Positions 1 through 64,000 of a stretch of DNA of 64,000 bases are shown here, one piece after another. Within the stretch, counting starts at the first letter, position 1. Every line of letters starts with the position of its first letter. Source of the stretch: Burkholderia plantarii. GTDB lineage: Bacteria; Pseudomonadota; Gammaproteobacteria; Burkholderiales; Burkholderiaceae. Location: positions 2,852,001 to 2,916,000 of the forward strand of contig NZ_CP007213.1 in NCBI RefSeq assembly GCF_001411805.1, given 5' to 3'. A model generated the notes under the pieces. That model did no database searches, had not been told where the DNA came from, and saw nothing but the letters and a program-made list of their open reading frames with translations. A program made the translations under genes and the position numbers.

Positions 1-445
1 GCGGCGCCCAGGCGGCATCGTCGAGCAGCAGGTAGTTGCCCTCCACCACCACGATGCGCGCCGCCGCCGGCACGATCGCCGCGCCCGCGCGCGCGATCTC
101 GATCTCGCGATCGAACACCGGCACGGCGACATCGCGGCCGTCGTCGGCGGCGAGCCGCGCGAGCATCGCGGCCAGGCCGTCGACGTCGAACGTATGCGGC
201 GCGCCCTTGCGCGCGCGCTGGCCGCGCGCGTTCAGCACGCGATCGTCGTAGTGGAAGCCGTCCATCGCCAGCAGCGCCGCGTGGCCGGGCGCGCCGTCGT
301 TGAGCGCCGCCACCAGCCGCGCGGCGAACGTGCTCTTGCCGGCGCCGGGCGGCCCCGCCACGGCCACCAGCCGGCGCGCGCCCGGCGCCGCGTCGCGCAG
401 TTGCGCGAGCAGCGCCGCGAACCCGATCTCGCGTGTCGTGCTCAT
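1..445 (-). CDS. P-loop nucleoside/sugar kinase family protein (3' end outside window)
   Basis: The first 148 residues are visible. A Walker A motif GPPGAGKST lies at about residues 30-38, followed by AMDGFHYDD and a VVVEGNYLLLDD strand. This order is typical of the uridine kinase/pantothenate kinase-like family that also contains the kinase of fructose ABC-transport operons. The enzyme should phosphorylate a small sugar or nucleoside in the cytoplasm; the substrate cannot be read from sequence. The ATG overlaps the TGA of the upstream isomerase remnant (ATGA), so the two were once translationally coupled, which favours a sugar substrate. The C-terminus lies beyond the window edge. Confidence 0.75.
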   Translation of the reverse strand, partial: MSTTREIGFAALLAQLRDAAPGARRLVAVAGPPGAGKSTFAARLVAALNDGAPGHAALLAMDGFHYDDRVLNARGQRARKGAPHTFDVDGLAAMLARLAADDGRDVAVPVFDREIEIARAGAAIVPAAARIVVVEGNYLLLDDAAWAP

Positions 446-1010
446 GGCAGACGGCCGCGTCCGGCCTGCCGGAGCGCCTCCCGCATGGACCTCGGCCGGG
501 CGCGCGCGCAGCGCAGCGCGTGCGAGACCGGATCGCGCCCGTCTTCCCGGAGCTTGCGCCCGCTCGCGTGGATTGCTTCGAGCGGCTGCCCGATCGCACG
601 CGACGAAAAGCACTCGCGCGGACTCGGCCCCGCGCGGCCCGAGCACACCGGCGCGCGGAACACCTCCGCGAAGTCGATGCTGCCCGAGCCCAGGTGGCCG
701 CGATGCGGATCGCCGCCATGGACATCACCGAGATGCGCGCCGGTTTCGCGTATCGCCGTCATCACGTCGGATTCCTCGATGTTCATATGACACAGGGGTG
801 CAGGTGGACTGTCACGCTCGGCCGGCCGATCCGCTCGCACGCAGCGGTTGACCACTTCGGGGCCGCGCATGATGCCGTCGCGCGCGGCGGCCCCGGCGAC
901 CCGGCCGAGGATCTCCACCGACATCGCCACGCCGGCCGCCGTGGCCGGCACGAAGTTCTTCCGGAACGCGGGGTAGAGAATACCGCAGACGTGGCGCGCG
1001 CCGCATTCGA
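442..1010 (-). pseudogene. Remnant of a sugar-phosphate isomerase/epimerase (TIM barrel)
   Basis: The reading frame carries blocks characteristic of xylose-isomerase-like sugar phosphate isomerases: [13 protein letters not shown], then CHMNIEESDVM and HLGDVHGGDPHRGHLGSG. In the family these lie in the middle and C-terminal part of a roughly 280-residue barrel. Here the N-terminal third is missing, and the segments between the blocks are scrambled in a way that suggests small indels with compensating frames. No start codon with a ribosome site fits an intact protein. The frame still overlaps the kinase start by four bases. I infer a decayed sugar-utilisation operon; an unusual functional fragment is much less likely. 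Confidence 0.65.
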
Positions 1011-1112
1011 ACGCCCCGCCCGCGCATGCCGGCGGGCACGGAAACCGAAGCCGCGACGCCCGCGCCCGGCTCCCCTACAATGGCGGTTTTCCGTTCAATT
1101 CAGGAGTTGCAG

Positions 1113-1454
1113 ATGACCGTCGTCACCACCGATTCGGGCCTCAAGTATGAAGAACTGACCGAAGGCACGGGCGCCGAGGCCAAGAGCGGCCAGTCCGTCA
1201 CCGTCCACTACACGGGCTGGCTGACCGACGGCCAGAAGTTTGATTCGAGCAAGGACCGCAACGACCCGTTCGTGTTCGTGCTGGGCGGCGGCATGGTCAT
1301 CAAGGGCTGGGACGAAGGCGTCCAGGGCATGAAGGTGGGCGGCACGCGCCGCCTGACGATCCCGGCCGCGCTCGGCTACGGCGCGCGCGGCGCGGGCGGC
1401 GTGATTCCGCCGAACGCCACGCTGGTGTTCGAAGTCGAGCTGCTGGCCGTCTGA
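1113..1454 (+). CDS. FKBP-type peptidyl-prolyl cis-trans isomerase
   Basis: A 113-residue single-domain FKBP without a signal peptide, so cytoplasmic. It has the family hallmarks [30 protein letters not shown] and GYGARG...[14 protein letters not shown], which form the proline-binding pocket (W of the IKGW block, Y of HYTG, F of LVFEVELL). It should catalyse prolyl isomerisation and assist folding. CAGGAG lies about 7 bases ahead of the chosen ATG; an upstream in-frame extension shows no family similarity. Monocistronic, between the decayed sugar operon on the other strand and an AraC regulator. Confidence 0.93.
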
Positions 1455-1510
1455 GGCCGGCGCACCGGGCCGCTCCTCGCGCCTTGTCGCCGCCTCACGC
1501 GCCATCCACG

Positions 1511-2296
1511 ATGCATCCGCACCCCGTCGCCGGTCCGTCCGTCTCGCTGCGCCGCTACGGCGTGGCCGAGGCGTCGGACCTCCACGACTTCCATCAGGTC
1601 GTGCTCGGCGTGGACGGCACGATGGTGATGGCCGTCGACGGCGTGGCCGAGCGCATCGACGGCCGGTGCGCCTGGCTGATTCCGGCCGGCGCGCGCCACG
1701 ACTACGCGGGCCTCGGCCCGAATCGTCAACTGGTGCTGGATCTGCCGGTGGCCTCGCTGGCCGTGCCCGAACGGCTGTTCGACCGCGCGCGGCCGTTCGT
1801 GCTGACGCCGGCGCTCGGCGCGCTGGTGGATGAACTGGCGGGCGCGCTGGTGGACAGGGGCGCCGCGCGCGGCGCCGAAGCCGCCATGCATGCGCCGCCG
1901 CCCCGGCTCCACTGGCAGGCCGCGACGCGACTCTGCGAGGCGCTGCTCGGCACGCCGCCCGGGCGCGGCGGCGGCGCCGGCCTCGATTTCGCGCGGATCG
2001 ACCGCTGGCTGCGCGCGCGGCTCGCCGAACCGCTGCGCGTGGCCGACCTGGCCGCGCATTGCGGCTTCGGCCCGCGCCGGTTCCATCAGCTGTTCGTCGA
2101 GGCGTTCGGCGAGACGCCGCATCGCTACCTGCTGAAGCTGCGGCTCGACGCGGCCGTGCTGCGGCTCGCGAATCCGGCCCACCCGCTGGCCGCGATCGCC
2201 GCCGACGTCGGCTTCGCCGACCAGAGCGCGTTCACGCACGCGTTCACGCGCCGCTTCGGCATCGCGCCGGGGCAATGGCGCGCCGGGCGGCATTGA
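1511..2296 (+). CDS. AraC-family transcriptional regulator
   Basis: A 261-residue protein with an N-terminal cupin-like sensor (residues ~10-100, containing WLIPAGARHDY) and a C-terminal AraC DNA-binding domain with two helix-turn-helix units. The second recognition region shows the family signature: IAADVGFADQSAFTHAFTRRFGIAPGQWR. A TTG nine codons upstream could also serve as start, but the ATG gives the usual N-terminus. It probably acts as a one-component activator responding to a small ligand. The neighbours give no clear target: the bce cluster ends convergently 230 bp downstream. Confidence 0.85.
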   Translation: MHPHPVAGPSVSLRRYGVAEASDLHDFHQVVLGVDGTMVMAVDGVAERIDGRCAWLIPAGARHDYAGLGPNRQLVLDLPVASLAVPERLFDRARPFVLTPALGALVDELAGALVDRGAARGAEAAMHAPPPRLHWQAATRLCEALLGTPPGRGGGAGLDFARIDRWLRARLAEPLRVADLAAHCGFGPRRFHQLFVEAFGETPHRYLLKLRLDAAVLRLANPAHPLAAIAADVGFADQSAFTHAFTRRFGIAPGQWRAGRH

Positions 2297-2526
2297 GGCC
2301 GCGCGGCACGTCTTCAACACGCTCTCGCCATACCCGATGCTCCGCGCGCCGTCCGGCCGCGACGGGCTTTTCGCTTCCGGCCGCCGGAAATTCCCTGATG
2401 CAACGTAACGGACCGAACCACGCCCGCCGGCTGGCGCGATCAGCTCGCACTTCGTAGCATCAATCCGCGTCGGGCGGCGTCGCGTGGCCCGGCGAACGAC
2501 GCGCCCGCCGAACCGAACCCGCCGCC

Positions 2527-3693
2527 TCAACCCGCCCGGATCGCCTCGTCATACACCTGCGCGACGCGCTTCGCGATCACGGCGTTGTCGAAGTGCTCGC
2601 GCGCGTAGCGCCGGCAGGCGTCGGCGTCGGGCAGCTTCAGCGTCCCCGACAGCGCGCCTTCGAGCCCCTCGGCGATCGCCTCGGCGCCGGTGCCGCGCAG
2701 CACGAGGTCGGGCGAGAGCCCCGAGACGGCCTCCGGCAGCCCGCCCACCGGCGTGACCAGCACCGGCGTGCCCGAGGCCAGCGACTCCACCGTGATCAGC
2801 CCGAAGCCTTCGAGCGCGACGGTCGGCACCACGCTGACGGTGGCCGCGCGGTACAGCGCGGCCAGATGCTCGTCGGGCACGAAGCCGAGCAGCTTGACGT
2901 GGTCGCCGAGCCCGGCGGCGTCGATGCGCTGCTGCAGCTCCTCGGCCAGCCGCCCCTTGCCGGCGATCAGCAGCAGCACGTCCGGATGGCGGCGCCGCAC
3001 CGTGTTCACGGCCTCGATCAGGTCCTCGAGCCCCATGCGCCGCACGAGCCGCCGCACCGCCAGCACGATCGGCCGGCCCACCGGCAGCTGCAGCTTGCGG
3101 CGCGCCTCGGCCTGCGTGATCGGCAGGTCGAACTGCGCGGTGTCCACGCAGCCGGGCACGATCCGCACCTTGTCCTGCGAGATGCCGTAGCGCGAGGTCA
3201 GGATCTCGCCGAACGCGCTCGACAGCACGATCAGCCGCGAGGCGCGCGCGTAGACGGCCTGCTCCAGGTAGCGCTTGGCGCGCTGGCCGAGCGAATCGGC
3301 GCCCTCCACCTGGCTCTCGTCGGCCCACGGCCCCTGGAAGTGCGAGACCTGCGGGATGCCGCGCGTGACGTCGAGCCCCGGGAACGTGTAGAGCGCGAAA
3401 TGCGACGACACCACGTCGGGCCGCTCGTTGCGGATCACGTCGCGCAGCGCGCTGCGCGCGGCCATCATGCGGCGCGGCAGCGACTGCGAGGCCGGCCCGA
3501 AGCCGCGGATCGCGCCGCCGGTGTCGGCCGCCACGCGCCCCGAGCCGGCCACCACGCCGCGCACGGCCACGCCGGCGCCGGGCAGCGCGCCGACCAGCGA
3601 GTAGTACATGCGGTCGAGGCCGCCCGCGCGTTCGGGGAACCAGTGCATGCCAATCTGCAGCGACTTGATCGTCGAGGGGGAAACGTCTTTCAT
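2527..3693 (-). CDS. bceK: GT4-family glycosyltransferase of the exopolysaccharide cluster (BceK-like)
   Basis: A 388-residue GT-B glycosyltransferase. The N-terminal acceptor half includes HWFPERAGGLDR and SHFALYTFPGLD; the C-terminal nucleotide-sugar half has LAVRRLVRRMGLEDLIEA, LLGFVPDEHL and the E-x7-E motif EGFGLITVES. It should add one sugar to the lipid-linked cepacian repeat unit at the inner membrane face; the donor cannot be told. The start overlaps the bceJ stop (TGATG), with AGGAG 8 bases upstream; a GTG one codon earlier is possible. It is last in the leftward bce block, which supports the positional name. Confidence 0.82.
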   Translation of the reverse strand: MKDVSPSTIKSLQIGMHWFPERAGGLDRMYYSLVGALPGAGVAVRGVVAGSGRVAADTGGAIRGFGPASQSLPRRMMAARSALRDVIRNERPDVVSSHFALYTFPGLDVTRGIPQVSHFQGPWADESQVEGADSLGQRAKRYLEQAVYARASRLIVLSSAFGEILTSRYGISQDKVRIVPGCVDTAQFDLPITQAEARRKLQLPVGRPIVLAVRRLVRRMGLEDLIEAVNTVRRRHPDVLLLIAGKGRLAEELQQRIDAAGLGDHVKLLGFVPDEHLAALYRAATVSVVPTVALEGFGLITVESLASGTPVLVTPVGGLPEAVSGLSPDLVLRGTGAEAIAEGLEGALSGTLKLPDADACRRYAREHFDNAVIAKRVAQVYDEAIRAG

Positions 3694-4901
3694 CACAATG
3701 GCTCCTGCGTGGCGACGGGGGCGGGTCCGGCGACCGCGGCGGGGCCGGGCGCGCCGTGCGCCGATGATTGGGAAGACGGCATCAGCCGCCGGTACAGCGC
3801 GAGATACTGGGCGCCCATCTGCGCCCAGCCGAACTGGTCCATCAGTTCGCGGGCCGCGGCGCCCATTTCACGGCAGCGCTCGCGCGAGCGCGCCAGTTCG
3901 CCGATCGCGCCGGCCAGCGCGTGCGGATCGTCGGGATCGTCGAGCACCACGCCGCAGTCGGCCGTGATGATCTCCGCGCCGCCGGCGGTGCGCGCGGTCA
4001 CCACCGGCAGGCCGGCCGCCATCGCCTCGAGCAGCGACAGGCTCATCGCCTCGTAGCGCGACGGGAACACGTAGGCGTCCACCGACGACATCAGCGTCGG
4101 CATGGTCTTCACCAGCCCGAGGAAATGCACGCGCCGCTCCAGCCCGAGCGCGCGCGCCTCGTCCGGATACGGGCTGCCGGGCAGGTAGCCGGCCACCGCC
4201 AGGTGGACGTGCTCGGGCAGCTTGGTGAGCGCCTTCAGCACCGTGCCGAGATTCTTGCGCGGCGTGCGCAGGTCGCCCACGAACAGCAGCAGGAACGCGT
4301 CGTCGGGCAGCCCGTAGGCGGCGCGGTCGGGCCGCGCGCCGGCGAACGCGCGCGTGTCGACGCCGTTGTAGATCACGCCGACGCGGCTGCCGTCGATGCC
4401 GATCCGGCGGATCTCGTCGGCCACCTTCCCGGAGACCGCCACGATCGCGCGCGAGCGCCGGTAGGCCCAGCGCTCGAGCACGGTGTTGGCGCGCGTGTAG
4501 ACGTACTGGTAGGCCGACCACAGCCCCTTGGTCAGCGCGAACGGGTAATAGCGGCTCGCGAACCAGCCGCCATGCACGAAGTGAGCGGTGTTTACGTCGG
4601 CGCGCACCCACGAGATGAAGCCGTTGACGTGCAGCACGTCGTATTCGGCGCGATGGCGCGACAGCCACAGCGCGCTCTTGAGCGCGAACACCTGCTGGCG
4701 CAGCAGGTTGGTGGGCCAGAAGCGGCCCGGCCGGACCGGAATCCAGCGCACGCGCGGATGCTCGAGCAGCTCCGGCGCGACGTGCGAGGCGACGAGCGTG
4801 ACGTCGCACTGCTCGGCCAGCGCCGCGCGCGCGATCTCGTAGTTGACGCGCCCCTGCCCGTCGTTGTGGCGTACCACGTGGGTGACGATGGCGATTCTCA
4901 T
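3693..4901 (-). CDS. bceJ: GT4-family glycosyltransferase of the exopolysaccharide cluster (BceJ-like)
   Basis: A 402-residue retaining glycosyltransferase. It starts MRIAIVTHVV, has HFVHGGWFASRYY in the acceptor half, then VIYNGVDTRAF, LLFVGDLRTPRKN and the catalytic-region motif FPSRYEAMSLSLLEAMAAG, with the E-x7-E pair. It should transfer a sugar to the growing undecaprenyl-linked repeat unit. The ATG overlaps the stop of the polymerase gene by four bases and the stop overlaps the bceK start, so the three are translationally coupled. The last ~25 residues are Ala/Pro-rich and probably unstructured. Confidence 0.83.
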   Translation of the reverse strand: MRIAIVTHVVRHNDGQGRVNYEIARAALAEQCDVTLVASHVAPELLEHPRVRWIPVRPGRFWPTNLLRQQVFALKSALWLSRHRAEYDVLHVNGFISWVRADVNTAHFVHGGWFASRYYPFALTKGLWSAYQYVYTRANTVLERWAYRRSRAIVAVSGKVADEIRRIGIDGSRVGVIYNGVDTRAFAGARPDRAAYGLPDDAFLLLFVGDLRTPRKNLGTVLKALTKLPEHVHLAVAGYLPGSPYPDEARALGLERRVHFLGLVKTMPTLMSSVDAYVFPSRYEAMSLSLLEAMAAGLPVVTARTAGGAEIITADCGVVLDDPDDPHALAGAIGELARSRERCREMGAAARELMDQFGWAQMGAQYLALYRRLMPSSQSSAHGAPGPAAVAGPAPVATQEPL

Positions 4902-6382
4902 TGGTCTACTCCCCGTATGCGTCCGGCGGCGGCTCGCTGGATCTTCTGCCAGTGCGACGCGGACAAGATCGAAAACAAACTCATGAACAGCAACGACCCT
5001 CCCGTACCGATCAGGGAGTTGGTGAAGACGAGCATCGCGAAGATCGAGATCGCGAGACTCACGCAGGCGGCCACGTACTTGTCGTCCTTGAGCCGGAACG
5101 AGACGCGCAGCGCACGCGCGAGCAGCCAGAGCGTGCCGGACAGGTAGAGCAGCGTGCCGGGCCAGCCGAGCACGAACGGCACGTTCATCACGCCGCTGTC
5201 GAAGCTGCCGTATTTGCCGAGTTCGCCGCTGTCGCTCGACAGCTTGGTGGACGAGCCGGTCGCGCCGAGCCCCTCGCCCGCCACGTCGGTGAACGCGGTC
5301 TGCGCGAAGGTGGCGTAGAACTTGTTGCGATCGTCGTAACTGCGATCGTCCTTGAGGTTGGTGATCGATTCGAGCCGCTGGCCGAGCCGGTCGGCCACCG
5401 GGCCGACGGTGAGCAGCGGCACCGACAGCCCGGCCAGCACCATCGCGCCCACCACCATGCGCACCCGCACGCGGTTCGACGACTTGGCGAGCTGCACCGC
5501 GAGCGCGATCACCCAGCCGCCCCAGGTCGAGCGCACCAGGCACAGCATGAACGCGATGAAGCCGGCCGCGCCGGCCAGCCAGCGCACGCGCTGGGTGGCG
5601 GCCAGCATGAACACCAGCGCGCCCATCATCGCGAACGCGAACGGCCCCGACGAATTCATGGTGCTGAACACGCGCACGCCGTAGGCCACCGGCTCGCCCT
5701 GCGAGGCCATCTGCGAGCCGACCATCCACAGCACGTCCCAGCTCGGCATGATGAAGAACTGCACCATCCCGTAGGCGCCCATCACCAGCATCCCCCAGAT
5801 GAAGGTGGACATGATCACCTCGCGGTACTCGGGGTAGTCGCGCGCGTTCACGGCGATGTGGAAGCCGATCAGCACCGGGTAGATCCAGTTCGCCAGATCG
5901 TAGGTGGCGGCCAGCACGCCGGCCGACACCAGGCCGATTAGATAGGCATAGCCGAGCCCGAGCAGGATCATCAGCATCGGCAGCCCGCGCCGCTGCGCGA
6001 GCACGCGATAGTGGCGCAGCAGGCCGAGCCCCGCGATCATGGTGACCGCGAGCGGCGCGATCTGGATCAGGCTGGTGGGCGTGTAGGCGCCGCGCGACCA
6101 GTCGGCGAGGCGGCGCACCTCGGGGCCGAGGAACCACATCCACCAGAGGAAGCCGACGTAGCGCGCCGGGCTGCGGAAGTACAGCCACAGGCCGGTGGCG
6201 ATCGACAGCGCCGGGAACGCGAGCGTGAGCACCGAGCCCTGGTGGGCCAGGATCAGCAGCGCGGTGATGGTCCAGAGGCCCGTCTGCGCGGCCCAGTGCT
6301 TCGGCTCGCTCAGGAAGCGGCGCGCGCGCTTGCGCGAGCGAGCCCGCAAAGGCGCGGCGGCGGGGACGGCGGGCGTACTCAT
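4898..6382 (-). CDS. bceI: Exopolysaccharide polymerase, Wzy/O-antigen-ligase-like (BceI-like)
   Basis: A 494-residue integral membrane protein with about ten to twelve hydrophobic helices and a large periplasmic loop at residues ~325-400 (DRLGQRLESITNLKDD through GELGKYGSFDSG), the layout of Wzy/O-antigen polymerase-like proteins. It is expected to polymerise lipid-linked repeat units at the periplasmic face in the Wzx/Wzy pathway. No flippase gene is present in this window; in Burkholderia the cepacian flippase is assigned to a second bce cluster, so its absence is expected. It starts 13 bp after bceH and overlaps bceJ by four bases. Confidence 0.82.
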   Translation of the reverse strand: MSTPAVPAAAPLRARSRKRARRFLSEPKHWAAQTGLWTITALLILAHQGSVLTLAFPALSIATGLWLYFRSPARYVGFLWWMWFLGPEVRRLADWSRGAYTPTSLIQIAPLAVTMIAGLGLLRHYRVLAQRRGLPMLMILLGLGYAYLIGLVSAGVLAATYDLANWIYPVLIGFHIAVNARDYPEYREVIMSTFIWGMLVMGAYGMVQFFIMPSWDVLWMVGSQMASQGEPVAYGVRVFSTMNSSGPFAFAMMGALVFMLAATQRVRWLAGAAGFIAFMLCLVRSTWGGWVIALAVQLAKSSNRVRVRMVVGAMVLAGLSVPLLTVGPVADRLGQRLESITNLKDDRSYDDRNKFYATFAQTAFTDVAGEGLGATGSSTKLSSDSGELGKYGSFDSGVMNVPFVLGWPGTLLYLSGTLWLLARALRVSFRLKDDKYVAACVSLAISIFAMLVFTNSLIGTGGSLLFMSLFSILSASHWQKIQRAAAGRIRGVDQ

Positions 6383-6395
6383 GGCGGCGGCGGGC

Positions 6396-7532
6396 TCAGT
6401 TGGACGGTGTGCGCGAGTCGGCCAGCGGCAGCGGCGCGGCGGCGCCGGCCGGCGCGCGGCGGCGCTGCAGCAGCTCGCGCGTGATGCGCGCGTGCTGGGC
6501 GGCGAACTGCCCGGTGGTGAGGTCGCGTTCGACCAGCCGCGTGGAGGCCGCGCGCGCGAACCCGAGCGCGCGCTCGGGCCGCTCGACCATGAGATCGGCG
6601 GCGCCGCGCATCGCGCTCGCGTCGAAGGCCGGCACGTAGGCCGCGCAGTCGCCCGGGAAATAGTCGGCGAGGCCGCCCACGTCGCTGACGATCATCGGCT
6701 TGCCCACCGCCGCCGCCTCCAGCATCACGGTGATGCCCGAGGCGTGATGGTTCGGCCGCAGCGGCACCACGATCACGTCGGCCCAGTCGTAGAACTCGCG
6801 CTGGCGCGCGATGCCCGACACCGAGGCGATCTCGACGTTGTCGCGATGCAGCTCGCGCGGAATCCGGCGCCGCGTGGCGAGCTTCACCTCGTAGCGCGGC
6901 AGGCCGCCGAACGCCTCGATCAGCGTGGTCCAGTCGCGGTCGCGGTCGTTGCCGATCGCGGCGATCCGCAGCGGCCGGTGCGGGGTCCAGGCCTCGGGCC
7001 AACGCACCGGGAAATCCTGCGTGTTGAGCCCGTAGTAGACCTGCACCGCGTCGCGCTGCAGGTATTCGCGGCACAGCAGCGCGTTGTCGCGCGCGAGCGT
7101 GGTCAGCACGTCGGCGCGCGCCAGCAGCTTGCGGTAGACCCAGCGGCGCAGCGCGCCAAAATGCGGCCAGCGGTCGAGCAGCCAGACGCTCTGCGCGAGC
7201 AGCAGCGCGCGCGTGCCGCGTGCGCCGGCCAGCTTCAGCACCAGCGCGGCGGCCAGATGCTCCTGCTCGGTGTGCGTCCAGATCACGTCGGCCGCCAGCA
7301 GCGCCTCGCGATTGCGCCAGGCATGGATCGCGTCGAAGCCGAGCGCGGCCTTCAGCGCGCGCCGCGCGAGGCCGACGAAGCGCGACTCGCGCGCGTCGCG
7401 CGAATAGCTCATCGCGAACTCGTCCGATTCGGCATGGTGATAGCCGTACAGGCAGCCGATGTTGTCGCCGGGGCGATAGGTGCGCGGATCGGCGCCGTAG
7501 AACAGATGAACGTGGACGTTCGTGGCGGTCAT
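6396..7532 (-). CDS. bceH: GT4-like glycosyltransferase of the exopolysaccharide cluster (BceH-like)
   Basis: A 378-residue GT-B-fold protein. Motifs include WTHTEQEHLAAAL and QSVWLLDRWPHFG in the N-terminal half, LRIAAIGNDRDRDW at the domain junction and LRPNHHASGITVMLEAAAVGKP in the donor-binding half, where the first acidic residue of the usual E-x7-E pair appears as His. It should add a sugar to the lipid-linked repeat unit. It starts 196 bp after bceG ends, the widest gap inside the block, so an internal promoter or RNA-processing site is possible. Position fits bceH. Confidence 0.8.
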   Translation of the reverse strand: MTATNVHVHLFYGADPRTYRPGDNIGCLYGYHHAESDEFAMSYSRDARESRFVGLARRALKAALGFDAIHAWRNREALLAADVIWTHTEQEHLAAALVLKLAGARGTRALLLAQSVWLLDRWPHFGALRRWVYRKLLARADVLTTLARDNALLCREYLQRDAVQVYYGLNTQDFPVRWPEAWTPHRPLRIAAIGNDRDRDWTTLIEAFGGLPRYEVKLATRRRIPRELHRDNVEIASVSGIARQREFYDWADVIVVPLRPNHHASGITVMLEAAAVGKPMIVSDVGGLADYFPGDCAAYVPAFDASAMRGAADLMVERPERALGFARAASTRLVERDLTTGQFAAQHARITRELLQRRRAPAGAAAPLPLADSRTPSN

Positions 7533-7728
7533 GCGAGGGCTCCGGGTTCGGATGATCGGGGGGTGCGCGGCGGCGGGCCGGGGCGCGTCGTGCCGGGCTG
7601 CGTGGCGCCATGCGTCGCTTCAGGCGCTACCTCGCGACGCAACCGCGGCGCCGGACGCGACGCACGGCGGGCAACGAGGCGGACCAGCGGCGGGCGGCTC
7701 ACGCGCGGCTCCGGTTCGGGCGGCGGGC

Positions 7729-8679
7729 TCAGGCGGCCGCGAGCGGCTGGCTGCGCGCCGGCGTGTCGCGGCGCGCGGCGCTCGCGCCCTGCCGCACCGC
7801 CCGCCAGCGTTCGCGCACGCGCGCGCCGTTGCGCGAGCCCAGCGACAGCACCACGTGCGCGAGCCCCGGATAGACGCGCGTGCCGACCAGCAGGTACCAC
7901 CACCAGGCGATCTCGCGCTTCGGCTCGGGCAGGTGCTCGCGCAGCGTCAGGTGCAGGTTGTAGGCCGCGTTGACGATCGCGTTGCGCGAGGCGGCGTCGC
8001 GCCGGTCCTCGTCGAAGCGCTCGGCCGGGTAGTGGTCGACCGCCACCGCCGGGTCGTAGACGAGCTTCCAGCCGCGCCGTTTCACGGCCATGCTGAACGC
8101 CATGTCGTTGTGGGTCTGCGCGCCGGCGCCGCGCAGCCGCGTGTCGAAGCGCAGCCCGTCGATCGCGTCGCGCCGGTAGATCATGTTCGCGCCCTTCAGC
8201 ATGTCCACCTCGCGCGCGCCGCCGACGCCGAGATGATGGTTGCCGACCAGCTTGCCCGACAGCGTGACGCGGCCGACCACCGGCCGCGCGTCGTCGATCA
8301 CGCGGCCGCGCTCGTGAACCCAGTCGCGGCCGCCCAGCGCGCCGAGCCGCGAATCGGCGTCGAACGCGGCGGCGATCCGCTCGAGCCAGTCGGGACGCGG
8401 CGCGGCGTCGTCGTCGGTGATCGCCAGCACGTCGCCGTCCGAGCGTTCCAGGCCGCGATTGAGCGCGGCCACCTGGCCCGGCACCTCGATCGGGGCCACC
8501 TTGAGCGGCAGCGCGCCGCGCACCGCGGGGTCGGCCAGGCAGTCGTGGGTCGCGACGTCGTCGGGGCGCGCCACGACGATCACCTCGTCGGGCGCGCGCC
8601 GCTGCCGTTGCAGCGCGATCAGGCAGCGCGCGAGGTCGGTGGGACGCCGGTAGGTCGGCACGAGTACGGAGAGTTTCAT
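7729..8679 (-). CDS. bceG: GT2-family glycosyltransferase of the exopolysaccharide cluster (BceG-like)
   Basis: A 316-residue GT-A (GT2) glycosyltransferase: it begins MKLSVLVPTYRRPTDLARCL, has the metal/nucleotide-binding DVLAITDDDAAPRPDW near residues 90-105 and MLKGANMIYRR in the acceptor region. A hydrophobic stretch near the C-terminus (WWWYLLVGTRVYPGLAHVV) could dock on the membrane. It should build the cepacian repeat unit with the neighbouring enzymes. The same frame is open far upstream inside bceF, but the ATG after GAGGAT is the only start giving a canonical GT2 N-terminus. 38 bp separate it from bceF. Confidence 0.84.
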   Translation of the reverse strand: MKLSVLVPTYRRPTDLARCLIALQRQRRAPDEVIVVARPDDVATHDCLADPAVRGALPLKVAPIEVPGQVAALNRGLERSDGDVLAITDDDAAPRPDWLERIAAAFDADSRLGALGGRDWVHERGRVIDDARPVVGRVTLSGKLVGNHHLGVGGAREVDMLKGANMIYRRDAIDGLRFDTRLRGAGAQTHNDMAFSMAVKRRGWKLVYDPAVAVDHYPAERFDEDRRDAASRNAIVNAAYNLHLTLREHLPEPKREIAWWWYLLVGTRVYPGLAHVVLSLGSRNGARVRERWRAVRQGASAARRDTPARSQPLAAA

Positions 8680-8717
8680 CGGATCGGATCCTCGTCGTGG
8701 TCGTGGTTGGGTTTGCG

Positions 8718-10940
8718 TCAGGCGCTCAGGTATTCGTGGACCGACGCATAGCCGCGGCCGTAGCCGCGCGCGCGCGCCGGCACGCCGTTGAAGATGCCGC
8801 CCTGCACGTGCACGCCGGCCGTGCGCAGGCGCTTGATCGAATCGCTGATCTCGCCCTCGGTATGCATGCCCGAGCGCAGCACCAGGAAGGTGGAGCCGGC
8901 CAGCACGCCGAAGATGGTCGCGTCGGTGACGGCGAGGATCGGCGGCGAATCGACGATCACGGCGTCGTAGCGCTTGCCGAGCCCGTCGAGATAGAGCGCG
9001 AGGCGCGGCGACATCAGCAGTTCGGACGGATTCGGCGGACGCTGCCCGGTGGGGATGAACGACAGCCCCGGCACCTGCGTCTCGCGGATCGCCTCCTCCA
9101 GCGCGATCTGCCCGCTCAGCAGCTCGGACAGGCCGTTGCGTCGCGGCACGCCGAAGTAGTGGTCGAGGCCGCCGCGGCGCATGTCGGCGTCGATCAGCAG
9201 CACCCGCTTGCCCGAATGCGCGAGCAGCGCGGCGAGGTTGACGGTCAGGAAGCTCTTGCCGATGCCCGGCGTGGGGCCGGTCAGCACCATCACGCGGTTC
9301 CTGGCGTCCATCAGCGCGAACTGCATCGCGGTGCGCAGGCTGCGCAGGCTCTCGACGCTGAGGTCCTTCGGCCGCGCGACGGCGAGGATCGGCCGCAGGT
9401 CGCTGCCGCTCTTCCTGGCCTCGGCGTCGAGCCGTTCGAGTTCGGCGCTCTTCGGGATCAGGCCGTACATCGGCAGGTTGAACATGCGCTCGACGCGCTC
9501 GGCATCCTCGATGCCATGGAACATGTTGCGGCGCAGGAACACCACGCCGGTGCCGACGATCAGGCCGAGGATCACCGCGGCCGACAGGATCAGCACCTTC
9601 TTCGGCTTGACCGGCACGCCGGGGCGCAGCGCCGCGTCCACCAGGCGGATGTTGCCGCCGGTGCCGGCGCGCTGCACCGACAGCTCCTGCACGCGGTTCA
9701 GCAGCAGTACGTAGATGTCCTCTGCCACCTTGGCGTTGCGCTGCAGCGCCACCGCCTTGACCTCGGTGGCGGGCAGGCTGCGGAACTTGTCGGCGTACTT
9801 GTCGCGCTCGTGCTGCAGTTCCGCGAGCTGCTTGTTGGCGGCCACCACCATCGGGTGCTCGGGCGTGAAGCGCTGCTCGAGCGAGGCCAGTTGCAGGCGC
9901 TGCGCGGCGATCTGCTGCTCGTACTGGATGCTGCCCTCGAGGTAGACCTTCGCCTCGTCGCTCGCGTTGATCGAGCCCGAGGTGCTCTGGTAGTCGGTCA
10001 GCGCGGCCTCGGCGCGCTCGAGATCGGACTTCAGGCGCGGCTCCTCGCTCTTCAGGAAGTCGAGCATGCGGTTCGCCTCGGCCTGCTTGCTGTTCACGTG
10101 CTGATGCAAGTACGACTGCGCGAGCGCGTTGGCGATCATCGCGGTCTGGTCCGGGTCCTTGCCTTCGAGCGAGATCTGGATCACGCCGGTCTGCTTGCCC
10201 TGCTCGGCCACCTGGATCGCCGACTGGAACGCCGTGATCGCGTCGAGATCGTTCTGGCGCACCACGGTGAACTGCGTGCCGGGCCGCGCCACCAGCTTGC
10301 TGACCGTCAGCGCCACGCCGTTGCCCTCGTCGCGCTCGCCCACGCGCCCGCGCAGCAGCAGGCCGCCATCCTCGTCGGCGAGCGTGTAGGTGCCGTTCGC
10401 GCCGGCCGTCAGCTTGAGCTTCTTGCCTTCCAGCGCCTGCGTCACGTCGATCGAATCGACCACCGCCGATTCGCCGCCCCAGGCATACGAGGTGAGGCCG
10501 AACCACGGCGCGGCGAGCTTGCCCGGCGCGGCCAGGCGCGCGGCGATCGCGCCCAGCAGCGGGAACGTGTTCGGCGTGACCGAGAAGTTCAGCTTGCACT
10601 GCTCGACCACCGGGCCGACCACGCCGCGGCTCTTGATGATCTCGATCTCGGCGTCGGTGGCCGGGGTGGCCGGCCCGCTGTTGATCATGGCGCCCGTCTG
10701 GGTCTGCGTGAGCGCCTGGGACGTGTTGTCCGCGGCTTCGACCCGCACGTGCGCGTCGGCGGAATAGATCGGCTTCGCGAGGTAGCAGTAGACGCCCGCG
10801 AGCGCGACGATCAGCGCCGCGATACCGAGCAGCAGCCAGATGTCGTCGAGCACGACCTGGATCAGCTGGCCGAGGACGACATCCTCGTCGTCGGGCTTCG
10901 CGGCGAGATCCGCGTAGGGGTGTTTGACTTGCGTATTCAC
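8718..10940 (-). CDS. bceF: Polysaccharide co-polymerase and tyrosine autokinase (BceF/Wzc-like)
   Basis: A 740-residue BY-kinase. The N-terminus has the Wzz/PCP domain with a first membrane helix at ~30-52, a long coiled-coil periplasmic region and a second helix near residues 448-468. The cytoplasmic kinase has Walker A GPTPGIGKS (~558), Walker A' LLIDADMRRG (~583) and Walker B VIVDSPP (~663). The C-terminal tail contains a Tyr cluster (YGRGYASVHEYLSA), the expected autophosphorylation sites. It controls polymer length and export together with the BceE channel and is dephosphorylated by BceD, encoded upstream. Size and domain order are normal. Confidence 0.93.
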   Translation of the reverse strand: MNTQVKHPYADLAAKPDDEDVVLGQLIQVVLDDIWLLLGIAALIVALAGVYCYLAKPIYSADAHVRVEAADNTSQALTQTQTGAMINSGPATPATDAEIEIIKSRGVVGPVVEQCKLNFSVTPNTFPLLGAIAARLAAPGKLAAPWFGLTSYAWGGESAVVDSIDVTQALEGKKLKLTAGANGTYTLADEDGGLLLRGRVGERDEGNGVALTVSKLVARPGTQFTVVRQNDLDAITAFQSAIQVAEQGKQTGVIQISLEGKDPDQTAMIANALAQSYLHQHVNSKQAEANRMLDFLKSEEPRLKSDLERAEAALTDYQSTSGSINASDEAKVYLEGSIQYEQQIAAQRLQLASLEQRFTPEHPMVVAANKQLAELQHERDKYADKFRSLPATEVKAVALQRNAKVAEDIYVLLLNRVQELSVQRAGTGGNIRLVDAALRPGVPVKPKKVLILSAAVILGLIVGTGVVFLRRNMFHGIEDAERVERMFNLPMYGLIPKSAELERLDAEARKSGSDLRPILAVARPKDLSVESLRSLRTAMQFALMDARNRVMVLTGPTPGIGKSFLTVNLAALLAHSGKRVLLIDADMRRGGLDHYFGVPRRNGLSELLSGQIALEEAIRETQVPGLSFIPTGQRPPNPSELLMSPRLALYLDGLGKRYDAVIVDSPPILAVTDATIFGVLAGSTFLVLRSGMHTEGEISDSIKRLRTAGVHVQGGIFNGVPARARGYGRGYASVHEYLSA

Positions 10941-11001
10941 GATGGCTTGTCCGCTCCAGGTTCGGTCGCCGGCATCGGGTGCGATGCCGGCGCGGTCCAG
11001 A

Positions 11002-12261
11002 TCAGCGCGTGATCTGCTTCATGTAGTAGACCGACTGGATCGTCGGGAAGATCTGCTGCAACAGGCGGTTGAACTCGACCGATGCCGCCGTGCCCACGTA
11101 GACCACGTCGAGCGGCTTCAGCTGGAAGCGGCTCGACAGCATCAGCGCGTCGGGCTGGGTCATGTCGAGCCGGTAGATGTCGGGCGAGTCCGGCTTGTCC
11201 TGCATGTCGCGCAGCACCAGGATCTGGCGCGGGTTGGCGTCGGTATCGAGAATCCCGCCACCCGCCGTCAGCGCGTCGGCGATGGTCAGGCGCCCCTTGA
11301 GCATCGGCACCGTGGCGGGCGTCTTCACCTCGCCCATCACGAAGATGCGGCTGTCGCTGCGGTCCGGCACGTTGACCACGTCGCCCGGCTGCAGCATCAC
11401 GTTCTGCGCCGCGTCGCCGCGATCGAGCATGGCGTTCGCGTCGAGCACGTAGAACTTGCCGTCGCGCGTGAGCCGCACGCGCTGCAGGTCGGCCTCGGTG
11501 GTCGAGCCGCCCGAGCGCGTGATGGCGTCCACCAGGCGCAGCGGCACGTCGGTGATGGCCAGCGGCCCCGGGGTCTTGACCTCGCCCGTGACCTGCACCT
11601 TCTGGCTGCGGTACGACAGCACGCGCACGTCGATCTGCGGATCGCGCACGTACTTCGCGAGTCGCGAGGACAGCTCGTCGCGCAGCTGCTGCGCGGTGCG
11701 GCCCGCGGCGCGCACGCGGCCGACGAACGGGAAATAGATGGTGCCGTCGGCGCCCACGGTCTGGCCGTAGGGGTCGGCCTGGCCCGGCAGCGCGTTGGTG
11801 TACGGCTGCTGCAGCGCGCCGGCGATGGTCTGGGTGGTGTTGCCGCCCGCCGAGAACGTCTGGCCCTGCGGCGTGGTCAGCTCGGGGTGATCCCAGACCG
11901 TCACGCCGAGGATGTCCTGCGGTTCGATCCGGTACACGTACTGGTTCGGATCGCTGAACATGTCGGGCGGCAGCGGCCGCTCCTTGTGCTGCGCGAGCGC
12001 CTGCGCCACCACCAGCTGCGGCGTGATCAGCCTGACGTTGTAGTGCGTGTCGGGCGTGGGATCGTGATCGTCGAGGCGCGCGGTGTTGATGTAGTTGCCG
12101 GGCGCCGTCGAGCAGGCGGCCAGCAGCAGTGCCAGCATGGCGGGCGCGGCCCGGCGGGTGGCCCAGTGAGCGGCCCGACGAGCGGCGCGGGGGGCGATGC
12201 GGGAAGCGGTGCCATGAGCGGGGCGGAGCGCGGGATCGCGCGGGAGCGGGCGTTTCAGCAT
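11002..12261 (-). CDS. bceE: Outer-membrane polysaccharide export lipoprotein (BceE/Wza-like)
   Basis: A ~419-residue OMA-family protein with a lipobox LLAAC about 50 residues in, then the poly-export domain (YRIEPQDILGVTVWDHPEL; DGTIYFPFVGRVRAAG) and repeated SLBB domains (VTGEVKTPGPLAITDVPLRL; VMGEVKTPATVPML). It should form the octameric outer-membrane channel through which the polymer leaves, in contact with BceF. The N-region before the lipobox is unusually long and Arg/Ala-rich. ATG codons at 12261 and 12276 both lie at the end of bceD, so translation is coupled to the phosphatase gene. Confidence 0.9.
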   Translation of the reverse strand: MLKRPLPRDPALRPAHGTASRIAPRAARRAAHWATRRAAPAMLALLLAACSTAPGNYINTARLDDHDPTPDTHYNVRLITPQLVVAQALAQHKERPLPPDMFSDPNQYVYRIEPQDILGVTVWDHPELTTPQGQTFSAGGNTTQTIAGALQQPYTNALPGQADPYGQTVGADGTIYFPFVGRVRAAGRTAQQLRDELSSRLAKYVRDPQIDVRVLSYRSQKVQVTGEVKTPGPLAITDVPLRLVDAITRSGGSTTEADLQRVRLTRDGKFYVLDANAMLDRGDAAQNVMLQPGDVVNVPDRSDSRIFVMGEVKTPATVPMLKGRLTIADALTAGGGILDTDANPRQILVLRDMQDKPDSPDIYRLDMTQPDALMLSSRFQLKPLDVVYVGTAASVEFNRLLQQIFPTIQSVYYMKQITR

Positions 12262-12698
12262 AGTTTGTGCAGCCATCCTTGGACCAGACGTTCGATCAAC
12301 CGGCAGCTTTCGCGGTACGCGGATTCGCTGCCGCCGTGCGGATCGGAGATTTCCGCGTCTTCCCATTTGCCGAGCAGGAACACCTTGCCGCGCGCGAACC
12401 GGTCCACCGATTCGATCGCGTCGATCTGGTGGCGCTCGGTGGCGAGCACCAGATCCGCGTCGCGCACCAGCGCGCTGCTGAGGCGGCGCGAGCGGTGCGT
12501 CGAGGCGTCGACGCCGCGCTCGGCCAGCAGTGCCTGCATCACCGGGTCGATGCCGTCGCCGTCGTTGGCGTCGATGCCGGCCGAATGGAACGCGCAGCCC
12601 TCGCCGAGCGCGGCGCGGCCGTGCGCGCGGAACAGGATTTCGGCGGTCGGGCTGCGGCACACGTTGGCGTGGCAGACGATCAGCACGTTGTGGAACAT
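12255..12698 (-). CDS. bceD: Low-molecular-weight protein tyrosine phosphatase (BceD/Wzb-like)
   Basis: A 147-residue LMW-PTP of normal length. The P-loop C-x5-R-S is CHANVCRS at residues 9-16, with Cys9 as nucleophile and Arg15 binding phosphate. The conserved Asp general acid lies in SDPHGG, where most relatives have DPY or DPF, so the residue after DP is unusual. It should dephosphorylate the C-terminal Tyr cluster of BceF, giving the cycle needed for polymer assembly. GGAGGAG-rich sequence precedes the ATG; the stop lies one base before the next start. Confidence 0.92.
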   Translation of the reverse strand: MFHNVLIVCHANVCRSPTAEILFRAHGRAALGEGCAFHSAGIDANDGDGIDPVMQALLAERGVDASTHRSRRLSSALVRDADLVLATERHQIDAIESVDRFARGKVFLLGKWEDAEISDPHGGSESAYRESCRLIERLVQGWLHKLC

Positions 12699-12726
12699 CG
12701 GTTCTCCTCCTCTCGGTTGGCGCCGC

Positions 12727-14163
12727 TCAGAGGCGAGCCTCGGCGGCCGGGCGACCGCTGCCGCCGTCGATGCCGGCCGCCGCGGCCGGCGTGCCGCGCT
12801 GCGCGCCGGCGCGGCCGATCGCGTGGTATTCGATGCCGAGCTCGCGCATCGCGAGCGGCTCGTACAGGTTGCGCCCGTCGAAGATCACGGGCGTCTTCCA
12901 GCGCGCGGCGAGCGCCGCGAAATCGGGGCTCTTGAACGCGGTCCATTCGGTGACGATCGCGAGCGCGTCGGCACCGTCGGCCGCGTCGCCGGCGTCCTCG
13001 GCGAAGCTCAGGCGCGCGAGCTGCGCGGGCTCGCCGGCCAGATCGAGCGCGAACACGCGGCGCGCCTCGGCGGTGGCCACCGGGTCATAGGCGGTCACCC
13101 GCGCGCCGCGCGCGAGCAGCTCGCCGATCAGCGCGCGGCTCGGCGCCTCGCGCATGTCGTCGGTGTTCGGCTTGAACGCCAGGCCCCACACGCCGAAGCG
13201 GCGCCCGCTCAGGTCCGCGCCGAAGCGCGCGACGATCTTCGCGGCCAGCACGTGCTTCTGCGCGGCGTTGACGTCCGACACCGCGCGCAGGATCCGCAGC
13301 GACTGGCCGCTCGCGTCGGCGGTGCGAATCAGCGCCTCGACGTCCTTCGGGAAGCACGAACCGCCGTAGCCGGCGCCCGCGTAGAGGAAGTGGTAGCCGA
13401 TGCGCGGGTCGGAGCCGATGCCGCGCCGCACCGCCTCGATGTCGGCGCCCACGCGGTCGGCGAAGTTGGCCAGCTCGTTCATGAACGAGATGCGCGTGGC
13501 CAGCATCGCGTTGGCCGCGTACTTGGTGAACTCGGCCGAGCGCACGTCCATGTAGAGCGTGCGCTCGTGGTTGCGGTTGAACGGCGCGTAGAGCTTCTTC
13601 ATCAGCTCGCGCGCGCGCTCGCCCGGCACGTCGTCGTCGCAGCCGATCACGATCCGGTCGGGCCGCGCGAAATCGTCGATCGCCGCGCCCTCCTTGAGGA
13701 ACTCCGGGTTCGAGACCACCGAGAACATCGTGTCGGCGCCGCGCGCGGCCAGCTCGGCGGCCACCGTCGCGCGCACGCGCTCGGCGGTGCCGACCGGCAC
13801 CGTCGACTTGTCGACGATCACCTTGAAGCCGGTCATGTGGCGACCGATGTTGCGCGCCGCGGCCAGCACGTACTGCAGGTCGGCCGAGCCGTCCTCGTCG
13901 GGCGGCGTGCCCACCGCGATGAACTGCACGTCCCCATGCGCCACGGCCGCCTCGACGTCGGTCGAGAAGCGCAGCCGGCCCGCCGCGCGGTTGCGCGCGA
14001 TCAGCTCGGCCAGGCCCGGCTCGTGGATCGGCACGCCGCCGTCGTCGAGGATGCCGATCTTCACGGGATCCACGTCGAGGCAGAACACGTCGTGTCCGAT
14101 GTCGGCAAGGCACGCGCCCGTGACGAGGCCCACGTAGCCGCTGCCGATGATGGTCAGATTCAT
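12727..14163 (-). CDS. bceC: UDP-glucose 6-dehydrogenase (BceC)
   Basis: A 478-residue NAD-dependent dehydrogenase that oxidises UDP-glucose to UDP-glucuronate, the precursor of the glucuronic acid in cepacian. The N-terminal Rossmann motif is [16 protein letters not shown]; the catalytic Cys is in [14 protein letters not shown] (near residue 270); the C-terminal UDP-binding domain contains [18 protein letters not shown]. About 35 extra residues at the C-terminus after the last family block are low complexity. It lies between the priming transferase gene (86 bp upstream) and bceD (28 bp downstream), consistent with one transcription unit. Confidence 0.94.
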
Positions 14164-14249
14164 TTGTCAGCCCTTGCGGCCGTTGCCGGCCGTCACTCGT
14201 TGATCGATCAATCGGGAAAAACGGAAAACGGGAAAGCGAAGCGCCGCGC

Positions 14250-15626
14250 TCAGTACGCGTTGCTGCCGGTGAAGCCCTTCCAGAGCGTCAGCACGACGAT
14301 CTTGATGTCGAGCCAGAACGACCAGTTCTGCATGTAGTACAGATCGAGCTTGACGCGGCCGGACATCTTCTCGACGCGGTCGGTCTCGCCGCGAAAGCCG
14401 TTGATCTGCGCCCAGCCGGTGATGCCGGGCTTGATCCGGTAGCGGAACATGTAGCCGCGCACCAGGTCCTTGTAGATGTCGTCGTGTTCGAGCGCATGCG
14501 GGCGCGGGCCGACCACCGACATCTCGCCCTTCAGCACGTTGATGAACTGCGGCAGCTCGTCGAGGCTGGTGCGCCGCAGGAAGCGGCCGATCGGCGTGAT
14601 CCGGGAATCGTTCTTGCGCGCCTGCGTGACCTGCCCCTTCGCCTCGGCGTGGACTTTCATCGAGCGGAACTTGTAGATCCGGAACTCGTGACCGTCGATG
14701 CCCTTGCGGGTCTGGCGGAAGAACACCGGCCCCGGCGAAGTCAGCTTGACGAGCGCGGCGATCAGCAGCATCAGCGGCGAGAGCATGGCCAGCGCGACCA
14801 GCGCGAACATCCGGTCGAACACGAATTTCGGCAGGATCCGCACGTCGGTGATCGGCGAGGCGGCCAGGTTGATGGCCGGCACGCCGAGCAGCTCGACCAC
14901 CTCCTGGTTGAAGAACGACAGGCTGCGCACGTCGGGAATCAGGCGGATATTGACGAAGTCATGCTGAAACTCCTTCACGATCCGGTGGATCTGCTGCTCC
15001 TCGGTGATCGGCAGCGTCAGCCACAGCTCGCGCAGGTAGCGGCCGCGCACCAGCCGCACCAGCTCGGAGAAGCGCCGCTCCACCGGCACGCCGTCGAACT
15101 CGCGCGTCTCCACCTTGCCCGTCACGTCGAAGATGCACGACGGCGTGAAACCGGCCTCGGGGCGCGCGCGCATCTGCGCGATCAGGCGCCGCGTGTCGCC
15201 GGTGTCGCCGACCAGCCCCACCACCTTGTGGTTGTAGCCCTCGCGGCGCAGGCGCCGCAGCACCCAGTGGACCGACGCCTTCGAGGCCACCAGCAGCGCG
15301 GCCGTCACCACCGCCCAGTAGCCGAGCCAGAGCCGCGACAGCTCGCCGGAGTGGTGGAAGCTGAAGCTCATCAGGATCCCGGCCATCTCCACCACCAGCC
15401 AGGCCGTCGCCACGCGCCACAGCAGCGAGCGCACCGGCTTGCCGCGCCACGACTGGTAGATGCCGAAGGCCGGGAAGAACGCGACGATCAGCATGCCGTT
15501 GAACAGCACCATCGACCGCTGCAGATCGTCGAGCGCCACGATGCCGCCGCGGTGCAGCCCGGCCGCGACGAGCGCGCCGGCCACCGCCATCGCGATATCG
15601 ATCACTCTCGCCAACACGCTCAACAT
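14250..15626 (-). CDS. bceB: Undecaprenyl-phosphate glucose phosphotransferase (BceB)
   Basis: A 458-residue polyprenyl glycosylphosphotransferase. Four N-terminal membrane helices and a CoA-binding-like domain (VVGLVGDTGDTRRLI) precede the catalytic sugar transferase domain with PVFFRQTRKGIDG, KFRSMKVHAEAKGQ, LDELPQFINVLKGEMSVVGPRP and RIKPGITGWAQING. It should start each repeat unit by moving glucose-1-phosphate from UDP-glucose to undecaprenyl phosphate at the inner membrane. It is first in the leftward block, so its promoter should lie in the AT-rich region shared with bceA. Confidence 0.93.
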   Translation of the reverse strand: MLSVLARVIDIAMAVAGALVAAGLHRGGIVALDDLQRSMVLFNGMLIVAFFPAFGIYQSWRGKPVRSLLWRVATAWLVVEMAGILMSFSFHHSGELSRLWLGYWAVVTAALLVASKASVHWVLRRLRREGYNHKVVGLVGDTGDTRRLIAQMRARPEAGFTPSCIFDVTGKVETREFDGVPVERRFSELVRLVRGRYLRELWLTLPITEEQQIHRIVKEFQHDFVNIRLIPDVRSLSFFNQEVVELLGVPAINLAASPITDVRILPKFVFDRMFALVALAMLSPLMLLIAALVKLTSPGPVFFRQTRKGIDGHEFRIYKFRSMKVHAEAKGQVTQARKNDSRITPIGRFLRRTSLDELPQFINVLKGEMSVVGPRPHALEHDDIYKDLVRGYMFRYRIKPGITGWAQINGFRGETDRVEKMSGRVKLDLYYMQNWSFWLDIKIVVLTLWKGFTGSNAY

Positions 15627-16061
15627 GGGTTGCTCCTTCGCCTGACAGATGGTCGGATCGCAGCGCGGGACCGGACCGTGCGGGGGCCGGTCCGTCTGCT
15701 GCAGGTCCTATTGAAGCGGCAAGAATATTGTTGCTGCAAGTGCGCAAGTATTTCTAAAAATATTCGGAATTTATTACGTTTTTACTGCGAATTTTTCTCG
15801 GCACAATTTTCCGAATCCGAATGTGTTGCGTATCCACCAATGCCGGCTTTTTACGAAAATTCCTTTTAAATCAACGATCACTGATCCATCGGATCCTATT
15901 TTTTACATTTTCTTACCGGTCGAATTTTGATGTTTCGGTCCGTGGCACTTTTTGTTTTTCGTTGAAATTGTTTGATGGTGCGGTGCGGAATTCCGGTTTT
16001 TATCATTATTAATGACGTGTTAAAAACTGGACGACCGATCCACGTTTTCGAGGAGTACACG
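15627..16061. promoter_or_regulatory. AT-rich divergent promoter region between bceB and bceA
   Basis: About 435 bp without a credible gene. From roughly 15715 to 16040 the base composition falls far below the surrounding coding DNA, with many A and T tracts. It must hold the promoters of bceA and of the bceB-K block. No single -35/-10 pair stands out, and I see no strong palindrome. The AT tracts make it a plausible target for H-NS-like silencing and for regulators of polysaccharide synthesis. Confidence 0.7.
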
Positions 16062-17642
16062 ATGAATCCTCCCTCCGCCGTCGGCCTCGCGCCGAACGCC
16101 GCCGCGCCGTCCGCGGCTCCCGCCTCCGCCCCCACCGCCGCGCCCGCGGGCGGCACGCCCCAGGGCGCCGCGACGGCCGCCCGCGTGGCCGTGCAGCCGG
16201 TGGTGCTGGCGGGCGGTTCCGGCACGCGGCTCTGGCCGATGTCTCGTGAACAGTTCCCGAAACAGCTGATCGGCCTGCTCGGCGACGAATCGCTGCTGCA
16301 GTCGACCACGCGCCGCCTCGAAGGCTATGACGGCGATCATCCGGTCTCCGAACGACTGATGGTGGTGTGCGGCGACGATCACCGCTTCACGACCGCCGAG
16401 CAGCTGCGCCTGGTGGGCAAGGACGCGTCGATCGTGCTCGAGCCGTTCGGCCGCGACACCGCGCCGGCGCTGACGATCGCGGCGCTGCGCGTAGTCGCCG
16501 AGCAGGGCGATGCGGTGATGACGGTGATGCCGGCCGACCATGCGGTGGCCGACCTCGCGCGCTTCCAGGCCTCGCTCGACGCCGGTATCCGCCACGCGAT
16601 GCAGGGCCGGATCGCCACCATGGGCATCCTGCCAACGCATGCCGAAACCGGCTACGGCTACATCCGCGTGGGCAGCGTGATCGACGCCGCCGGCGAAGGC
16701 GCGGTGGAAGTCCGCAAGCTCGCGCGCTTCGTCGAAAAACCGCATCTGGAACTGGCGCAGCAATACGTGAGCGCCGGCGACTACTGGTGGAACAGCGGCA
16801 TCTTCATCGTGCGCGCGTCGGTCTGGCTCAAGGCGATCCGCCACTTCCAGCCCGCCATCCACGAGGCCTGCGCGCAGGCGGTGGCGCTCGGCGACGACGA
16901 CGGCACGTTCTTCCGCCTGCACCGCGAGAGCTTCGCGGCCTCGCCGGCGAACTCGATCGACTATTCGGTGATGGAGCCGCTCGTCAACGCGCCGGAGGTC
17001 TGCGAAAGCGTGGTCGTGCCGCTCGACGCGGGCTGGTCCGACGTCGGCTCGTGGGACGCGCTCTGGCAGATCTCCGAGAAGGACGAAGGCGGCAACGTGG
17101 CGCGCGGGCCGGTGATGCTCGAGGGCGCGGCGTCCACCTTCGCGCACTCCGAGGGCCGGCTGATCGCCTGCGTCGGCACCCGCGACCTGATCGTGGTCGA
17201 AACGCCCGACGCGGTGCTGGTGGCCGACAAGGCGCGCGTGCAGGACGTCAAGAAGATCGTCGGCCGCCTGAAGGGCGACGCGCGCGTGGAGGCGTCGAAC
17301 CACCGCAAGGTGCATCGCCCGTGGGGCCACTACGATTCGGTCGACATGGGCGAGCGCTTCCAGGTCAAGCGGATCGTCGTGAAGCCGGGCGCGCAACTCT
17401 CGCTGCAGATGCACCACCACCGCGCCGAGCACTGGATCGTGGTGTGCGGCACGGCGCGCATCACGCGCGGCGAGGACACGTTCCTGCTGTCCGAGAACGA
17501 ATCGACCTATATCCCGCTCGGCGTCACGCACCGGCTCGAGAATCCCGGCAAGATGCCGCTCGAACTGATCGAGGTGCAGTCGGGGTCGTATCTCGGCGAG
17601 GACGACATCGTCCGCTTCGACGACACCTACGGCCGCGGCTGA
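16062..17642 (+). CDS. bceA: Mannose-6-phosphate isomerase/mannose-1-phosphate guanylyltransferase (BceA)
   Basis: A 526-residue bifunctional enzyme making GDP-mannose, the precursor of mannose and rhamnose in cepacian. After an Ala/Pro-rich leader of ~40 residues comes the guanylyltransferase domain with PVVLAGGSGTRLWPMSRE and FVEKPHLELAQQY. The C-terminal cupin (type II PMI) contains RPWGHYDSVD, LSLQMHHHRAEHWIVV and THRLENPGKMPL, with metal-binding His residues. AGGAGTACACG precedes the chosen ATG; the upstream frame is AT-rich and non-coding in character. It is divergent from bceB and has its own terminator, so it is transcribed alone. Confidence 0.94.
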   Translation: MNPPSAVGLAPNAAAPSAAPASAPTAAPAGGTPQGAATAARVAVQPVVLAGGSGTRLWPMSREQFPKQLIGLLGDESLLQSTTRRLEGYDGDHPVSERLMVVCGDDHRFTTAEQLRLVGKDASIVLEPFGRDTAPALTIAALRVVAEQGDAVMTVMPADHAVADLARFQASLDAGIRHAMQGRIATMGILPTHAETGYGYIRVGSVIDAAGEGAVEVRKLARFVEKPHLELAQQYVSAGDYWWNSGIFIVRASVWLKAIRHFQPAIHEACAQAVALGDDDGTFFRLHRESFAASPANSIDYSVMEPLVNAPEVCESVVVPLDAGWSDVGSWDALWQISEKDEGGNVARGPVMLEGAASTFAHSEGRLIACVGTRDLIVVETPDAVLVADKARVQDVKKIVGRLKGDARVEASNHRKVHRPWGHYDSVDMGERFQVKRIVVKPGAQLSLQMHHHRAEHWIVVCGTARITRGEDTFLLSENESTYIPLGVTHRLENPGKMPLELIEVQSGSYLGEDDIVRFDDTYGRG

Positions 17643-17690
17643 TCGCGCTCCGCGCGCCGACAGTCCCTCCTTTCTTCCGTTTCACCCGCA

Positions 17691-17727
17691 CCGCCGCCCG
17701 CGCCCTCCTCGGCGCGGGCGGCGGTTT
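17691..17727 (+). terminator. Rho-independent terminator of bceA
   Basis: A perfect 14-bp GC stem (17691-17704 with 17711-17724) with a 6-nt loop CTCCTC, followed by a short TTT, begins 48 bp after the bceA stop codon. Confidence 0.8.
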
Positions 17728-17809
17728 GCCATGGCGCGGCCGGACAAGCCGCTTTCGCCGATGTCCAGACGGTGCCGGCGCGCTGGCTCCCCTACCCGTT
17801 TTCCGCTCG

Positions 17810-17855
17810 AAAAAAAATCAAAAAAAATGCGCCGGCCGCCCGAAGGCGCCGGCGC
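17810..17855 (-). terminator. Terminator of the leftward transposase-domain gene
   Basis: Read on the minus strand, an 8-bp stem GCGCCGGC/GCCGGCGC (17848-17855 with 17829-17836, 11-nt loop) is followed by two long T runs (A runs at 17821-17827 and 17810-17817). It lies about 50 bp after the stop of the gene at 17904-19067. Confidence 0.8.
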
Positions 17856-17903
17856 CGTGGCCGAGTCCCGGGCCGTTCGTCATGAACGGCCCCGTCAGGT
17901 CTC

Positions 17904-19067
17904 CTAACCGATCTGATAGGCGAATTCGCGATACGTGGGCTCGTGGGCGCGCGCCGCGGCGTCGGCCAGCTCGAGGCGGCGCTCGCCGATCAGGTGCCGG
18001 GCCACCTGGCGGTCGGCCGCCAGCGACGGCAGCGTCGCCAACACGGCGCTGGCCGGGCGCACCACGCGCATCTGCGGCGGCAACGCCTGCGCGGCGGCGG
18101 CCGGCGCCTGGTCGGGAGCGGTGGCCTCGGCGGCCAGGTGCTGGTCGACCCACTCGCGCCCCCAGGCGATCGCATGACGCTCGGCCGCCTCGGGGTCGGA
18201 GAAGCGCGGGCCGATCAGCCCCGAGCGCTCGATGCGGCGGCCGTCGCGGGCGATCTCGGCCCAGGCGCGGTACATCATGTTCTGCACCGGCTGCGCGGTG
18301 CCGTACAGCGTATAGCCGCGATACGACTCCGATTGCGGCGCGACGGTGGCGAAGCGCACCGACATCGGCCGCGCGTGATCGCCATGCTCGGTCTGATCGG
18401 CATGATCGGCCCGCACCGCGGTGCCGGCCTCGCTCGTGGCTGGTTCGAGGCCGGCGACATCGGCGACGTCCGTCGCCTGCGGCATCGGCGTAAGCGCATG
18501 GGCGGCATGGGCGTGGCGCGTGACGGCCTGCACGACGTGCACGGCCTGCACGACGTGCACGGCCTGCATGACCGGCATGGCATCAGCCGCCGGCGGCGCG
18601 TCGTGGACCACGCGATGCGCGGCGCCGTCCTCTTCATCATCCTCGTCGTGCCAGTCGGCGGCATCGGCCACCGGCAGGCTCCACGATTCGGGGTTCTGCC
18701 AGAACACGCCGCGCAGGCGGTCGTGGTTGGCCACCGGCTCGGGGCGCGGCGGCGGCGCGACGAGTTCGGGCGGCGGCGGCACGTAGGCAAAGCTGCGCCC
18801 GCTCATCTCGCCGAGCATCGCGACCATCTCGCCGAGCGTGCCGCAGGCGAGCCACTCCTCGAAGCGGCGGCGGCAGGTCGGCCCCGACGGATAGCGGCCG
18901 GGCAGCTTCGACCACGGCTCGCCGGTGGTCAGGATCCACAGGATCGCGTTCGCCACCACACGCGTTTCCGCGCGCGGACGGCCACGACGGTTCAGCCGGA
19001 TCGGCTCGTCCGCGATCAGTGTCGACACGCGTGTCCATTCTTCATCGCTCAGCTCATCGAAGAACAT
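17904..19067 (-). CDS. Protein with IS5-type transposase N-terminal domain (DUF4096-like) and unrelated C-terminus
   Basis: A 387-residue protein. Residues ~1-95 resemble the helix-turn-helix N-terminal domain of IS5-family transposases (LSDEEWTRVSTLI; RAETRVVANAILWILTTGEPWSKLP; CRRRFEEWLACGTLGEM). No DDE catalytic core follows. There is instead a Pro/Ala/His-rich linker with the AVHVVQ repeat and a conserved-looking C-terminal part (YRGYTLYGTAQPVQNMMYRAWAEIARDGRRIERSG). I infer a domesticated DNA-binding domain and possible regulator; the function is unknown. TGGAGAT precedes the ATG. It sits next to bceA, so a regulatory link to polysaccharide is possible but unproven. Confidence 0.7.
   Translation of the reverse strand: MFFDELSDEEWTRVSTLIADEPIRLNRRGRPRAETRVVANAILWILTTGEPWSKLPGRYPSGPTCRRRFEEWLACGTLGEMVAMLGEMSGRSFAYVPPPPELVAPPPRPEPVANHDRLRGVFWQNPESWSLPVADAADWHDEDDEEDGAAHRVVHDAPPAADAMPVMQAVHVVQAVHVVQAVTRHAHAAHALTPMPQATDVADVAGLEPATSEAGTAVRADHADQTEHGDHARPMSVRFATVAPQSESYRGYTLYGTAQPVQNMMYRAWAEIARDGRRIERSGLIGPRFSDPEAAERHAIAWGREWVDQHLAAEATAPDQAPAAAAQALPPQMRVVRPASAVLATLPSLAADRQVARHLIGERRLELADAAARAHEPTYREFAYQIG
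18523..18576 (-). repeat. 18-bp tandem repeat, three copies, inside the transposase-domain gene
   Basis: Two identical 18-bp units and a third with a few changes encode VHVVQA-type hexapeptides in the linker. The in-frame period means copy number can vary without breaking the gene. Confidence 0.85.
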
Positions 19068-19259
19068 AGATATCTCCACAACGCAGCCAGGCCGGGGCTG
19101 CGATCGAGGCGACATGATCGGAGCATGCGGGATGCACGATCATGGCCGGGTTGCACATTGGACGATTACCGGTGTGCCGCGTCGATGCATTGCGCACTGA
19201 AGCAGTGCCGCGATTCACGACGCCGATGCACGAAACCGCTTTTTAGAGGGATGCGGAAT

Positions 19260-19571
19260 TTAATGTGCATGAAGCATACCACCATCAGGGTTTATCTCAA
19301 TATGACAATCTCGCATTGTTACCCACTGAAACAAGAGATCCTCTCGGCCCCTTTCAATCAATCCAACTACCCTTGAAATATCTGTCCTAATCTGCGAAAA
19401 CCCTTGCTGGTAAAGGATTCTCCTTACGTCACATTTGCTTACGATTTGTTGCAGCTCGTGCCAACTCCGAACACGATGCATGATTTTCCGATTAGCATCC
19501 GCAATCGGTAAATTATCCAAAAATTCTATAAAGAATATCGAATTTAATTGCATCCCATGCATCCATTCCAC
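19260..19571 (-). CDS. Hypothetical protein in an AT-rich patch
   Basis: A 103-codon open frame whose base and codon composition is far more AT-rich than any neighbour. The product is mixed hydrophobic and charged (FFIEFLDNLPIADANRKIM; WHELQQIVSKCDVRRILYQQ), so it reads like a real folded protein or a fragment of one, not a random shadow frame. I do not recognise a family. The several in-frame ATG codons near the 5' end leave the start uncertain, and no strong ribosome site precedes them. It may be a horizontally acquired gene remnant. Confidence 0.4.
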   Translation of the reverse strand: MEWMHGMQLNSIFFIEFLDNLPIADANRKIMHRVRSWHELQQIVSKCDVRRILYQQGFSQIRTDISRVVGLIERGREDLLFQWVTMRDCHIEINPDGGMLHAH

Positions 19572-19882
19572 CTGCCGATGGCACCGTCGCCAATGGTGTC
19601 GACGGCGGCTTCCACGACGCGCGTGACGCGCGCCGCACGCATGGCCCTCACTGCGGGCAGCGCGCGTGACGAATGGCGTTCGGAAAGTGAGGAAAGCGAA
19701 CCAGCGGAACCGGCGAGGCAGGAGCGAGAGGCGATGCCGGAGGGCAATGACGCCCGGAACTTCCAGAGCAGGTTGCCGGGCATCGCGTCGTCGCGCATGT
19801 CGCCGTACCGGCCGCTAGAGGTCAGGCTTCGTGGCGGGAATTGCAGGACTTGGAGAGTGCGGGGGCCTTCGGGCTGCGGGGA
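19572..19882. other. Gene-free stretch between AT-rich patch and sigma-factor gene
   Basis: About 310 bp. Open frames here lack recognisable motifs and ribosome sites. The sequence returns to normal high GC at its left edge. I see no terminator, repeat or RNA gene. Confidence 0.5.
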
Positions 19883-21172
19883 TCAGGCGCGATCCGGGCC
19901 GGGCGACAGCGCCTCGGCGCGCTCGAGCAGCAGTGCCCGATCGCGCGCGTTGCGCGTCATCGCGGCGGCGCGGTGGAATTCGGCGCGCGCCTCGTCGCGG
20001 CGGCCGAGCCGCGCGAGCAGATCGCCGCGCACGCCCGGCAGCCACGGGTAATGCGCGAGCGCGGCATCATGGGCCAGCGCGTCGACGAGCGCGAGCCCCG
20101 CCGCCGGCCCCGACGCCATCCCCACCGCCACCGCGCGATTGAGCGCGATCACCGGCGACGGCGCGACTCGCGCCAGCACGTCGTAGAGCGCGACGATCGC
20201 GGCCCAGTCGGTGTCGGCCGCCGTGCGTGCCCGCGCGTGGCAGGCGGCCAGCGCCGCCTGCAGCGCGTAGGGGCGATGCGCGCCGCCGAGCGCCCGCGCG
20301 CGGTCGAGCGCGTCGAGCCCGCGCCGGATCAGCAGCGGGTCCCAACGGCCGCGATCCTGGTCGGGCAGCAGCACCGGCCGCCCCTGTCCGTCGACGCGCG
20401 CATGCATGCGCGACGCCTGCAGCTCCATCAGCGCGACCAGCCCGTGGACCTCGCTGTCGCCCGGCGCGAGCGCGGCCAGCACGCGGCCGACGCGCAGCGC
20501 CTCGTCGGTCAGCGCGGGCCGCATCCAGTCGTCGCCGGCAGTGGCCGCGTAGCCCTCGTTGAAGATCAGGTAGATCACTTCGAGGACCGAGGCCAGCCGC
20601 GCCGCGCGCTCGCTCTCGCGCGGCACCTCGAACGGCACGCGCGCTGCCGCGAGCGTGCGCTTGGCGCGTACGATCCGCTGCGCGACGGTCGGCTCCGGCG
20701 TCAGGAACGCGCGCGCGATCTCGTCGGTGGAAAGGCCGCCCAGCAGCTTCAGCGTCAGCGCCACGCGCGCGTCCCTCGACAGCACCGGATGGCAGGCGAT
20801 GAACACGAGCCGCAGCAGGTCGTCGCCGATCTCGTCGTCGCGCGCGGCCGCCACCGTGTCGGCCACGTCGGGCGTTTCCCAGGCGCCGAGCGCATCGAGT
20901 TCATGGCCGAGCTGCTGGTGCCCGCGCGCGTGGCGCGCGTCCTGCCGCAGCCGGTCGAGCGCGCGGCGCTTCGCGGCGGTCATCAGCCAGGCGCCGGGAT
21001 TGTCGGGCACGCCGTCGGCCGGCCAGTGTTCGAGCGCGGCGACGAGCGCGTCCTGCGCTACCTCCTCGGCCGCGCCCACGTCGCGCAGCATGCGCGTCAG
21101 ATACGCGACCAGCTTCGCGGCCTCGATGCGCCACACGGCCTCGATCGCCGCGGCCACCGGCGGCAGGCTCAC
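19883..21172 (-). CDS. RNA polymerase sigma factor, ECF42-type with C-terminal TPR-like extension
   Basis: A 429-residue sigma factor. Sigma region 2 (VGAAEEVAQDALVAALEHWP; NPGAWLMTAAKRRALDRLR) and region 4 (RVALTLKLLGGLSTDEIARAFLTPEPTVAQRIVRAKRTL) sit in the first ~190 residues. A long helical extension (IYLIFNEGYAATAGDDW; ALDRARALGGAHRPYALQAALAACHA) follows. This architecture is the ECF42 group, whose genes usually adjoin DGPF/YCII proteins, as here. A GTG start overlaps the DGPF stop (GTGA). There is no anti-sigma gene beside it; in this group the C-terminal extension is thought to take part in control. Confidence 0.9.
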   Translation of the reverse strand: MSLPPVAAAIEAVWRIEAAKLVAYLTRMLRDVGAAEEVAQDALVAALEHWPADGVPDNPGAWLMTAAKRRALDRLRQDARHARGHQQLGHELDALGAWETPDVADTVAAARDDEIGDDLLRLVFIACHPVLSRDARVALTLKLLGGLSTDEIARAFLTPEPTVAQRIVRAKRTLAAARVPFEVPRESERAARLASVLEVIYLIFNEGYAATAGDDWMRPALTDEALRVGRVLAALAPGDSEVHGLVALMELQASRMHARVDGQGRPVLLPDQDRGRWDPLLIRRGLDALDRARALGGAHRPYALQAALAACHARARTAADTDWAAIVALYDVLARVAPSPVIALNRAVAVGMASGPAAGLALVDALAHDAALAHYPWLPGVRGDLLARLGRRDEARAEFHRAAAMTRNARDRALLLERAEALSPGPDRA

Positions 21173-21573
21173 CCGGCCGTTCCGGCCGGCGGCCCGAGCA
21201 CGCCGCCGGGCTCGAAGTCCTCGGCCTCGTAGAGCCGCCGCACCTCGATCGTGCCATCCGCCAGCGCGCCGAACGGCGCCGGGAAGCGTCGGGTCCATTC
21301 GAGCGCCTCCTCGCGCGAGCGCACCTCGATCAGCGTGTAGCCGGCGATCAGTTCCTTCGTTTCGGCGAACGGCCCGTCGATCACGCGGCGCCGGCCGCCC
21401 GCATGCTCGACGCGCCAGCCGTCCGAGGTGGGCCGCAGCCCGGCCGCGTCGAGCAGCACGCCGGCCTGCGCCAGTTCCTCGTGATAGGCGCCCATCGCCG
21501 CCAGCAGTTCGTCGTCGGGCCGCCCGCCCGCCTCGCTCGCGAGCGTCGCCCGCACCTGGATCATGAATCGCAT
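21169..21573 (-). CDS. YCII-domain (DGPF) protein, partner of the ECF42 sigma factor
   Basis: A 134-residue YCII-related protein: it starts MRFMIQVRAT, has the name-giving VIDGPFAETKELIAGYTLIEV at residues ~69-89, and the alpha/beta barrel ends with DGTIEVRRLYEAEDFEPG. The biochemical role of this family is unknown; expression is usually driven by the neighbouring ECF42 sigma. GGGAG lies 7 bases before the ATG, and the stop overlaps the sigma GTG by four bases, so the two are translationally coupled. Confidence 0.88.
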   Translation of the reverse strand: MRFMIQVRATLASEAGGRPDDELLAAMGAYHEELAQAGVLLDAAGLRPTSDGWRVEHAGGRRRVIDGPFAETKELIAGYTLIEVRSREEALEWTRRFPAPFGALADGTIEVRRLYEAEDFEPGGVLGPPAGTAG

Positions 21574-21724
21574 CGCACCGTCTCCCGTTGGGCCGAATCG
21601 TGCCGCGCCGTGTGGCGGGCTCCTGTCACGACGACGCGCGAGGCCGCGCGATTTCGACAACGCGGACGCGCACCGAGGGAAAACCCCGAGCCCGCACCGG
21701 GCGGCGCGCCCCGCCGTCAGGCGC

Positions 21725-22078
21725 TCACAGAAAACACGGGCCGATCTCGCGCACCTCGACCGTGCACCACTCGGCGGCCGGACAGGTCTTCGCGATCGCC
21801 ACCGCCTCGCCCTCGGTGGCGACGTCGAGCAGGAAGAAGCCGCCGATCATCTCCTTGGCCTCGGCGAACGGCCCGTCCATGACGCGCGCCTCGCCGTTGC
21901 GGATTTGCACGCGCGTGGCCTGGGCGTCGGACACCAGCGATTCGGCCGCGCGCAGCACGCCGCGCGACTGCAGTTCGCCGCTGAAACGCAGCATCCGCTC
22001 GTACAGCGCGCGGCCCTCGTCCTGCGTGCGCTGCGCGCGCTGGCCAGCGGGTTCGGCAATCAGAAGCATAAAAGCCAT
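21725..22078 (-). CDS. Second YCII-domain (DGPF) protein
   Basis: A 117-residue YCII-family protein with MAFMLLIAEP at the start and VMDGPFAEAKEMIGGFFLLDV in the centre; the C-terminus CTVEVREIGPCFL matches the usual family end. It is a diverged paralogue of the next gene and probably the first gene of a three-gene unit (DGPF, DGPF, sigma), with 151 bp separating it from the next start. GGAG precedes the ATG. Function unknown; coupling to the sigma factor is inferred from order and family habit. Confidence 0.87.
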   Translation of the reverse strand: MAFMLLIAEPAGQRAQRTQDEGRALYERMLRFSGELQSRGVLRAAESLVSDAQATRVQIRNGEARVMDGPFAEAKEMIGGFFLLDVATEGEAVAIAKTCPAAEWCTVEVREIGPCFL

Positions 22079-22361
22079 GGTGTTCTCCGGGATCGGACGA
22101 CGATGACGTGGAGCGCGGCCCATACGGATCAAATGGGCCATGCGGGACGTGCCGCCCATTCTGGGCGCGCTGGCCGCGAGCGTCCACCTCGGCGCGACCG
22201 CCGGCTCGCGCCACGGCATCGAACGATGAGGAACAGCGTAACCGCGGCGCGCGTTCACGACACCCTGGCCGAATGGCCAGCGCACGCATCTCGATATTTA
22301 CTGCGTTCATCATGCCGACACGGTCTCGTGAATCCTCTTCCATCGTTTCCATGTCGACACC

Positions 22362-24227
22362 ATGAATCGGACCATTGCACGTTTCGTATCGATCTGCTGG
22401 CTTGCCATGCTGCCGGCGTTCGGCGCCCCCGTCTCCTTCGCCGTCGATGCCGCTTGCGGCGGCGATGCGACGCCGATCGCCGAGGTCCGCGCCGGCCCGG
22501 ATTCGCCGGCCAACCGGCGCATCGTGTCGATCGAGGCCGTCGTCACCGCCGACTACGGCGGCTCCGGTGGCCTCGGCGGCTTCTTCGTCCAGCAGGCCGA
22601 CGCGCAACGCGCGTTCCGGCCGGGCGTGTCCGAGGGGCTGTTCGTCTACGCTCCACGCGCGCGCGCCACGGCGGGCGATCTGGTCCGCGTGAGCGGCACG
22701 ATCGAGCGAAAGTATGGCCAGACGCAGCTGACGCTGGCCGGCCCGATCGCCGTCTGCGCGCATGGCCGGACCGTCAGCCCGGCGACGCTGACGCTGCCGG
22801 TGGCCGACGCGGACGCGTTCGCGGCCGTCGAGGGCATGCTGGTGCGCCTGCCGCAGACGCTGACCGTCAGCGAGGTCCACGAACTCGGCCGCTACGGCAG
22901 CATCTTGCTCAGTCGCGGCCGGCTGCCGGTGCCGACCCACGTGATCGATGCGGCCGACACGGCCGGCGTGAAGGCGCAGGCCGTGGCGAACACGCGCAAC
23001 CGCCTGATCCTCGACGACGGCTCGAGCCGGCAGAATCCGGCCGTGGTCCCTTATCCGGCGCCCGGCCTGTCCGCCGCGAATCCGCTGCGCGTCGGCTACA
23101 CGGTCCGCAACGTCGAAGGCGTGATGGAACGCCGCTTCGGCGCATGGCGGCTGCAGCCCGTGCCGGGCGCACCGGCACCGGCCTTCGATGCGGCCGCGAA
23201 CCCCCGTGTTGCGGCGCCCGCGCGCGACGCGCGGGCCGACCTGCGCGTGGCCGCGTTCAACGTGCTGAATTATTTCAACGGCGACGGGCGCGGCGCGGGC
23301 TTCGACGCGCCCGATCATCGCGGCGCGCCGAGCTACGCGGAATTCCTGCGGCAGGAGGCGAAGATCGTCAGCGCGATCACGGCGCTGCGGGCCGACGTGG
23401 TCGGCCTGATGGAAATCGCCAACAACGGCCACGGCGAACGGAGCGCCGTGCGGCGGCTGGCCACGAGGCTCGGCGACGGCTGGCGCGTGGTGGAGCCCGG
23501 CGTCGAGCGGCTCGGCGGCGACGCGATCAAGGTGGCGCTGCTCTACGACGGCCGCACGGTCGAGCCGGTCGGCCAGCCGGCCACGCTCGCGAGCGACGGC
23601 CTGAGCCGCGCGCCGCTCGCGCAAACGTTCCGGCGCAGCGGCGGCGCACACGCGCTGACGGTCGTGGTCAATCATCTGAAATCAAAGCGCTGCCGCGGCG
23701 CGAGCGGAGCCGATGCCGACCGGGGCGACGGCCAGGGCTGCTGGAATCCGGCCCGCGTGCGCGCTGCACAGCGCCTCGCCGACTGGCTCGACGGCGCTCC
23801 GACCGGCGCCGGCCACGCCGGCGTGCTGCTGATCGGCGACCTGAACAGTTATGCAAGGGAAGCGCCGATCGCGCGCCTCGAAGCGCGCGGCTACGTGAAC
23901 CTCGTTGCGCGCTTTCTCGGCGACGGCGCCTACAGCTACGTGTTTCGCGGCGAATCGGGATACCTCGATCACGCGCTCGCGTCGGCGTCGCTCGTGCCGC
24001 GCGTGCTGGCCGTGCATCACTGGCACATCAACGCGGACGAGCCGGGCGCGCTGCAATACACGTTCGCCTACAAGAGCGACTGGCAACGGACCGCGTTTTA
24101 TGCACCCGATGCGTATCGTTCATCGGATCACGATCCGGTGATCGTCGACCTCGTGCTCGACGGTTCCGCCGCGCCGGGCGCGCCCTCGGGCGCCGGCGTC
24201 GCGCCATCCGGCCCGCCCGGCGCATGA
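22362..24227 (+). CDS. Secreted endonuclease/exonuclease/phosphatase-family nuclease (ExeM/NucH-like)
   Basis: A 621-residue secreted protein. A signal peptide (residues ~1-28, cleavage after SFA) precedes an OB-like domain (~35-150) and a catalytic domain with LRVAAFNVLNYFNGDGRG, ADVVGLMEIANNG, VVVNHLKSKR, GVLLIGDLNSYARE and SSDHDPVIVDL. These supply the Asn, Glu, His and Asp residues of the EEP fold. It should degrade extracellular DNA for phosphate or nucleotide scavenging, or in biofilm turnover. The tail after the catalytic fold is Ala/Gly/Pro-rich. Monocistronic. Confidence 0.9.
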   Translation: MNRTIARFVSICWLAMLPAFGAPVSFAVDAACGGDATPIAEVRAGPDSPANRRIVSIEAVVTADYGGSGGLGGFFVQQADAQRAFRPGVSEGLFVYAPRARATAGDLVRVSGTIERKYGQTQLTLAGPIAVCAHGRTVSPATLTLPVADADAFAAVEGMLVRLPQTLTVSEVHELGRYGSILLSRGRLPVPTHVIDAADTAGVKAQAVANTRNRLILDDGSSRQNPAVVPYPAPGLSAANPLRVGYTVRNVEGVMERRFGAWRLQPVPGAPAPAFDAAANPRVAAPARDARADLRVAAFNVLNYFNGDGRGAGFDAPDHRGAPSYAEFLRQEAKIVSAITALRADVVGLMEIANNGHGERSAVRRLATRLGDGWRVVEPGVERLGGDAIKVALLYDGRTVEPVGQPATLASDGLSRAPLAQTFRRSGGAHALTVVVNHLKSKRCRGASGADADRGDGQGCWNPARVRAAQRLADWLDGAPTGAGHAGVLLIGDLNSYAREAPIARLEARGYVNLVARFLGDGAYSYVFRGESGYLDHALASASLVPRVLAVHHWHINADEPGALQYTFAYKSDWQRTAFYAPDAYRSSDHDPVIVDLVLDGSAAPGAPSGAGVAPSGPPGA

Positions 24228-24922
24228 CCGCCACTCGCACCGGCCACGGGTGCGGTACTCGCGCCGCAGCGCAGAACCATCCCGCGCGATCCCACGCGCG
24301 AAGGCACGCCGACGCGAGCCGTGAAGCCGGCTGCCGACCGCTGCGCGCGCATCGATACGCAGCGCGCCGCCGCGCCGAACGACGCTCCCCACGCCGGGGC
24401 CGGGAGGCCACCCGCGACACCTCCCCCGCATCGCGATCCGCCACGCAAGCGGCGCATCGAACCGCGCCGCTACGGAAAAAACTACAAGCCTTCGCGCGCG
24501 ATCGTGCAAAAAAGCACCATCGGCACGCCGTGCCGCGTCGAGCCGGAAAACCGGGCACCCACACTTCGCGCGCCTCGCAACAGCATGCAACAGGCCGGCT
24601 CCTCGCCACGCGCCGGCATCGCGGCAGCGCCATGCGCGGCAACGGTTCCCGGCCGATCGCAACCATCGCGCCCGCTCGCGGCCGACCATTCTTACCGATT
24701 CCGGGCAAGCCGAAACCGGCAATTTCTCCCGGATTCGACGCCGTTCCGCAAACGTCTGCCGCAATCTTTCAACGCGACGCCAAGTCCCTGTCGCGAAACG
24801 ACTTTCCTGATTCGCGACACAAGGTGGCACACGAATTGCGAAACTCTCCGCGAGAATGCGAATCACATCGGAGCAGCTCTCGCATCATCGACCTCATATC
24901 GATCCTAAGGAGAACGACAATC
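24228..24922. other. 695-bp gene-free stretch upstream of the DUF883 gene
   Basis: No open frame here has a recognisable motif, a good ribosome site or sustained Burkholderia codon bias. The only structured element I can support is the sigma-54-type promoter near its right end. The rest holds nothing I can identify. Confidence 0.55.
24825..24839 (+). promoter_or_regulatory. Sigma-54 (-24/-12) promoter for the DUF883-SYLF pair
   Basis: TGGCAC at 24825-24830 and TTGC at 24836-24839 give the invariant GG and GC with exactly 10 bases between, close to the consensus TGGCACG-N4-TTGCW. It lies 83 bp before the ATG of the DUF883 gene on the same strand in non-coding DNA. An enhancer-binding activator would be needed; none is adjacent. 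Confidence 0.65.
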
Positions 24923-25306
24923 ATGGCATTCACGAACAGCCTCGAAGACAAGCTCGATCGCGGCCTCCACGAAGTGCGCCGTACCGGCCGCCGCGTCGCT
25001 CGCGACACGCGCCACGCCGCCCGCGACCTCAATGCCGACGTCAAGGACGATGTGCGTTCGCTCGTCGAGGAACTCGAGGATCTGCTGAAGAAGGAAGACG
25101 CCGACGTCGACTCGCTGCGCAAGCGCCTGCACAGCCGCCTCGACGAAGTGCGCGGCACGCTCGACGACGCCGCCGACGATGCGCTCTACCGCCTGCGCGC
25201 CCAGGCCGAGCGCGTCTCGCAGGCCGTCCACGAGAATCCGTGGCAAACCGCCGGCGTCGTCGCCGGCCTCGCCTTCATCGCCGGCCTGCTGCTCGCACGC
25301 CGCTGA
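24923..25306 (+). CDS. DUF883 family inner-membrane-anchored protein (ElaB/YqjD-like)
   Basis: A 127-residue protein of usual family length. It has a charged helical body (KDDVRSLVEELEDLLKKEDAD; LRKRLHSRLDEVRGTLDDAAD) and a C-terminal hydrophobic anchor ending AGVVAGLAFIAGLLLARR. E. coli relatives are tail-anchored, ribosome-binding stationary-phase proteins, so a stress role is likely. A strong AAGGAGAA site lies 8 bases before the ATG. The SYLF lipoprotein gene follows after 52 bp and the two probably share the sigma-54 promoter. Confidence 0.9.
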   Translation: MAFTNSLEDKLDRGLHEVRRTGRRVARDTRHAARDLNADVKDDVRSLVEELEDLLKKEDADVDSLRKRLHSRLDEVRGTLDDAADDALYRLRAQAERVSQAVHENPWQTAGVVAGLAFIAGLLLARR

Positions 25307-25358
25307 ACCCGATCTCTGGCCTAGTACAAAACCCAACCTGCAACGAGGAGAAAAAACC

Positions 25359-25946
25359 ATGCGTCAAGCATTTGTGATGAAAGCCGCAGCAGCCCTGGTC
25401 GTCGGCAGTGTCGCCCTGGCCGGCTGCACCACCACGCCGCCGAACGAAAAGCAGACCGCGGCGGAAAATTCGTCGAAGCGTCAGGCGATCAATTCGAGCG
25501 TCGACGCGACGCTCTCGCGCCTGTACTCGACGGTGCCGGGCTCGCGCGAACTGGTTGCCAAGTCGCGTGGCGTGCTGGTGTTCCCGAGCGTGCTGCAGGC
25601 CGGCTTCATCCTCGGCGCACAGACCGGCAACGGCGCCCTGCGCGTGGGCGGCAGCACGGTCGGCTACTACAACACCTCGTCGCTGTCGCTCGGCCTGCAG
25701 GCCGGCGCGCAGTCGAAGGCGGTCATCTTCCTGTTCATGACGCAGGACGCGCTCGACAAATTCCGCAGCACGGACGGCTGGTCGGCGGGCGCCGACGCGT
25801 CGGTGGCGGTCGTGAAGATCGGCGCGAACGGCGCGGTCGACTCGAACACGGTGCAGTCGCCGATCGAGGCGATCGTGCTGACCAACGCCGGCCTGATGGG
25901 CGACTTGTCGGTCAACGGCACGAAGGTCACGCGTATCAACCCGTAA
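25359..25946 (+). CDS. SYLF/YSC84-domain lipoprotein
   Basis: A 195-residue protein with a lipoprotein signal peptide (lipobox VALAGC, Cys at residue ~23) and a SYLF domain: ELVAKSRGVLVFPSVLQAGFILGAQTGNG, then GGSTVGYYNTSSLSLGLQAGAQSKAVIFLF and a final LMGDLSVNGTKVTRINP. The family binds lipids or envelope components, and such lipoproteins are often stress-induced. GAGGAG precedes the ATG. It is second in the pair with the DUF883 gene and is followed by a clear terminator. Confidence 0.9.
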   Translation: MRQAFVMKAAAALVVGSVALAGCTTTPPNEKQTAAENSSKRQAINSSVDATLSRLYSTVPGSRELVAKSRGVLVFPSVLQAGFILGAQTGNGALRVGGSTVGYYNTSSLSLGLQAGAQSKAVIFLFMTQDALDKFRSTDGWSAGADASVAVVKIGANGAVDSNTVQSPIEAIVLTNAGLMGDLSVNGTKVTRINP

Positions 25947-25966
25947 GCGGCCCGTCCGCCTCGCAG

Positions 25967-25994
25967 CGCCGCGGCTCACGCCGCGGCGTTTTTT
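25967..25994 (+). terminator. Rho-independent terminator of the DUF883-SYLF unit
   Basis: An 8-bp perfect stem CGCCGCGG/CCGCGGCG with a 6-nt loop is followed by TTTTTT about 20 bp after the SYLF stop codon. Confidence 0.9.
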
Positions 25995-26131
25995 ATTGCC
26001 CGCGCGCGACGCGGCCACGGCCGCCGCTACCCGCGCGCCGCGGTTGCAGGCATACTCGCGAAACTCCCATACCAACCGGGACACGCCGGCCCGCGCCGGT
26101 GTCGGTTCCTCACCTGCCGTTCGGGCGCCAC

Positions 26132-27187
26132 ATGGAAAGCGCGAAAGACCACCAAAAATTCTTCCAGTTCCTGCTGGCAGTCGTGACGATCGGCTTCTGC
26201 TGGATCCTGATTCCATTCTTCGGCGCGATCTTCTGGGGCACGATACTCGCGATCCTGTTCCAGCCCGTGCAGCGCTGGCTCGCCGCGCGCTTCGGCAAGC
26301 GCCGCAACCTCGCCGCGCTCGTCACGCTGTCGGCGATCGTGCTGATCGTGATCCTGCCGCTGACGTTCGTGGCCGCCACGCTGGTGCAGGAAATCGCCTA
26401 CGCTTACCAGCAGATCAAGACCGCGCAGCCGAACATGACGCTCTATCTGCAGCAGGTCGTGCATGTGCTGCCGACCTCGCTGCAGCGCGTGCTTCACAGC
26501 TACGGGCTGGCCGACATCGCCGGCATCCAGAAGAAGCTGACCGACGGCGCCGCGGCGATCAGCCAGTTCGTGGCCACGCAGGCGTTCAGTATCGGCCAGA
26601 ACACGTTCCAGTTCATGGTCAGCTTCGGCATCATGCTGTACCTGGTGTTCTTCCTGCTGCGCGACGGCGGCGAGATCGGCCGCCGCGTGCGCCGCGCGCT
26701 GCCGCTCGACGAGGACCACAAGCAGCTGCTGCTGAGCAAGTTCACGACGGTGGTGCGCGCCACCGTGAAGGGCAACATCGCCGTCGCGCTCGTGCAGGGC
26801 GCGCTGGGCGGCGTGATCTTCTGGATCCTCGGCATCGAGGGCGTGCTGCTGTGGGGCGCGCTGATGGCGTTCCTGTCGCTGCTGCCGGCAATCGGCGCGG
26901 GGCTCGTGTGGGGGCCGGCCGCGATCTATTTCGCGGTGACCGGCCAGTTCTGGAAATGCGCGATCCTGGTCGTGTTCTGCATCGGCGTGATCGGCCTCGT
27001 CGACAACCTGCTGCGCCCGATCCTGGTCGGCAAGGACACCAAGATGCCCGACTGGGTCGTGCTGATCTCGACGCTCGGCGGCATGGCGCTGTTCGGCATC
27101 AACGGCTTCGTGATCGGGCCGCTGGTGGCCGCGCTGTTCATGGCGAGCTGGGACATCTTCGCGCGCGCCGACCAGGCCGGCAGCTGA
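26132..27187 (+). CDS. AI-2E family transporter (PerM/YhhT-like permease)
   Basis: A 351-residue membrane protein of the AI-2E transporter superfamily with about seven to eight helices. It has two helices at ~10-45, one at ~65-90, a central soluble segment, VSFGIMLYLVFFLLRDGGEI, and then the conserved C-terminal half with VQGALGGVIFWILGIEGVLLWG, FLSLLPAIGAGLVWGP, LVDNLLRPILVG and FGINGFVIGPLVAALFM. Members export small molecules or ions; the AI-2 name should not be taken as a substrate. An alternative in-frame start 11 codons upstream is possible. Confidence 0.88.
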   Translation: MESAKDHQKFFQFLLAVVTIGFCWILIPFFGAIFWGTILAILFQPVQRWLAARFGKRRNLAALVTLSAIVLIVILPLTFVAATLVQEIAYAYQQIKTAQPNMTLYLQQVVHVLPTSLQRVLHSYGLADIAGIQKKLTDGAAAISQFVATQAFSIGQNTFQFMVSFGIMLYLVFFLLRDGGEIGRRVRRALPLDEDHKQLLLSKFTTVVRATVKGNIAVALVQGALGGVIFWILGIEGVLLWGALMAFLSLLPAIGAGLVWGPAAIYFAVTGQFWKCAILVVFCIGVIGLVDNLLRPILVGKDTKMPDWVVLISTLGGMALFGINGFVIGPLVAALFMASWDIFARADQAGS

Positions 27188-27262
27188 CGGCCGGCGCCGC
27201 ACTGCAGCTGTTGCCATGACGGCTGCGCGGCATCGCGGCCGCCGCGCTGGCAATGCAAAACG

Positions 27263-27307
27263 AACGGCCCGCGACACCCTCCGAGAGGAAAGGCGTCGCG
27301 GGCCGTT
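27263..27307. terminator. Bidirectional terminator between convergent genes
   Basis: A 13-bp perfect stem (27263-27275 with 27295-27307) closes a 19-nt loop. AAAA precedes the left arm and TTT follows on the right, so it can stop transcription from both the permease gene and the leftward secreted-protein gene. Confidence 0.75.
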
Positions 27308-27340
27308 TGCCGTTCGAGGGAACGTCGCGGTCGCGCGGCG

Positions 27341-27796
27341 TTACTCGAACCGGAAGCGCATGTCCTTCACCAGCGCCTGCTGCCCCCAGACGAACGAGCA
27401 GACGCGCCCCGTCTCGACGCTGACAGCATCATTGCCGTTGCCCTGCGATTCGACGAGCGGCCGGCAGCCGCCCGTGATCGTCACGCTGTGCATGCCCTGC
27501 CTCGACAGCGGGAACTCGTTCGAATCGTCCTCGGGCACCGTGTGTGTGAGCGAGATGTTCTCGACGTAGTCGTCGGGCAGCATGAAGACGGGCGCGTCGT
27601 CCACCCAGAGCGTGTAGTAGTCGTGCTTGAACGGCGTCTGCTCGATGCAGAGCTTCGAGGTGTGGCTGCCCTGCGTCTGCGTCTGGCAGAGCGGCGCGGC
27701 CAGGCTCGCGCCGGCCATGCCGAGCAGCGCGGCGCTCAGGCAGATACCGAGACAGGCGCGCATCGCACGCCGTCCCGTCATGCTTCGTCTGGTCAT
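27341..27796 (-). CDS. Hypothetical secreted protein
   Basis: A 151-residue protein with an N-terminal signal peptide (RACLGICLSAALLGMAGASLA, cleavage after SLA near residue 33) and a small periplasmic or secreted body with several Cys residues (PLCQ, KLCIEQ, GGCRPL, RVCSF). These could form two disulfides. I do not recognise a family; PVFMLPDDYVENISLTHTVPED suggests a beta-sheet fold. An ATG five codons downstream could also be the start. It is convergent with the permease gene and probably monocistronic. Confidence 0.6.
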   Translation of the reverse strand: MTRRSMTGRRAMRACLGICLSAALLGMAGASLAAPLCQTQTQGSHTSKLCIEQTPFKHDYYTLWVDDAPVFMLPDDYVENISLTHTVPEDDSNEFPLSRQGMHSVTITGGCRPLVESQGNGNDAVSVETGRVCSFVWGQQALVKDMRFRFE

Positions 27797-28057
27797 GATT
27801 CGTCCCGGAAGGAGAGGCGGAGGAACAGTGATCCGGCGTGGCCCCCGGCGCTCGCGCGCCGCGGGTTGCCGTGATCCGCTTTCGGCGCGTGCCATCTTAC
27901 CGAATTCGCGGCGCCGTCCGGCACGGCGCGTGTCGCGACGCGTATCGCGACATGCGTTCAAACGCACATGGCAACGCGTCTCACGCATCCGCGCGCGGCG
28001 CGCGAATCCGGATCCCCGACAACGCGCCGCGCCCGCCCCTGCGCCCGCAAGCAAGCG

Positions 28058-30226
28058 TCAGAACGTGGTGCGCAGGCCCACCATCACGCTGCGCCCACCC
28101 TCGGGCGCGAAATCGCGCACCACCGAGCTGGCGAGACGGATGTCCTGGTTGGTCAGGTTGTCGCCGCGCACGTAGGCGAGCCAGCGCGTCGCGCCGACGT
28201 GGAAGCGGTAGGTCAGCACCACGCCGAGCGAGGTATACCCGTCGGTGGCCAGGTCGTTCTCGGGCACGCGGTGCTGCGCCCAGGCGTGCGTGACCTGCGC
28301 GCGCGCGCCGAACGGCCCGTAGCCGTAGTCGGCCGCGAGCGTCGCGCGCAGCGGCGAGATGCGCGGCAGCGGCTCGCCGGTCTCGGCGTTGCGCGCATGC
28401 GTGTAGTCGCCCGTCAGTTCGAGATCGAGCGTGTGGGCGCCCTTCTCGAACGCACGCCACTTGCCGCTGAACTCGAAGCCGTAGAACTCGGCGCGCACGC
28501 CGCGATAGACGGCCTCGTCGAGCGCGTCGTCGGTGCCCGGCGCGACTGGTTCGCCGTCGTCGTCGACGAGCCGGCCGGTGTTGAACTCGGTCAGATAGTT
28601 CGAGAAGCGCGTGTAGAACACGCCGATGCTGCCTTTGTTCGGCCCGCTCGCGTAGCGCAGCGAGAGATCGGTGGAGACGGCCTTCTCCTTCTGCGCCGAC
28701 GGATTGCCGATCAGGTACTGGCCGGTCGCGTCGTGCGGGCCGTTGGCATACAGCTCGTAGAAGGTGGGCGCGCGTTCGGTGTACGACACGCTGCCCGCCA
28801 CCGACCAGACCGGATCGAGCTTGTAGAGCGCGCCGAACGACACGCTGCCGGTGGTGAAGCTGCGCGACTCGGCGCCGGCGAAGCGCTCGTTGCCGGCCGG
28901 CGTCGGATCGACCTTCACATGCTCGACGCGGCCGCCCAGGCTGAACTTCAGCGCCTGCGTCGCCTGCCATTCCTCGAGGCCGAACAGCGCGACGTTGGTG
29001 GTCTGCGTGGTGGGCACCAGCGCCTCGTCGCCGAGCGCCGAGAACGTGTTCTGCGAGGCCTGCACGCCGAACGCCCCCTCGAACGGCCCGATCCTGCGAT
29101 GGCGCGCCTCGACGCGGAACTCGTAGCCGTGGTTGCGGAACGTGGTGGCGGTCTGGCCGTCGTCGATTTCCTTGTGCTCGTAGTCGCTGTAGCCGAAATC
29201 GAACTTCAGCTGCGAGATCGGTCCGGCGATGTTGCGGATCTCGGACGACGCGGCCACGCGCTGCTGGCGCATCCGCAGGCGCACGTCGCTCTCGGCCACC
29301 GAACCGTAGTTCGATTCGAAGCCGCTGTACGACAGGCCCGCGTAACCGTCCGCCCAGGTGTACGAGCCGCCCACCGCGCCACCGTGCGAGCGGCCGTCGC
29401 TGTTCGGCAGGCTGCCCGAGGGCTGGTCGGCGTCGGGGCCGTCGAGCGCGCGCTGGCGGTCCGAGCGCGCGAAGCCGGGAATCCGCAGCTTGCTGGCCTC
29501 GTCGTCGAACGCATCGACGTGGAACGCGAAGCGGCCGTTGCCGCCTTCCACGAGCGCCGCGCCCGCGCGCGCGTCGTTCGCGCCGCCGTAGCTGGCATCG
29601 ACGGCGCCCGACACGCCCTTCAGCGCCTCGCGCGGAATCCGGTTGTCGATGGTGTTGACCACGCCGCCGATCGCGTTGCCGCCGTAGAGCAGCGCGGCCG
29701 GCCCACGCACGATCTCGACGCGCTCGACCGACAGCGGATTCTGCGGCACCGCGTGGTCGTAGGACAGCGACGACGCATCGTAGGACGCCACGCCGTTCTG
29801 CAGCAGCCGGATCCGGTCGCCGTCCATGCCGCGGATGATCGGGCGCCCCACCATCGGGCCGTAGGTCGTGGTGGACACGCCGGGCAGGCCGTCGAGCGTC
29901 GCGCCGAGCGAATTCGCGCGGCGCAGCGCGAGCGCGTCGCCGCCGAGCAAGGCGGTGGGCGAGATCAGTTCGGTGTCGCCGGTCGGGTTCGCGGTCACGA
30001 ACACCGGCGCGAGCGTCGGCGTGGGCGTGACGATGGCCGGCGCGGGCGCCGCCGCGCCGGTGGCCGTGGAGCCGGTGGCCGCCGATTGCGCGCAGGCGAG
30101 GCTGGCCACGAACATCAGCGTCAGCGGCGGCAGCCCGCGCGCGGCGGAGCGAGGTGAAATACGGGACGAGACATGGGACGAAAGGCGGGACGAAAGGCGG
30201 GATGAAAAACGGGCGGAGTCGCGCAT
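28058..30226 (-). CDS. TonB-dependent outer-membrane receptor, ZnuD-like
   Basis: A 722-residue TonB-dependent receptor. The plug domain (~60-190) has LRRANSLGATLDGLPGVSTT, GRPIIRGMDGDRIRLLQNGV and VERVEIVRGPAALLYGGNAIGGVVN; the beta-barrel follows and ends in the typical aromatic GLRTTF. Sequence style and size resemble ZnuD zinc receptors, and a Zur-like palindrome lies upstream, so zinc import is the best guess. The N-terminus is odd: before a plausible signal core (PLTLMFVASLACA) are Ser/Arg repeats encoded by imperfect 12-bp repeats. A downstream Met might be the true start. Confidence 0.85.
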   Translation of the reverse strand: MRDSARFSSRLSSRLSSHVSSRISPRSAARGLPPLTLMFVASLACAQSAATGSTATGAAAPAPAIVTPTPTLAPVFVTANPTGDTELISPTALLGGDALALRRANSLGATLDGLPGVSTTTYGPMVGRPIIRGMDGDRIRLLQNGVASYDASSLSYDHAVPQNPLSVERVEIVRGPAALLYGGNAIGGVVNTIDNRIPREALKGVSGAVDASYGGANDARAGAALVEGGNGRFAFHVDAFDDEASKLRIPGFARSDRQRALDGPDADQPSGSLPNSDGRSHGGAVGGSYTWADGYAGLSYSGFESNYGSVAESDVRLRMRQQRVAASSEIRNIAGPISQLKFDFGYSDYEHKEIDDGQTATTFRNHGYEFRVEARHRRIGPFEGAFGVQASQNTFSALGDEALVPTTQTTNVALFGLEEWQATQALKFSLGGRVEHVKVDPTPAGNERFAGAESRSFTTGSVSFGALYKLDPVWSVAGSVSYTERAPTFYELYANGPHDATGQYLIGNPSAQKEKAVSTDLSLRYASGPNKGSIGVFYTRFSNYLTEFNTGRLVDDDGEPVAPGTDDALDEAVYRGVRAEFYGFEFSGKWRAFEKGAHTLDLELTGDYTHARNAETGEPLPRISPLRATLAADYGYGPFGARAQVTHAWAQHRVPENDLATDGYTSLGVVLTYRFHVGATRWLAYVRGDNLTNQDIRLASSVVRDFAPEGGRSVMVGLRTTF

Positions 30227-30282
30227 GTTGATCGAGAGTTGTCGTAAATGAGCCGGAATCCGCGCGCGTGCCCGCCATTCTC

Positions 30283-30305
30283 GACACGATATAACGTATC
30301 ATTTC
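30283..30305 (-). promoter_or_regulatory. Candidate Zur operator upstream of the TonB receptor
   Basis: A 23-bp imperfect palindrome. Read on the minus strand it starts GAAATGATA and matches about 16 of 22 defined positions of the proteobacterial Zur box GAAATGTTATAnTATAACATTTC. It lies 57 bp before the receptor ATG. A second partial match (ATGTTATA...TCATTTC) sits near 30393-30408. Zur binding is inferred from pattern only. Confidence 0.5.
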
Positions 30306-30652
30306 GCGCATGCGGTTCGGCCCCGATCAGATGGGCGTCACCGGCGCGAGAACCGGCCGGCGTGCGCGGGAGCGAGGGAATCACCGGACCGATATGTTAT
30401 ATCATTTCAAATTGTAACAACACACTTCCGAAAGGAAGATGCGACGGGATCGAAAGGAAGCTGCGGCAGGCTTCGGTGAGATGCCGAAACATCGCCGAAA
30501 CAGGCAGCGCCGGGCCGCTGGGGGGCAGGCGCGTCAAGCCCGGCGGCGCTCGAGCGCTACCGGGCGGCGTCCGGGAACGCGACCGGTCATCGGTGCGGCG
30601 CCGTTCCGGCAAGATTCCGTAAGTCTCCTTAACCGCGCTTAACTGCCCGAAA

Positions 30653-30681
30653 TTGACTCGCGGGCGCATCGACAGAAGAAT
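30653..30681 (+). promoter_or_regulatory. Sigma-70 promoter for the candidate sRNA
   Basis: TTGACT at 30653-30658 and AAGAAT at 30676-30681 are separated by exactly 17 bp, good -35 and fair -10 elements. A start at about 30688 would give a ~120-nt transcript ending at the terminator below. Confidence 0.5.
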
Positions 30682-30687
30682 GGGATC

Positions 30688-30808
30688 TGTCTCGCGATCA
30701 TCTCCCCGGCCACCCCGGCACCCGGTGATCAGAGGCGGCCAGACGCCAGTCATACCCCCCCTCTTGACTGGATAATTATCGCCACGGAGCAATCCGTGGC
30801 TTTTTTTT
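30688..30808 (+). ncRNA. Candidate small RNA with C-rich hairpin loop
   Basis: Between the promoter and terminator the sequence folds into consecutive hairpins and contains no open reading frame of note. The first pairs GATCATC (30696-30702) with GGTGATC (30724-30730). The second is a perfect 7-bp stem, CCAGTCA/TGACTGG (30746-30752 with 30765-30771), closing the 12-nt loop TACCCCCCCTCT. The third is the terminator. An exposed C-rich loop is a known design of sRNAs that pair with purine-rich ribosome binding sites. The family is not recognised and expression is inferred. Confidence 0.55.
30781..30808 (+). terminator. Strong Rho-independent terminator, rightward
   Basis: An 8-bp perfect stem GCCACGGA/TCCGTGGC with a GCAA tetraloop is followed by eight T residues. 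No protein gene on this strand ends nearby, so it must end a non-coding transcript. Confidence 0.9.
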
Positions 30809-31068
30809 GGCTTGTCGGTGCCGCGGCACGCCATGCATGCCGCCCCCAACGGTCGCCACGGCCCGACTTGCTGGCTGGCCGTTCATCGCGCCGCCGGACG
30901 GCGTCGGCGGACCGTGCGCGGCAACCTTTCGCCGAACGGCGTCGAGACCATCCGCGCCGGCGCGGGAACCGGTACGGGCCGCAAGCGCGGCGCAGTGACC
31001 GACGCGCGCGCTGCCGATACCACCGCGCGGTGCCGGCCGCCAGAACGCCGCTTCGTACCGACGCGCCA

Positions 31069-31797
31069 TTACCAGCGCACGGTCCGGCCGCGATAGTCGA
31101 GATATTCGAGGCCGGGGCGCCCGCGCTTGTCCAGCAGCACGCGCACCACGCCGGGCACGCTTTCCTCGATCGACAGCCGCCCGTCGGGGCCGCCCAGTTC
31201 GGTGCGCACCCAGCCCGGCGCCATCAGCAGCATGGCGCGCGGCGTGCCGGCCTGACGCGCCGCGAAGCTGCGCATCAGCTGGTTCAGCGCCGCCTTGCTG
31301 CCGCGATAGACCTCGCGCTGGCCCGACTCGTTGTCGGCCACGCTGCCCTGCCCCGACGACATGACACCGATCAGCCCGTCGGCCGGCACCAGATCGCACA
31401 GCCGCTCCACCACGCGCATCGGGCTCAGCGCATTGGTGATCATCAGGTTCGTGAAATCCTCGGTCGAGACTTCGCCGATGGTCTGGTTCGGATCGGGATT
31501 GGTGGTGCCGGCGTTGACGAACAGGATCTCGAAACGACGGCCGGCCAGGCGCGCGCGCAGCGCCGCGAGTTCGTCGGGCCGCGTGATGTCGAGCGTCTCG
31601 ATGCCGACGCGGCCCGGATGCGCGTCGGCCAGCTCGTGCAGGCGCGTGCGGCCGCTGCCGGCGCGCACGGTGCCCACCACCTGCCAGCCCTGCTCGACGA
31701 ATTCCGCGGCCATCGCGTGGCCGAGGCCGCGCGAGGCACCGATCAGCAGGATCGTCGGCATCGTGGGTGAATGGGCGGAAGTCGGTGACGGTTGCAT
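31069..31797 (-). CDS. SDR-family NAD(P)-dependent oxidoreductase
   Basis: A 242-residue short-chain dehydrogenase. The cofactor motif GASRGLG lies at residues ~20-26, the NAG variant of NNAG in LFVNAGTTNP, and the catalytic pair Tyr-x3-Lys in VYRGSKAALNQLM with the Ser in GVMSSGQG. AAGGAG lies 7 bases before the ATG. The substrate cannot be told. It is divergent from a LysR regulator 146 bp away, which probably controls it. Confidence 0.87.
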   Translation of the reverse strand: MQPSPTSAHSPTMPTILLIGASRGLGHAMAAEFVEQGWQVVGTVRAGSGRTRLHELADAHPGRVGIETLDITRPDELAALRARLAGRRFEILFVNAGTTNPDPNQTIGEVSTEDFTNLMITNALSPMRVVERLCDLVPADGLIGVMSSGQGSVADNESGQREVYRGSKAALNQLMRSFAARQAGTPRAMLLMAPGWVRTELGGPDGRLSIEESVPGVVRVLLDKRGRPGLEYLDYRGRTVRW

Positions 31798-31943
31798 GGT
31801 GGCTCCTTGCCTGAGTGATGGAATGCGAGGGGATGCGATGCCATCGATTCTGGCCGCCGGGCACGCTTTGCACCAGACGCCGTGCCTGCAATCCATGCTT
31901 GCGCCGGACGCCTTCCGCCATGGCTTTCCGCTATGCTGCGGGA

Positions 31944-32891
31944 ATGTCACGCGTCGATCTCAACCTCCTCACCGCGCTCGATGCGCTGCTGGCCGAGCGC
32001 AGCGTCACGGCGGCCGCGCGGCGCCTGAACCTGAGCGTGTCGGCCATGAGCCGCACGCTCACGCGCCTGCGCGCGGCCACCGGCGACCGCCTGCTGCTGC
32101 AGGCGGGCCGCACGCTGGTGCTGACGCCCTACGCCGAGCAGCTGAGCATGCGCCTGCCCGAACTGGCGCGCGAGGCGCAGGCGCTGCTGAGCCCCGCCGC
32201 GCATCGCTTCGACGCGGCCACGCTCGAGCGCGAGTTCACGCTGCGGGTCGGCGAGGGCTTCATCGACCTGCTCGGCGCGGCGCTGATGGCGCGCATCGCG
32301 CGCGCCGCGCCCGGCGTGCGGCTGCGCTTCACGCCGAAGCCGGACTGGGATGCCCGGCCGCTGCGCGAGGGCGGGATCGATCTGGAGATCGGCACGGTGC
32401 GGACCTCGGCGCCGGAGATGCGCACGCGGCGGCTGTTTCGGGACCATTACACGGGGGTGGCGCGGCTGGGGCACCCGCTGCTGGAGGGCGCCGCCGTCGG
32501 CGCCGCGAGCTGGGCGGCCGGCATGCACGTGATGGTCGCGCGCGCCGGGCAGGCCGACAGCCCGGTGGACGCCGCGCTCGCCTCGCTGGGGCTGCGCAGG
32601 ACGGTGTCGATGGTGGTGCCGTCCTATCCCGCGGCGATGCAGGTGGCCCGTTATTCGGACCTGCTCGCCGTGGTCCCGCACTCGTGCCTCGGCAACGCGT
32701 TCGCCCCCGATCACGCGGCCGCCAACGGCCTGCAAGGCTTCGCGCTGCCGCTGTCGATGCCGGCGTTCGACATCTCCGCGATCTGGCATCCGCGCCTCGA
32801 CCAGGACCCGGCGCAGCGCTGGCTGCGCGGCGAGGTGCTGGCGCTGGGGCGGGCGGCCTATCCGCGCGAGACCGCGGGGGAAGCGCCGTAG
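31944..32891 (+). CDS. LysR-family transcriptional regulator
   Basis: A 315-residue LTTR. The N-terminal winged HTH is MSRVDLNLLTALDALLAERSVTAAARRLNLSVSAMSRTLTRLR; the effector domain has LRVGEGFIDLLG and a second lobe with VVPSYPAAMQVARYSDLLAVVP. The ATG chosen gives the canonical family start; the upstream in-frame extension has no family similarity. Divergent from the SDR gene, the classical arrangement in which the regulator controls the neighbour and itself. Confidence 0.9.
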   Translation: MSRVDLNLLTALDALLAERSVTAAARRLNLSVSAMSRTLTRLRAATGDRLLLQAGRTLVLTPYAEQLSMRLPELAREAQALLSPAAHRFDAATLEREFTLRVGEGFIDLLGAALMARIARAAPGVRLRFTPKPDWDARPLREGGIDLEIGTVRTSAPEMRTRRLFRDHYTGVARLGHPLLEGAAVGAASWAAGMHVMVARAGQADSPVDAALASLGLRRTVSMVVPSYPAAMQVARYSDLLAVVPHSCLGNAFAPDHAAANGLQGFALPLSMPAFDISAIWHPRLDQDPAQRWLRGEVLALGRAAYPRETAGEAP

Positions 32892-33205
32892 GCGCATGAG
32901 CGCGCCATGGCCCCGCGCCAACCACCCGGCACACCGCTCACGCTCAAGGCCGGAACATCGCCCGCGCCGCCGGGCACGCTCAGGTCCATGATCGTGGCGA
33001 GTTCGCCGACCGGCAGCCCGGTGGACGCCTTCGACGCGACACGGTCGGCGCGCGCCGCGGCCACGTCGGGACGGTGCAGCCTCGCGCCGCCCGGCTGGCC
33101 GACGCAGCCGGAAAGGCGGCGACGTCGGGACGGAAGAAACGGTTCGGTTGCGGCATGACCCGGAACGCCATGCGGTGAAAAACGATCCGGCCGCGAGGCG
33201 GCCGA
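32892..33205. other. Gap between convergent LysR and MFS genes
   Basis: About 310 bp of high-GC DNA. No supported gene. Its right edge contains the terminator of the MFS gene; nothing else is recognisable. Confidence 0.5.
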
Positions 33206-33207
33206 TC
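33178..33207 (-). terminator. Terminator overlapping the MFS stop codon
   Basis: On the minus strand a 9-bp stem with one bulge (33184-33193 with 33199-33207) and a 5-nt loop is followed by TTTTT. The right arm includes part of the stop codon of the MFS gene. Confidence 0.75.
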
Positions 33208-34459
33208 AGCCGCGCGCGCGCTCGTCGGGCGTCGCCACGGCCGGCAAGGCCGAAGCGATCCGCCCTGCCGCGTGCCGGCGCCGGGCGGCGCGCGACGCAT
33301 GCGGCGCGCCATCGCCGCGCGCGCCCGCGAGCAGGATCGACAGTTCGAGCAACGCGGCCAGCAGCAGCACGCCCAGCAGCGCGCCGCGTCCGCAGTGGAC
33401 CAGCAGCCACGCGCCCAGTACCGGAAAGCCGAACACGCCGACGAAATAGGACAGCACGAACCAGGTCAGCGCCGCATGCCGGAAGGCGGCTGGCGCGTCG
33501 TTGACGGCGCGCGTCTGGATCAGCGAATAGACGAGCCCGTAGCCGACGCCGACCAGCATCGCCGAGACCATCTGGAACACCGGATGCACGGCCACCGCGA
33601 ACATGGCGGCAACGCCGAGCGCCATCGCGACCAGCAGCCCGGCCGCCAGCGGCCGCGGCGGCAGCGAGGCCAGCACGCGGCCGAGCAGCAGCCTCGCCGC
33701 CACCACCGTACAGGCATTGACGGCATAGAAGACGGCCGCCGGCGCGGCGGTGCCGGCCACCAGCGAGGACTGGAACGTCAGCAGTCCCGAGAACACGCAG
33801 GCCCCGCAGCCCGCCATCAGAATCGGGCGCAGCGCGGCGCCGCGCGCGATCACGGCAAGCGGACGCAGCCAGGCGCGTACCGCCCGCGAGCGCGGCGCAT
33901 GCGGCGCGTGCAGGCCGAACCGCCACAGCGCCGCGGCGGCCAGCAGACAGCCGGCGCCGACCAGCCGGAAAGCGAAGTCCACCGGCAGGCCCGCCTGCTG
34001 GACGGCGAACTGCAGCGCCACCGGGCTGCCGCCGATGCCGGCCATCTGGAACGCGCCGAAGTGCGAGAACCAGCGCGCGCGCTCGTGGTCGGCGATGCGC
34101 TCCGAGAGCGCCAGCGGCGCGCCGAGATAGAACATGCCCCAGCCGAGCCCGATCAGCAGCCCGGCCGCCAGCGACACGCCGCGCGCGAGGCCCGGCGTGC
34201 CGGCGAGCCACTCGAAGCCGGCCGCGATCGCGCAACAGGCCAGCGCGCTCATGCGCGCGGCGTCAAAGCGCGCCGAGAACCAGCCGACCAGCGGCACGCC
34301 GACGAAGGTGCCGAGCATCGCCGCGCCGAGCGTGGCGCCGGTGTCGAGATCGCCGCCGCCGCGCACGCGGTAGTAGCCGGACAGCAGGAACGTGGCACCG
34401 TAGCCGGAGGCCGCGAGCAGCGTGGCGGAGAACAGCAGGGAGGCAGCGAATCGGCGCAT
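33206..34459 (-). CDS. MFS transporter
   Basis: A 417-residue protein with twelve predicted membrane helices. Family features are GWFSARFDAARMSALACC in the loop between helices 2 and 3 and a repeated half in the C-terminal part (RLLLGRVLASLPPRPLAAGLLVAMALG). The C-terminal ~40 residues are Arg/Ala-rich and cytoplasmic. It is probably a drug or metabolite exporter; no substrate can be assigned. It is divergent from a MocR-type regulator gene 83 bp away, which likely controls it. Confidence 0.85.
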   Translation of the reverse strand: MRRFAASLLFSATLLAASGYGATFLLSGYYRVRGGGDLDTGATLGAAMLGTFVGVPLVGWFSARFDAARMSALACCAIAAGFEWLAGTPGLARGVSLAAGLLIGLGWGMFYLGAPLALSERIADHERARWFSHFGAFQMAGIGGSPVALQFAVQQAGLPVDFAFRLVGAGCLLAAAALWRFGLHAPHAPRSRAVRAWLRPLAVIARGAALRPILMAGCGACVFSGLLTFQSSLVAGTAAPAAVFYAVNACTVVAARLLLGRVLASLPPRPLAAGLLVAMALGVAAMFAVAVHPVFQMVSAMLVGVGYGLVYSLIQTRAVNDAPAAFRHAALTWFVLSYFVGVFGFPVLGAWLLVHCGRGALLGVLLLAALLELSILLAGARGDGAPHASRAARRRHAAGRIASALPAVATPDERARG

Positions 34460-34542
34460 GGCGGGTGACGGCGAGCGAACCGGTGGGCAAGAAGTGGTTT
34501 GATAATATCGGCGAATTTTCCATAATCCAGAGCCACTTTCCC

Positions 34543-36072
34543 ATGCCGATGCGAACCACTTCGAATCCGGGCGCGCCGCGCTCGCCGCGCTCGCCGCGTC
34601 GGCGCGAAAGCGCGGCGGCCGGCTTCGCTCCCGCCCTCGATACCGCGTCGCCCGTGCCGGCGGTGCGGCAGCTCTATCTGCACCTGCGCGACGGCATCGT
34701 CGGCGGCGTGCTGCGCCCGGGGCATCGCCTGCCCGCCACGCGCACCGCGGCGCTGGAATGGGGCGTCTCGCGCGGCGTGATCACCGAGGCCTACGAAATG
34801 CTGATCGCGGAGGGCTACGCGCTCGGGCGGCACGGCTCGGGCACCTACGTCGCCGCCGGCCTGCCGGCGCTGCCGATCCATGGCGGCAACCTGCGCGCCG
34901 CCGCCTCGGCGGGCGGCCCGCGCACGGTTTCCGTGGCGGCGCGGCTGGCCCGACGGCTGGAGACGGCGTTCCCGGCGCAGATCGCGTTCGCGACCGGGCG
35001 CGTCACGCACGACGCGCGCACCGCGAACCTGCTGAAGCGGCTCGCGCACCGGCATCTCGACTACGCGCGCGACGGCTATCGCGATCCGCAGGGCGAGCCC
35101 GCGCTGCGCGAGGCCGTGGCCGCCTATCTGACCGCCTCGCGCGGCGTGTGCTGCACGCCGGCGCAGATCTTCATCACCGCCGGCACCCAGCAGGCCATGG
35201 ATCTCGCGATCCGCACGCTGCTCACGCCGGGCGACACCGCGCTGGTGGAGGACCCCTGTTATCCGCCCGCGCGCCAGGCGCTGGTGCTCAACGGCGCGCG
35301 GCTCGTGGGCATCCCGGTGGACGACGACGGCATCCGCACCGCGGCGCTCGACGCGTACCGCGGCACGCCGCCCGCGCTCGTCTACGTCACGCCGTCGCAT
35401 CAGTACCCCACCGGCGCCGCGCTGCCGCTCGCGCGCCGGCTCCAGCTGCTGGCGTTCGCGCAGCGCCACGGCAGCTGGATCATCGAAGACGACTACGACA
35501 GCGAATTCCGCTACGAGGGCCATTCGATCGCGTCGCTGCAGGGACTCGACGCGAACGGCCGCGTGATCTACGCCGGCTCGTTCAGCAAGGCCCTGCTGCC
35601 CGGCCTGCGCGTGGGCTACCTGGTGGTGCCGGACGATCTGGTGGCGGCCTTCCGCGCCGTGCGCCCAATCATCGACCGGTTCGCGCCGCCGCTGCCCCAG
35701 CGGGTGGTGGCCGACTTCCTCAACGAAGGCTATTTCCCCGCCCATCTGCGCCGGCTGCGCGAAAGCCATCGGAGCGCGCGCGACTTCCTCGCCGAATGTC
35801 TCGCGGCACGGCTGGCCGCGCATCTGGTGGCGCCGGTGCCGCGCCAGGGCGTGCATCTGAGCGCCGCCGGCACCGGCACCTGGCACGACGATCGCGCGCT
35901 CGCGCGCGCGGCGCTGGCCGCCGGCGTCGTCGTCACGCCGGTCTCGCCGATGCATCTGCGCGCGCCGGCCGTGCCGCGGCTGCTGCTCGGCTTCTCCGGC
36001 CTGAGCGAGGCCGAGACCGATCAGGCCACGCGGCGGCTGGCCCGCGTGTTCGAGACGCACGCGCGCGGCTGA
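34543..36072 (+). CDS. MocR-type (GntR-HTH/aminotransferase) transcriptional regulator
   Basis: A 509-residue PdxR/MocR-like regulator. The N-terminal GntR winged helix (QLYLHLRDGIVGGVLRPGHRLPATRTAALEWGVSRGVITEAYEML) is fused to a fold-type-I aminotransferase domain. The PLP-binding lysine lies in YAGSFSKALLPGLRVGYL (~residue 349), with the cofactor Asp and Tyr in WIIEDDYDSEFRYEG and VYVTPSHQYPTG. It should sense PLP or an amino-compound adduct and control the divergent MFS gene. A second ATG two codons downstream is also possible. The N-terminus before the HTH is Ser/Pro/Arg-rich. Confidence 0.9.
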   Translation: MPMRTTSNPGAPRSPRSPRRRESAAAGFAPALDTASPVPAVRQLYLHLRDGIVGGVLRPGHRLPATRTAALEWGVSRGVITEAYEMLIAEGYALGRHGSGTYVAAGLPALPIHGGNLRAAASAGGPRTVSVAARLARRLETAFPAQIAFATGRVTHDARTANLLKRLAHRHLDYARDGYRDPQGEPALREAVAAYLTASRGVCCTPAQIFITAGTQQAMDLAIRTLLTPGDTALVEDPCYPPARQALVLNGARLVGIPVDDDGIRTAALDAYRGTPPALVYVTPSHQYPTGAALPLARRLQLLAFAQRHGSWIIEDDYDSEFRYEGHSIASLQGLDANGRVIYAGSFSKALLPGLRVGYLVVPDDLVAAFRAVRPIIDRFAPPLPQRVVADFLNEGYFPAHLRRLRESHRSARDFLAECLAARLAAHLVAPVPRQGVHLSAAGTGTWHDDRALARAALAAGVVVTPVSPMHLRAPAVPRLLLGFSGLSEAETDQATRRLARVFETHARG

Positions 36073-36096
36073 CGGCCGCGCGCGCGCCTCGATCCG

Positions 36097-37842
36097 TCAC
36101 GGCGCGAACCGCATCCGGTATTCGCGCGGGCTGCAGCCGGTGATGCGCTTGAAGCAGCGCTCGAAGTGGCTCAGGTCGGCGAAGCCGAGCCGGATCGCGA
36201 CGTCGGACACGCGCACCATGCGCGATTCGCAGAGCAGGTCGCGCGCGCGCTGCACCCGCATGTGCTGGAGCAGGGTCTTGAAGTTCACGCCGAGATGGCG
36301 CCGGAACAGCGCGGTGAGATGCGAGGCGCTGGTACACGCGGCGGACGCGAGGTCGGGCTGGGTCAGCGGATCGCAGTAGTGCGCCGCGAGATGGCGCAGC
36401 GCGCGCACCAGCGCCCGCGGCAGCATCGCCTCCGCCTCGCCGCCCGCGCCGTGCTCGGTCTGCAGCACGTAGTGCGCCCACGACGAGGGCGTGCGCGGCA
36501 GCGCGCGCGCGTCGGCGCTCGCGTGGCGCTCGCCGGATCCGGCAGCCGGACTCGCGACGACGGGCGCGTCGCCCGCGAGCGGCGCCGCGTCGGGCGCGGC
36601 CGGCGCCAGCAGCAACGGGGCCGGCGCCGCCAGGCCGCGCGCGCGATCGATCGCGGCAACCGGCGCGGCCGCGGGCGCGAGGTCGCTGAGCCGCACGCTG
36701 CGGTCCTGCACCGACAGCGCCAGCTGCGCGGCCAGCCGCGTCAGTTCGAGCTGGTTTTCCGGCCAGGCGCGGCGCTCGAGCGACTGCCACGCGTCGTCGT
36801 CGCAATGCAGTTCGATGTCGTGGCCGACGCACTGGCAGACGTGCGAGAACAGCGCGCGCAGATCGTCGATGCGCGCGCGCAGCGGCGGCACGTGGAGTTC
36901 GACGAGACTGAGCTCGGCCATCAGCGCGCGCGGCAGCGCCAGCGCGCTCATCAGCTGCTCGGCGCGCGCGAGCCCCGACGAGACCAGATGGCAGGCCTCC
37001 CCCTTGGCGGGCGAACTCGCCCACTGCCCGAGCCGCGACGGCAGATAGCCGGGCAGCTCGCACAACAGCGCCGGGTCCATGTCCTGGATGCCGTTGATGT
37101 AGAGCGTGCCGCCCTTGGCGCGCGCGAACCATTCGGCCGGCGAGCCTTCGGGATGCGCGCCGCGGATCTCGACGAACGGCGCGTCGACGCCGCAGCGAAA
37201 CACATGCAGCGCGCCTGCCACCGAACTCGGGTCGGTGCCGAACTCGCCGGCGAGGTAGACCGGGAAATGGCTGCGCACGGCCACCTCGAGATGCTCGGTG
37301 AAGCGCTGGATCGCGCGGCCCGCGCCCACCCACAGCGTGGAGCGCGCCATCGGCCCGAGGTTCGCCGCCTGGAACGTGTGCCGCAGCACCACCCAGCGCA
37401 GCCGCCGCACCAGCTCGGCGACCAGCGCCGAGGTGTTCGCGTCGGTGCCCGCGCCCGGCAGCCAGAACAGCTGCAGCGTGCCGAGCCGGCGGCCGGCGAA
37501 GCGCAGCACGAGCGTCTCGGCGGCGCGCTCGGCGAGCGTGCCGGCGCCGCAGGCCATGCCGGTGGCCGACCAGCACAGCGGCGGCTGGGCCACCGTCGGG
37601 CCGGGCGGCGCCCAACTGCTGCCGGCGCCGCCCTGCTCCAGGTTCAGCATGATCTCGCTGACCGGCAGCCAGCCCTTCACGTTGCCCAGCAGCGTGGACA
37701 GGAACGCGCTGTTGTCCCCGCCCCGCGCGACCGATTCCTGCCATAGGGCTTCCAGTTCGTCCGTGGTTGGCAGAGGCAACATCGCATTCGTCTCCGAAAT
37801 GATCTGCCTTGGTCTCTCGTACTCAAGCTGCGTCTTCATCAT
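36097..37842 (-). CDS. Regulator with degenerate sigma-54-activator AAA domain and AraC-type HTH
   Basis: A 581-residue protein. Residues ~190-270 resemble the AAA core of NtrC-type activators but with the catalytic residues lost. Walker A GETGTGKE appears as GEFGTDPS (~200, no Lys), and Walker B GGTLFLDEI appears as GGTLYINGI (~245, Asp and Glu lost). The C-terminal ~100 residues are an AraC HTH (DVAIRLGFADLSHFERCFKRITGCSPREYRMRF) in place of the usual Fis-type HTH. It probably binds DNA but cannot hydrolyse ATP. It lies downstream of the reb genes on the same strand and may control them. A start at 37782 after GGAG is an alternative. Confidence 0.75.
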   Translation of the reverse strand: MMKTQLEYERPRQIISETNAMLPLPTTDELEALWQESVARGGDNSAFLSTLLGNVKGWLPVSEIMLNLEQGGAGSSWAPPGPTVAQPPLCWSATGMACGAGTLAERAAETLVLRFAGRRLGTLQLFWLPGAGTDANTSALVAELVRRLRWVVLRHTFQAANLGPMARSTLWVGAGRAIQRFTEHLEVAVRSHFPVYLAGEFGTDPSSVAGALHVFRCGVDAPFVEIRGAHPEGSPAEWFARAKGGTLYINGIQDMDPALLCELPGYLPSRLGQWASSPAKGEACHLVSSGLARAEQLMSALALPRALMAELSLVELHVPPLRARIDDLRALFSHVCQCVGHDIELHCDDDAWQSLERRAWPENQLELTRLAAQLALSVQDRSVRLSDLAPAAAPVAAIDRARGLAAPAPLLLAPAAPDAAPLAGDAPVVASPAAGSGERHASADARALPRTPSSWAHYVLQTEHGAGGEAEAMLPRALVRALRHLAAHYCDPLTQPDLASAACTSASHLTALFRRHLGVNFKTLLQHMRVQRARDLLCESRMVRVSDVAIRLGFADLSHFERCFKRITGCSPREYRMRFAP

Positions 37843-38101
37843 ATGGCCCCGTAACACGCTTCGTGCCGATCGCACCGCAACGTTCCGGAGTGCAGAACAG
37901 TTCACGCGACGACGTCGGCATGATTCATTTGATTCCGTCCGATCTCTCTCACCTCGAACGGCAGCTCCGGCCAGACCATGCGAATGCGCACAACGATGCC
38001 GATCGCGCTCGCAAGGCGGCAACTCCCAGGACAATCAGATCGCCGGCGTGCGCAGGTGATCGGAGTGTGACGTCCGCGCCCGCTCCGGGCCGCCGCTCGG
38101 G

Positions 38102-38137
38102 CCGCCGGTGCCGCGCGGTCCGCCGGTGCCGCGCGGT
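38102..38137. repeat. 18-bp tandem repeat, two copies
   Basis: Two identical adjacent copies of CCGCCGGTGCCGCGCGGT in the gap downstream of the reb genes. Confidence 0.85.
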
Positions 38138-38153
38138 CCGGCGTTCGCGCCGC

Positions 38154-38198
38154 GGCCGGATCGGCGTGGCATGGCACACACGCCACGCCGATCCGGCC
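38154..38198. repeat. Long perfect inverted repeat downstream of the reb genes
   Basis: Arms of 17 bp (38154-38170 and 38182-38198) pair perfectly around an 11-nt loop. There is no T run on either strand. It may act as an RNA stabiliser or terminator for the leftward reb transcripts. Confidence 0.8.
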
Positions 38199-38326
38199 TC
38201 CCGCGATCACGCGCGAGGCCCGCCGTCATGCGGATCGCCGGCACCGGCGCCGGTATGCGACGGCCAGCGGCGCGCCCCGCGAGCACGACGACGATGCTCG
38301 CGCCGCCGCGAGGCCGGGCGCGCGCC

Positions 38327-38869
38327 TCAGCTCCGGCCGCCTTTACCCGTGCCCGAACCCGCCCCCGAACCGGCGGTACCCGCCACCGCGTTCTGCACGC
38401 TCTGATCGCTGCCTTGCGTGGCCGTCACCGCGGCCGGTACCCCGCCTGCCGCGTTCGACGCGAGTTTCTGCGTCACCTGCGTGAGCTGCTGCTCGGTCAT
38501 CTGCATCGCGCTCGTGATCTGCTGCCGGGCGGTCTGCATCGCCTGCGCCATCGCGCTCTCGTACTGCCGGATGTTCGCCTCGACCAGCTGCTGCGCGCCG
38601 GCGACCGCGACCTGCGCCTGCCGGGTCGCCGCCGTGACGGCGGCATACGGATCGGGCACGGCGGCCGGTGCCGAGGTGGCGGGCGCGGCGGGGGCCGAGG
38701 CCGCCGTCGCGGCATCGCCCGACGGGGAAGACGACGCGGACGACGACGGCGGCGCGGACGAGGCCGGCGACGAAGCCGGCGCGGCGGCCGGCGGCGACTT
38801 CGCGGCCGGTGCCGTGGCGGCCTGCGTCGCCGCCGACGGCTTCTGACTGGAGGAACTGGCTTTGGTCAT
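38327..38869 (-). CDS. Hypothetical reb-locus protein, Ala/Ser/Pro-rich with helical core
   Basis: A 180-residue protein. The first ~80 residues are almost only Ala, Ser, Pro and Thr, so disordered. The next ~75 form a long amphipathic helix (RQAQVAVAGAQQLVEANIRQYE; AMQTARQQITSAMQMTEQQLTQVTQKL) followed by a Gly/Ala-rich tail. No family is recognised. The helical part resembles the Gln/Ala-rich helices of the RebB-family proteins. AAAGG lies before the ATG. It is the last gene of the leftward reb block, 26 bp after the preceding stop, so it likely acts in R-body assembly or control. Confidence 0.65.
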   Translation of the reverse strand: MTKASSSSQKPSAATQAATAPAAKSPPAAAPASSPASSAPPSSSASSSPSGDAATAASAPAAPATSAPAAVPDPYAAVTAATRQAQVAVAGAQQLVEANIRQYESAMAQAMQTARQQITSAMQMTEQQLTQVTQKLASNAAGGVPAAVTATQGSDQSVQNAVAGTAGSGAGSGTGKGGRS

Positions 38870-38895
38870 GGTGGCCTTTCGGAACAAGGAGAGAG

Positions 38896-40092
38896 TCATG
38901 CCGCGTACCCGAGCGCGAAATCATCGAGCGAGGCGCTCGACGACGGGGTGGTTTGCGATTGCGTGCCGCCGCTCTTGTCGGCGCTCTTGCCGCCGGGCGC
39001 GGGCGTCGCGCCCGACGTGCCCGACGATCCGCCGGACGCCGCGCCCGGCGAGGTGTCGGCGATGAAATCGTCGAGCGAGATCACGCCGTGCTTGTCGAGG
39101 CACAGCACCGCGCCCTGCGTGCCGCGGCGCAGCTCGTAGGAACAGGTGCGGCCGTCCTGCCCCATCCGCGCGGACACGCTGGTGACCGACGACAGCAGGA
39201 TCTGCGCCGCCGTGGTGTAGCGCCAGAGCGCGGTGCGCACGTCGGGCTCGCTGCCCCCCGGATAGCCGGTGCGCTGGATCATGCGCAGCGCGCCGAGCGA
39301 GAGCCGTGAAAAACCGAGCTGGCGCGATTGCGCATACCAGTCGCGCACCACCTGCACGACCGTGTCCGGCGTCGGCAAGCCGCGCAGCTGCGGCCCTTCC
39401 AGGCTGCCGAACAGCTCGGGCAGCGTGGCGTGCAGCAGCGTCTGCGCCTGCGCGGCGAGGTTGCGGGCCGACAGCACCTGGTGAAAGCGCAGGTAGTCGA
39501 CGAACTCCATCGGCGTGCGCGCCTCGGCGGCGGCGAACGCGGCCGAGGCCTGCGTCCCGGCCGGCGTGCTCGGCGCCTCGTTCGCGTCGGCGCTGGTGCT
39601 GCTCGGCACCGTGCGCATCAGTTCGACCAGCGCGCCGGCGTCGTCGAGCGACAGGCACTGGAACACCGGGCTCGTGTCGATGCCGAGCTGGCCGAGCCAG
39701 GTCGGCAGCGCGGCGAGGTCGGCGCGGCGCACCAGCTTGTGCCGCACCAGCAGGCTCGCCAGCTGGTTCTCCAGCACCGGGTCGGGCCCGGCCTTGCCCT
39801 GCGCCTCGACGCTCGTCAGCGTCTGCAGGTCGTTGCCGTCCATCGTCATCAGCTTGGCGGGACTCACCAGCAGCTCCGACACCGGCAGCAGGCACAACGG
39901 ATCGCCATGCAGGCCCTGCTGCACGGCGCACAGCATCTGGGTTTCATCGGGCAGCCTGAAATGCTGCCCCGGCGACTGGATCGCCCATTGCAGCCACTGG
40001 ACTCCGCCGTCGATCAGGCTCAAACAGGAGCGCGCCGAAGCGGATAGCCGGGAGGGCTGCTGGATTTGGCTCGCAGCGATATGCAGCGTCAT
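38896..40092 (-). CDS. Hypothetical R-body-locus protein
   Basis: A 398-residue soluble protein without a recognised family. It has an N-terminal helical domain (QWLQWAIQSPGQHFRLPDETQML; CLLPVSELLVSPAKLMTMDGNDL), a middle part with WLGQLGIDTSPVFQCLS and VDYLRFHQVLSARNLAAQAQ, a beta-rich segment (CSYELRRGTQGAVLCLDKHGVISLDDF) and a Ser/Gly tail. It is encoded between small reb-type genes on the same strand with a 20-bp gap on one side and 26 bp on the other. A scaffold, chaperone or regulator of R-body formation is possible; this is inference from position only. Confidence 0.65.
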   Translation of the reverse strand: MTLHIAASQIQQPSRLSASARSCLSLIDGGVQWLQWAIQSPGQHFRLPDETQMLCAVQQGLHGDPLCLLPVSELLVSPAKLMTMDGNDLQTLTSVEAQGKAGPDPVLENQLASLLVRHKLVRRADLAALPTWLGQLGIDTSPVFQCLSLDDAGALVELMRTVPSSTSADANEAPSTPAGTQASAAFAAAEARTPMEFVDYLRFHQVLSARNLAAQAQTLLHATLPELFGSLEGPQLRGLPTPDTVVQVVRDWYAQSRQLGFSRLSLGALRMIQRTGYPGGSEPDVRTALWRYTTAAQILLSSVTSVSARMGQDGRTCSYELRRGTQGAVLCLDKHGVISLDDFIADTSPGAASGGSSGTSGATPAPGGKSADKSGGTQSQTTPSSSASLDDFALGYAA

Positions 40093-40112
40093 GGAAACGT
40101 CTCCGTCGTCGA

Positions 40113-40460
40113 TCAGCCTGCGGGGAATTCTTTGAGCAGCGCCGCCGCGGTGCTGCTGATCTGGCCGAAATCGCTCGACGCGGAGGTGACGAGCGACTGC
40201 GCCTGCTGCAGCACCGTGACGTATTTCGCGTCGCCGGTGGCGAGCAGCTGCGCCATGGCCACGCCGGCCGCCGTGGTGGCGATCGTGGCGATGTTGCGCA
40301 GCGCGTCGGTGGCGTCCTGGATCGCGATCGCCGACGATTGCGCGACCGCCTGGTAGGCCTTGCCGGCGCCGCTCGTGAGCACCACCTGCGGGCTCATCGT
40401 CGCCAGTTGCGACTGGTTGATCACATCGACCACTTGAGGATTCACATTCGGGGTACTCAT
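40113..40460 (-). CDS. RebB-family-like R-body protein, divergent (115 aa)
   Basis: A 115-residue helical protein beginning MSTPNVNPQVVDVINQSQLAT, which parallels the VNPQITDAV/VNDQITDSV start of RebB proteins. Ala/Gln-rich helices follow (AYQAVAQSSAIAIQDATDAL; VAMAQLLATGDAKYVTVLQQAQSLV). The similarity is in the N-terminal block and composition, so assignment to the RebB superfamily is probable, not certain. It is in the leftward reb block, 20 bp before the 398-residue gene. Confidence 0.6.
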   Translation of the reverse strand: MSTPNVNPQVVDVINQSQLATMSPQVVLTSGAGKAYQAVAQSSAIAIQDATDALRNIATIATTAAGVAMAQLLATGDAKYVTVLQQAQSLVTSASSDFGQISSTAAALLKEFPAG

Positions 40461-40591
40461 CGATAACTCCGTAGCGTGGGCATCGCGCCGGACTTCAGCC
40501 GGGCCGCGGCATCACTGCGATGACGAATTCGGCGCCGGCGTTCATGTCGCGCCATTGCCGGACGATTGTCGGTTCGGGCCGGACCCGCTTC

Positions 40592-41203
40592 CTATTTCCC
40601 GGTCGAAGTCGACGTGCTCGACGCACTCGAGGTGCCCGTCGAGGTGGAGGTGCTCAGCGACGTCGACAGGCTCACGGAACTCGAGGCCCCCGTCGACGCC
40701 GAGGTGCCCGACGAGGTCGACTGGCTCGTCGAGGTGGAGGCGGACGACACGCCGCCCTGGAGCTTGGTCGACAGGTTCTGCATGTCCTGCTGCGCCTGGG
40801 TGGCGGTGATCTGCGCCAGCTGCGCCTGGGTCTGCAGCGTGGCCAGCGCGGCCTGCGCCTGCGCGTTGGCCGCGGCCACCACGGCGGCGGGATCGGCCGG
40901 CGCGGGCGGCCCGGGCAGCGGCTCGATGCCCGGCGGCGGCTCGGCGGCCGGCGGCGGCGCCGGCTTGAGGTCGAACGGCACGCTCAGCATCTTCGCGCAG
41001 GCCGTCGTGACGGCGGCCGCGCTCATCATGCCGGAGCCCTGCTGCCGGTTGACCGCGTTGTACATCGCGATGCCGAGCGTTTCCAGCAGCACCGCGTCCA
41101 GCATGCCGAACGCCTGTGCCGGCGCCTGCCCGGTGGCGAGCGTAACGATGCTGGCGTTGGCATCGATGATCTGACTGTTGACCGTATCAGGCACGTTGCT
41201 CAT
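40592..41203 (-). CDS. RebB-family-like protein with long Ser/Thr-rich tail
   Basis: A 203-residue protein. Residues 1-80 follow the RebB plan: VNSQIIDANASIVTLATGQAPAQAFGMLDAVLLETLGIAMYNAVNRQQGSG, with helix, Ala-rich helix and conserved QQ. A Pro-rich linker, a Gln/Ala coiled-coil segment (AQAALATLQTQAQLAQITATQAQQDM) and a tail of about 50 residues made almost only of Ser and Thr follow. The tail suggests an accessory subunit with a flexible end. A start four codons upstream is possible. Confidence 0.65.
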   Translation of the reverse strand: MSNVPDTVNSQIIDANASIVTLATGQAPAQAFGMLDAVLLETLGIAMYNAVNRQQGSGMMSAAAVTTACAKMLSVPFDLKPAPPPAAEPPPGIEPLPGPPAPADPAAVVAAANAQAQAALATLQTQAQLAQITATQAQQDMQNLSTKLQGGVSSASTSTSQSTSSGTSASTGASSSVSLSTSLSTSTSTGTSSASSTSTSTGK

Positions 41204-41232
41204 GTTCGATTCCATTCAATGAGGTTGATCCA

Positions 41233-41442
41233 TCACGACGACTGCCCGCCCGAGGCCGACGCCAGTATCTTGGCGAGCACCTGCGCCAGCGCCGCTTCGC
41301 CCAGCACCTGCCCGCGCTGCTGGCTGGCGACGGCGTTGGCCATCGCCAGCGCGATGCTGTCGGCCATGGCGAGGTAGGTCATCCCCATGGCGGCGGAAGG
41401 CGCCAGCGCGACCGGCAGCCCGTCCGGTTCGGCGATGCTCAT
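41233..41442 (-). CDS. Short RebB-like protein (69 aa)
   Basis: A 69-residue protein whose core AAMGMTYLAMADSIALAMANAVASQQRG matches the central block of the neighbouring RebB proteins (AIAMGNLFQATAQALANAAHNATNAQQQS) in spacing and character. The N-terminal ITDSVTQ block is missing and replaced by a Pro-containing leader, so it is a shortened relative. It lies 29 bp before the next gene of the leftward block. Confidence 0.6.
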   Translation of the reverse strand: MSIAEPDGLPVALAPSAAMGMTYLAMADSIALAMANAVASQQRGQVLGEAALAQVLAKILASASGGQSS

Positions 41443-41508
41443 GATCGCGGCGTCACCCGCCGCCCGATTTCACGGCCGGGCCGGGACCTTGCATGGCGTC
41501 CGCGGGCG

Positions 41509-41781
41509 TCAGACCAGGCCGAGGATCTTCTGCGAGACGACCCCCGTGGTGGCGGTCTCCATGCCCAGCAGCGTCGAGATCCCCTGCGTGGTGCTGGTCT
41601 GCATCGTCACGTAGGACTGGTTCTGGTTGTTGGTCGCGTTGTGCGCGGCGTTCGACAGCGCCTGGCCGGTGGCGACGAACAGGTTGCCCATGGCGACCGC
41701 CGGCGCGGTGCCCACGACCTCGGTATTGGCCTGGGAAACCGAATCGGTGATCTGGCTGTTGACTGCGGTAGGAAAAGCCAT
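41509..41781 (-). CDS. rebB: RebB family R-body protein, copy 6
   Basis: A 90-residue RebB-family protein: MAFPTAVNSQITDSVSQANTEV, then APAVAMGNLFVATGQALSNAAHNATNNQNQSYVTMQ and a C-terminal TLLGMETATTGVVSQKIL. It is the most divergent of the six full-length copies, differing mainly after the central helix. RebB-type proteins polymerise into R-bodies, coiled protein ribbons that extend with a change of pH. GGAG precedes the ATG. Confidence 0.85.
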   Translation of the reverse strand: MAFPTAVNSQITDSVSQANTEVVGTAPAVAMGNLFVATGQALSNAAHNATNNQNQSYVTMQTSTTQGISTLLGMETATTGVVSQKILGLV

Positions 41782-41817
41782 CGTGATTGCTCCGTTTCAA
41801 GAGAAGGGGGACCGGAC

Positions 41818-42090
41818 TCAGGCGGCGGCGAGAACCTTCGCCGTCGCCATGCCGGTCGCGCTCGTGTCCAGCGAATACAGCAGCGAGACGCCCATGGTCG
41901 TCGCGGCCTGCGCGGTCACGTACATCTGCTGCTGCGCCATGGTCGCGTTGTGCGCGGCGTTGGCCAGCGCCTGCGCCGTGGCCTGGTAGAGATTGCCCAT
42001 CGCGATGCTGGCGGCGACGCCCAGCACCTGCACGTTGGACTGGGTGACCGAATCGGTGATCTGATCGTTGACGGTGGTCGGGAAGGCCAT
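41818..42090 (-). CDS. rebB: RebB family R-body protein, copy 5
   Basis: A 90-residue RebB protein with VNDQITDSVTQSNVQVLGVAA, IAMGNLYQATAQALANAAHNAT and MAQQQMYVTAQAATTMGVSLLYSLDTSATG. It shares the three blocks of its neighbours but replaces GDAP by GVAA and ends in Ala-rich sequence. CAGGAG lies upstream of the ATG, and 36 bp separate its stop from the next start. Confidence 0.87.
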   Translation of the reverse strand: MAFPTTVNDQITDSVTQSNVQVLGVAASIAMGNLYQATAQALANAAHNATMAQQQMYVTAQAATTMGVSLLYSLDTSATGMATAKVLAAA

Positions 42091-42118
42091 GAAGACGTCT
42101 CCTGGTAGGCGCTAGGCG

Positions 42119-42388
42119 TTACGCGTTGAGGATCTTCGTCGTCGCCACGCCGGTGCTGGCCGTATCGATCGAGTACAGCGTCGCGACGCCCATCGTGGTG
42201 GCCGTCTGCGCCGTCACGTAGCTCTGCTGCTGCGCGTTGGTGGCGTTGTGCGCGGCGTTGGCGAGCGCCTGCGCCGTGGCCTGGAACAGGTTGCCCATCG
42301 CGATGGCCGGCGCGTCGCCGAGCACCTTGGTGTTGGCCTGCGTGATCGAATCGGTGATCTGGTCGTTGACGGCGGTCGGAAATGCCAT
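42119..42388 (-). CDS. rebB: RebB family R-body protein, copy 4
   Basis: An 89-residue RebB protein nearly identical to copies 2 and 3 over the first 58 residues (QITDSITQANTKVLGDAPAI; LFQATAQALANAAHNATNAQ). Changes concentrate in the C-terminal third (TAQTATTMGVATLYSIDTASTG). It is a structural subunit candidate of the R-body ribbon. AAAGGAGT is a strong ribosome site, suggesting high expression. Confidence 0.9.
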   Translation of the reverse strand: MAFPTAVNDQITDSITQANTKVLGDAPAIAMGNLFQATAQALANAAHNATNAQQQSYVTAQTATTMGVATLYSIDTASTGVATTKILNA

Positions 42389-42434
42389 GGTCTGACTCCT
42401 TTCTTCAGTTAGGTGGATACGACTGCGGGACTAC

Positions 42435-42704
42435 TCAGCTGTTGAGGATCTTCGAGGTCGCGATGCCGTCGGCCGCCGTGTCGAGCGAATAGAGCGTGGA
42501 CACGCCCATCGTGGTGGCGGCCTGGGACGTCACGTAGCTCTGCTGCTGCGCATTGGTGGCGTTGTGCGCGGCGTTGGCCAGCGCCTGCGCCGTGGCCTGG
42601 AACAGGTTGCCCATCGCGATCGCGGGCGCATCGCCCAGCACTTTGGTGTTGGCCTGCGTGACCGAATCGGTGATCTGGTCGTTGACGGCGGTCGGGAATG
42701 CCAT
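42435..42704 (-). CDS. rebB: RebB family R-body protein, copy 3
   Basis: An 89-residue RebB protein with the standard blocks VNDQITDSVTQANTKVLGD, IAMGNLFQATAQALAN and QQQSYVTSQAATTMGVSTLYSLDTAADG. It is nearly identical to copies 2 and 4 in the N-terminal two thirds, which points to recent tandem duplication or gene conversion. AAAGGAGT precedes the ATG. Confidence 0.9.
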   Translation of the reverse strand: MAFPTAVNDQITDSVTQANTKVLGDAPAIAMGNLFQATAQALANAAHNATNAQQQSYVTSQAATTMGVSTLYSLDTAADGIATSKILNS

Positions 42705-42747
42705 GGTGTGACTCCTTTCAGTTGGGTGAGGACGGTAACGGCGCTAC

Positions 42748-43017
42748 TCAGCTCTTGAGGATCTTCGAGGTGGCGATGCCGTCGGTGGCCGTGTCGATCG
42801 CGTAGAGCGTCGCGACGCCCATCGTGGTGGCGGCCTGGGACGTCACGTAGCTCTGCTGCTGCGCGTTGGTGGCGTTGTGCGCGGCGTTCGCGAGCGCCTG
42901 GGCCGTGGCCTGGAACAGGTTGCCCATGGCGATCGCGGGAGCGTCGCCCAGCACCTTGGTGTTGGCTTGCGTGACCGAATCGGTGATCTGACTGTTGACT
43001 GCGGTGGGAAAGGCCAT
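42748..43017 (-). CDS. rebB: RebB family R-body protein, copy 2
   Basis: An 89-residue RebB protein: VNSQITDSVTQANTKVLGD, then the same AIAMGNLFQATAQALANAAH block and TSQAATTMGVATLYAIDTATDG. It differs from copy 3 at only about seven positions. CAGGAG precedes the ATG, and a 45-bp spacer follows the preceding gene, similar to the other spacers. Confidence 0.9.
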   Translation of the reverse strand: MAFPTAVNSQITDSVTQANTKVLGDAPAIAMGNLFQATAQALANAAHNATNAQQQSYVTSQAATTMGVATLYAIDTATDGIATSKILKS

Positions 43018-43062
43018 GTGGGGTCTCCTGGATTAAGCGTTGGTTACAAAGATGCCGGCGAA

Positions 43063-43353
43063 TCAGCCGCCGAGGCCCTTCACGCCGGTCTTCAGGATCT
43101 GGCTCGTGGCGACGCCGTCGGTCGCCGTGTCGATCGCGTAGAGCGTGGCCACGCCCATCGTCGTGGACGACTGCGAGGTCACGTAGCTCTGCTGCTGCGC
43201 GTTGGTGGCGTTGTGCGCGGCGTTGGCGAGCGCCTGCGCCGTGGCTTGGTAGAGGTTGCCCATCGCCATGGCCGGCGCGTCGCCCAGCACTTTCGTGTTG
43301 GCTTGCGTGACCGAATCGGTGATTTGATCGTTCACGGAGGTGGGAAATGCCAT
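43063..43353 (-). CDS. rebB: RebB family R-body protein, copy 1 (first of the tandem)
   Basis: A 96-residue RebB protein with the standard three blocks (VNDQITDSVTQANTKVLGD; MAMGNLYQATAQALANAAH; TSQSSTTMGVATLYAIDTATDG) and a unique C-terminal extension ending KTGVKGLGG. It is the first gene of the leftward reb block, so the block promoter should lie in the 541-bp gap upstream. ACAAGGAG is a strong ribosome site. Confidence 0.9.
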   Translation of the reverse strand: MAFPTSVNDQITDSVTQANTKVLGDAPAMAMGNLYQATAQALANAAHNATNAQQQSYVTSQSSTTMGVATLYAIDTATDGVATSQILKTGVKGLGG

Positions 43354-43894
43354 TTGCAGCTCCTTGTGTAAGTCGGAATGGATTCACCGATATCGGCGAA
43401 GAATTCGACACGCGGCGAATTTTCGTTCCGGCGATGTCTTGGGGCAAAGTCTATGAATTGAGCCCCGGCAAAGCTTGAAGAAACCAATGGATATGGCGAA
43501 CCGGGAATTCGCGCGAAAACGCGTCGCCGCCACGAAAATGCGGTTTCGGCAGTGCATGGATTCGTCGGATGTGATGATTTAGCGCGAAACTAATTGATCC
43601 GCGCCCCGAATGGCGCCGCCGCGAGCCCCGACCGTCAAGGCGCGGGCCCTTTTTGATTTGGCCGACGCGGGCGGATTTCGCCATCGCACGCGCCCTCCGG
43701 CCGGCGCGAAACCGCCGCGCGGCACGGCCCTTGCCATGCAGCACGCCATTTATTGGCAAACGCGCTTATTTCGACGGCCTTTCACACGCCGCATTCGCAA
43801 GAAAATGCCCGAGGACAATCGATTCGTTCAAGACCTGAATATCGACGGTCCCTAGACTGAGCCCGGTGATATGTCATTTACCGAGCGAACGACC
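43354..43894. promoter_or_regulatory. Divergent promoter region of the reb locus
   Basis: About 540 bp between the leftward rebB tandem and the rightward lipoprotein gene. Open frames crossing it lack family features. The stretch 43360-43600 is more AT-rich than coding DNA and should carry the rebB promoter, but I find no clear -35/-10 or -24/-12 element for that direction. The rightward sigma-54 match is listed separately. Confidence 0.6.
43720..43735 (+). promoter_or_regulatory. Candidate sigma-54 promoter of the lipoprotein-DUF1906 unit
   Basis: CGGCACGGCCCTTGCC keeps the invariant GG and GC with 10 bases between and matches TGGCACG-N4-TTGCW except at the first and last positions. It faces the lipoprotein gene 160 bp downstream. 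In GC-rich DNA chance matches occur, so confidence is moderate. Confidence 0.5.
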
Positions 43895-44335
43895 ATGAAA
43901 CGGCATGCCCCCTTTTGTCTCGTCCTGTGTTGCGCGATCGCCGGCGGATGCAGTCCGATTCCCTACGACGCCCGCGCCGACCAGCAGATCGAGACGCTGA
44001 CGCGCGACCTCGATTCCCGCGTGATCGCCTGGCGCATCCGGGCCGAGGACGGCGGCGCCGCGATTCCCTACGACGCCGGCTTCTACGCCGCGATCGAGGC
44101 GCAGCTGGCCGGGCTGCGGATCAGGATCGGCGCCGCCGCCGGCCGCTCGAACCAGGACATCGGCACGACGCTCGCCAGCCTCGGCGACCAGATCGACCGC
44201 CTGCGCCGCCTGCATCGCCAGCAAAACACGCTCGACGCGCCGTTCCTCGCCGCCGAGCTGCAGCTGCTGAACGCCCAGCTTTCCACCCTCACCACCTATG
44301 AGCTGGCGCTGAAGAACGGCGCGCCGGCCCGCTGA
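43895..44335 (+). CDS. Hypothetical lipoprotein of the R-body locus
   Basis: A 146-residue protein with a lipoprotein signal peptide (KRHAPFCLVLCCAIAGGC, Cys at residue ~19). The periplasmic body is helical with DQQIETLTRDLDSRVIAWRIRAE and LGDQIDRLRRLHRQQNTLDAPFLAAELQLLNAQLSTL, so probably a coiled-coil bundle. No family is recognised. It starts the rightward unit opposite the rebB tandem and may link R-bodies to the envelope. An upstream in-frame ATG would spoil the signal peptide. Confidence 0.65.
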   Translation: MKRHAPFCLVLCCAIAGGCSPIPYDARADQQIETLTRDLDSRVIAWRIRAEDGGAAIPYDAGFYAAIEAQLAGLRIRIGAAAGRSNQDIGTTLASLGDQIDRLRRLHRQQNTLDAPFLAAELQLLNAQLSTLTTYELALKNGAPAR

Positions 44336-44358
44336 CCCCCACCAGGAAATCCGCCCTC

Positions 44359-44676
44359 ATGACCACCAACTGGAACACCGCCCTCGACGACGCCACCCGC
44401 GCGGCACGCACCAGCCTCGCGGGCGCCTGGGACGCGGTTGCCGAAAGCGCCCCGCCCCGCATCGCGGAACTGACCGCCGCCGCGCAGTACATCGCCGAGC
44501 ACGAACAGGAGATGACGCGCGACGAGGCGCAGCTGCTCGCGAGCCAGTATCAGGAGGCGCTGCGCAACGTGCTGCTCGCCGGGCAGGCGATCGACGAGGC
44601 CGCCGCGCACAACGCCGTGGTGGCCGTGATGTGCAGCCTCGCGGGCGCGGCGCCCGCGCTCGCGCGCTTCGTCTAG
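44359..44676 (+). CDS. Hypothetical small helical protein of the R-body locus
   Basis: A 105-residue, mostly helical acidic protein (NTALDDATRAARTSLAGAWDA; EHEQEMTRDEAQLLASQYQEAL) ending in a hydrophobic helix AVVAVMCSLAGAAPALARFV that could insert in a membrane. In size and charge it could be a small chaperone, pore or immunity-type partner; none can be shown. It begins 23 bp after the lipoprotein stop with AGGAAA upstream, so the two are co-transcribed. Confidence 0.6.
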   Translation: MTTNWNTALDDATRAARTSLAGAWDAVAESAPPRIAELTAAAQYIAEHEQEMTRDEAQLLASQYQEALRNVLLAGQAIDEAAAHNAVVAVMCSLAGAAPALARFV

Positions 44677-44750
44677 CGGCCGGGCCGGCGCCGCGTGCGG
44701 TTTTCAACCAATCATTTCGTTTTACTTATTAAAAATCAGGAGGATACAGG

Positions 44751-45449
44751 ATGAACTTCCATGCGGGATTCGACACCGACCAGTTCCCGGGGCTCGCGCA
44801 GCTGCAGTGGCTCAAGTCCAACACCAACCTCGCCTGGTGCGGCTACTACCTCGCGCCGGCGCCCAGCCACGACGACCGGAGCTGGATGGGCAACCGCGCC
44901 GCGCTGCTCGCGCAGGGCTGGGGCCTGCTGCCGATCTTCCTCGGCCAGCAGACCATCGGCCCGGGTTCGCACGACGTACACGGCGGACAGGGCAGCACGG
45001 ACGGCCTGGCCGCCGTGCAGCTGATGCACGACGAGGGCTTTCCCGCGCGCAGCTACGTGTTCATCGACTGGGAGGACGGCAGCGCGCTCGGCGCCGACTC
45101 GAAGGACTACCTCACCGCATGGGTCACGGCCGTCAACGCCGCCGGCTATCAGCCGGGCATCTACTGCTCGCACGACCTGGCCGGCGCGATGGCGGCGATT
45201 CTCGCCGGCGTGCAGCCGCCCTGCGACGGCCGCATCTGGGCCTGGAAGGTGGGGCAAGCCAATACGCATGACTACGCCTGCGCCCCCGACGGGTTTCCGT
45301 GCGCGGACCCGACGCTGTGCGGCTACGACGCCGCGGTCGCCTGGCAGTGCGAGCAGAACTGCGTGCTGTCGCTGCCGGGGGCGCCGAGCGAAACGATGTC
45401 GGCGGACCTGAGCACGTCGAGCCTGGCGGACCCGTCGGCGGCGGCGTAG
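44751..45449 (+). CDS. DUF1906 glycoside-hydrolase-like protein (Rv2525c-type)
   Basis: A 232-residue protein with the DUF1906 TIM-barrel plan: FHAGFDTDQFPGLAQLQWL at the start, WCGYYLAPAP, GLLPIFLGQQTIG, YVFIDWEDG with the acidic residues expected at the active site, GYQPGIYCS and IWAWKVGQA. Relatives are lysozyme-like GH25 neighbours thought to act on cell-wall glycans. No signal peptide is visible. It has a very strong AGGAGG site. Its place next to rebB genes suggests a role in lysis or wall opening for R-body release; this is inference. Confidence 0.8.
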   Translation: MNFHAGFDTDQFPGLAQLQWLKSNTNLAWCGYYLAPAPSHDDRSWMGNRAALLAQGWGLLPIFLGQQTIGPGSHDVHGGQGSTDGLAAVQLMHDEGFPARSYVFIDWEDGSALGADSKDYLTAWVTAVNAAGYQPGIYCSHDLAGAMAAILAGVQPPCDGRIWAWKVGQANTHDYACAPDGFPCADPTLCGYDAAVAWQCEQNCVLSLPGAPSETMSADLSTSSLADPSAAA

Positions 45450-45549
45450 CGCTCCCGGCCGGGCGGCGTCGCGGCCGGGCCGGCCGGCCATCGATCGGGA
45501 TGACAAGGTCACTCCCGCATCGCTTCATCGTTCGACATGGAAAACCTTC

Positions 45550-46045
45550 ATGCCAGCCCGCAGGAATTTCTTGCCCGAGCGCGCCGCCAGCAAGAACGAC
45601 GCCATCGACCCGCACATTCCGGGCAACGTCATCGTCTACCGGTTCGGCGACATCAACAAGGCAGTCGACTGGCCATCCCGCAAACGCCAGGCAAGCGGAG
45701 GCAATTCTGCGCGCCCTTCCGATAGATAACGATCCGGGCAACTTCGCGCTCCTGCTGGCGTCCTTCGGCTCCCAATCCGGGGACAGCGCCGGCAATCCGT
45801 TCATCCCGGTGGCCACCAGCCCCGACGATCCGCTCATGAACGGAGAAGGGTGGGTCCAGGCGATTCTCGAGGCCGTCTCCAATCTCGTGACATTTTCCGT
45901 TCCGTTCACCTCGTTGTTTCGCTCTTCGCCGGCCAAGCCGCTTTCCAGGCGTGAGACGGAGTGGCTTTGCCACGACGCCGATCAGATGCCGAGCCACTAC
46001 CAGGCCGAGGTGCAGGCCAACCCGCACAAGGCGCGGGCCGGGTAG
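45550..46045 (+). pseudogene. Frameshifted hypothetical gene
   Basis: Two frames carry one apparent protein. The first gives MPARRNFLPERAASKNDAI and NVIVYRFGDINKAVDWP. After a +1 shift near 45680 the second continues ARQAEAILRALPIDNDPGN, then a hydrophobic segment (AILEAVSNLVTFSVPFTSLF) and a charged tail ending ANPHKARAG. Both parts show coherent composition, so a single-base change or a sequencing error broke the gene. No family is recognised and the ribosome site is weak. Confidence 0.5.
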
Positions 46046-46116
46046 CGCGCGTTCGGCTACCATGACTCGCCGCCCCGGCCCCATGCCATGCATCGTGACG
46101 AGACAGGAACCGCCCC

Positions 46117-47277
46117 ATGCCCCCGCGAACCTTCAGGATCGACATCCCGCAAGCGCAGCTCGACGATCTGCACCGGCGCCTGCGCGCCGCGCGCCTGCCC
46201 GCCGCGCTCGATGCCGAACGCTGGGACGACGGCGCGAGCCTCGCGTTCATGCGGCGGCTGGCCGACCACTGGCTGCACCGCTTCGACTGGCGCGCGCAGG
46301 AGGCGCGGCTGAACCGCCTGCCCCACTTTCTGGCGAACATCGACGGCCTCGACATCCATTTCATCCACCAGCGCGGCACCGGCCCGGCGCCGCTGCCGCT
46401 GGTGCTCACGCACGGCTGGCCCGGTTCGTTCGTCGAGATGGAGCACGTGATCCCGATGCTCGCGGACCCCGCCGCGCACGGCGGCGACGCGGCCGACGCG
46501 TTCCATGTGGTGGTGCCGTCGCTGCCCGGCTTCGGCTTTTCCGCGCCGCCGGTCGGCCCCGGCATGGGCGCGTGGCGCGTCGCCGGCCTGTGGCGCGCGC
46601 TGATGCAGGCGCTCGGCTATGAACGCTTCGCCGCGCAGGGCGGCGACATCGGCGCGGCGGTTTCGATGTGGCTCGCGCGCCGCTTTCCCGAGCAGCTGAT
46701 CGGCCTGCACCTGAACTACGTTCCCGGCAGCTACCGGCCGCCGCTCGGCGCCGGCATGCCGCCCGTGACGGGCGCCGAACAGGCCTACCTCGATACCGCC
46801 GCCGCGTGGTCGGCCAGCGAAGGCGCCTACGCGGCCGAGCAAGGCACCAAGCCGCAGACGCTGGCCTATGCGATGACGGATTCGCCGCTCGGCCTCGCCG
46901 CCTGGATCGTCGAGAAATTCCGCGCCTGGAGCGATTGCGACGGCGACCTCGAACGCGTCTTCACGCTCGACGAATTGCTGACCGACATCTCGATCTACTG
47001 GTTCGGCGGCATGCTCGACGCCTCGTTTCGGATCTACAAGGAGAACCGCGCGCGCCCGCTCGCATTCGACACGGCGGAGCGCGTGATCCCGCCGCTCGGC
47101 ATGGCCGCGTTTCCGCGCGAACTGCCGACGCCGCCGCGCGCGTGGCTCGAACGCGTGTTCGACGTGCGGCGCTGGACCGCGATGCCGCGCGGCGGACACT
47201 TCGCGGCGCTGGAGCAACCCGGGTTGCTGGTGGAGGAGATCCGCGCGATGTTCCGGCCGCTGCGCGACGCGAACTAA
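46117..47277 (+). CDS. Epoxide hydrolase, EHN-domain alpha/beta hydrolase
   Basis: A 386-residue microsomal-type epoxide hydrolase. The EHN lid domain (FRIDIPQAQLDDLHRRLRAARLP) precedes an alpha/beta hydrolase fold with oxyanion motif THGWPGSF (HGWP), nucleophile Asp in AAQGGDIGAAVS, the Tyr-bearing lid part and catalytic His in PRGGHFAALEQP near the C-terminus. It should open epoxides to diols in the cytoplasm, in detoxification or catabolism. The ATG gives the usual start. The neighbours do not indicate a pathway. Confidence 0.92.
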   Translation: MPPRTFRIDIPQAQLDDLHRRLRAARLPAALDAERWDDGASLAFMRRLADHWLHRFDWRAQEARLNRLPHFLANIDGLDIHFIHQRGTGPAPLPLVLTHGWPGSFVEMEHVIPMLADPAAHGGDAADAFHVVVPSLPGFGFSAPPVGPGMGAWRVAGLWRALMQALGYERFAAQGGDIGAAVSMWLARRFPEQLIGLHLNYVPGSYRPPLGAGMPPVTGAEQAYLDTAAAWSASEGAYAAEQGTKPQTLAYAMTDSPLGLAAWIVEKFRAWSDCDGDLERVFTLDELLTDISIYWFGGMLDASFRIYKENRARPLAFDTAERVIPPLGMAAFPRELPTPPRAWLERVFDVRRWTAMPRGGHFAALEQPGLLVEEIRAMFRPLRDAN

Positions 47278-47820
47278 CGGCGGGCCGCGTCGGAATCCGT
47301 GCCATGCCGGCGACGCCGTGGCCCGGCGCCGCCGCAGTTTCCCGCAGTTTCCCGCCGGGCCATGCCGCCACCGGGCCGCGACGGGCCGGGCTGGCGCGAC
47401 GGCGATCGGTCCCGGTCGCACCGCGCCGGCACATGCCTCGTTTCCGGCCCGCCGTCGTTCGCGAACGAACAGGCGGGCCGCGCCGGCCCGATCTGCCGCC
47501 GACCTCCCCGCCGGCTCGCCGCCCCGTCGGACCGCTCCACATCCTCGACCCGCCCGGTCGTGTCGATCCTCCCGGCCGCGCGCCGCGATGCGGGGCGGGC
47601 CACGCGGACGATCGCGCCGGCGTTGAACGAAATCGATCAGCCGGTGTTCGAGTTTGGGGAATTCTCGAAACGGCACCCCGTTGATTAGGATGGTGTCGGG
47701 TCACGGCGCAGCGGCGATCACGATCGCCAGGCCACTGCGCCGGACGTTTCGAGTCCGTCCATCGCGGTTCGTCGGGCACTCGGATGCCGCGGCTGCGAAA
47801 TCGAGTTGAAGGAACACACC
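47278..47820. other. 543-bp gap upstream of the MBL-fold gene
   Basis: No supported gene. A perfect 6-bp inverted repeat GGCGAT-CACG-ATCGCC lies at 47713-47728, about 95 bp before the MBL start, and could be an operator. Otherwise nothing is recognisable. Confidence 0.45.
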
Positions 47821-48600
47821 ATGACAATCACAAACGTCACGTTGATCGGCGGGCCGACCGTCGTGATCGAAATCGGCGGGTTTCGCCTGCTGACCGATCC
47901 GACATTCGATCCCCCGGGGATCTACCACCCCTACAAGGACAAGCCGATCGAATTTCACAAGACCACCGGCCCCGCCCTGTCGCCGGAGCAAATCGGTCAA
48001 GTCGATGCGGTTCTGCTCAGCCACGATCACCACTTCGACAATCTGGACAACGCCGGGCGCGCCATGCTCCCGTCCGTCAAGCTGGCGTATACGACCCGCT
48101 CCGGCGAGCAGCGCCTGCAAGGCAACGCCGTCGGTCTCGCCCCCTACGAAACGAAGTCGCTGCACGGTGCCGACGGCCGGCACCTTTACATCACCGGCAC
48201 CCCGGCCCGTCACGGGCCGGTCGGCATCGAGCCGCTTTCGGGCGATGTCATCGGGTTCCTGATTGGCGAGAACGAACCCGGCGACGCCGTCTACGTCACC
48301 GGCGACACGGTCTGGTACGAAGGCACCGCCGATATCGCCCGGCGCTACTCCCCGAAGCTGGTGATCCTGTTTACCGGTGCCGCCGAACCTCGCGGCCGGT
48401 TTCAGATGACCATGGACAGCAACGATGCACTCGCGGCCGCGCATGCGTTTCCGAACGCGTCGATTCTCGCGGTCCACAACGAAGGCTGGCGGCACAACAC
48501 GGAAACCGCCGACGAACTCGCGGCGGTGTTCCAGACGCTCGGCGTCGGCGCCCGCCTCACGGCGCTGGAGCGCGGCAAGCCCAGCCGCTTCGAGTGGTGA
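47821..48600 (+). CDS. MBL-fold metallo-hydrolase (UlaG-like)
   Basis: A 259-residue metallo-beta-lactamase-fold protein. The metal-binding motif is LLSHDHHFDNLDNAGR, with further ligands in GTPARHGP and GDTVWYEG, and a final His in VHNEGWRHNTE. It resembles the UlaG/L-ascorbate-6-phosphate-lactonase-like branch and related uncharacterised hydrolases; the substrate is unknown. GAAGGAA lies before the ATG. The SDR gene follows after 49 bp, probably in one unit. Confidence 0.87.
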   Translation: MTITNVTLIGGPTVVIEIGGFRLLTDPTFDPPGIYHPYKDKPIEFHKTTGPALSPEQIGQVDAVLLSHDHHFDNLDNAGRAMLPSVKLAYTTRSGEQRLQGNAVGLAPYETKSLHGADGRHLYITGTPARHGPVGIEPLSGDVIGFLIGENEPGDAVYVTGDTVWYEGTADIARRYSPKLVILFTGAAEPRGRFQMTMDSNDALAAAHAFPNASILAVHNEGWRHNTETADELAAVFQTLGVGARLTALERGKPSRFEW

Positions 48601-48649
48601 GCGCAGGCCGCGCACCGACAAACCTTTCCTGATCCCGACAGAGGGCAAT

Positions 48650-49390
48650 GTGAACGAAGGCATCGAAAACAAAGTTATCCTGATCATCGGCGGCGCGGGC
48701 GGTATCGGCGCGGCATCGGCACGGCTGCTCGCCTCCCGGGGCGCACGCATGGCGATCGCCGATCTGCATGAGGGGCGGCTCGCCGCGGTCGTCGAATCGA
48801 TCGGCGAGGCGGGCGGAGACGTCAAGGGCTATCGCGTCGACGCCACCGACAAGGATCAGGTCAGGTCGATGGTCGACGCGGTGGTCGCCGACTTCGGCAG
48901 GCTGGACGTGCTGGTGGGCTGCGCCGGCGTCATGTACATCAGGCCGATGGCGGAGTTGAACACCGACGAGTGGGAAACCACGATCGATCTCAACATCAAG
49001 TCAGTCCTTTGGGGAATCGCCGCGGCGCTGCCGATCTTTCAAGCGCAGCAGTCCGGCCATTTCATCAACATGGGATCGGTGGCGGGCGTCAAGGTGTTCT
49101 CGCCGGGCGGCGCGGTCCATTCCGGCTCGAAATTCGCGGTCCGCGCCATCTCGGAGGGATTGAGATCGGAAGTCGGGGACGCGATTCGCGTGACCACCAT
49201 CTCGCCGGGCGCGGTGGATAGCGGCATGCAGAACAAGACGACCGGCACCGACTCGCGGCGCATCCTCGAGTTGTACAGGAAGGCGATCCCCGTCAGCGCG
49301 GTGGCGAACGCGATGGCTTACGTGATCGAACAACCCGCCAATGTCGACGTCAACGAGATCGTGATTCGCCCCACTTCCCAGGTGCAGTAG
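48650..49390 (+). CDS. SDR-family oxidoreductase with atypical active site
   Basis: A 246-residue short-chain dehydrogenase with cofactor motif GGAGGIGAA, CAG in place of NNAG (LVGCAGVMY), Ser in NMGSVAGVK and the Lys in HSGSKFAVRAISEGLR. The catalytic Tyr three residues before the Lys is apparently replaced by His (VHSGSK). This may alter or abolish normal SDR catalysis unless another residue serves. A GTG start after GAGGG is used. It is downstream of the MBL-fold gene on the same strand. Confidence 0.83.
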   Translation: MNEGIENKVILIIGGAGGIGAASARLLASRGARMAIADLHEGRLAAVVESIGEAGGDVKGYRVDATDKDQVRSMVDAVVADFGRLDVLVGCAGVMYIRPMAELNTDEWETTIDLNIKSVLWGIAAALPIFQAQQSGHFINMGSVAGVKVFSPGGAVHSGSKFAVRAISEGLRSEVGDAIRVTTISPGAVDSGMQNKTTGTDSRRILELYRKAIPVSAVANAMAYVIEQPANVDVNEIVIRPTSQVQ

Positions 49391-49608
49391 CCGGCCGGCG
49401 CCGGCGCGGCGGCCCGGCGGACGGGTACGGTTTCCGCTGGAGCGGCCCGTGGGTTCGGTCGGCCATCGCGCGCTTGGCCATTCGAACCGTTCCTCGCCGT
49501 CCATCACGACTCGCCTCGCGGCGCCCCGGCTCGATTCGCGGGCCGCCTCGCACCGCTGATGTCGGACCGGCGAACCAGGCACACGGCGGCCGGCAACGGC
49601 CGCGACAC

Positions 49609-50430
49609 TCAGGCCGTGGCGGCGGCGGAGCGGCGCTCGAAGGCAAGCCGCGATCGATGCCCGGCCGGCAACGTCCCGGCCGGGCGCAGCCGTGCCGCCG
49701 CACAAAGATCGGCCTGCGCGGCCGCGTTCTCGAATGCGCCCACCGCCTGAAACGCGGCGGCCGCAACCGCATGCACGCGCCATTGCGCGAGCGGGACGTG
49801 CATGCCCGCCTCGAGCGCCCGCGCCGCGAAGGCGACCGCATCGTCGGGCGCCCCCGCCATCAGTGCCACTCGCGCGCGCGCCTCCCATGCCAGCGCGTGC
49901 CACGCGCGCGCGTCGGCTGCCGCCGCCAGACCGACCAGATGCTCCGCGTGCCGCAACGCGGCGGCGGCGTCGCGATTCGCCAGATGCGCATGCACGCATC
50001 CCCATTCCATCGCGAGCCGCCAGTACCAGTCCAGATGAACAGGCAGGCGGTTCATCTGCCCGCGCGCCTCGTCCAGGTGACCCAGCGCCGTCGCGCCGTC
50101 GCCGAGCCCGATGTCAGCCAGACCGCAGAAGATCGGCGAAATCCGTCGTTCGACCGGCAACACGTGATCGCCGGACGGCGCCGGCTGCATCGCCGCATGC
50201 GCGGCCTGCCCGCACGCCAGTATCACGGCGGTAAGCCTGCCCGTCGCCAGCGCCTCTCCCTGCGCGGCAAACGCCCCGGCTTCCTCGTGGCGCATGTGAA
50301 CCCATTCGATCGGGCTGTCGCTCATCGCATGGACCAGCCGGTTGAGCGTGTCGCCGACGATACCGTGGCAGCGCCTCACCCCGGCCGCCTGGAGGACGTC
50401 GACAATCGCTTCGGCAACTTTCGTACTCGT
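49609..50430 (-). pseudogene. Chimeric pseudogene: pyruvate-oxidase (PoxB-like) start joined to TPR-regulator end
   Basis: The first ~70 codons match the N-terminus of thiamine-diphosphate-dependent pyruvate oxidases (TKVAEAIVDVLQAAGVRR; IEWVHMRHEEAGAFAAQGEA). At about 50215 the sequence switches to the C-terminal TPR-like part of large ATP-binding regulators (LADIGLGDGATALGHLDEAR; HAEHLVGLAAAADARAWHALAWEARARV). The expected ATG of the oxidase is ACG here, behind a good GGGGAG site. I infer a deletion that fused two remnants. Confidence 0.7.
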
Positions 50431-50660
50431 CCCACTCCCCGTTGGTTCGCTTCGATCTCCGAAGCCTGAATGAACGGGTGGAAACCGCCTATCCCCCGCT
50501 TGGGAGTACGTGGCGAGCGCACGTGCCGCCACGGCACGGCCACGCCCCGCTCGGGTTTTGACGCCCGCGTTCCGGCACGATTGACAGCGCCGGGACAACT
50601 GCCGCATCGTATCGCCACCAATCGATCGACCCGAACAAATATCGCCCCGGAGACAGCGGC

Positions 50661-51212
50661 ATGAACCATCGCGTGTTGACCTATTGCCTGTTGGTCGACG
50701 TCGGCATTTTCGGCGTCGTGATCTGGCTCACGCTGCTGTGGGGCGTGCTGCCTGGCATGCGCGCGGCCCGGCAGTGGAGCGACGTCACCACGATCGCGGT
50801 GTTCGCCGCGGCCCACGGCGTGCTCGGCCTGGGTTTCAGCCTCGTCATCTACAAGAGCTTCATGCCGCTGCACCGCGCGCTCACGCGGCAGCGCGCGCGC
50901 CCGGTCGGCACCGGCAAGCTGCGGGCGCGCGGCGGGCGCCGCCTGCTCGCGTTCGCGCTGCTGGCCGTGCCGGCCGCCGCGGCCGCCTGTTTCGGCTACG
51001 ATATCGTGCGCAACCTGGCCACCGGATCGATTTCGTTCTGCGGGGAGCACGGGCCCTGCGACGCGATCGTGCGCGCCAAGGCACCCGCGGCGTTCAACGG
51101 CGCGATCGCGCTCGAAGGCTTTTTCGCGGTGTTCATGCTGTCGATCGTCGTGATCTGCGCGGCCATGATCCTCGATGGTCGAAAGCGGGCTATCGCAATG
51201 GCACGCGCGTGA
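50661..51212 (+). CDS. Hypothetical membrane protein
   Basis: A 183-residue protein with four predicted membrane helices: VLTYCLLVDVGIFGVVIWLTL, TTIAVFAAAHGVLGLGFSLVIY, LLAFALLAVPAAAAACFGY and ALEGFFAVFMLSIVVICAAMIL. A basic loop between helices 2 and 3 is cytoplasmic, and a Cys pair (FCGEHGPCDA) lies in the second external loop. No family is recognised. It is followed after about 100 bp by a secreted hypothetical protein on the same strand. Confidence 0.6.
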   Translation: MNHRVLTYCLLVDVGIFGVVIWLTLLWGVLPGMRAARQWSDVTTIAVFAAAHGVLGLGFSLVIYKSFMPLHRALTRQRARPVGTGKLRARGGRRLLAFALLAVPAAAAACFGYDIVRNLATGSISFCGEHGPCDAIVRAKAPAAFNGAIALEGFFAVFMLSIVVICAAMILDGRKRAIAMARA

Positions 51213-51320
51213 TGCGCCGCGGGGCTGCACCGATGAATCAGGCCCGGTGCACCGAGCCCGACGAGTTCGACCCGATGAACCGGGACCGGTGACGCGCGCG
51301 CCGGTCCGAACCGGAACGAC

Positions 51321-51770
51321 ATGACACGCTTTTTCCCCGCCGCGCTCGCGGCCCTCGCCGTCACGGCGGCCACGCTGTTCCCGCCGGCCGCATCGGCCCA
51401 GACGAGCGCGCCCGGCCCGTTCGCGGCACCGTGCGGCAGCCTGCAATTCCAGCGCGTGGAGCACGACTTCGTGGCCAGTTGCGGCGGCGCGCCGTTCGAT
51501 CGCTTCGGCGCGGACGCGCTCGTCCACTTCGACGATCCCTCGGACGGCGCCGACGGCGTCACGCGCCTGCTGGTGCAGACCGACGCCGGCCCGGTGCTCT
51601 ACGACCTGCGTCACCGTCCGCCGCTGGTGCAGCGCGCGGGCCGGCGCCTGGCCGTGCGGCGCGTGTTCTGGCAAGGCGACGAGGTGGTGATGCAAGGCCC
51701 GCAGGGCTGGTTCCGGCTGCAGCACGGCACGCTGACGAGGCTGCAGTCGTCCACCACGGTCTATCACTGA
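51321..51770 (+). CDS. Hypothetical secreted protein
   Basis: A 149-residue protein with a signal peptide (FFPAALAALAVTAATLFPPAASA, cleavage after ASA near residue 26). The body is beta-rich with a Cys pair (APCGSLQF and FVASCGGAPF) and repeated short strands (RRVFWQGDEVVMQGPQGWFRL). No family is recognised. It is the last rightward gene before a convergent leftward catabolic operon, whose final gene ends 25 bp away. Confidence 0.6.
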   Translation: MTRFFPAALAALAVTAATLFPPAASAQTSAPGPFAAPCGSLQFQRVEHDFVASCGGAPFDRFGADALVHFDDPSDGADGVTRLLVQTDAGPVLYDLRHRPPLVQRAGRRLAVRRVFWQGDEVVMQGPQGWFRLQHGTLTRLQSSTTVYH

Positions 51771-51795
51771 TCCAGCACGGCGGCGCCGCCGCGCG

Positions 51796-52821
51796 TCACC
51801 CTCGGGCGTCCCGGGCCACGCGCAGCACGAGCTTGCCGCGATGGCTGCCGTCGAACAGCCGGTTCAGCACCTCCGGCGCGTTCTCGAGCCCCTCGGCCAC
51901 GGTTTCCTCGGCCTTCAGGCGGCCGTCGCGCAGCCAGCCCGCCAGTTGCTGCACGGCCTCGCGGTTCTTGCGGTAGTCGAGGATCAGGAAGCCGCGCATG
52001 GTCAGCCGCTTCGAGATCAGCACGCCGAAATCGTCGCTGGCCCGGCCGCCGTTGTTGTAGTTCGAGATCACGCCGCACAGCGCCACGCGCCCGCCGATCA
52101 CCATGCGCGACAGCACCGCGCGCATCACCTCGCCGCCCACGTTCTCGAAGTTCACATGGACGCCGTCGGGCGTCGCGGCCTTCAGCGCGGCCTTCCAGTC
52201 GGGCGCCTTGTAGTCGACGGCCGCGTCGAAGCCGAGCGTTTCGGTCAGGTAGCGGCACTTCTCCTCGCCGCCGGCGATCCCCACCACGCGCGCGCCGTGG
52301 ATCTTGCCGATCTGCCCGGCGATCGAGCCCACCGAGCCCGCCGCCGCCGACACCACCAGCGTCTCGCCCGGCTGCACCGGCGCGATCTCGGTCAGCCCGT
52401 AGTAGGCGGTCAGCCCGCTCATGCCGCACGCGCCGAGCAGCGTCGGCAGCGGCAGCCCCGATTCGGCCGGCAGCTTCAGCAGCTTCGGCACTTCGTCGGC
52501 CGCGACGTGCGCGTAGTCCTGCCAGCCCACCAGGCCCTGCACCAGGTCGCCCACCGCGAACTTATCGCTGCGCGAGGCGCTCACGCGGCCGATGCCGAGC
52601 GCGCGCATGGTCTCGCCGATCGCCACCGGCGGCAGGTACTGCGGAATGTCGCTCATCCAGACGCGGTTGGTCGGGTCCATCGACAGGTACAGCACCTGGA
52701 CCAGCACCTCGCCCTCGCCCAGCTCGGGCAGCGGCGTCTCGACCAGCGAGAAATGTTCGGCGCCCACGCGCGCGTCGGGGCGCGCCTTCAGGCGCAACTG
52801 GCGGTTCACGGTTTCGGACAT
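51796..52821 (-). CDS. NADP-dependent oxidoreductase, zinc-independent MDR (CurA/YncB-like)
   Basis: A 341-residue medium-chain reductase of the leukotriene-B4-dehydrogenase/CurA type: YLSMDPTNRVWMSD near residue 50, GACGMSGLTAYYGL, the cofactor motif VSAAAGSVGSIAGQIGK, VNFENVGGEVM and the C-terminal FLILDYRKNREA. It should reduce an alpha,beta-unsaturated carbonyl with NADPH. AGGAG precedes the ATG. It is last in the leftward six-gene catabolic operon. Confidence 0.9.
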   Translation of the reverse strand: MSETVNRQLRLKARPDARVGAEHFSLVETPLPELGEGEVLVQVLYLSMDPTNRVWMSDIPQYLPPVAIGETMRALGIGRVSASRSDKFAVGDLVQGLVGWQDYAHVAADEVPKLLKLPAESGLPLPTLLGACGMSGLTAYYGLTEIAPVQPGETLVVSAAAGSVGSIAGQIGKIHGARVVGIAGGEEKCRYLTETLGFDAAVDYKAPDWKAALKAATPDGVHVNFENVGGEVMRAVLSRMVIGGRVALCGVISNYNNGGRASDDFGVLISKRLTMRGFLILDYRKNREAVQQLAGWLRDGRLKAEETVAEGLENAPEVLNRLFDGSHRGKLVLRVARDARG

Positions 52822-52892
52822 GCTGGCTCCTCGGAGTTCACTGGAATGCGGATGGGATCGGCGCGCGGCGCGCGCTGCACGGCGGGCCTGCC

Positions 52893-53687
52893 TCACATCG
52901 CGCACAGCCCGCCGTCGATCACGAGTTCGGCGCCCGTCACGTAGCGGCTCTCGTCGCTGGCCAGATAGAGCGCGGCGTAGGCCACGTCGTCGGGCTCGCC
53001 GAGGCGCCCCATCGGCACGCCGCGCACCAGCCGGCGCGTGGCGTCGCGCTCGCCGAGCTGCTGGAAGAACGGCTCGACGATGCCGGTGCGGATGAACGAC
53101 GGATGCAGCGAATTGCAGCGCACGCCGGTCTGCTTGCGCGCGCAGTCGACGGCGATCGACTTGGTCAGCGAGGCCACCGCCGCCTTCGACGCGTTGTAGG
53201 CCGTGTACTCGGGCTCGTGCTTGAACGCGGCCACCGACGACACGTTGATGATCGAGGCCGGCTGGCTCTCGCGCAGGAACGGCAGCGCGTGGCGCACGCC
53301 GAGGATGATGCTCTCGACGTTGATGTCCATCACGCGCCGCCATTCCTTCTGCTCGATCTGCTCGACGCTGCCGATCGAACCCACCCCGGCGTTGTTGACG
53401 AGTACCGACAGCCCGCCCATCGCGGCGTGGGCCTCGGCCACCAGCACCTGCCAGCGCGCGTCGTCGCGCACGTCCTGCTCGGCGGCCCAGGCCACGCGCA
53501 CGCCGGCCGCGTCGTTGAGTTCGGCCGCGAGCGCGGCGAGCGCCTCCTGGCGCGCGGCCACGTCGGTCACGAACACCTTCGCGCCGTGCTCGGCCATGCG
53601 CCGCGCCATCGCGTTGCCGAGGCCGCCCGTCGCGCCGGTGATGAACGCGCATTTGCCCGCGAGCCGCGGCGTTCCGATCGTCGTCAT
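52893..53687 (-). CDS. SDR-family oxidoreductase
   Basis: A 264-residue classical SDR with [28 protein letters not shown], Ser in NVSSVAAFK, the [14 protein letters not shown] catalytic Tyr and Lys, and a C-terminal [16 protein letters not shown]. Likely a 3-hydroxyacyl or alcohol dehydrogenase in the operon's degradation pathway. AGGAGCAGG precedes the ATG. It is separated from the MDR gene by 71 bp and from the upstream SDR by 96 bp. Confidence 0.9.
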
Positions 53688-53783
53688 CCCTGCTCCTCCC
53701 GATTCGATTGCGTTGTCGATTCCGTCATCGATTGCGTTGTCGTCGCTTGCGTCGTCATTTGCATCGCGCGCCGCGCGTCGCCA

Positions 53784-54554
53784 CTATACCGACAGATAGC
53801 CGCCGTCGACGTTGAGCACGGCGCCCGTGGTGTAGCTCGACGCGGCCGAGGCGAGAAACAGGATCGCGCCGGCCATCTCGGAGGGCTGCGCCACGCGCCG
53901 CATCGGCACGTGAGCGAGCACGCGTTCGAGCAGCGCCGGCGTGCGGGTCAGCGCCGAGGCGAACTTCGTGTCGGTCAGCCCCGGCAGCAGCGCGTTGCAG
54001 CGCACGCCGCCCGCCGCGCATTCGATCGCGAACGCCTTCGTCATCGAGATCACCGCGGCCTTCGTGATCGAGTAGATGCCCTGCTGGTCGCCGGGGATCA
54101 CGCCGTTCACCGAGGCCACGTTGACGATCGCCCCGCCGCCGTTCGCGGTCATCCGGCGCGCGCCGTGCGTCGACATGAAGAAGTAGCCGCGAATGTTGAC
54201 GTCGACGGTCTTCTGGAACGCGTCGACGCCGGTGTCGACGATCGGGCCGTAGTACGGATTCGCGGCGGCATTGTTGACGAGCACGTCGAGCCGGCCGTGG
54301 CGCGCGTCGATGCCGGCGTAGAGCGCCTCGATCTGCTCCAGTTCGCCGATATGGCAGGCGGCGGCCTCGGCCGAGCCGCCGTCGGCCGTGATCGCCTCGG
54401 CCACGCGCCGGCAGTCGTCGAGGCGCCGGCTCGCGACGATCACGTGCGCGCCGAACGCGGCGAGCAGGCGCGCGGCTTCCTCGCCGATGCCTCGGCTCGC
54501 GCCGCTGACGAGCGCGATCCTGCCGCTCAGGTCGAACAGATTGGGGGCTGTCAT
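53784..54554 (-). CDS. SDR-family oxidoreductase
   Basis: A 256-residue SDR with SGASRGIGEEAARLL, LVNNAAANPYYGP (NNA), NVASVNGVIPG with the Ser, the YSITKAAVISMTKAF Tyr-Lys pair, and the end SSYTTGAVLNVDGGYLSV. This style is common among 3-oxoacyl-reductase-like SDRs. The open frame extends far upstream through the histidine phosphatase gene in another register, so the ATG giving the canonical N-terminus is chosen. A 116-bp gap follows the phosphatase stop. Confidence 0.9.
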   Translation of the reverse strand: MTAPNLFDLSGRIALVSGASRGIGEEAARLLAAFGAHVIVASRRLDDCRRVAEAITADGGSAEAAACHIGELEQIEALYAGIDARHGRLDVLVNNAAANPYYGPIVDTGVDAFQKTVDVNIRGYFFMSTHGARRMTANGGGAIVNVASVNGVIPGDQQGIYSITKAAVISMTKAFAIECAAGGVRCNALLPGLTDTKFASALTRTPALLERVLAHVPMRRVAQPSEMAGAILFLASAASSYTTGAVLNVDGGYLSV

Positions 54555-54670
54555 CGTGTCGAATCCCGTGGTGAACAAATGGAGAAACTCGCGCGGCGGC
54601 ACCGGCATGCCGCCGCGCCGGCATGCGTGGATCCGGCTCGGCGCGGCGGCCGTCGGCATCGCTCGCGTGC

Positions 54671-55390
54671 TCACCGGTGCGTGACGAGCGCGGCGTCGGC
54701 CGCCGCGTCGAGATGCGGCCACGCGTTGTAGGTGACCAGCAGCGCGCCGCGCCGCCCGGCCCGGATGCGCGACACGCTGGTGTTGACGAGTGGCCAGGCA
54801 AGATCGAAGGTGCGCGCGGGATCGGCGCCGAGCAGCGCCGCGACGATCACCGCGATCGGGCCGCCCGACGAGACCACCCAGGTCTCGCCGCTCTCGCCAC
54901 GCCCGCCTCCGCGCTCGCCGGCGTCGCGCACGATCGCCTCCCAGGCCGCGTGGACGTTCGCGCGAAACGCGGGCCAGGCGAGCGCGTAGTCGCCATCGGC
55001 CGCGCCCGAGGTCCAGCGCGCCACGGCGCCCGCGAACAGCGCCTGGAACGCGCGGCGCGGGTCGGCCGCGCGCGCGAGTTCGGCCAGCAGCGCCTCGCGC
55101 GCGGCCAGCTCGGGCCGGTGGCGCGCGATCAGTTCGTCGGAGTCGAGTTCGTCGAGGCCGGGCAGCACGCGCAGCGGCGCGTCGGTGCAGCCGGCCGCGG
55201 CGGCGCAGAGCGTGGCGGTCTGCGCATGGCGGCGCAGCGTGCCGGTGACGATCGCGGCGGGCCACGCGCCGCGCGCGGCCATCCAGGCGCCGAGCTTGGC
55301 GGCCTGCGCCTCGCCGCGCGGCGAGAGGCGGTCGTAGTCGGCCGCCTCGAAGCTGGCCTGCGCGTGGCGGATCAGGACGATCTCGCTCAT
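54671..55390 (-). CDS. Histidine phosphatase family protein
   Basis: A 239-residue phosphoglycerate-mutase-like phosphatase with the RHG-type motif LIRHAQASFEAADYDRLSPRGEAQA (His phosphorylated during catalysis), a second Arg in TGTLRRHAQTA, the acidic LDELDSDEL and a second His position taken by VVSSGGPIAVI, where many relatives have SHGG. So the second catalytic His seems replaced by Ser-Gly, which may lower activity. The ATG overlaps the stop of the phosphotransferase gene by four bases. Such genes often accompany acyl-CoA dehydrogenase/phosphotransferase pairs. Confidence 0.85.
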   Translation of the reverse strand: MSEIVLIRHAQASFEAADYDRLSPRGEAQAAKLGAWMAARGAWPAAIVTGTLRRHAQTATLCAAAAGCTDAPLRVLPGLDELDSDELIARHRPELAAREALLAELARAADPRRAFQALFAGAVARWTSGAADGDYALAWPAFRANVHAAWEAIVRDAGERGGGRGESGETWVVSSGGPIAVIVAALLGADPARTFDLAWPLVNTSVSRIRAGRRGALLVTYNAWPHLDAAADAALVTHR

Positions 55391-56460
55391 GCGCCTGCCC
55401 CGCCCTGTTCGATGCGCGCGCGGCAGCGCCGGGTCAGGTAGCGCACCGCGTCGCCGAAGCCCGCGAACGCCGGGTTGGTGGTCTGCCCGTGGACGTAGCG
55501 TCGGTAGATCTGCTGGATGATGCCCATCAGGCGGAACAGCCCGAACACCTCGTAGAACGCGAAGCCGCTCACGTCGAGGCCGGTGCGCGCGCCGTAGTAC
55601 GCCACCACCTCGGCGCGCGTCAGCATGCCCGGCGCGTGGGTGGGCTGGCGCCGCATCGCGCGGAACGGCGCCTCGTCGTCGGCCTGCACCCAGTACGCGA
55701 GCGAGCCGCCGAGATCCATCAGCGGATCGCCGAGCGTGGCCATCTCCCAGTCGAGCACGCCCACGATCCGCAGCGGGTCGGCCGGATCGAGCACCACGTT
55801 GTCGAGGCGGTAGTCGTTGTGGATCACGCAGCGCCGGCCGTCGCGCGGCTGGTTCGCGTCGAGCCAGCCCGTCACGTCCTCGCAGGCGTCGGTGCCGTCG
55901 GTCAGCGCGCGCTGCCAGCGTTCGCGCCAGCCGGCCACCTGCCGCGCCACGTAGCCCTCGCCGCGGCCGAACGCGGCCAGCGCCGGCGCCGTGGCGTCCA
56001 CCGCGTGCAGCTCGACGAGCCCGTCGACGAAGCGTTCGCAGAGGCGCCGCGCGCCCGTCGCGTCGAGCCCGAGTTCGGGCGGCAGGTCGCGGCGCAGGAT
56101 CACGCCGGCGATGCGCTCCATCACGTAGAACTCGGTGCCGAGCACGGCCGTGTCGTCACAGCGCGCGACGATCGCCGGCACGCGCGGGTACGCGGGCTTC
56201 AGCGCCGCCATCACGGCCGCCTCGCGCAGCATGTCGTGCGCGGAGCCGGCCTTCGCGCCGGCGGGCGGGCGGCGCAGCACGAGTTCGCGGTCCGGATAGG
56301 CGATCAGGTAGGTCAGGTTCGAGGCGCCGCCATGGAACTGGCGAATTGCCGGCTCACCGGCCAGGCCGGGCAGCCGCGCCTTCAGGAACGCGTCGAGTCG
56401 CGCGGCGTCGAGCCGGTCCTCGTCGCGCACCTCGCGCGCGGCGTCGAGCGGCGCGCTCAT
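55387..56460 (-). CDS. Phosphotransferase (APH fold), ACAD10/11-type kinase domain protein
   Basis: A 357-residue aminoglycoside-phosphotransferase-fold kinase: HGGASNLTYLIAYPDRELVLRRPP with the nucleotide-binding Arg, the catalytic CVIHNDYRLDNVVLDP (HxDxxxxN) near residue 213 and the metal-binding VGVLDWEMATLGDPLMDLG. In ACAD10/11 and bacterial 4-hydroxy-acid pathways this kinase phosphorylates 4-hydroxyacyl-CoA for removal of the hydroxyl group. It overlaps both neighbours by four bases, which fits that pathway. Confidence 0.9.
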   Translation of the reverse strand: MSAPLDAAREVRDEDRLDAARLDAFLKARLPGLAGEPAIRQFHGGASNLTYLIAYPDRELVLRRPPAGAKAGSAHDMLREAAVMAALKPAYPRVPAIVARCDDTAVLGTEFYVMERIAGVILRRDLPPELGLDATGARRLCERFVDGLVELHAVDATAPALAAFGRGEGYVARQVAGWRERWQRALTDGTDACEDVTGWLDANQPRDGRRCVIHNDYRLDNVVLDPADPLRIVGVLDWEMATLGDPLMDLGGSLAYWVQADDEAPFRAMRRQPTHAPGMLTRAEVVAYYGARTGLDVSGFAFYEVFGLFRLMGIIQQIYRRYVHGQTTNPAFAGFGDAVRYLTRRCRARIEQGGAGA

Positions 56461-57686
56461 TGCGCCGCTCCGGCCAGCTGGCGCTTCATCTCGAGCTTCG
56501 CCACCACGCCGCGATGCACCTCGTCCGGCCCGTCGGCCAGCCGCAGCACGCGCGCGTAGGCATACAGCAGCGTCAGCGGCACGTCGTCGGACACGCCGGC
56601 GCCGCCGTGGATCTGGATCGCCGCGTCGGCGGCCTGCTGCGCGACGGCCGGCACGGCCACCTTGATCTGCGAGATCAGGCTCAGCGCGGCCTTCACGCCT
56701 TGCGTGTCGATGGTCCAGGCGGCCTTCAGCGTCAGCAGCCGCGCCTGGTCGATGGCGATGCGCAGGTTCGCGACGATGTCGGCGTTGCCGCCGAGCGCCG
56801 CGAGCGGCTTGCCGAACGCGTGGCGCCCGGCGGCGCGCGTGCAGAGCAGCGTCAGCGCGCGTTCCGCGGCGCCGAGCGCGCGCATGCAGTGGTGGATGCG
56901 GCCCGGGCCGAGCCGCCCCTGCGCGATCTCGAAGCCGCGGCCCGGCCCGAGGATCACGTTCGCGGCCGGCACGCGCACCTGCTCGAAACGCACCTCGCCG
57001 TGGCCCGACGGCTCGTCATAGTGATGGAAGGCCGGCAGCATCCGCTCGATCGTCACGCCGCGCGCGTCGAGCGGGCAGATCACCATCGTATGGCGCCGAT
57101 GCGGTTCGGCCTGCGCGTCGGTCAGGCCCATGAAGATCACGAAGCGCGCGTGCGGATGGCCGATCCCGGTGGACCACCACTTGCGCCCGTTCAGCACGAT
57201 CCCGTCGCCGTCGAGCGTGGCGGTGGCCTGCATGTTGGTGGCATCCGACGAGGCGACGTCCGGCTCGGTCATGCAGAACGCCGAACGGATCTCGCCCGCC
57301 AGCAGCGGCGCGAGCCAGTCGCGCCGCTGCTGCTCGCTGCCGTAGCGCGCCAGCACTTCCATGTTGCCGGTGTCGGGCGCGCTGCAGTTGAACACCTCGG
57401 GCGCGATGAACGAGTGGCCCATGATCTCGGCGAGCGGCGCGTATTCGGCGTTGGTGAGGCCCGCGCCGCCGAGTTCGGTCTCCGGCAGGAACAGGTTCCA
57501 GAGGCCGGCCGCGCGCGCCTTCTGCTTGAGCGCCTCCATCACGGCCGGCTGGCGCCAGCGCCGCCAGTCGGCGCCGCCCGTCAGCTCGGCCGCGTAGCGG
57601 GCCTCGGCGGGCACGATCTCGTCGCGCATGAAGCGGGTCAGGCGATCGGCGAGTGCCTGGCTGCGGGCGGTGGGCGTGAAGTCCAT
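56457..57686 (-). CDS. Acyl-CoA dehydrogenase, ACAD10/11-like
   Basis: A 409-residue FAD-dependent acyl-CoA dehydrogenase. Helical N-domain (FLPETELGGAGLTNAEYAPLAEIMG), the beta-domain FAD/substrate motif FCMTEPDVASSDATNMQATA, and C-domain HAFGKPLAALGGN and AIQIHGGAGVSDDVPL. With the coupled kinase it probably processes phosphorylated 4-hydroxyacyl-CoA or a related hydroxy acid. It is the first gene of the leftward operon, divergent from a LysR regulator, with a LysR-type palindrome in between. Confidence 0.92.
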   Translation of the reverse strand: MDFTPTARSQALADRLTRFMRDEIVPAEARYAAELTGGADWRRWRQPAVMEALKQKARAAGLWNLFLPETELGGAGLTNAEYAPLAEIMGHSFIAPEVFNCSAPDTGNMEVLARYGSEQQRRDWLAPLLAGEIRSAFCMTEPDVASSDATNMQATATLDGDGIVLNGRKWWSTGIGHPHARFVIFMGLTDAQAEPHRRHTMVICPLDARGVTIERMLPAFHHYDEPSGHGEVRFEQVRVPAANVILGPGRGFEIAQGRLGPGRIHHCMRALGAAERALTLLCTRAAGRHAFGKPLAALGGNADIVANLRIAIDQARLLTLKAAWTIDTQGVKAALSLISQIKVAVPAVAQQAADAAIQIHGGAGVSDDVPLTLLYAYARVLRLADGPDEVHRGVVAKLEMKRQLAGAAQ

Positions 57687-57742
57687 GGTGTCGATCCGGA
57701 TGAGGTACGCGCCAGCCTACGCCGATTGATCCGATCGATGAA

Positions 57743-57757
57743 ATGAATGTTCTTCAT
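57743..57757. promoter_or_regulatory. LysR-type operator between acyl-CoA dehydrogenase and lysR genes
   Basis: ATGAATGTTCTTCAT is a perfect 5-5-5 dyad (ATGAA/TTCAT) in the 138-bp divergent gap, the form of LysR recognition sites. Autoregulation and activation of the operon by the adjacent regulator are inferred. Confidence 0.5.
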
Positions 57758-57824
57758 GTCGGGTCATCAGTGGAAGTAATATGCAGGATCGTCTCTTTTC
57801 GCGGCCTTCGCGAGCCGTCCACCC

Positions 57825-58754
57825 GTGCCCTCCGACCTGCGTCTCGACCTGAACCTGTTCCGCGTGCTCGACGCGATCTACGTCCACGGCGGCATCAGTG
57901 CAGCCGCACGCGCGCTGCATCTGACGCAGCCGGCCGTCACGCACGCGCTGAACCGGCTGCGCAGCCACTTCGGCGATCCGCTGTTCGTGCGCCAGGGCAA
58001 CCGCGTCACGCCCACCGAGCGCACGCGCGCCGTGATCGCCGACGTGCAGCGCCACCTGAAGGGCCTGCAGGCCGCCGTCCACGCGCAGGCCAGCTTCGTG
58101 CCGGCCACCGTCGAGCAGCGCTTCGTGGTGGGGGTGCGCGACGTGCTCGAATCGATCGCGCTGCCGCAGCTGGTCGAGCGGCTCGCGCAGGAGGCGCCGC
58201 GCGTCACGCTGGTGAGCCGGCGCGTGGCGCTGGCCGACGTGGGCCGCGAACTCGCCAGCGGCCAGCTCGACCTGGCGGTCGAGCGGCGCGTGCCGACCGG
58301 CCCGCACGTGGTGCGCGACGAGCTGGCCGACGACGCGCTGGTGGTGGTGCTGCGCCGCGATCATCCGCTCGCGGCCGGGCCGCTGCGCCGCGCCGACTAT
58401 TTCGCGGCGCGCCACGTGAGCGTCTCGCCGCTCGGCGAGCCGAACTCGCTCGACGTGCTGCTGGCCGCCGACGGCAAGTTCCGGCGCATCCAGCTGACCT
58501 GCCAGCACTACTTCGCCGCCTGCCAGATCGCGGCGGCCGGCGACCTGCTGCTCACGCTGCCGCGCTCCTACGCGCTGCGGATGACGGGGCTGCTGCCGAT
58601 CGTCGTCAAGCCGGTGCCGCTGCGCGTGAAGCCCTACGCGATCCATGCCTACTGGCACGAATCGCGCGACGCGGACCGCATGCATCGCTGGTTTCGCGAG
58701 CGCGTGGCCGCGATCGTGCGCGAGGCGGCGCGCGGCGACGACGGCCTGCCCTGA
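57825..58754 (+). CDS. LysR-family transcriptional regulator
   Basis: A 309-residue LTTR with winged HTH LDLNLFRVLDAIYVHGGISAAARALHLTQPAVTHALNRLRSHFGDPLFVRQG and an effector domain with FVVGVRDVLESIALPQL and LLLTLPRSYALRM. A GTG start is used; the first ATG downstream would cut the effector domain, so GTG is firm. Divergent from the acyl-CoA dehydrogenase operon, it is the likely controller. Its stop lies 37 bp before the inverted repeat of an insertion sequence. Confidence 0.9.
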   Translation: MPSDLRLDLNLFRVLDAIYVHGGISAAARALHLTQPAVTHALNRLRSHFGDPLFVRQGNRVTPTERTRAVIADVQRHLKGLQAAVHAQASFVPATVEQRFVVGVRDVLESIALPQLVERLAQEAPRVTLVSRRVALADVGRELASGQLDLAVERRVPTGPHVVRDELADDALVVVLRRDHPLAAGPLRRADYFAARHVSVSPLGEPNSLDVLLAADGKFRRIQLTCQHYFAACQIAAAGDLLLTLPRSYALRMTGLLPIVVKPVPLRVKPYAIHAYWHESRDADRMHRWFRERVAAIVREAARGDDGLP

Positions 58755-58791
58755 CTCCGTCCCGAGTCTGGCCTGGCGCACGCGCGTGCCT

Positions 58792-59653
58792 TAGAGCGTG
58801 TTATGCAATTTTCTAGCTGACCTTGGTCGAAGCTGGATGGAAAAACGCCGCGCTTACCCAAGCGATGTAACGGATGAAGAATGGGGCTTCGTGGCGCCCT
58901 ATCTGACCTTGATGAAAGAGAACGCCCCGCAGCGGCAATACGAACTGCGAGAGCTGTACAACGCGCTGCGCTGGCTGGCCCGCGCAGGCGCGCCGCGGCG
59001 GTTGCTGCCAACCAATTTCCCGCCGTGGGAAGCCGTTTATCAGCAAACACAGCGATGGCTTCGCGCCGGGTGTTTTGAAGCGATGACCGACGATCTGCGC
59101 TCGATCATTCGCGTCGCGCAAGCGCGTCAGGGCCAGCCCAGCGCGGTCATTCTCGATGGGAGAACGCTTCAGTCCACATGCGAAAGCGGTCAGCGCGCAG
59201 GATACGACGGCTACAAACGCAAGCGTGGCAGCAAAACGCATATCGCTGTCGACACATTGGGACATCTGCTGGCCGTCTACATCACGCCAGCCGACGAGCA
59301 AGAGTGGGCCAAGGTTCAGGAACTGGCGCAACAAGTCCAGCAAGCCACGGGCAACACGGTAAAACTCGCTTTCGCGGACCAAGGCTACACCGGCAAGGAT
59401 GCGGCATCGGCCGTGAGCGCCGAAGGCATCGAGTTGCAGATCGTCAAACTACCCGAAGCGAAGAAAGGCTTTGTGCTTTTGCCACGACGCTGGGTGGTCG
59501 AGCGCAGCTTCGGCTGGCTCAATCGCTTTCGCAGGCTGGCGCGTGATTACGAGCGTCTGCCTGAAACGCTGGCCGGCTTGCACTTCGTCGTCTTTGTCTC
59601 GTTGATGCTCGCTCGCGCTACTCAGTATTTTTGAAAGTGCATAACACGCTCTA
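58792..59653 (+). mobile_element. IS5-family insertion sequence, intact
   Basis: An 862-bp element bounded by perfect 16-bp inverted repeats (TAGAGCGTGTTATGCA and its complement) and holding one transposase gene. Outer flanks read TTAG on the left and CTAG on the right, compatible with the YTAR target of IS5 elements but not an identical duplication. Composition is clearly less GC-rich than the chromosome. It lies at the edge of the Rhs toxin module. Confidence 0.92.
58837..59634 (+). CDS. IS5-family transposase
   Basis: A 265-residue DDE transposase. The N-terminal HTH domain (SDVTDEEWGFVAPYLTLMKE) is followed by the catalytic residues: first Asp in AVILDGRTLQST, second Asp in LAFADQGYTGKDA and Glu in RWVVERSFGWLNRFRRLARDYE (the Y-(2)-R-(3)-E-(6)-K-type region with Arg). 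No stop or frameshift is visible, so the element may be active. The preceding codons extend the frame into the inverted repeat, but the ATG of MEKRRAYP is the usual start. Confidence 0.93.
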   Translation: MEKRRAYPSDVTDEEWGFVAPYLTLMKENAPQRQYELRELYNALRWLARAGAPRRLLPTNFPPWEAVYQQTQRWLRAGCFEAMTDDLRSIIRVAQARQGQPSAVILDGRTLQSTCESGQRAGYDGYKRKRGSKTHIAVDTLGHLLAVYITPADEQEWAKVQELAQQVQQATGNTVKLAFADQGYTGKDAASAVSAEGIELQIVKLPEAKKGFVLLPRRWVVERSFGWLNRFRRLARDYERLPETLAGLHFVVFVSLMLARATQYF

Positions 59654-59828
59654 GGGTTCCCGAAGTCGTCGAACAGGTAGCGATTCGAGGCGGGCCATAC
59701 CTTCGAATCGGGCACCTTGCAGAACACCAGGTAGACGGTCAACAACTCGGAGGACGTGATCAAGCGCTGCCGCCCCTCGTCCAGCCCGGCTCGCCGTGTT
59801 TATCGAACGCAGCCTCGATCAAGGCCAT
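59654..59828 (-). pseudogene. Truncated and frameshifted immunity-like gene
   Basis: The frame from 59828 gives MALIEAAFDKHGEPGWTRGG and stops. Inserting one base in the TGGACGAGG stretch joins it to RLITSSELLTVYLVFCKVPDSKVWPASNRYLFDDFGN in the next frame, which runs straight into the right inverted repeat of the insertion sequence. So the gene has a one-base deletion and has lost its 3' end. Its position 36 bp after the Imm11 gene suggests a second immunity gene; the family is not recognised. Confidence 0.55.
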
Positions 59829-59864
59829 GCCGCCTCGTGGCCTTGAGAAGCGGAAATGAAACAC

Positions 59865-60428
59865 CTAACTTTCAGAAGAAATTGATACCACTTCTCCGAA
59901 ATCGAACCCCTTCAGCTTGCTTTCCTCAACGAGGCCTTTGAATTTTTCGGAGACAAATACTGTCGCGGGGCTTTCCTTCAGCCTGAATATATCGACATCC
60001 CGAACCTGATGTTCCAAAAGAACAATTTTATTGAAAATCGTGGCTTGAGGATAGACCTTGTATTTGGACTTCTCCATGTCGACGGCGCCCTCAAGCGCTC
60101 TGGTCACGTGAAAACCCAGCATGTCTTCCGCTGGCGTCTCGACCGGCAGCACTTCTCCTGCCCCTTGAAGCAGCGGGCTCAATGCGTCGAAAGATTTCTT
60201 GCTGAATACAAGAAATGGCGACAGCAGGGTGTGAATATCACTGTTTTTCTTTCGTCGGGGAGAACCCCATGAAAGCTCGACGGGCTTGTACTCCTCCCCG
60301 AACGCTCGTCCACACCGGGCAGTTGCACGTATGGCTATGCTCGTGTCGTACGCAACTTCGCCCTCGCTGTCGACCTGCACCAGCGCCTGATATGCATCGT
60401 CCTGCCTCAAACCATATACAGTAGTCAT
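59865..60428 (-). CDS. Imm11-family immunity protein
   Basis: A 187-residue protein matching the Imm11 (formerly DUF1629) plan: FLVFSKKSFDALSPLLQGAGEVLPVE in the centre, HVTRALEGAVD, then DIFRLKESPATVFVSEKFKGLVEESKLKGFDFGEV. It should bind and block the AHH nuclease tip of the Rhs protein encoded directly upstream. The start lies 7 bp after the Rhs stop (or a GTG directly at the stop), so production is coupled. Composition is much more AT-rich than the Rhs core, typical of exchanged toxin/immunity tips. Confidence 0.82.
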   Translation of the reverse strand: MTTVYGLRQDDAYQALVQVDSEGEVAYDTSIAIRATARCGRAFGEEYKPVELSWGSPRRKKNSDIHTLLSPFLVFSKKSFDALSPLLQGAGEVLPVETPAEDMLGFHVTRALEGAVDMEKSKYKVYPQATIFNKIVLLEHQVRDVDIFRLKESPATVFVSEKFKGLVEESKLKGFDFGEVVSISSES

Positions 60429-60434
60429 ACGCAC

Positions 60435-63400
60435 TCACAATTCAGAAAGAACGGACTTCCATGGCATATCCCTGGAGGCATTTTGCAACGTCTCCCTTAT
60501 AGTTTGAAGCTGATCAAGAACGGCTTGTTTGCCGCCCAAGTCGGCATTCTGAATAAGTTGGTTGACCTTTTGGAAGTAAGTATTTGGATGCTTGCCATTG
60601 TGCAATATCCCCGCGAGATCGTCGGAATTGTTTCGATTCGGCAAGAACACGCCATTCAATTCGGAATCTACATCAATGCCATATTTTGAGAGAATGGCGC
60701 GAGCCGGCGCAGCTTCTTTCGAAGTATCTCCCACGATATGGTGTGCTGCCGAGTTTGCCGGGCGCGTGACGCCCGATTTCTCCATATTGTTGCTCAATTT
60801 GACCGAACACCAACCCCACGGATCGATCCATCGTTGGGCGTTGCGGCCGTAGGCGTATAAATTCTCCCCGCCGTACAACCCGATCGGGTCCTGACCGACA
60901 AACCGCCCGACATCCGGATCATAAAACCGGAATGTGTTGTAGTGCAGCCCCGTGCTTTCGTCGGCGTACTGCCCAGCGAATCGCAGCGGTTGCTCTGTCC
61001 GCGCGGTCGGCAGCAGGCCCGCATCCGTCTCGACCCTGCCCCAGGCATTGTAGCGCCCGGCCCAGGCGAGCTCACCCGCCTCGTCCGTCATCTCGAGTGG
61101 CGCGCCTACCAGGTCGGTATGGAAGTGATAGATCCGGGCCGGCCGCCGCGCCTGCTCGATGGCGGCGGCGGCCATCGCCTCGGCCAGCATGGCATCGACC
61201 CGCGCCGCAGGCGTGTAAGGCGCATCCGGGCTGTACACGTAGCTGCTCACGCCGGTGTCGCGCACCTCCTGCGCGAGCCGCAGCCCTTCCCATACGAACC
61301 GCTTCGTTTCCTCGCGCAGCGTTACGCCGCGCACGTCGAGCGTCGTATCGGTCTTGGCGATGCGCCGCCCGAGCGGATCGTAGGCGAAACGCGTCTCCAC
61401 CACCCCACGCGCGCCCTGCGTGCGCACGGCCACGAGCCGATCCTGCCCGTCGTACGTGAACTGCTGGCGCTGATTCGCGCCGCGCAGCTTGGTCGCGAGA
61501 TTGCCGAACGCGTCGTAGTCGAAGCGCAGGTTCTGCCACATGCGCAGCCGGTTGCCCTCGACATAGCCGCGGCTGCTGCGTTGCGCATCGTCGAGCAGGT
61601 TGCCGGCGGCGTCCCAGGCGAACGATTCGAGCTGCCGGTCGGCGGTGTTGACGCGCTGCGTCAGATAGCCGGCCGGATCGTAGCTGAACTGCGTGCTGCC
61701 GCGCAGGCTGTCGTGGCTCTCGGCCAGTTCGCCGGCGGCGTCGTAGCCATAGTTGCGCCACAGCTGGCCTTGCCCCCGCGCAAGCGCGTCGGGCCGGAAG
61801 CCGGACGATTGCCAGATCTTGCGGCCCAGCAGGTCATAGGCGGTGCGCTCGGTCAGGCGGCCCTGCGTGCGCGTCAACTCGCGATGCAGGTCGTCGCGCT
61901 CGAAATCGCTGACGACCTGGTCGCCGTGGCGAATCTGGTGCACGTGCCCCGAGCCGTAGCGCAGCATCTGCAGCGTCTGCTCGTGTGGCAAGGCGAGCTT
62001 CATCACGTGGTCGAGCCCGTCGAGCGTGTATCGGACGCTGCCGTTCGCGCCGTGTTCGGCGGTCAGCCGCCCGGCCTTGTCGTATTCGAACGTCAGCGTG
62101 TCGGGCGCGATGCCGAGCGCCAGCCCGGCCGCGGTCGGCACGCTCGCGACTTCGAGCAGGCGGCCGCCGGTGTCGCGCGCGTAGCGCGTCACCTCGGTAG
62201 GCGTGTGCTGCACGCACAGGTTGCCCATCCGGTCGCGTTCGAAGCGGATCGTGCGCACCGGGCGATCGTTTGGAGCGCGATCCTCGGCCGTACCGACGAT
62301 CTCGAGCGCCACCAGATCGCCGGCCTCGCCGTATTCGAAGCGGCGCAGCACGCCGTCGGGCCGCGTTTCGCTGGTGAGCCGCCCGCCTGCGCTGTATGCG
62401 AACGCGTAGCGCGCGTGCCCCTGTTGCAGCTCGCGCAGGCGCCCCTCGGCGTCATAGTGGTAGCGGGTTCGCCGCCCGGCCGGATCGACCGCCTCGACGA
62501 GTTGCCCGCGCGCATTGCGCAGCAACGTCTGCGTCCGGCCGCCCAGCCCGATGTGCCGGATCATCAGCCCGGCGGCGTCGTATTCGTAGCTTTCGGAACT
62601 GCCGTCGGGATAGGTGACCCGGCGCGCCTCGCCGGTCGGGCGCAGGTCGAACGACACGCGGTGCCCGAGCGCGTTCTCGCGCGCGAGCGGCAGGCCGAAT
62701 GCATCGAAAAAATTGCGCGTGGTCTTGCCCGAGCAATCGGTGTAGGCCACCAGCTCGCCGAGCCGGTTCCACTCGAACGTCTTGCGCCCGCCCAGCGCAT
62801 CGACATGCGCCACCGGCAGCGCGCTCAGTGCCTTCGGATATTCGTAGCGATTCTCCCGGTCGAGCGGATCACGGGTGGCCAGCAGCCGGCCCTGCCGGTC
62901 GTATTCGGCGTGCCAGGCGCTGCCGTCGGGCAAGATGATTTCGACGGGCCGCATGCTGTTGCCGTCGTAGCGCGTTTTCGTGGTGCGACCGAGGGGATCG
63001 GTTTCGGCAACGATGCGGCCGGCGTCGTCGTACTCGAACATCACGGTTCGTTCGCCGGGCAGCGTCAGCATCACGGGCATGCCGGCATCGTTGTACTTGA
63101 GCCCGTAGCGACGGCCGTCGAAATCGAGGTACTCGACGATCTGGAATTGCGCGTCGTAGCGCCATTGCGCGTGGCGGCCGTCGGCATGCCGCACATGGGT
63201 GCGGCGGCCTTCGATGTCGTACTCGAACGCCCAGGCCTCGCCCTCGCTGGTGTGGGTGGCGACCACTCGCGGCGTGCCGTCGATGGCCTTCCACGTATAG
63301 CCCGACGTGAAACCGAGCGCGTTCGAATGGCTCGTCATGCGCCCGTCGGCATAGGTGAAGCGGCGCACTACCGCGCCGTTCGCGTCGGTCACGGAGGCCA

Positions 63401-64000
63401 TCTGGCCGTTTTCGTCATAGCCGTAGGCCACGACGAGGCGGCGCTGATCGCCGCTGACGAGCGACACCTCGGCGAGCCGCTCGTGCGCCGGCTCGTAATC
63501 GAGCACGGCCAGCAAGCCGCCGCAGGTCTGGATTTCACGCACGCGGCCACGGCTGTCGCGCTCGAACTGGCACCACTGGCCGGCCTGATCCTCGATCCGG
63601 CGCACCCAGCCGATGCGGCCCGAGCCCGGCTCGTAGCGGCCGAAGTCGTAATAGGTTTCGCCGACGTCGTGCAGGATGTAGCGGCCATCCGGCGTGCAGG
63701 TCAGATAGCGCTGATCGGCCTCGCTGAACGCGGCCTGACCCGGCTTCAGGATCGGGAAGCCGGCCTCGCGGCCCTGCGCGTCGGTGTACCAGAGCCGACC
63801 GTCACGCGCGTGCAGCCGCAGTTCCCACGGCAGCACCCAGCCGCGCCCAAGCGTGCCGACGTAATCGAGGTCGCTCGAATAGAAGCGCCGGATCGCCACC
63901 GGCATCGGGCTGGGCACGACGTAATCGGTTTCCGATTCGGCCGGGAGGATCTTGCGCCCAGTGGTGACGTCTACCGGGTTGCCGAACATCCCGCCGATCG
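60435..64000 (-). CDS. rhs: Rhs-family polymorphic toxin with C-terminal AHH nuclease domain (5' end outside window)
   Basis: At least 1188 residues of an Rhs protein, open to the window edge. It starts in NPVDVTTGRKILPAESE, has dozens of YD repeats (YDxxGRL type) and the core end LRFAGQYADESTGLHYNTFRFYDPDVGRF with DPIGLYGGENLYAYGRNAQRWIDPWG, the self-cleavage region. The last ~130 residues are the toxin: PANSAAHHIVGDTSKEAAP carries the AHH motif and HNGKHPNTYFQKVNQL the second His block, as in AHH-family HNH-like nucleases. It is probably delivered by a type VI secretion system; no VgrG or PAAR gene is visible here. The toxin tip is AT-richer than the core. Confidence 0.92.
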   Translation of the reverse strand, partial: IGGMFGNPVDVTTGRKILPAESETDYVVPSPMPVAIRRFYSSDLDYVGTLGRGWVLPWELRLHARDGRLWYTDAQGREAGFPILKPGQAAFSEADQRYLTCTPDGRYILHDVGETYYDFGRYEPGSGRIGWVRRIEDQAGQWCQFERDSRGRVREIQTCGGLLAVLDYEPAHERLAEVSLVSGDQRRLVVAYGYDENGQMASVTDANGAVVRRFTYADGRMTSHSNALGFTSGYTWKAIDGTPRVVATHTSEGEAWAFEYDIEGRRTHVRHADGRHAQWRYDAQFQIVEYLDFDGRRYGLKYNDAGMPVMLTLPGERTVMFEYDDAGRIVAETDPLGRTTKTRYDGNSMRPVEIILPDGSAWHAEYDRQGRLLATRDPLDRENRYEYPKALSALPVAHVDALGGRKTFEWNRLGELVAYTDCSGKTTRNFFDAFGLPLARENALGHRVSFDLRPTGEARRVTYPDGSSESYEYDAAGLMIRHIGLGGRTQTLLRNARGQLVEAVDPAGRRTRYHYDAEGRLRELQQGHARYAFAYSAGGRLTSETRPDGVLRRFEYGEAGDLVALEIVGTAEDRAPNDRPVRTIRFERDRMGNLCVQHTPTEVTRYARDTGGRLLEVASVPTAAGLALGIAPDTLTFEYDKAGRLTAEHGANGSVRYTLDGLDHVMKLALPHEQTLQMLRYGSGHVHQIRHGDQVVSDFERDDLHRELTRTQGRLTERTAYDLLGRKIWQSSGFRPDALARGQGQLWRNYGYDAAGELAESHDSLRGSTQFSYDPAGYLTQRVNTADRQLESFAWDAAGNLLDDAQRSSRGYVEGNRLRMWQNLRFDYDAFGNLATKLRGANQRQQFTYDGQDRLVAVRTQGARGVVETRFAYDPLGRRIAKTDTTLDVRGVTLREETKRFVWEGLRLAQEVRDTGVSSYVYSPDAPYTPAARVDAMLAEAMAAAAIEQARRPARIYHFHTDLVGAPLEMTDEAGELAWAGRYNAWGRVETDAGLLPTARTEQPLRFAGQYADESTGLHYNTFRFYDPDVGRFVGQDPIGLYGGENLYAYGRNAQRWIDPWGWCSVKLSNNMEKSGVTRPANSAAHHIVGDTSKEAAPARAILSKYGIDVDSELNGVFLPNRNNSDDLAGILHNGKHPNTYFQKVNQLIQNADLGGKQAVLDQLQTIRETLQNASRDMPWKSVLSEL

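What the first reader, a model, noticed from the sequence alone, without database searches (positions are those of the whole stretch)
38327..45449. R-body (reb) locus with six tandem RebB paralogues, five novel accessory genes and a divergent lysis-like unit
Six short proteins share the RebB blocks VNDQITDSVTQ, IAMGNLFQATAQALANAAHNAT and QQQSYVT. R-bodies are coiled protein ribbons that extend on acidification and were described from Caedibacter and later in free-living proteobacteria. Here the tandem is expanded and joined by a 203-aa Ser/Thr-tailed relative, 69- and 115-aa relatives, a 398-aa and a 180-aa unknown protein, and a divergent lipoprotein/helical protein/DUF1906 unit. The combination suggests a self-contained production and release system that I cannot match to a described locus.
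Basis: partly seen in the sequence, partly recalled or inferred. Interest (0 to 1): 0.92.

Follow-up and report, generated by a model that had tools for sequence, protein, structure and literature searches.

The report
R-body gene locus with linked enzymes
This is a genuine R-body locus (genes for a coiled protein ribbon that springs open) of an already described layout, but related loci in other bacteria sit beside varying enzyme- or toxin-like genes, which are candidates for the never-identified toxin that R-bodies are thought to release.

Summary
The six tandem proteins are RebB (PF11747, E 1.3e-27 to 7.4e-31). The 69- and 203-aa proteins are also RebB family; the 115-, 398- and 180-aa proteins match no family above a cut-off. 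The "novel accessory genes" are not new: size, order and homology fit the published Group 1 synteny HP1.1-HP1.4 (Raymann 2013). Less expected is what surrounds them. An AraC-type regulator with a decayed sigma-54-like AAA domain (36097-37839) stands beside 17 of 20 distinct loci compared (the other three are partial). Twelve of the 17 carry extra genes at the operon end that differ between lineages: VasX_N, phospholipase D, HNH-like, NUDIX, DUF1906 and, in Azospirillum, an unknown 1155-1707-aa protein. In the window this slot is empty, but the divergent unit holds a DUF1906 protein modelled as a GH25-muramidase fold with an invariant DxE. In the genus, 8 of 10 DUF1906 hits lie within 10 kb of RebB (about 0.05 expected). 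Delivery of these enzymes is inferred, not shown. The divergent unit is not a complete lysis cassette. HP1.1 is homologous to the C-terminal part of eCIS_core proteins. Verdict: known system, new variant-level insight that makes the R-body toxin question testable.

The parts
43063..43353 (-). reb1, RebB-family R-body protein, 96 aa, first gene of the operon
   Evidence: PF11747 105 bits
42748..43017 (-). reb2, RebB family, 89 aa
   Evidence: PF11747 104.6 bits
42435..42704 (-). reb3, RebB family, 89 aa
   Evidence: PF11747 106.5 bits
42119..42388 (-). reb4, RebB family, 89 aa
   Evidence: PF11747 103.1 bits
41818..42090 (-). reb5, RebB family, 90 aa
   Evidence: PF11747 97.4 bits
41509..41781 (-). 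reb6, RebB family, 90 aa
   Evidence: PF11747 96.1 bits
41233..41442 (-). HP1.4, short distant Reb, 69 aa
   Evidence: PF11747 49.5 bits; size and place as HP1.4 of Raymann 2013
40592..41203 (-). HP1.3, Reb N-terminus with Ser/Thr-rich tail, 203 aa
   Evidence: PF11747 73.3 bits at residues 12-76; as HP1.3
40113..40460 (-). HP1.2, 115 aa, no Pfam family; counterparts in the other loci by tblastn
38896..40092 (-). HP1.1, 398 aa, ordered core plus disordered tail; homologous to the C-terminal part of eCIS_core (DUF4157) proteins
   Evidence: AlphaFold2 pLDDT 83.8; homologues P0017, P0020-P0040, P0042 carry PF13699; P0029 alone against Azospirillum HP1.1
38327..38869 (-). p180, Ala/Ser/Gln-rich protein, helical by eye; positional counterpart of 120-185-aa proteins in other Group-1 loci
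   Evidence: 61% identity to the Bordetella counterpart over 74 aa; composition
37840..38326 (.). empty slot between p180 and regulator (487 nt), where other loci carry 3.5-5.4 kb of variable genes
36097..37839 (-). AraC-HTH regulator with degenerate sigma-54-type AAA domain, 580 aa
   Evidence: Sigma54_activ_2 128.5 bits, HTH_18 82.1 bits; degenerate Walker A, no GAFTGA; 64% to Bordetella, 36% to Eleftheria and G021, 31% to Azospirillum, 27% to G715, HTH part only to Vibrio and Photobacterium
43871..44335 (+). putative lipoprotein, 154 aa (signal and Cys by eye), divergent from reb1
   Evidence: no Pfam or PHROG family, one sub-threshold NCBIfam hit; orthologue only in G015 among the other 64 genus genomes
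44359..44676 (+). 105-aa protein, helical by eye, no clear membrane segment
44751..45449 (+). DUF1906 / Rv2525c-like protein, GH25-muramidase fold, no signal peptide by eye; reb-linked enzyme
   Evidence: PF08924 54.9 bits; model and fold search; D106 and E108 invariant in the 40-row alignment

Best explanation
A Group-1 R-body locus of a Burkholderia-type genome whose effector-like enzyme gene sits on the divergent side. Shown by sequence: six RebB subunits, two Reb-like proteins (HP1.3, HP1.4), HP1.2, HP1.1, p180 and an AraC-type regulator form a module that recurs across genera; variable extra genes, several of them enzyme- or toxin-like, are attached to that module; in the window the attached enzyme is a GH25-like DUF1906 protein. 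Inferred: the regulator switches the operon on in some cells; RebB paralogues co-polymerise into the ribbon with HP1.3/HP1.4 as minor subunits; HP1.1, HP1.2 and p180 act in assembly or in holding the enzyme; the enzyme is made without a secretion signal, stays in the cytoplasm and is released when the R-body unrolls in an acid vacuole and bursts the cell. The linked genes would then be candidates for the 'unknown toxin' of R-bodies. Locus identity is about 0.97 certain, the genetic linkage of enzymes about 0.8, the delivery role about 0.45.
Against: No expression, binding or delivery data exist here. In the window, G015 and Bordetella the slot itself is empty. The Azospirillum slot protein has no known family; its long form has an extra ~550-aa C-terminal part rather than an exchanged one. 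The 10 DUF1906 hits are not independent by descent. One genome (G952) has a window-like DUF1906 (66% identity) and no RebB hit; in the family sample only 6 of 13 DUF1906 hits are reb-linked. In the genus's other reb type the comparable slot is empty in 18 of 20 scored loci. A muramidase is an odd weapon against a protist and would fit self-release at least as well. p180-like proteins are matched between lineages by place only, apart from window-G015-Bordetella, and the G715 one is not Ala-rich (11% Ala).
Confidence: 0.5

Rival explanations
1. Self-release reading: the GH25-like DUF1906 protein with the lipoprotein and 105-aa protein weakens the producer's own wall so that the R-body or its cell is released; no toxin cargo.
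For: Endolysin resemblance: phrog_291 E 7.2e-7, GH25 fold and invariant DxE. A muramidase is also listed in the reb island of Vibrio coralliilyticus (PMC7457808 passages).
Against: No holin-like stretch: the strongest hydrophobic 19-residue window is 1.85 in the 105-aa protein and 1.72 in the lipoprotein signal; no lysis family for either. Lipoprotein in only 2 of 65 genus genomes. Other loci carry phospholipase D, VasX_N and HNH-like proteins at the operon end, which are not wall enzymes.
Confidence: 0.25
2. Bystander reading: a plain Group-1 R-body locus; the divergent unit and the slot genes are unrelated genes at an insertion-prone site.
For: The neighbouring EHN gene is also conserved next to the unit in G015 (91%), so sister-species synteny alone can explain the lipoprotein and 105-aa genes; reb clusters are reported to move horizontally (PMC13430693).
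Against: DUF1906 recurs next to reb in three arrangements (divergent in window and G015; behind the 697-aa gene in G010, G017, G021; inside the Eleftheria slot), plus next to a non-Group-1 cluster in G038. The slot genes of Eleftheria, Azospirillum, G715 and the four genus genomes lie on the reb strand between the reb operon and the regulator.
Confidence: 0.2
3. The locus is inert: reb genes present but no R-body is made (relic).
For: No ultrastructure is known to me for this genome; the promoter scan found no sigma-70 consensus.
Against: All genes are open; identity to G015 is 93-100% for the six Reb proteins, 98% for HP1.2 and 90% for HP1.1, which suggests constraint (no dN/dS was computed).
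Confidence: 0.05

Closest known systems
Group 1 reb synteny of Raymann et al. 2013 (PMC3583457; parts 1-4 of 6 read, plus passages)
   Same: RebB tandem plus HP1.4, HP1.3, HP1.2, HP1.1 with matching sizes and order; the A. brasilense plasmid is one of their examples
   Different: In the parts read and the term search (0 glycoside, 0 phospholipase, 3 'regulator', none of them AraC-type) the AraC-type regulator and the variable neighbour genes are not named; figures were not visible to me
Reb groups of Dorr et al. 2026 (PMC13430693; parts 1-5 of 8 read, plus passages)
   Same: Group 1 with secondary groups S1-S3; many Burkholderia with two clusters, some one group 1 and one group 2, as in this genome
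   Different: The authors set aside non-Reb neighbours on purpose; main text has 0 mentions of AraC, glycoside, effector or phospholipase
reb island of Vibrio coralliilyticus RE22 (PMC7457808; passages seen)
   Same: reb genes with an AraC/AtoC-type regulator of 403 aa and proteins of 1187, 297 and 297 aa, the same sizes as in Vibrio sp. THAF191c L059
   Different: There the 1187-aa protein is listed as hypothetical without domain; in L059 it matches VasX_N and the BTH_I2691 T6SS-effector family. L059 has no HP1.1 match
P. aeruginosa PA14 reb cluster (PMC8322103; part 1 of 7 and passages seen)
   Same: RebB homologues with accessory protein and regulators; linked to a host-damage phenotype
   Different: RebP/RebD, RapA, FecI2 and RcgA instead of HP1.1-HP1.4 and the AraC-type regulator
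Rv2525c / DUF1906 (PF08924) and GH25 muramidases
   Different: 9-18% identity to these chains; no activity shown; no export signal visible

Membership tests
RebB R-body protein family | score above PF11747 gathering cut-off | tested here: met
   8 of 11 operon proteins: six at 96-106 bits, HP1.4 49.5, HP1.3 73.3; cut-off 24
RebB R-body protein family | QITD, KxxxD/E and QQ(Q) motifs of primary Reb proteins (Dorr 2026) | tested here: met
   QITD in 6 of 6; KVLGD in reb1-reb4 (4 of 6, not reb5, reb6); QQQ in 5 of 6 (reb6 has QNQ)
Group 1 reb locus | HP1.1-HP1.2-HP1.3-HP1.4 in order next to reb genes | tested here: met
   sizes and order as in the paper; homologues in the same order on an Azospirillum plasmid: HP1.1 36%, HP1.2 69%, HP1.3 72% over 71 aa, HP1.4 59% identity
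R-body producer | coiled ribbon visible in cells, extends on acidification | not testable with these tools
   needs electron microscopy
GH25-type muramidase | fold and acidic DxE pair | tested here: met
GH25-type muramidase | cuts peptidoglycan | not testable with these tools
   no assay
phage-like lysis cassette | holin with membrane segments | tested here: not met
   no holin-like hydrophobic segment in the 105-aa or DUF1906 protein (hydropathy scan only); no PHROG lysis family for lipoprotein or 105-aa protein
phage-like lysis cassette | endolysin-like enzyme | tested here: met
   phrog_291 E 7.2e-7, phrog_6745 E 6.3e-4 for DUF1906, each over about 50 residues
polymorphic-toxin locus | conserved N-part with exchanged C-terminal toxin domain between strains | tested here: inconclusive
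   in Azospirillum four forms end at about 1155-1174 aa and one goes on for ~550 aa more after a shared 1158-residue part: gain or loss of a C-terminus, not a seen exchange, and no known toxin domain; in the window the slot is empty
polymorphic-toxin locus | cognate immunity gene | tested here: inconclusive
   266-295-aa opposite-strand gene only with the shorter form (absent); two 297-aa proteins behind the Vibrio VasX_N protein; functions unknown
eCIS_core (PF13699) protein | eCIS_core domain in HP1.1 itself | tested here: not met
   window HP1.1 has no Pfam family; only relatives carry the domain
sigma-54 activator | Walker A and GAFTGA loop | tested here: not met
   window has GEFGTDPSS in place of a Walker-A motif; GAFTGA absent in the 5 regulators checked; the G715 one keeps GEFGSGK

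The most novel reading that the evidence does not exclude
R-body loci are general toxin-delivery loci with an exchangeable cargo site: a spring-like polymer module (Reb, HP1.1-HP1.4, small adaptor, AraC-type regulator) to which different enzymes are docked in different lineages (muramidase-like DUF1906, phospholipases, NTase-like, HNH-like, VasX_N). HP1.1, whose relatives are fused to the eCIS_core domain of contractile-injection-system loci, would be a cargo-handling module shared by two unrelated delivery machines. The linked genes would then be the never-identified R-body toxins.
Probability: 0.33. Interest if true: 0.87.

Novelty: new variant of a known kind. Interest (0 to 1): 0.62.

Why it matters
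Papers from 2013 to 2026 still speak of an unknown or unidentified toxin delivered by R-bodies (PMC3583457; PMC7297999; PMC13430693). A recurring module with a bracketed, variable gene slot turns that into a short list of candidate genes in plant-growth-promoting soil bacteria (Azospirillum), whose reb cores are nearly identical while the slot differs, so the question becomes testable by gene removal and mass spectrometry.

Tried and rejected

Rows dropped: 19 Group-1-type records were compared; L089 is identical to L059 over 10.1 kb and L085 has the same gene coordinates and the same protein accessions for the reb-to-regulator genes as L084, so 17 distinct loci are counted. L045, L049 (solitary RebB + HP1.1; L049 is cut by its contig end) and L071 (two Reb plus an HP1.2-like protein) are partial and not scored for the slot. 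Of 25 group-2 loci, L110 has no RapA and L092, L096, L097, L100 have no 148-aa gene, so 20 are scored. Of 17 plasmid hits, I opened 13 (not H13, H15, H16, H17). On recheck I withdrew 'exchanged C-termini' for the Azospirillum protein and lowered the novel-case odds from 0.35 to 0.33 for it.
Full report
WHAT IS THERE. The window holds eleven co-directional genes on the minus strand from 43353 to 38327, with gaps of 20-131 nt. Six encode RebB proteins (PF11747, 96-106 bits, cut-off 24); the 69-aa and 203-aa products are also RebB family; the 115-, 398- and 180-aa products hit no family above a cut-off. After a 487-nt gap follows, on the same strand, a 580-aa regulator with a Sigma54_activ_2 domain and an AraC-type HTH; its Walker A is degenerate and GAFTGA is absent, so it is probably an AraC-type activator, not a sigma-54 one (inference). 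Divergently at 43871-45449 lie a putative lipoprotein, a 105-aa protein and a DUF1906 protein. The genome is 8.08 Mb in 3 contigs and has a second reb cluster about 230 kb away.

WHAT IT IS. Raymann et al. 2013 define Group 1 by HP1.1 (~360 aa), HP1.2 (110-120 aa), HP1.3 (~170 aa, distant Reb) and HP1.4 (60-80 aa, distant Reb), in this order. The window's 398, 115, 203 and 69 aa fit in size and order, and the same order is found by homology in G015, G010, G017, G021, G035, Bordetella genomosp. 13, and in Eleftheria, Azospirillum and G715. The accessory genes are therefore published, and six paralogues lie within the published one to nine. Within the genus, RebB of any type occurs in 33 of 65 genomes.

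THE REGULATOR. A gene with AraC-type HTH and AAA-like part stands beside all 17 distinct Group-1-type loci that are not partial: window, G015, Bordetella, G010, G017, G021, G035, Eleftheria, six Azospirillum loci, G715, Vibrio and Photobacterium (in Photobacterium the AAA part is below cut-off). The window regulator is 64% identical to Bordetella's, 27-36% to those of Eleftheria, G021, Azospirillum and G715, and alike only in the HTH part to Vibrio's and Photobacterium's. None was found at the three partial loci L045, L049 and L071. The Vibrio coralliilyticus paper lists such a regulator; I did not find it named in what I read of the two reb surveys.

THE SLOT. Between the small gene behind HP1.1 and the regulator, or in Vibrio at the far end of the operon, 12 of 17 loci carry extra genes. 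Eleftheria: NUDIX (42.7 bits), DUF1906 (60.4 bits) and a 583-aa protein. G010, G017, G021, G035: a 697-aa relative of that 583-aa protein (38% identity) and DUF1906 copies; in G035 only a C-terminal piece of DUF1906, and in G017 the 697-aa frame shows an internal stop and one DUF1906 copy is split. G715: a 485-aa protein with sub-threshold HNH matches and a 534-aa PLD protein above cut-off. Five of six distinct Azospirillum loci: one protein of 1155-1707 aa without known family, with an opposite-strand 266-295-aa gene when it is the shorter form. Vibrio, which lacks an HP1.1 match: a VasX_N / BTH_I2691-family protein and two 297-aa proteins. Five are empty or without a recognised extra gene: window, G015, Bordetella, Azospirillum Sp7 and Photobacterium (where a transposase-like ORF follows). 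Sp7 keeps about the first 11 nt and a 117-nt inner piece of the big gene, so it seems to have lost it by deletion.

POLYMORPHISM TEST. Among the Azospirillum plasmids Reb1 is 100% identical, HP1.2 99-100%, HP1.1 95.5-98.6%, the regulator 89-98%, but the big slot protein 64-95%; the 1707-aa form shares its first ~1158 residues (64-66%) with the others, which end there, and adds ~550 aa. At DNA level the reb-HP1.1 core is 93.9-96.7% identical with full coverage in 10 of 10 pairs; the slot is 76-91% with 71-89% coverage in 9 of 10 pairs, the exception being the close pair L083/L086 at 96.9% (Sp7 not in the pairs). Fast divergence with presence/absence is what exchangeable effectors would show; a neutral hot spot could also give it, and no exchanged toxin domain was seen.

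THE SECOND CLUSTER. The genome's group-2 cluster has, behind the RapA-like gene, a 399-aa protein and a 658-aa PLD protein (PF13091 above cut-off) before a conserved 148-aa gene. Of 25 genus loci, 20 have both flanking genes: 18 have a 161-527-nt gap, 2 (this genome and G048) carry matches to the 399/658-aa pair, and one more locus without the 148-aa gene keeps a piece of the 399-aa gene. So enzymes are found there too, but rarely.

HP1.1. A profile search finds 22 proteins of 475-513 aa with an N-terminal eCIS_core (PF13699) and an HP1.1-like part (P0020-P0040 and P0042), besides P0017 (only the candidates sharing most words were scored; the profile contained P0017, which matched the window protein alone at 3e-30). 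Independently, P0029 alone matches the HP1.1 of seven Azospirillum records at 33% identity, E 1e-51 to 1e-49, over its residues 127-476. Their genomic context could not be obtained.

MECHANISM AND VERDICT. Shown: a recurring module with linked, variable genes, several of them enzymes. Inferred: polymer assembly, cytoplasmic cargo, release on acid-triggered unrolling. Passages I saw state that R-bodies alone are not toxic and that the toxin is unidentified (PMC7297999), and that a non-Reb operon gene, AZC_3784, is essential for R-body formation in Azorhizobium (PMC5527310), which fits an assembly role for HP1.1/HP1.2 equally well. I rate the locus a new variant of a known kind: ordinary as an R-body locus, interesting for the linked-enzyme pattern.

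Noticed in passing
P0017, P0020-P0040, P0042 (proteins): HP1.1-like region in 23 proteins that also carry an eCIS_core/DUF4157 domain; genomic context unknown.
   Followed up: partly
L010:6791-9971 (G000:C2, second reb cluster): Group-2 reb cluster of the same genome carries a PLD protein and a 399-aa GxSRGA-type protein behind RapA; matches to the same pair in G048, and 18 of 20 scored loci lack it.
   Followed up: yes
L045:8667-10104 and L049:77-801: Solitary RebB gene beside HP1.1 without detected HP1.2-HP1.4 or regulator in two genus genomes (G014, G050; L049 cut by its contig end): a minimal pair or a relic.
   Followed up: partly
L009:4388-6717: Bordetella genomosp. 13 has a 364-aa unknown protein and a PI-PLC-like protein upstream of reb1 on the same strand.
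   Followed up: partly
L059:14696-20052: Vibrio reb locus followed by a VasX_N/T6SS-effector-family protein and two 297-aa proteins that are about 50% identical to each other.
   Followed up: yes
L117:9561-10250: Window-like DUF1906 (66%) in a genome without a RebB hit; its contig length equals that given for a Trinickia fusca protein (P0045).
   Followed up: partly
P0009 and P0069: HP1.1 and DUF1906 homologues of Xanthomonas maliensis are both listed on a contig of 228,321 bases, so probably the same one.
   Followed up: no
L088:23678-24082: An eCIS_core protein about 10 kb from a Photobacterium reb cluster.
   Followed up: partly
L058:1-512: A type VI sheath gene lies about 13.5 kb upstream of the Eleftheria reb cluster.
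   Followed up: no
window 43055-43073 (-): Terminator-like hairpin just behind reb1; shuffles give more such sites than found, so probably nothing.
   Followed up: no
window 19001-20000 and 59001-61000: G+C drops to 0.53-0.59 against about 0.70 around; content not examined.
   Followed up: no
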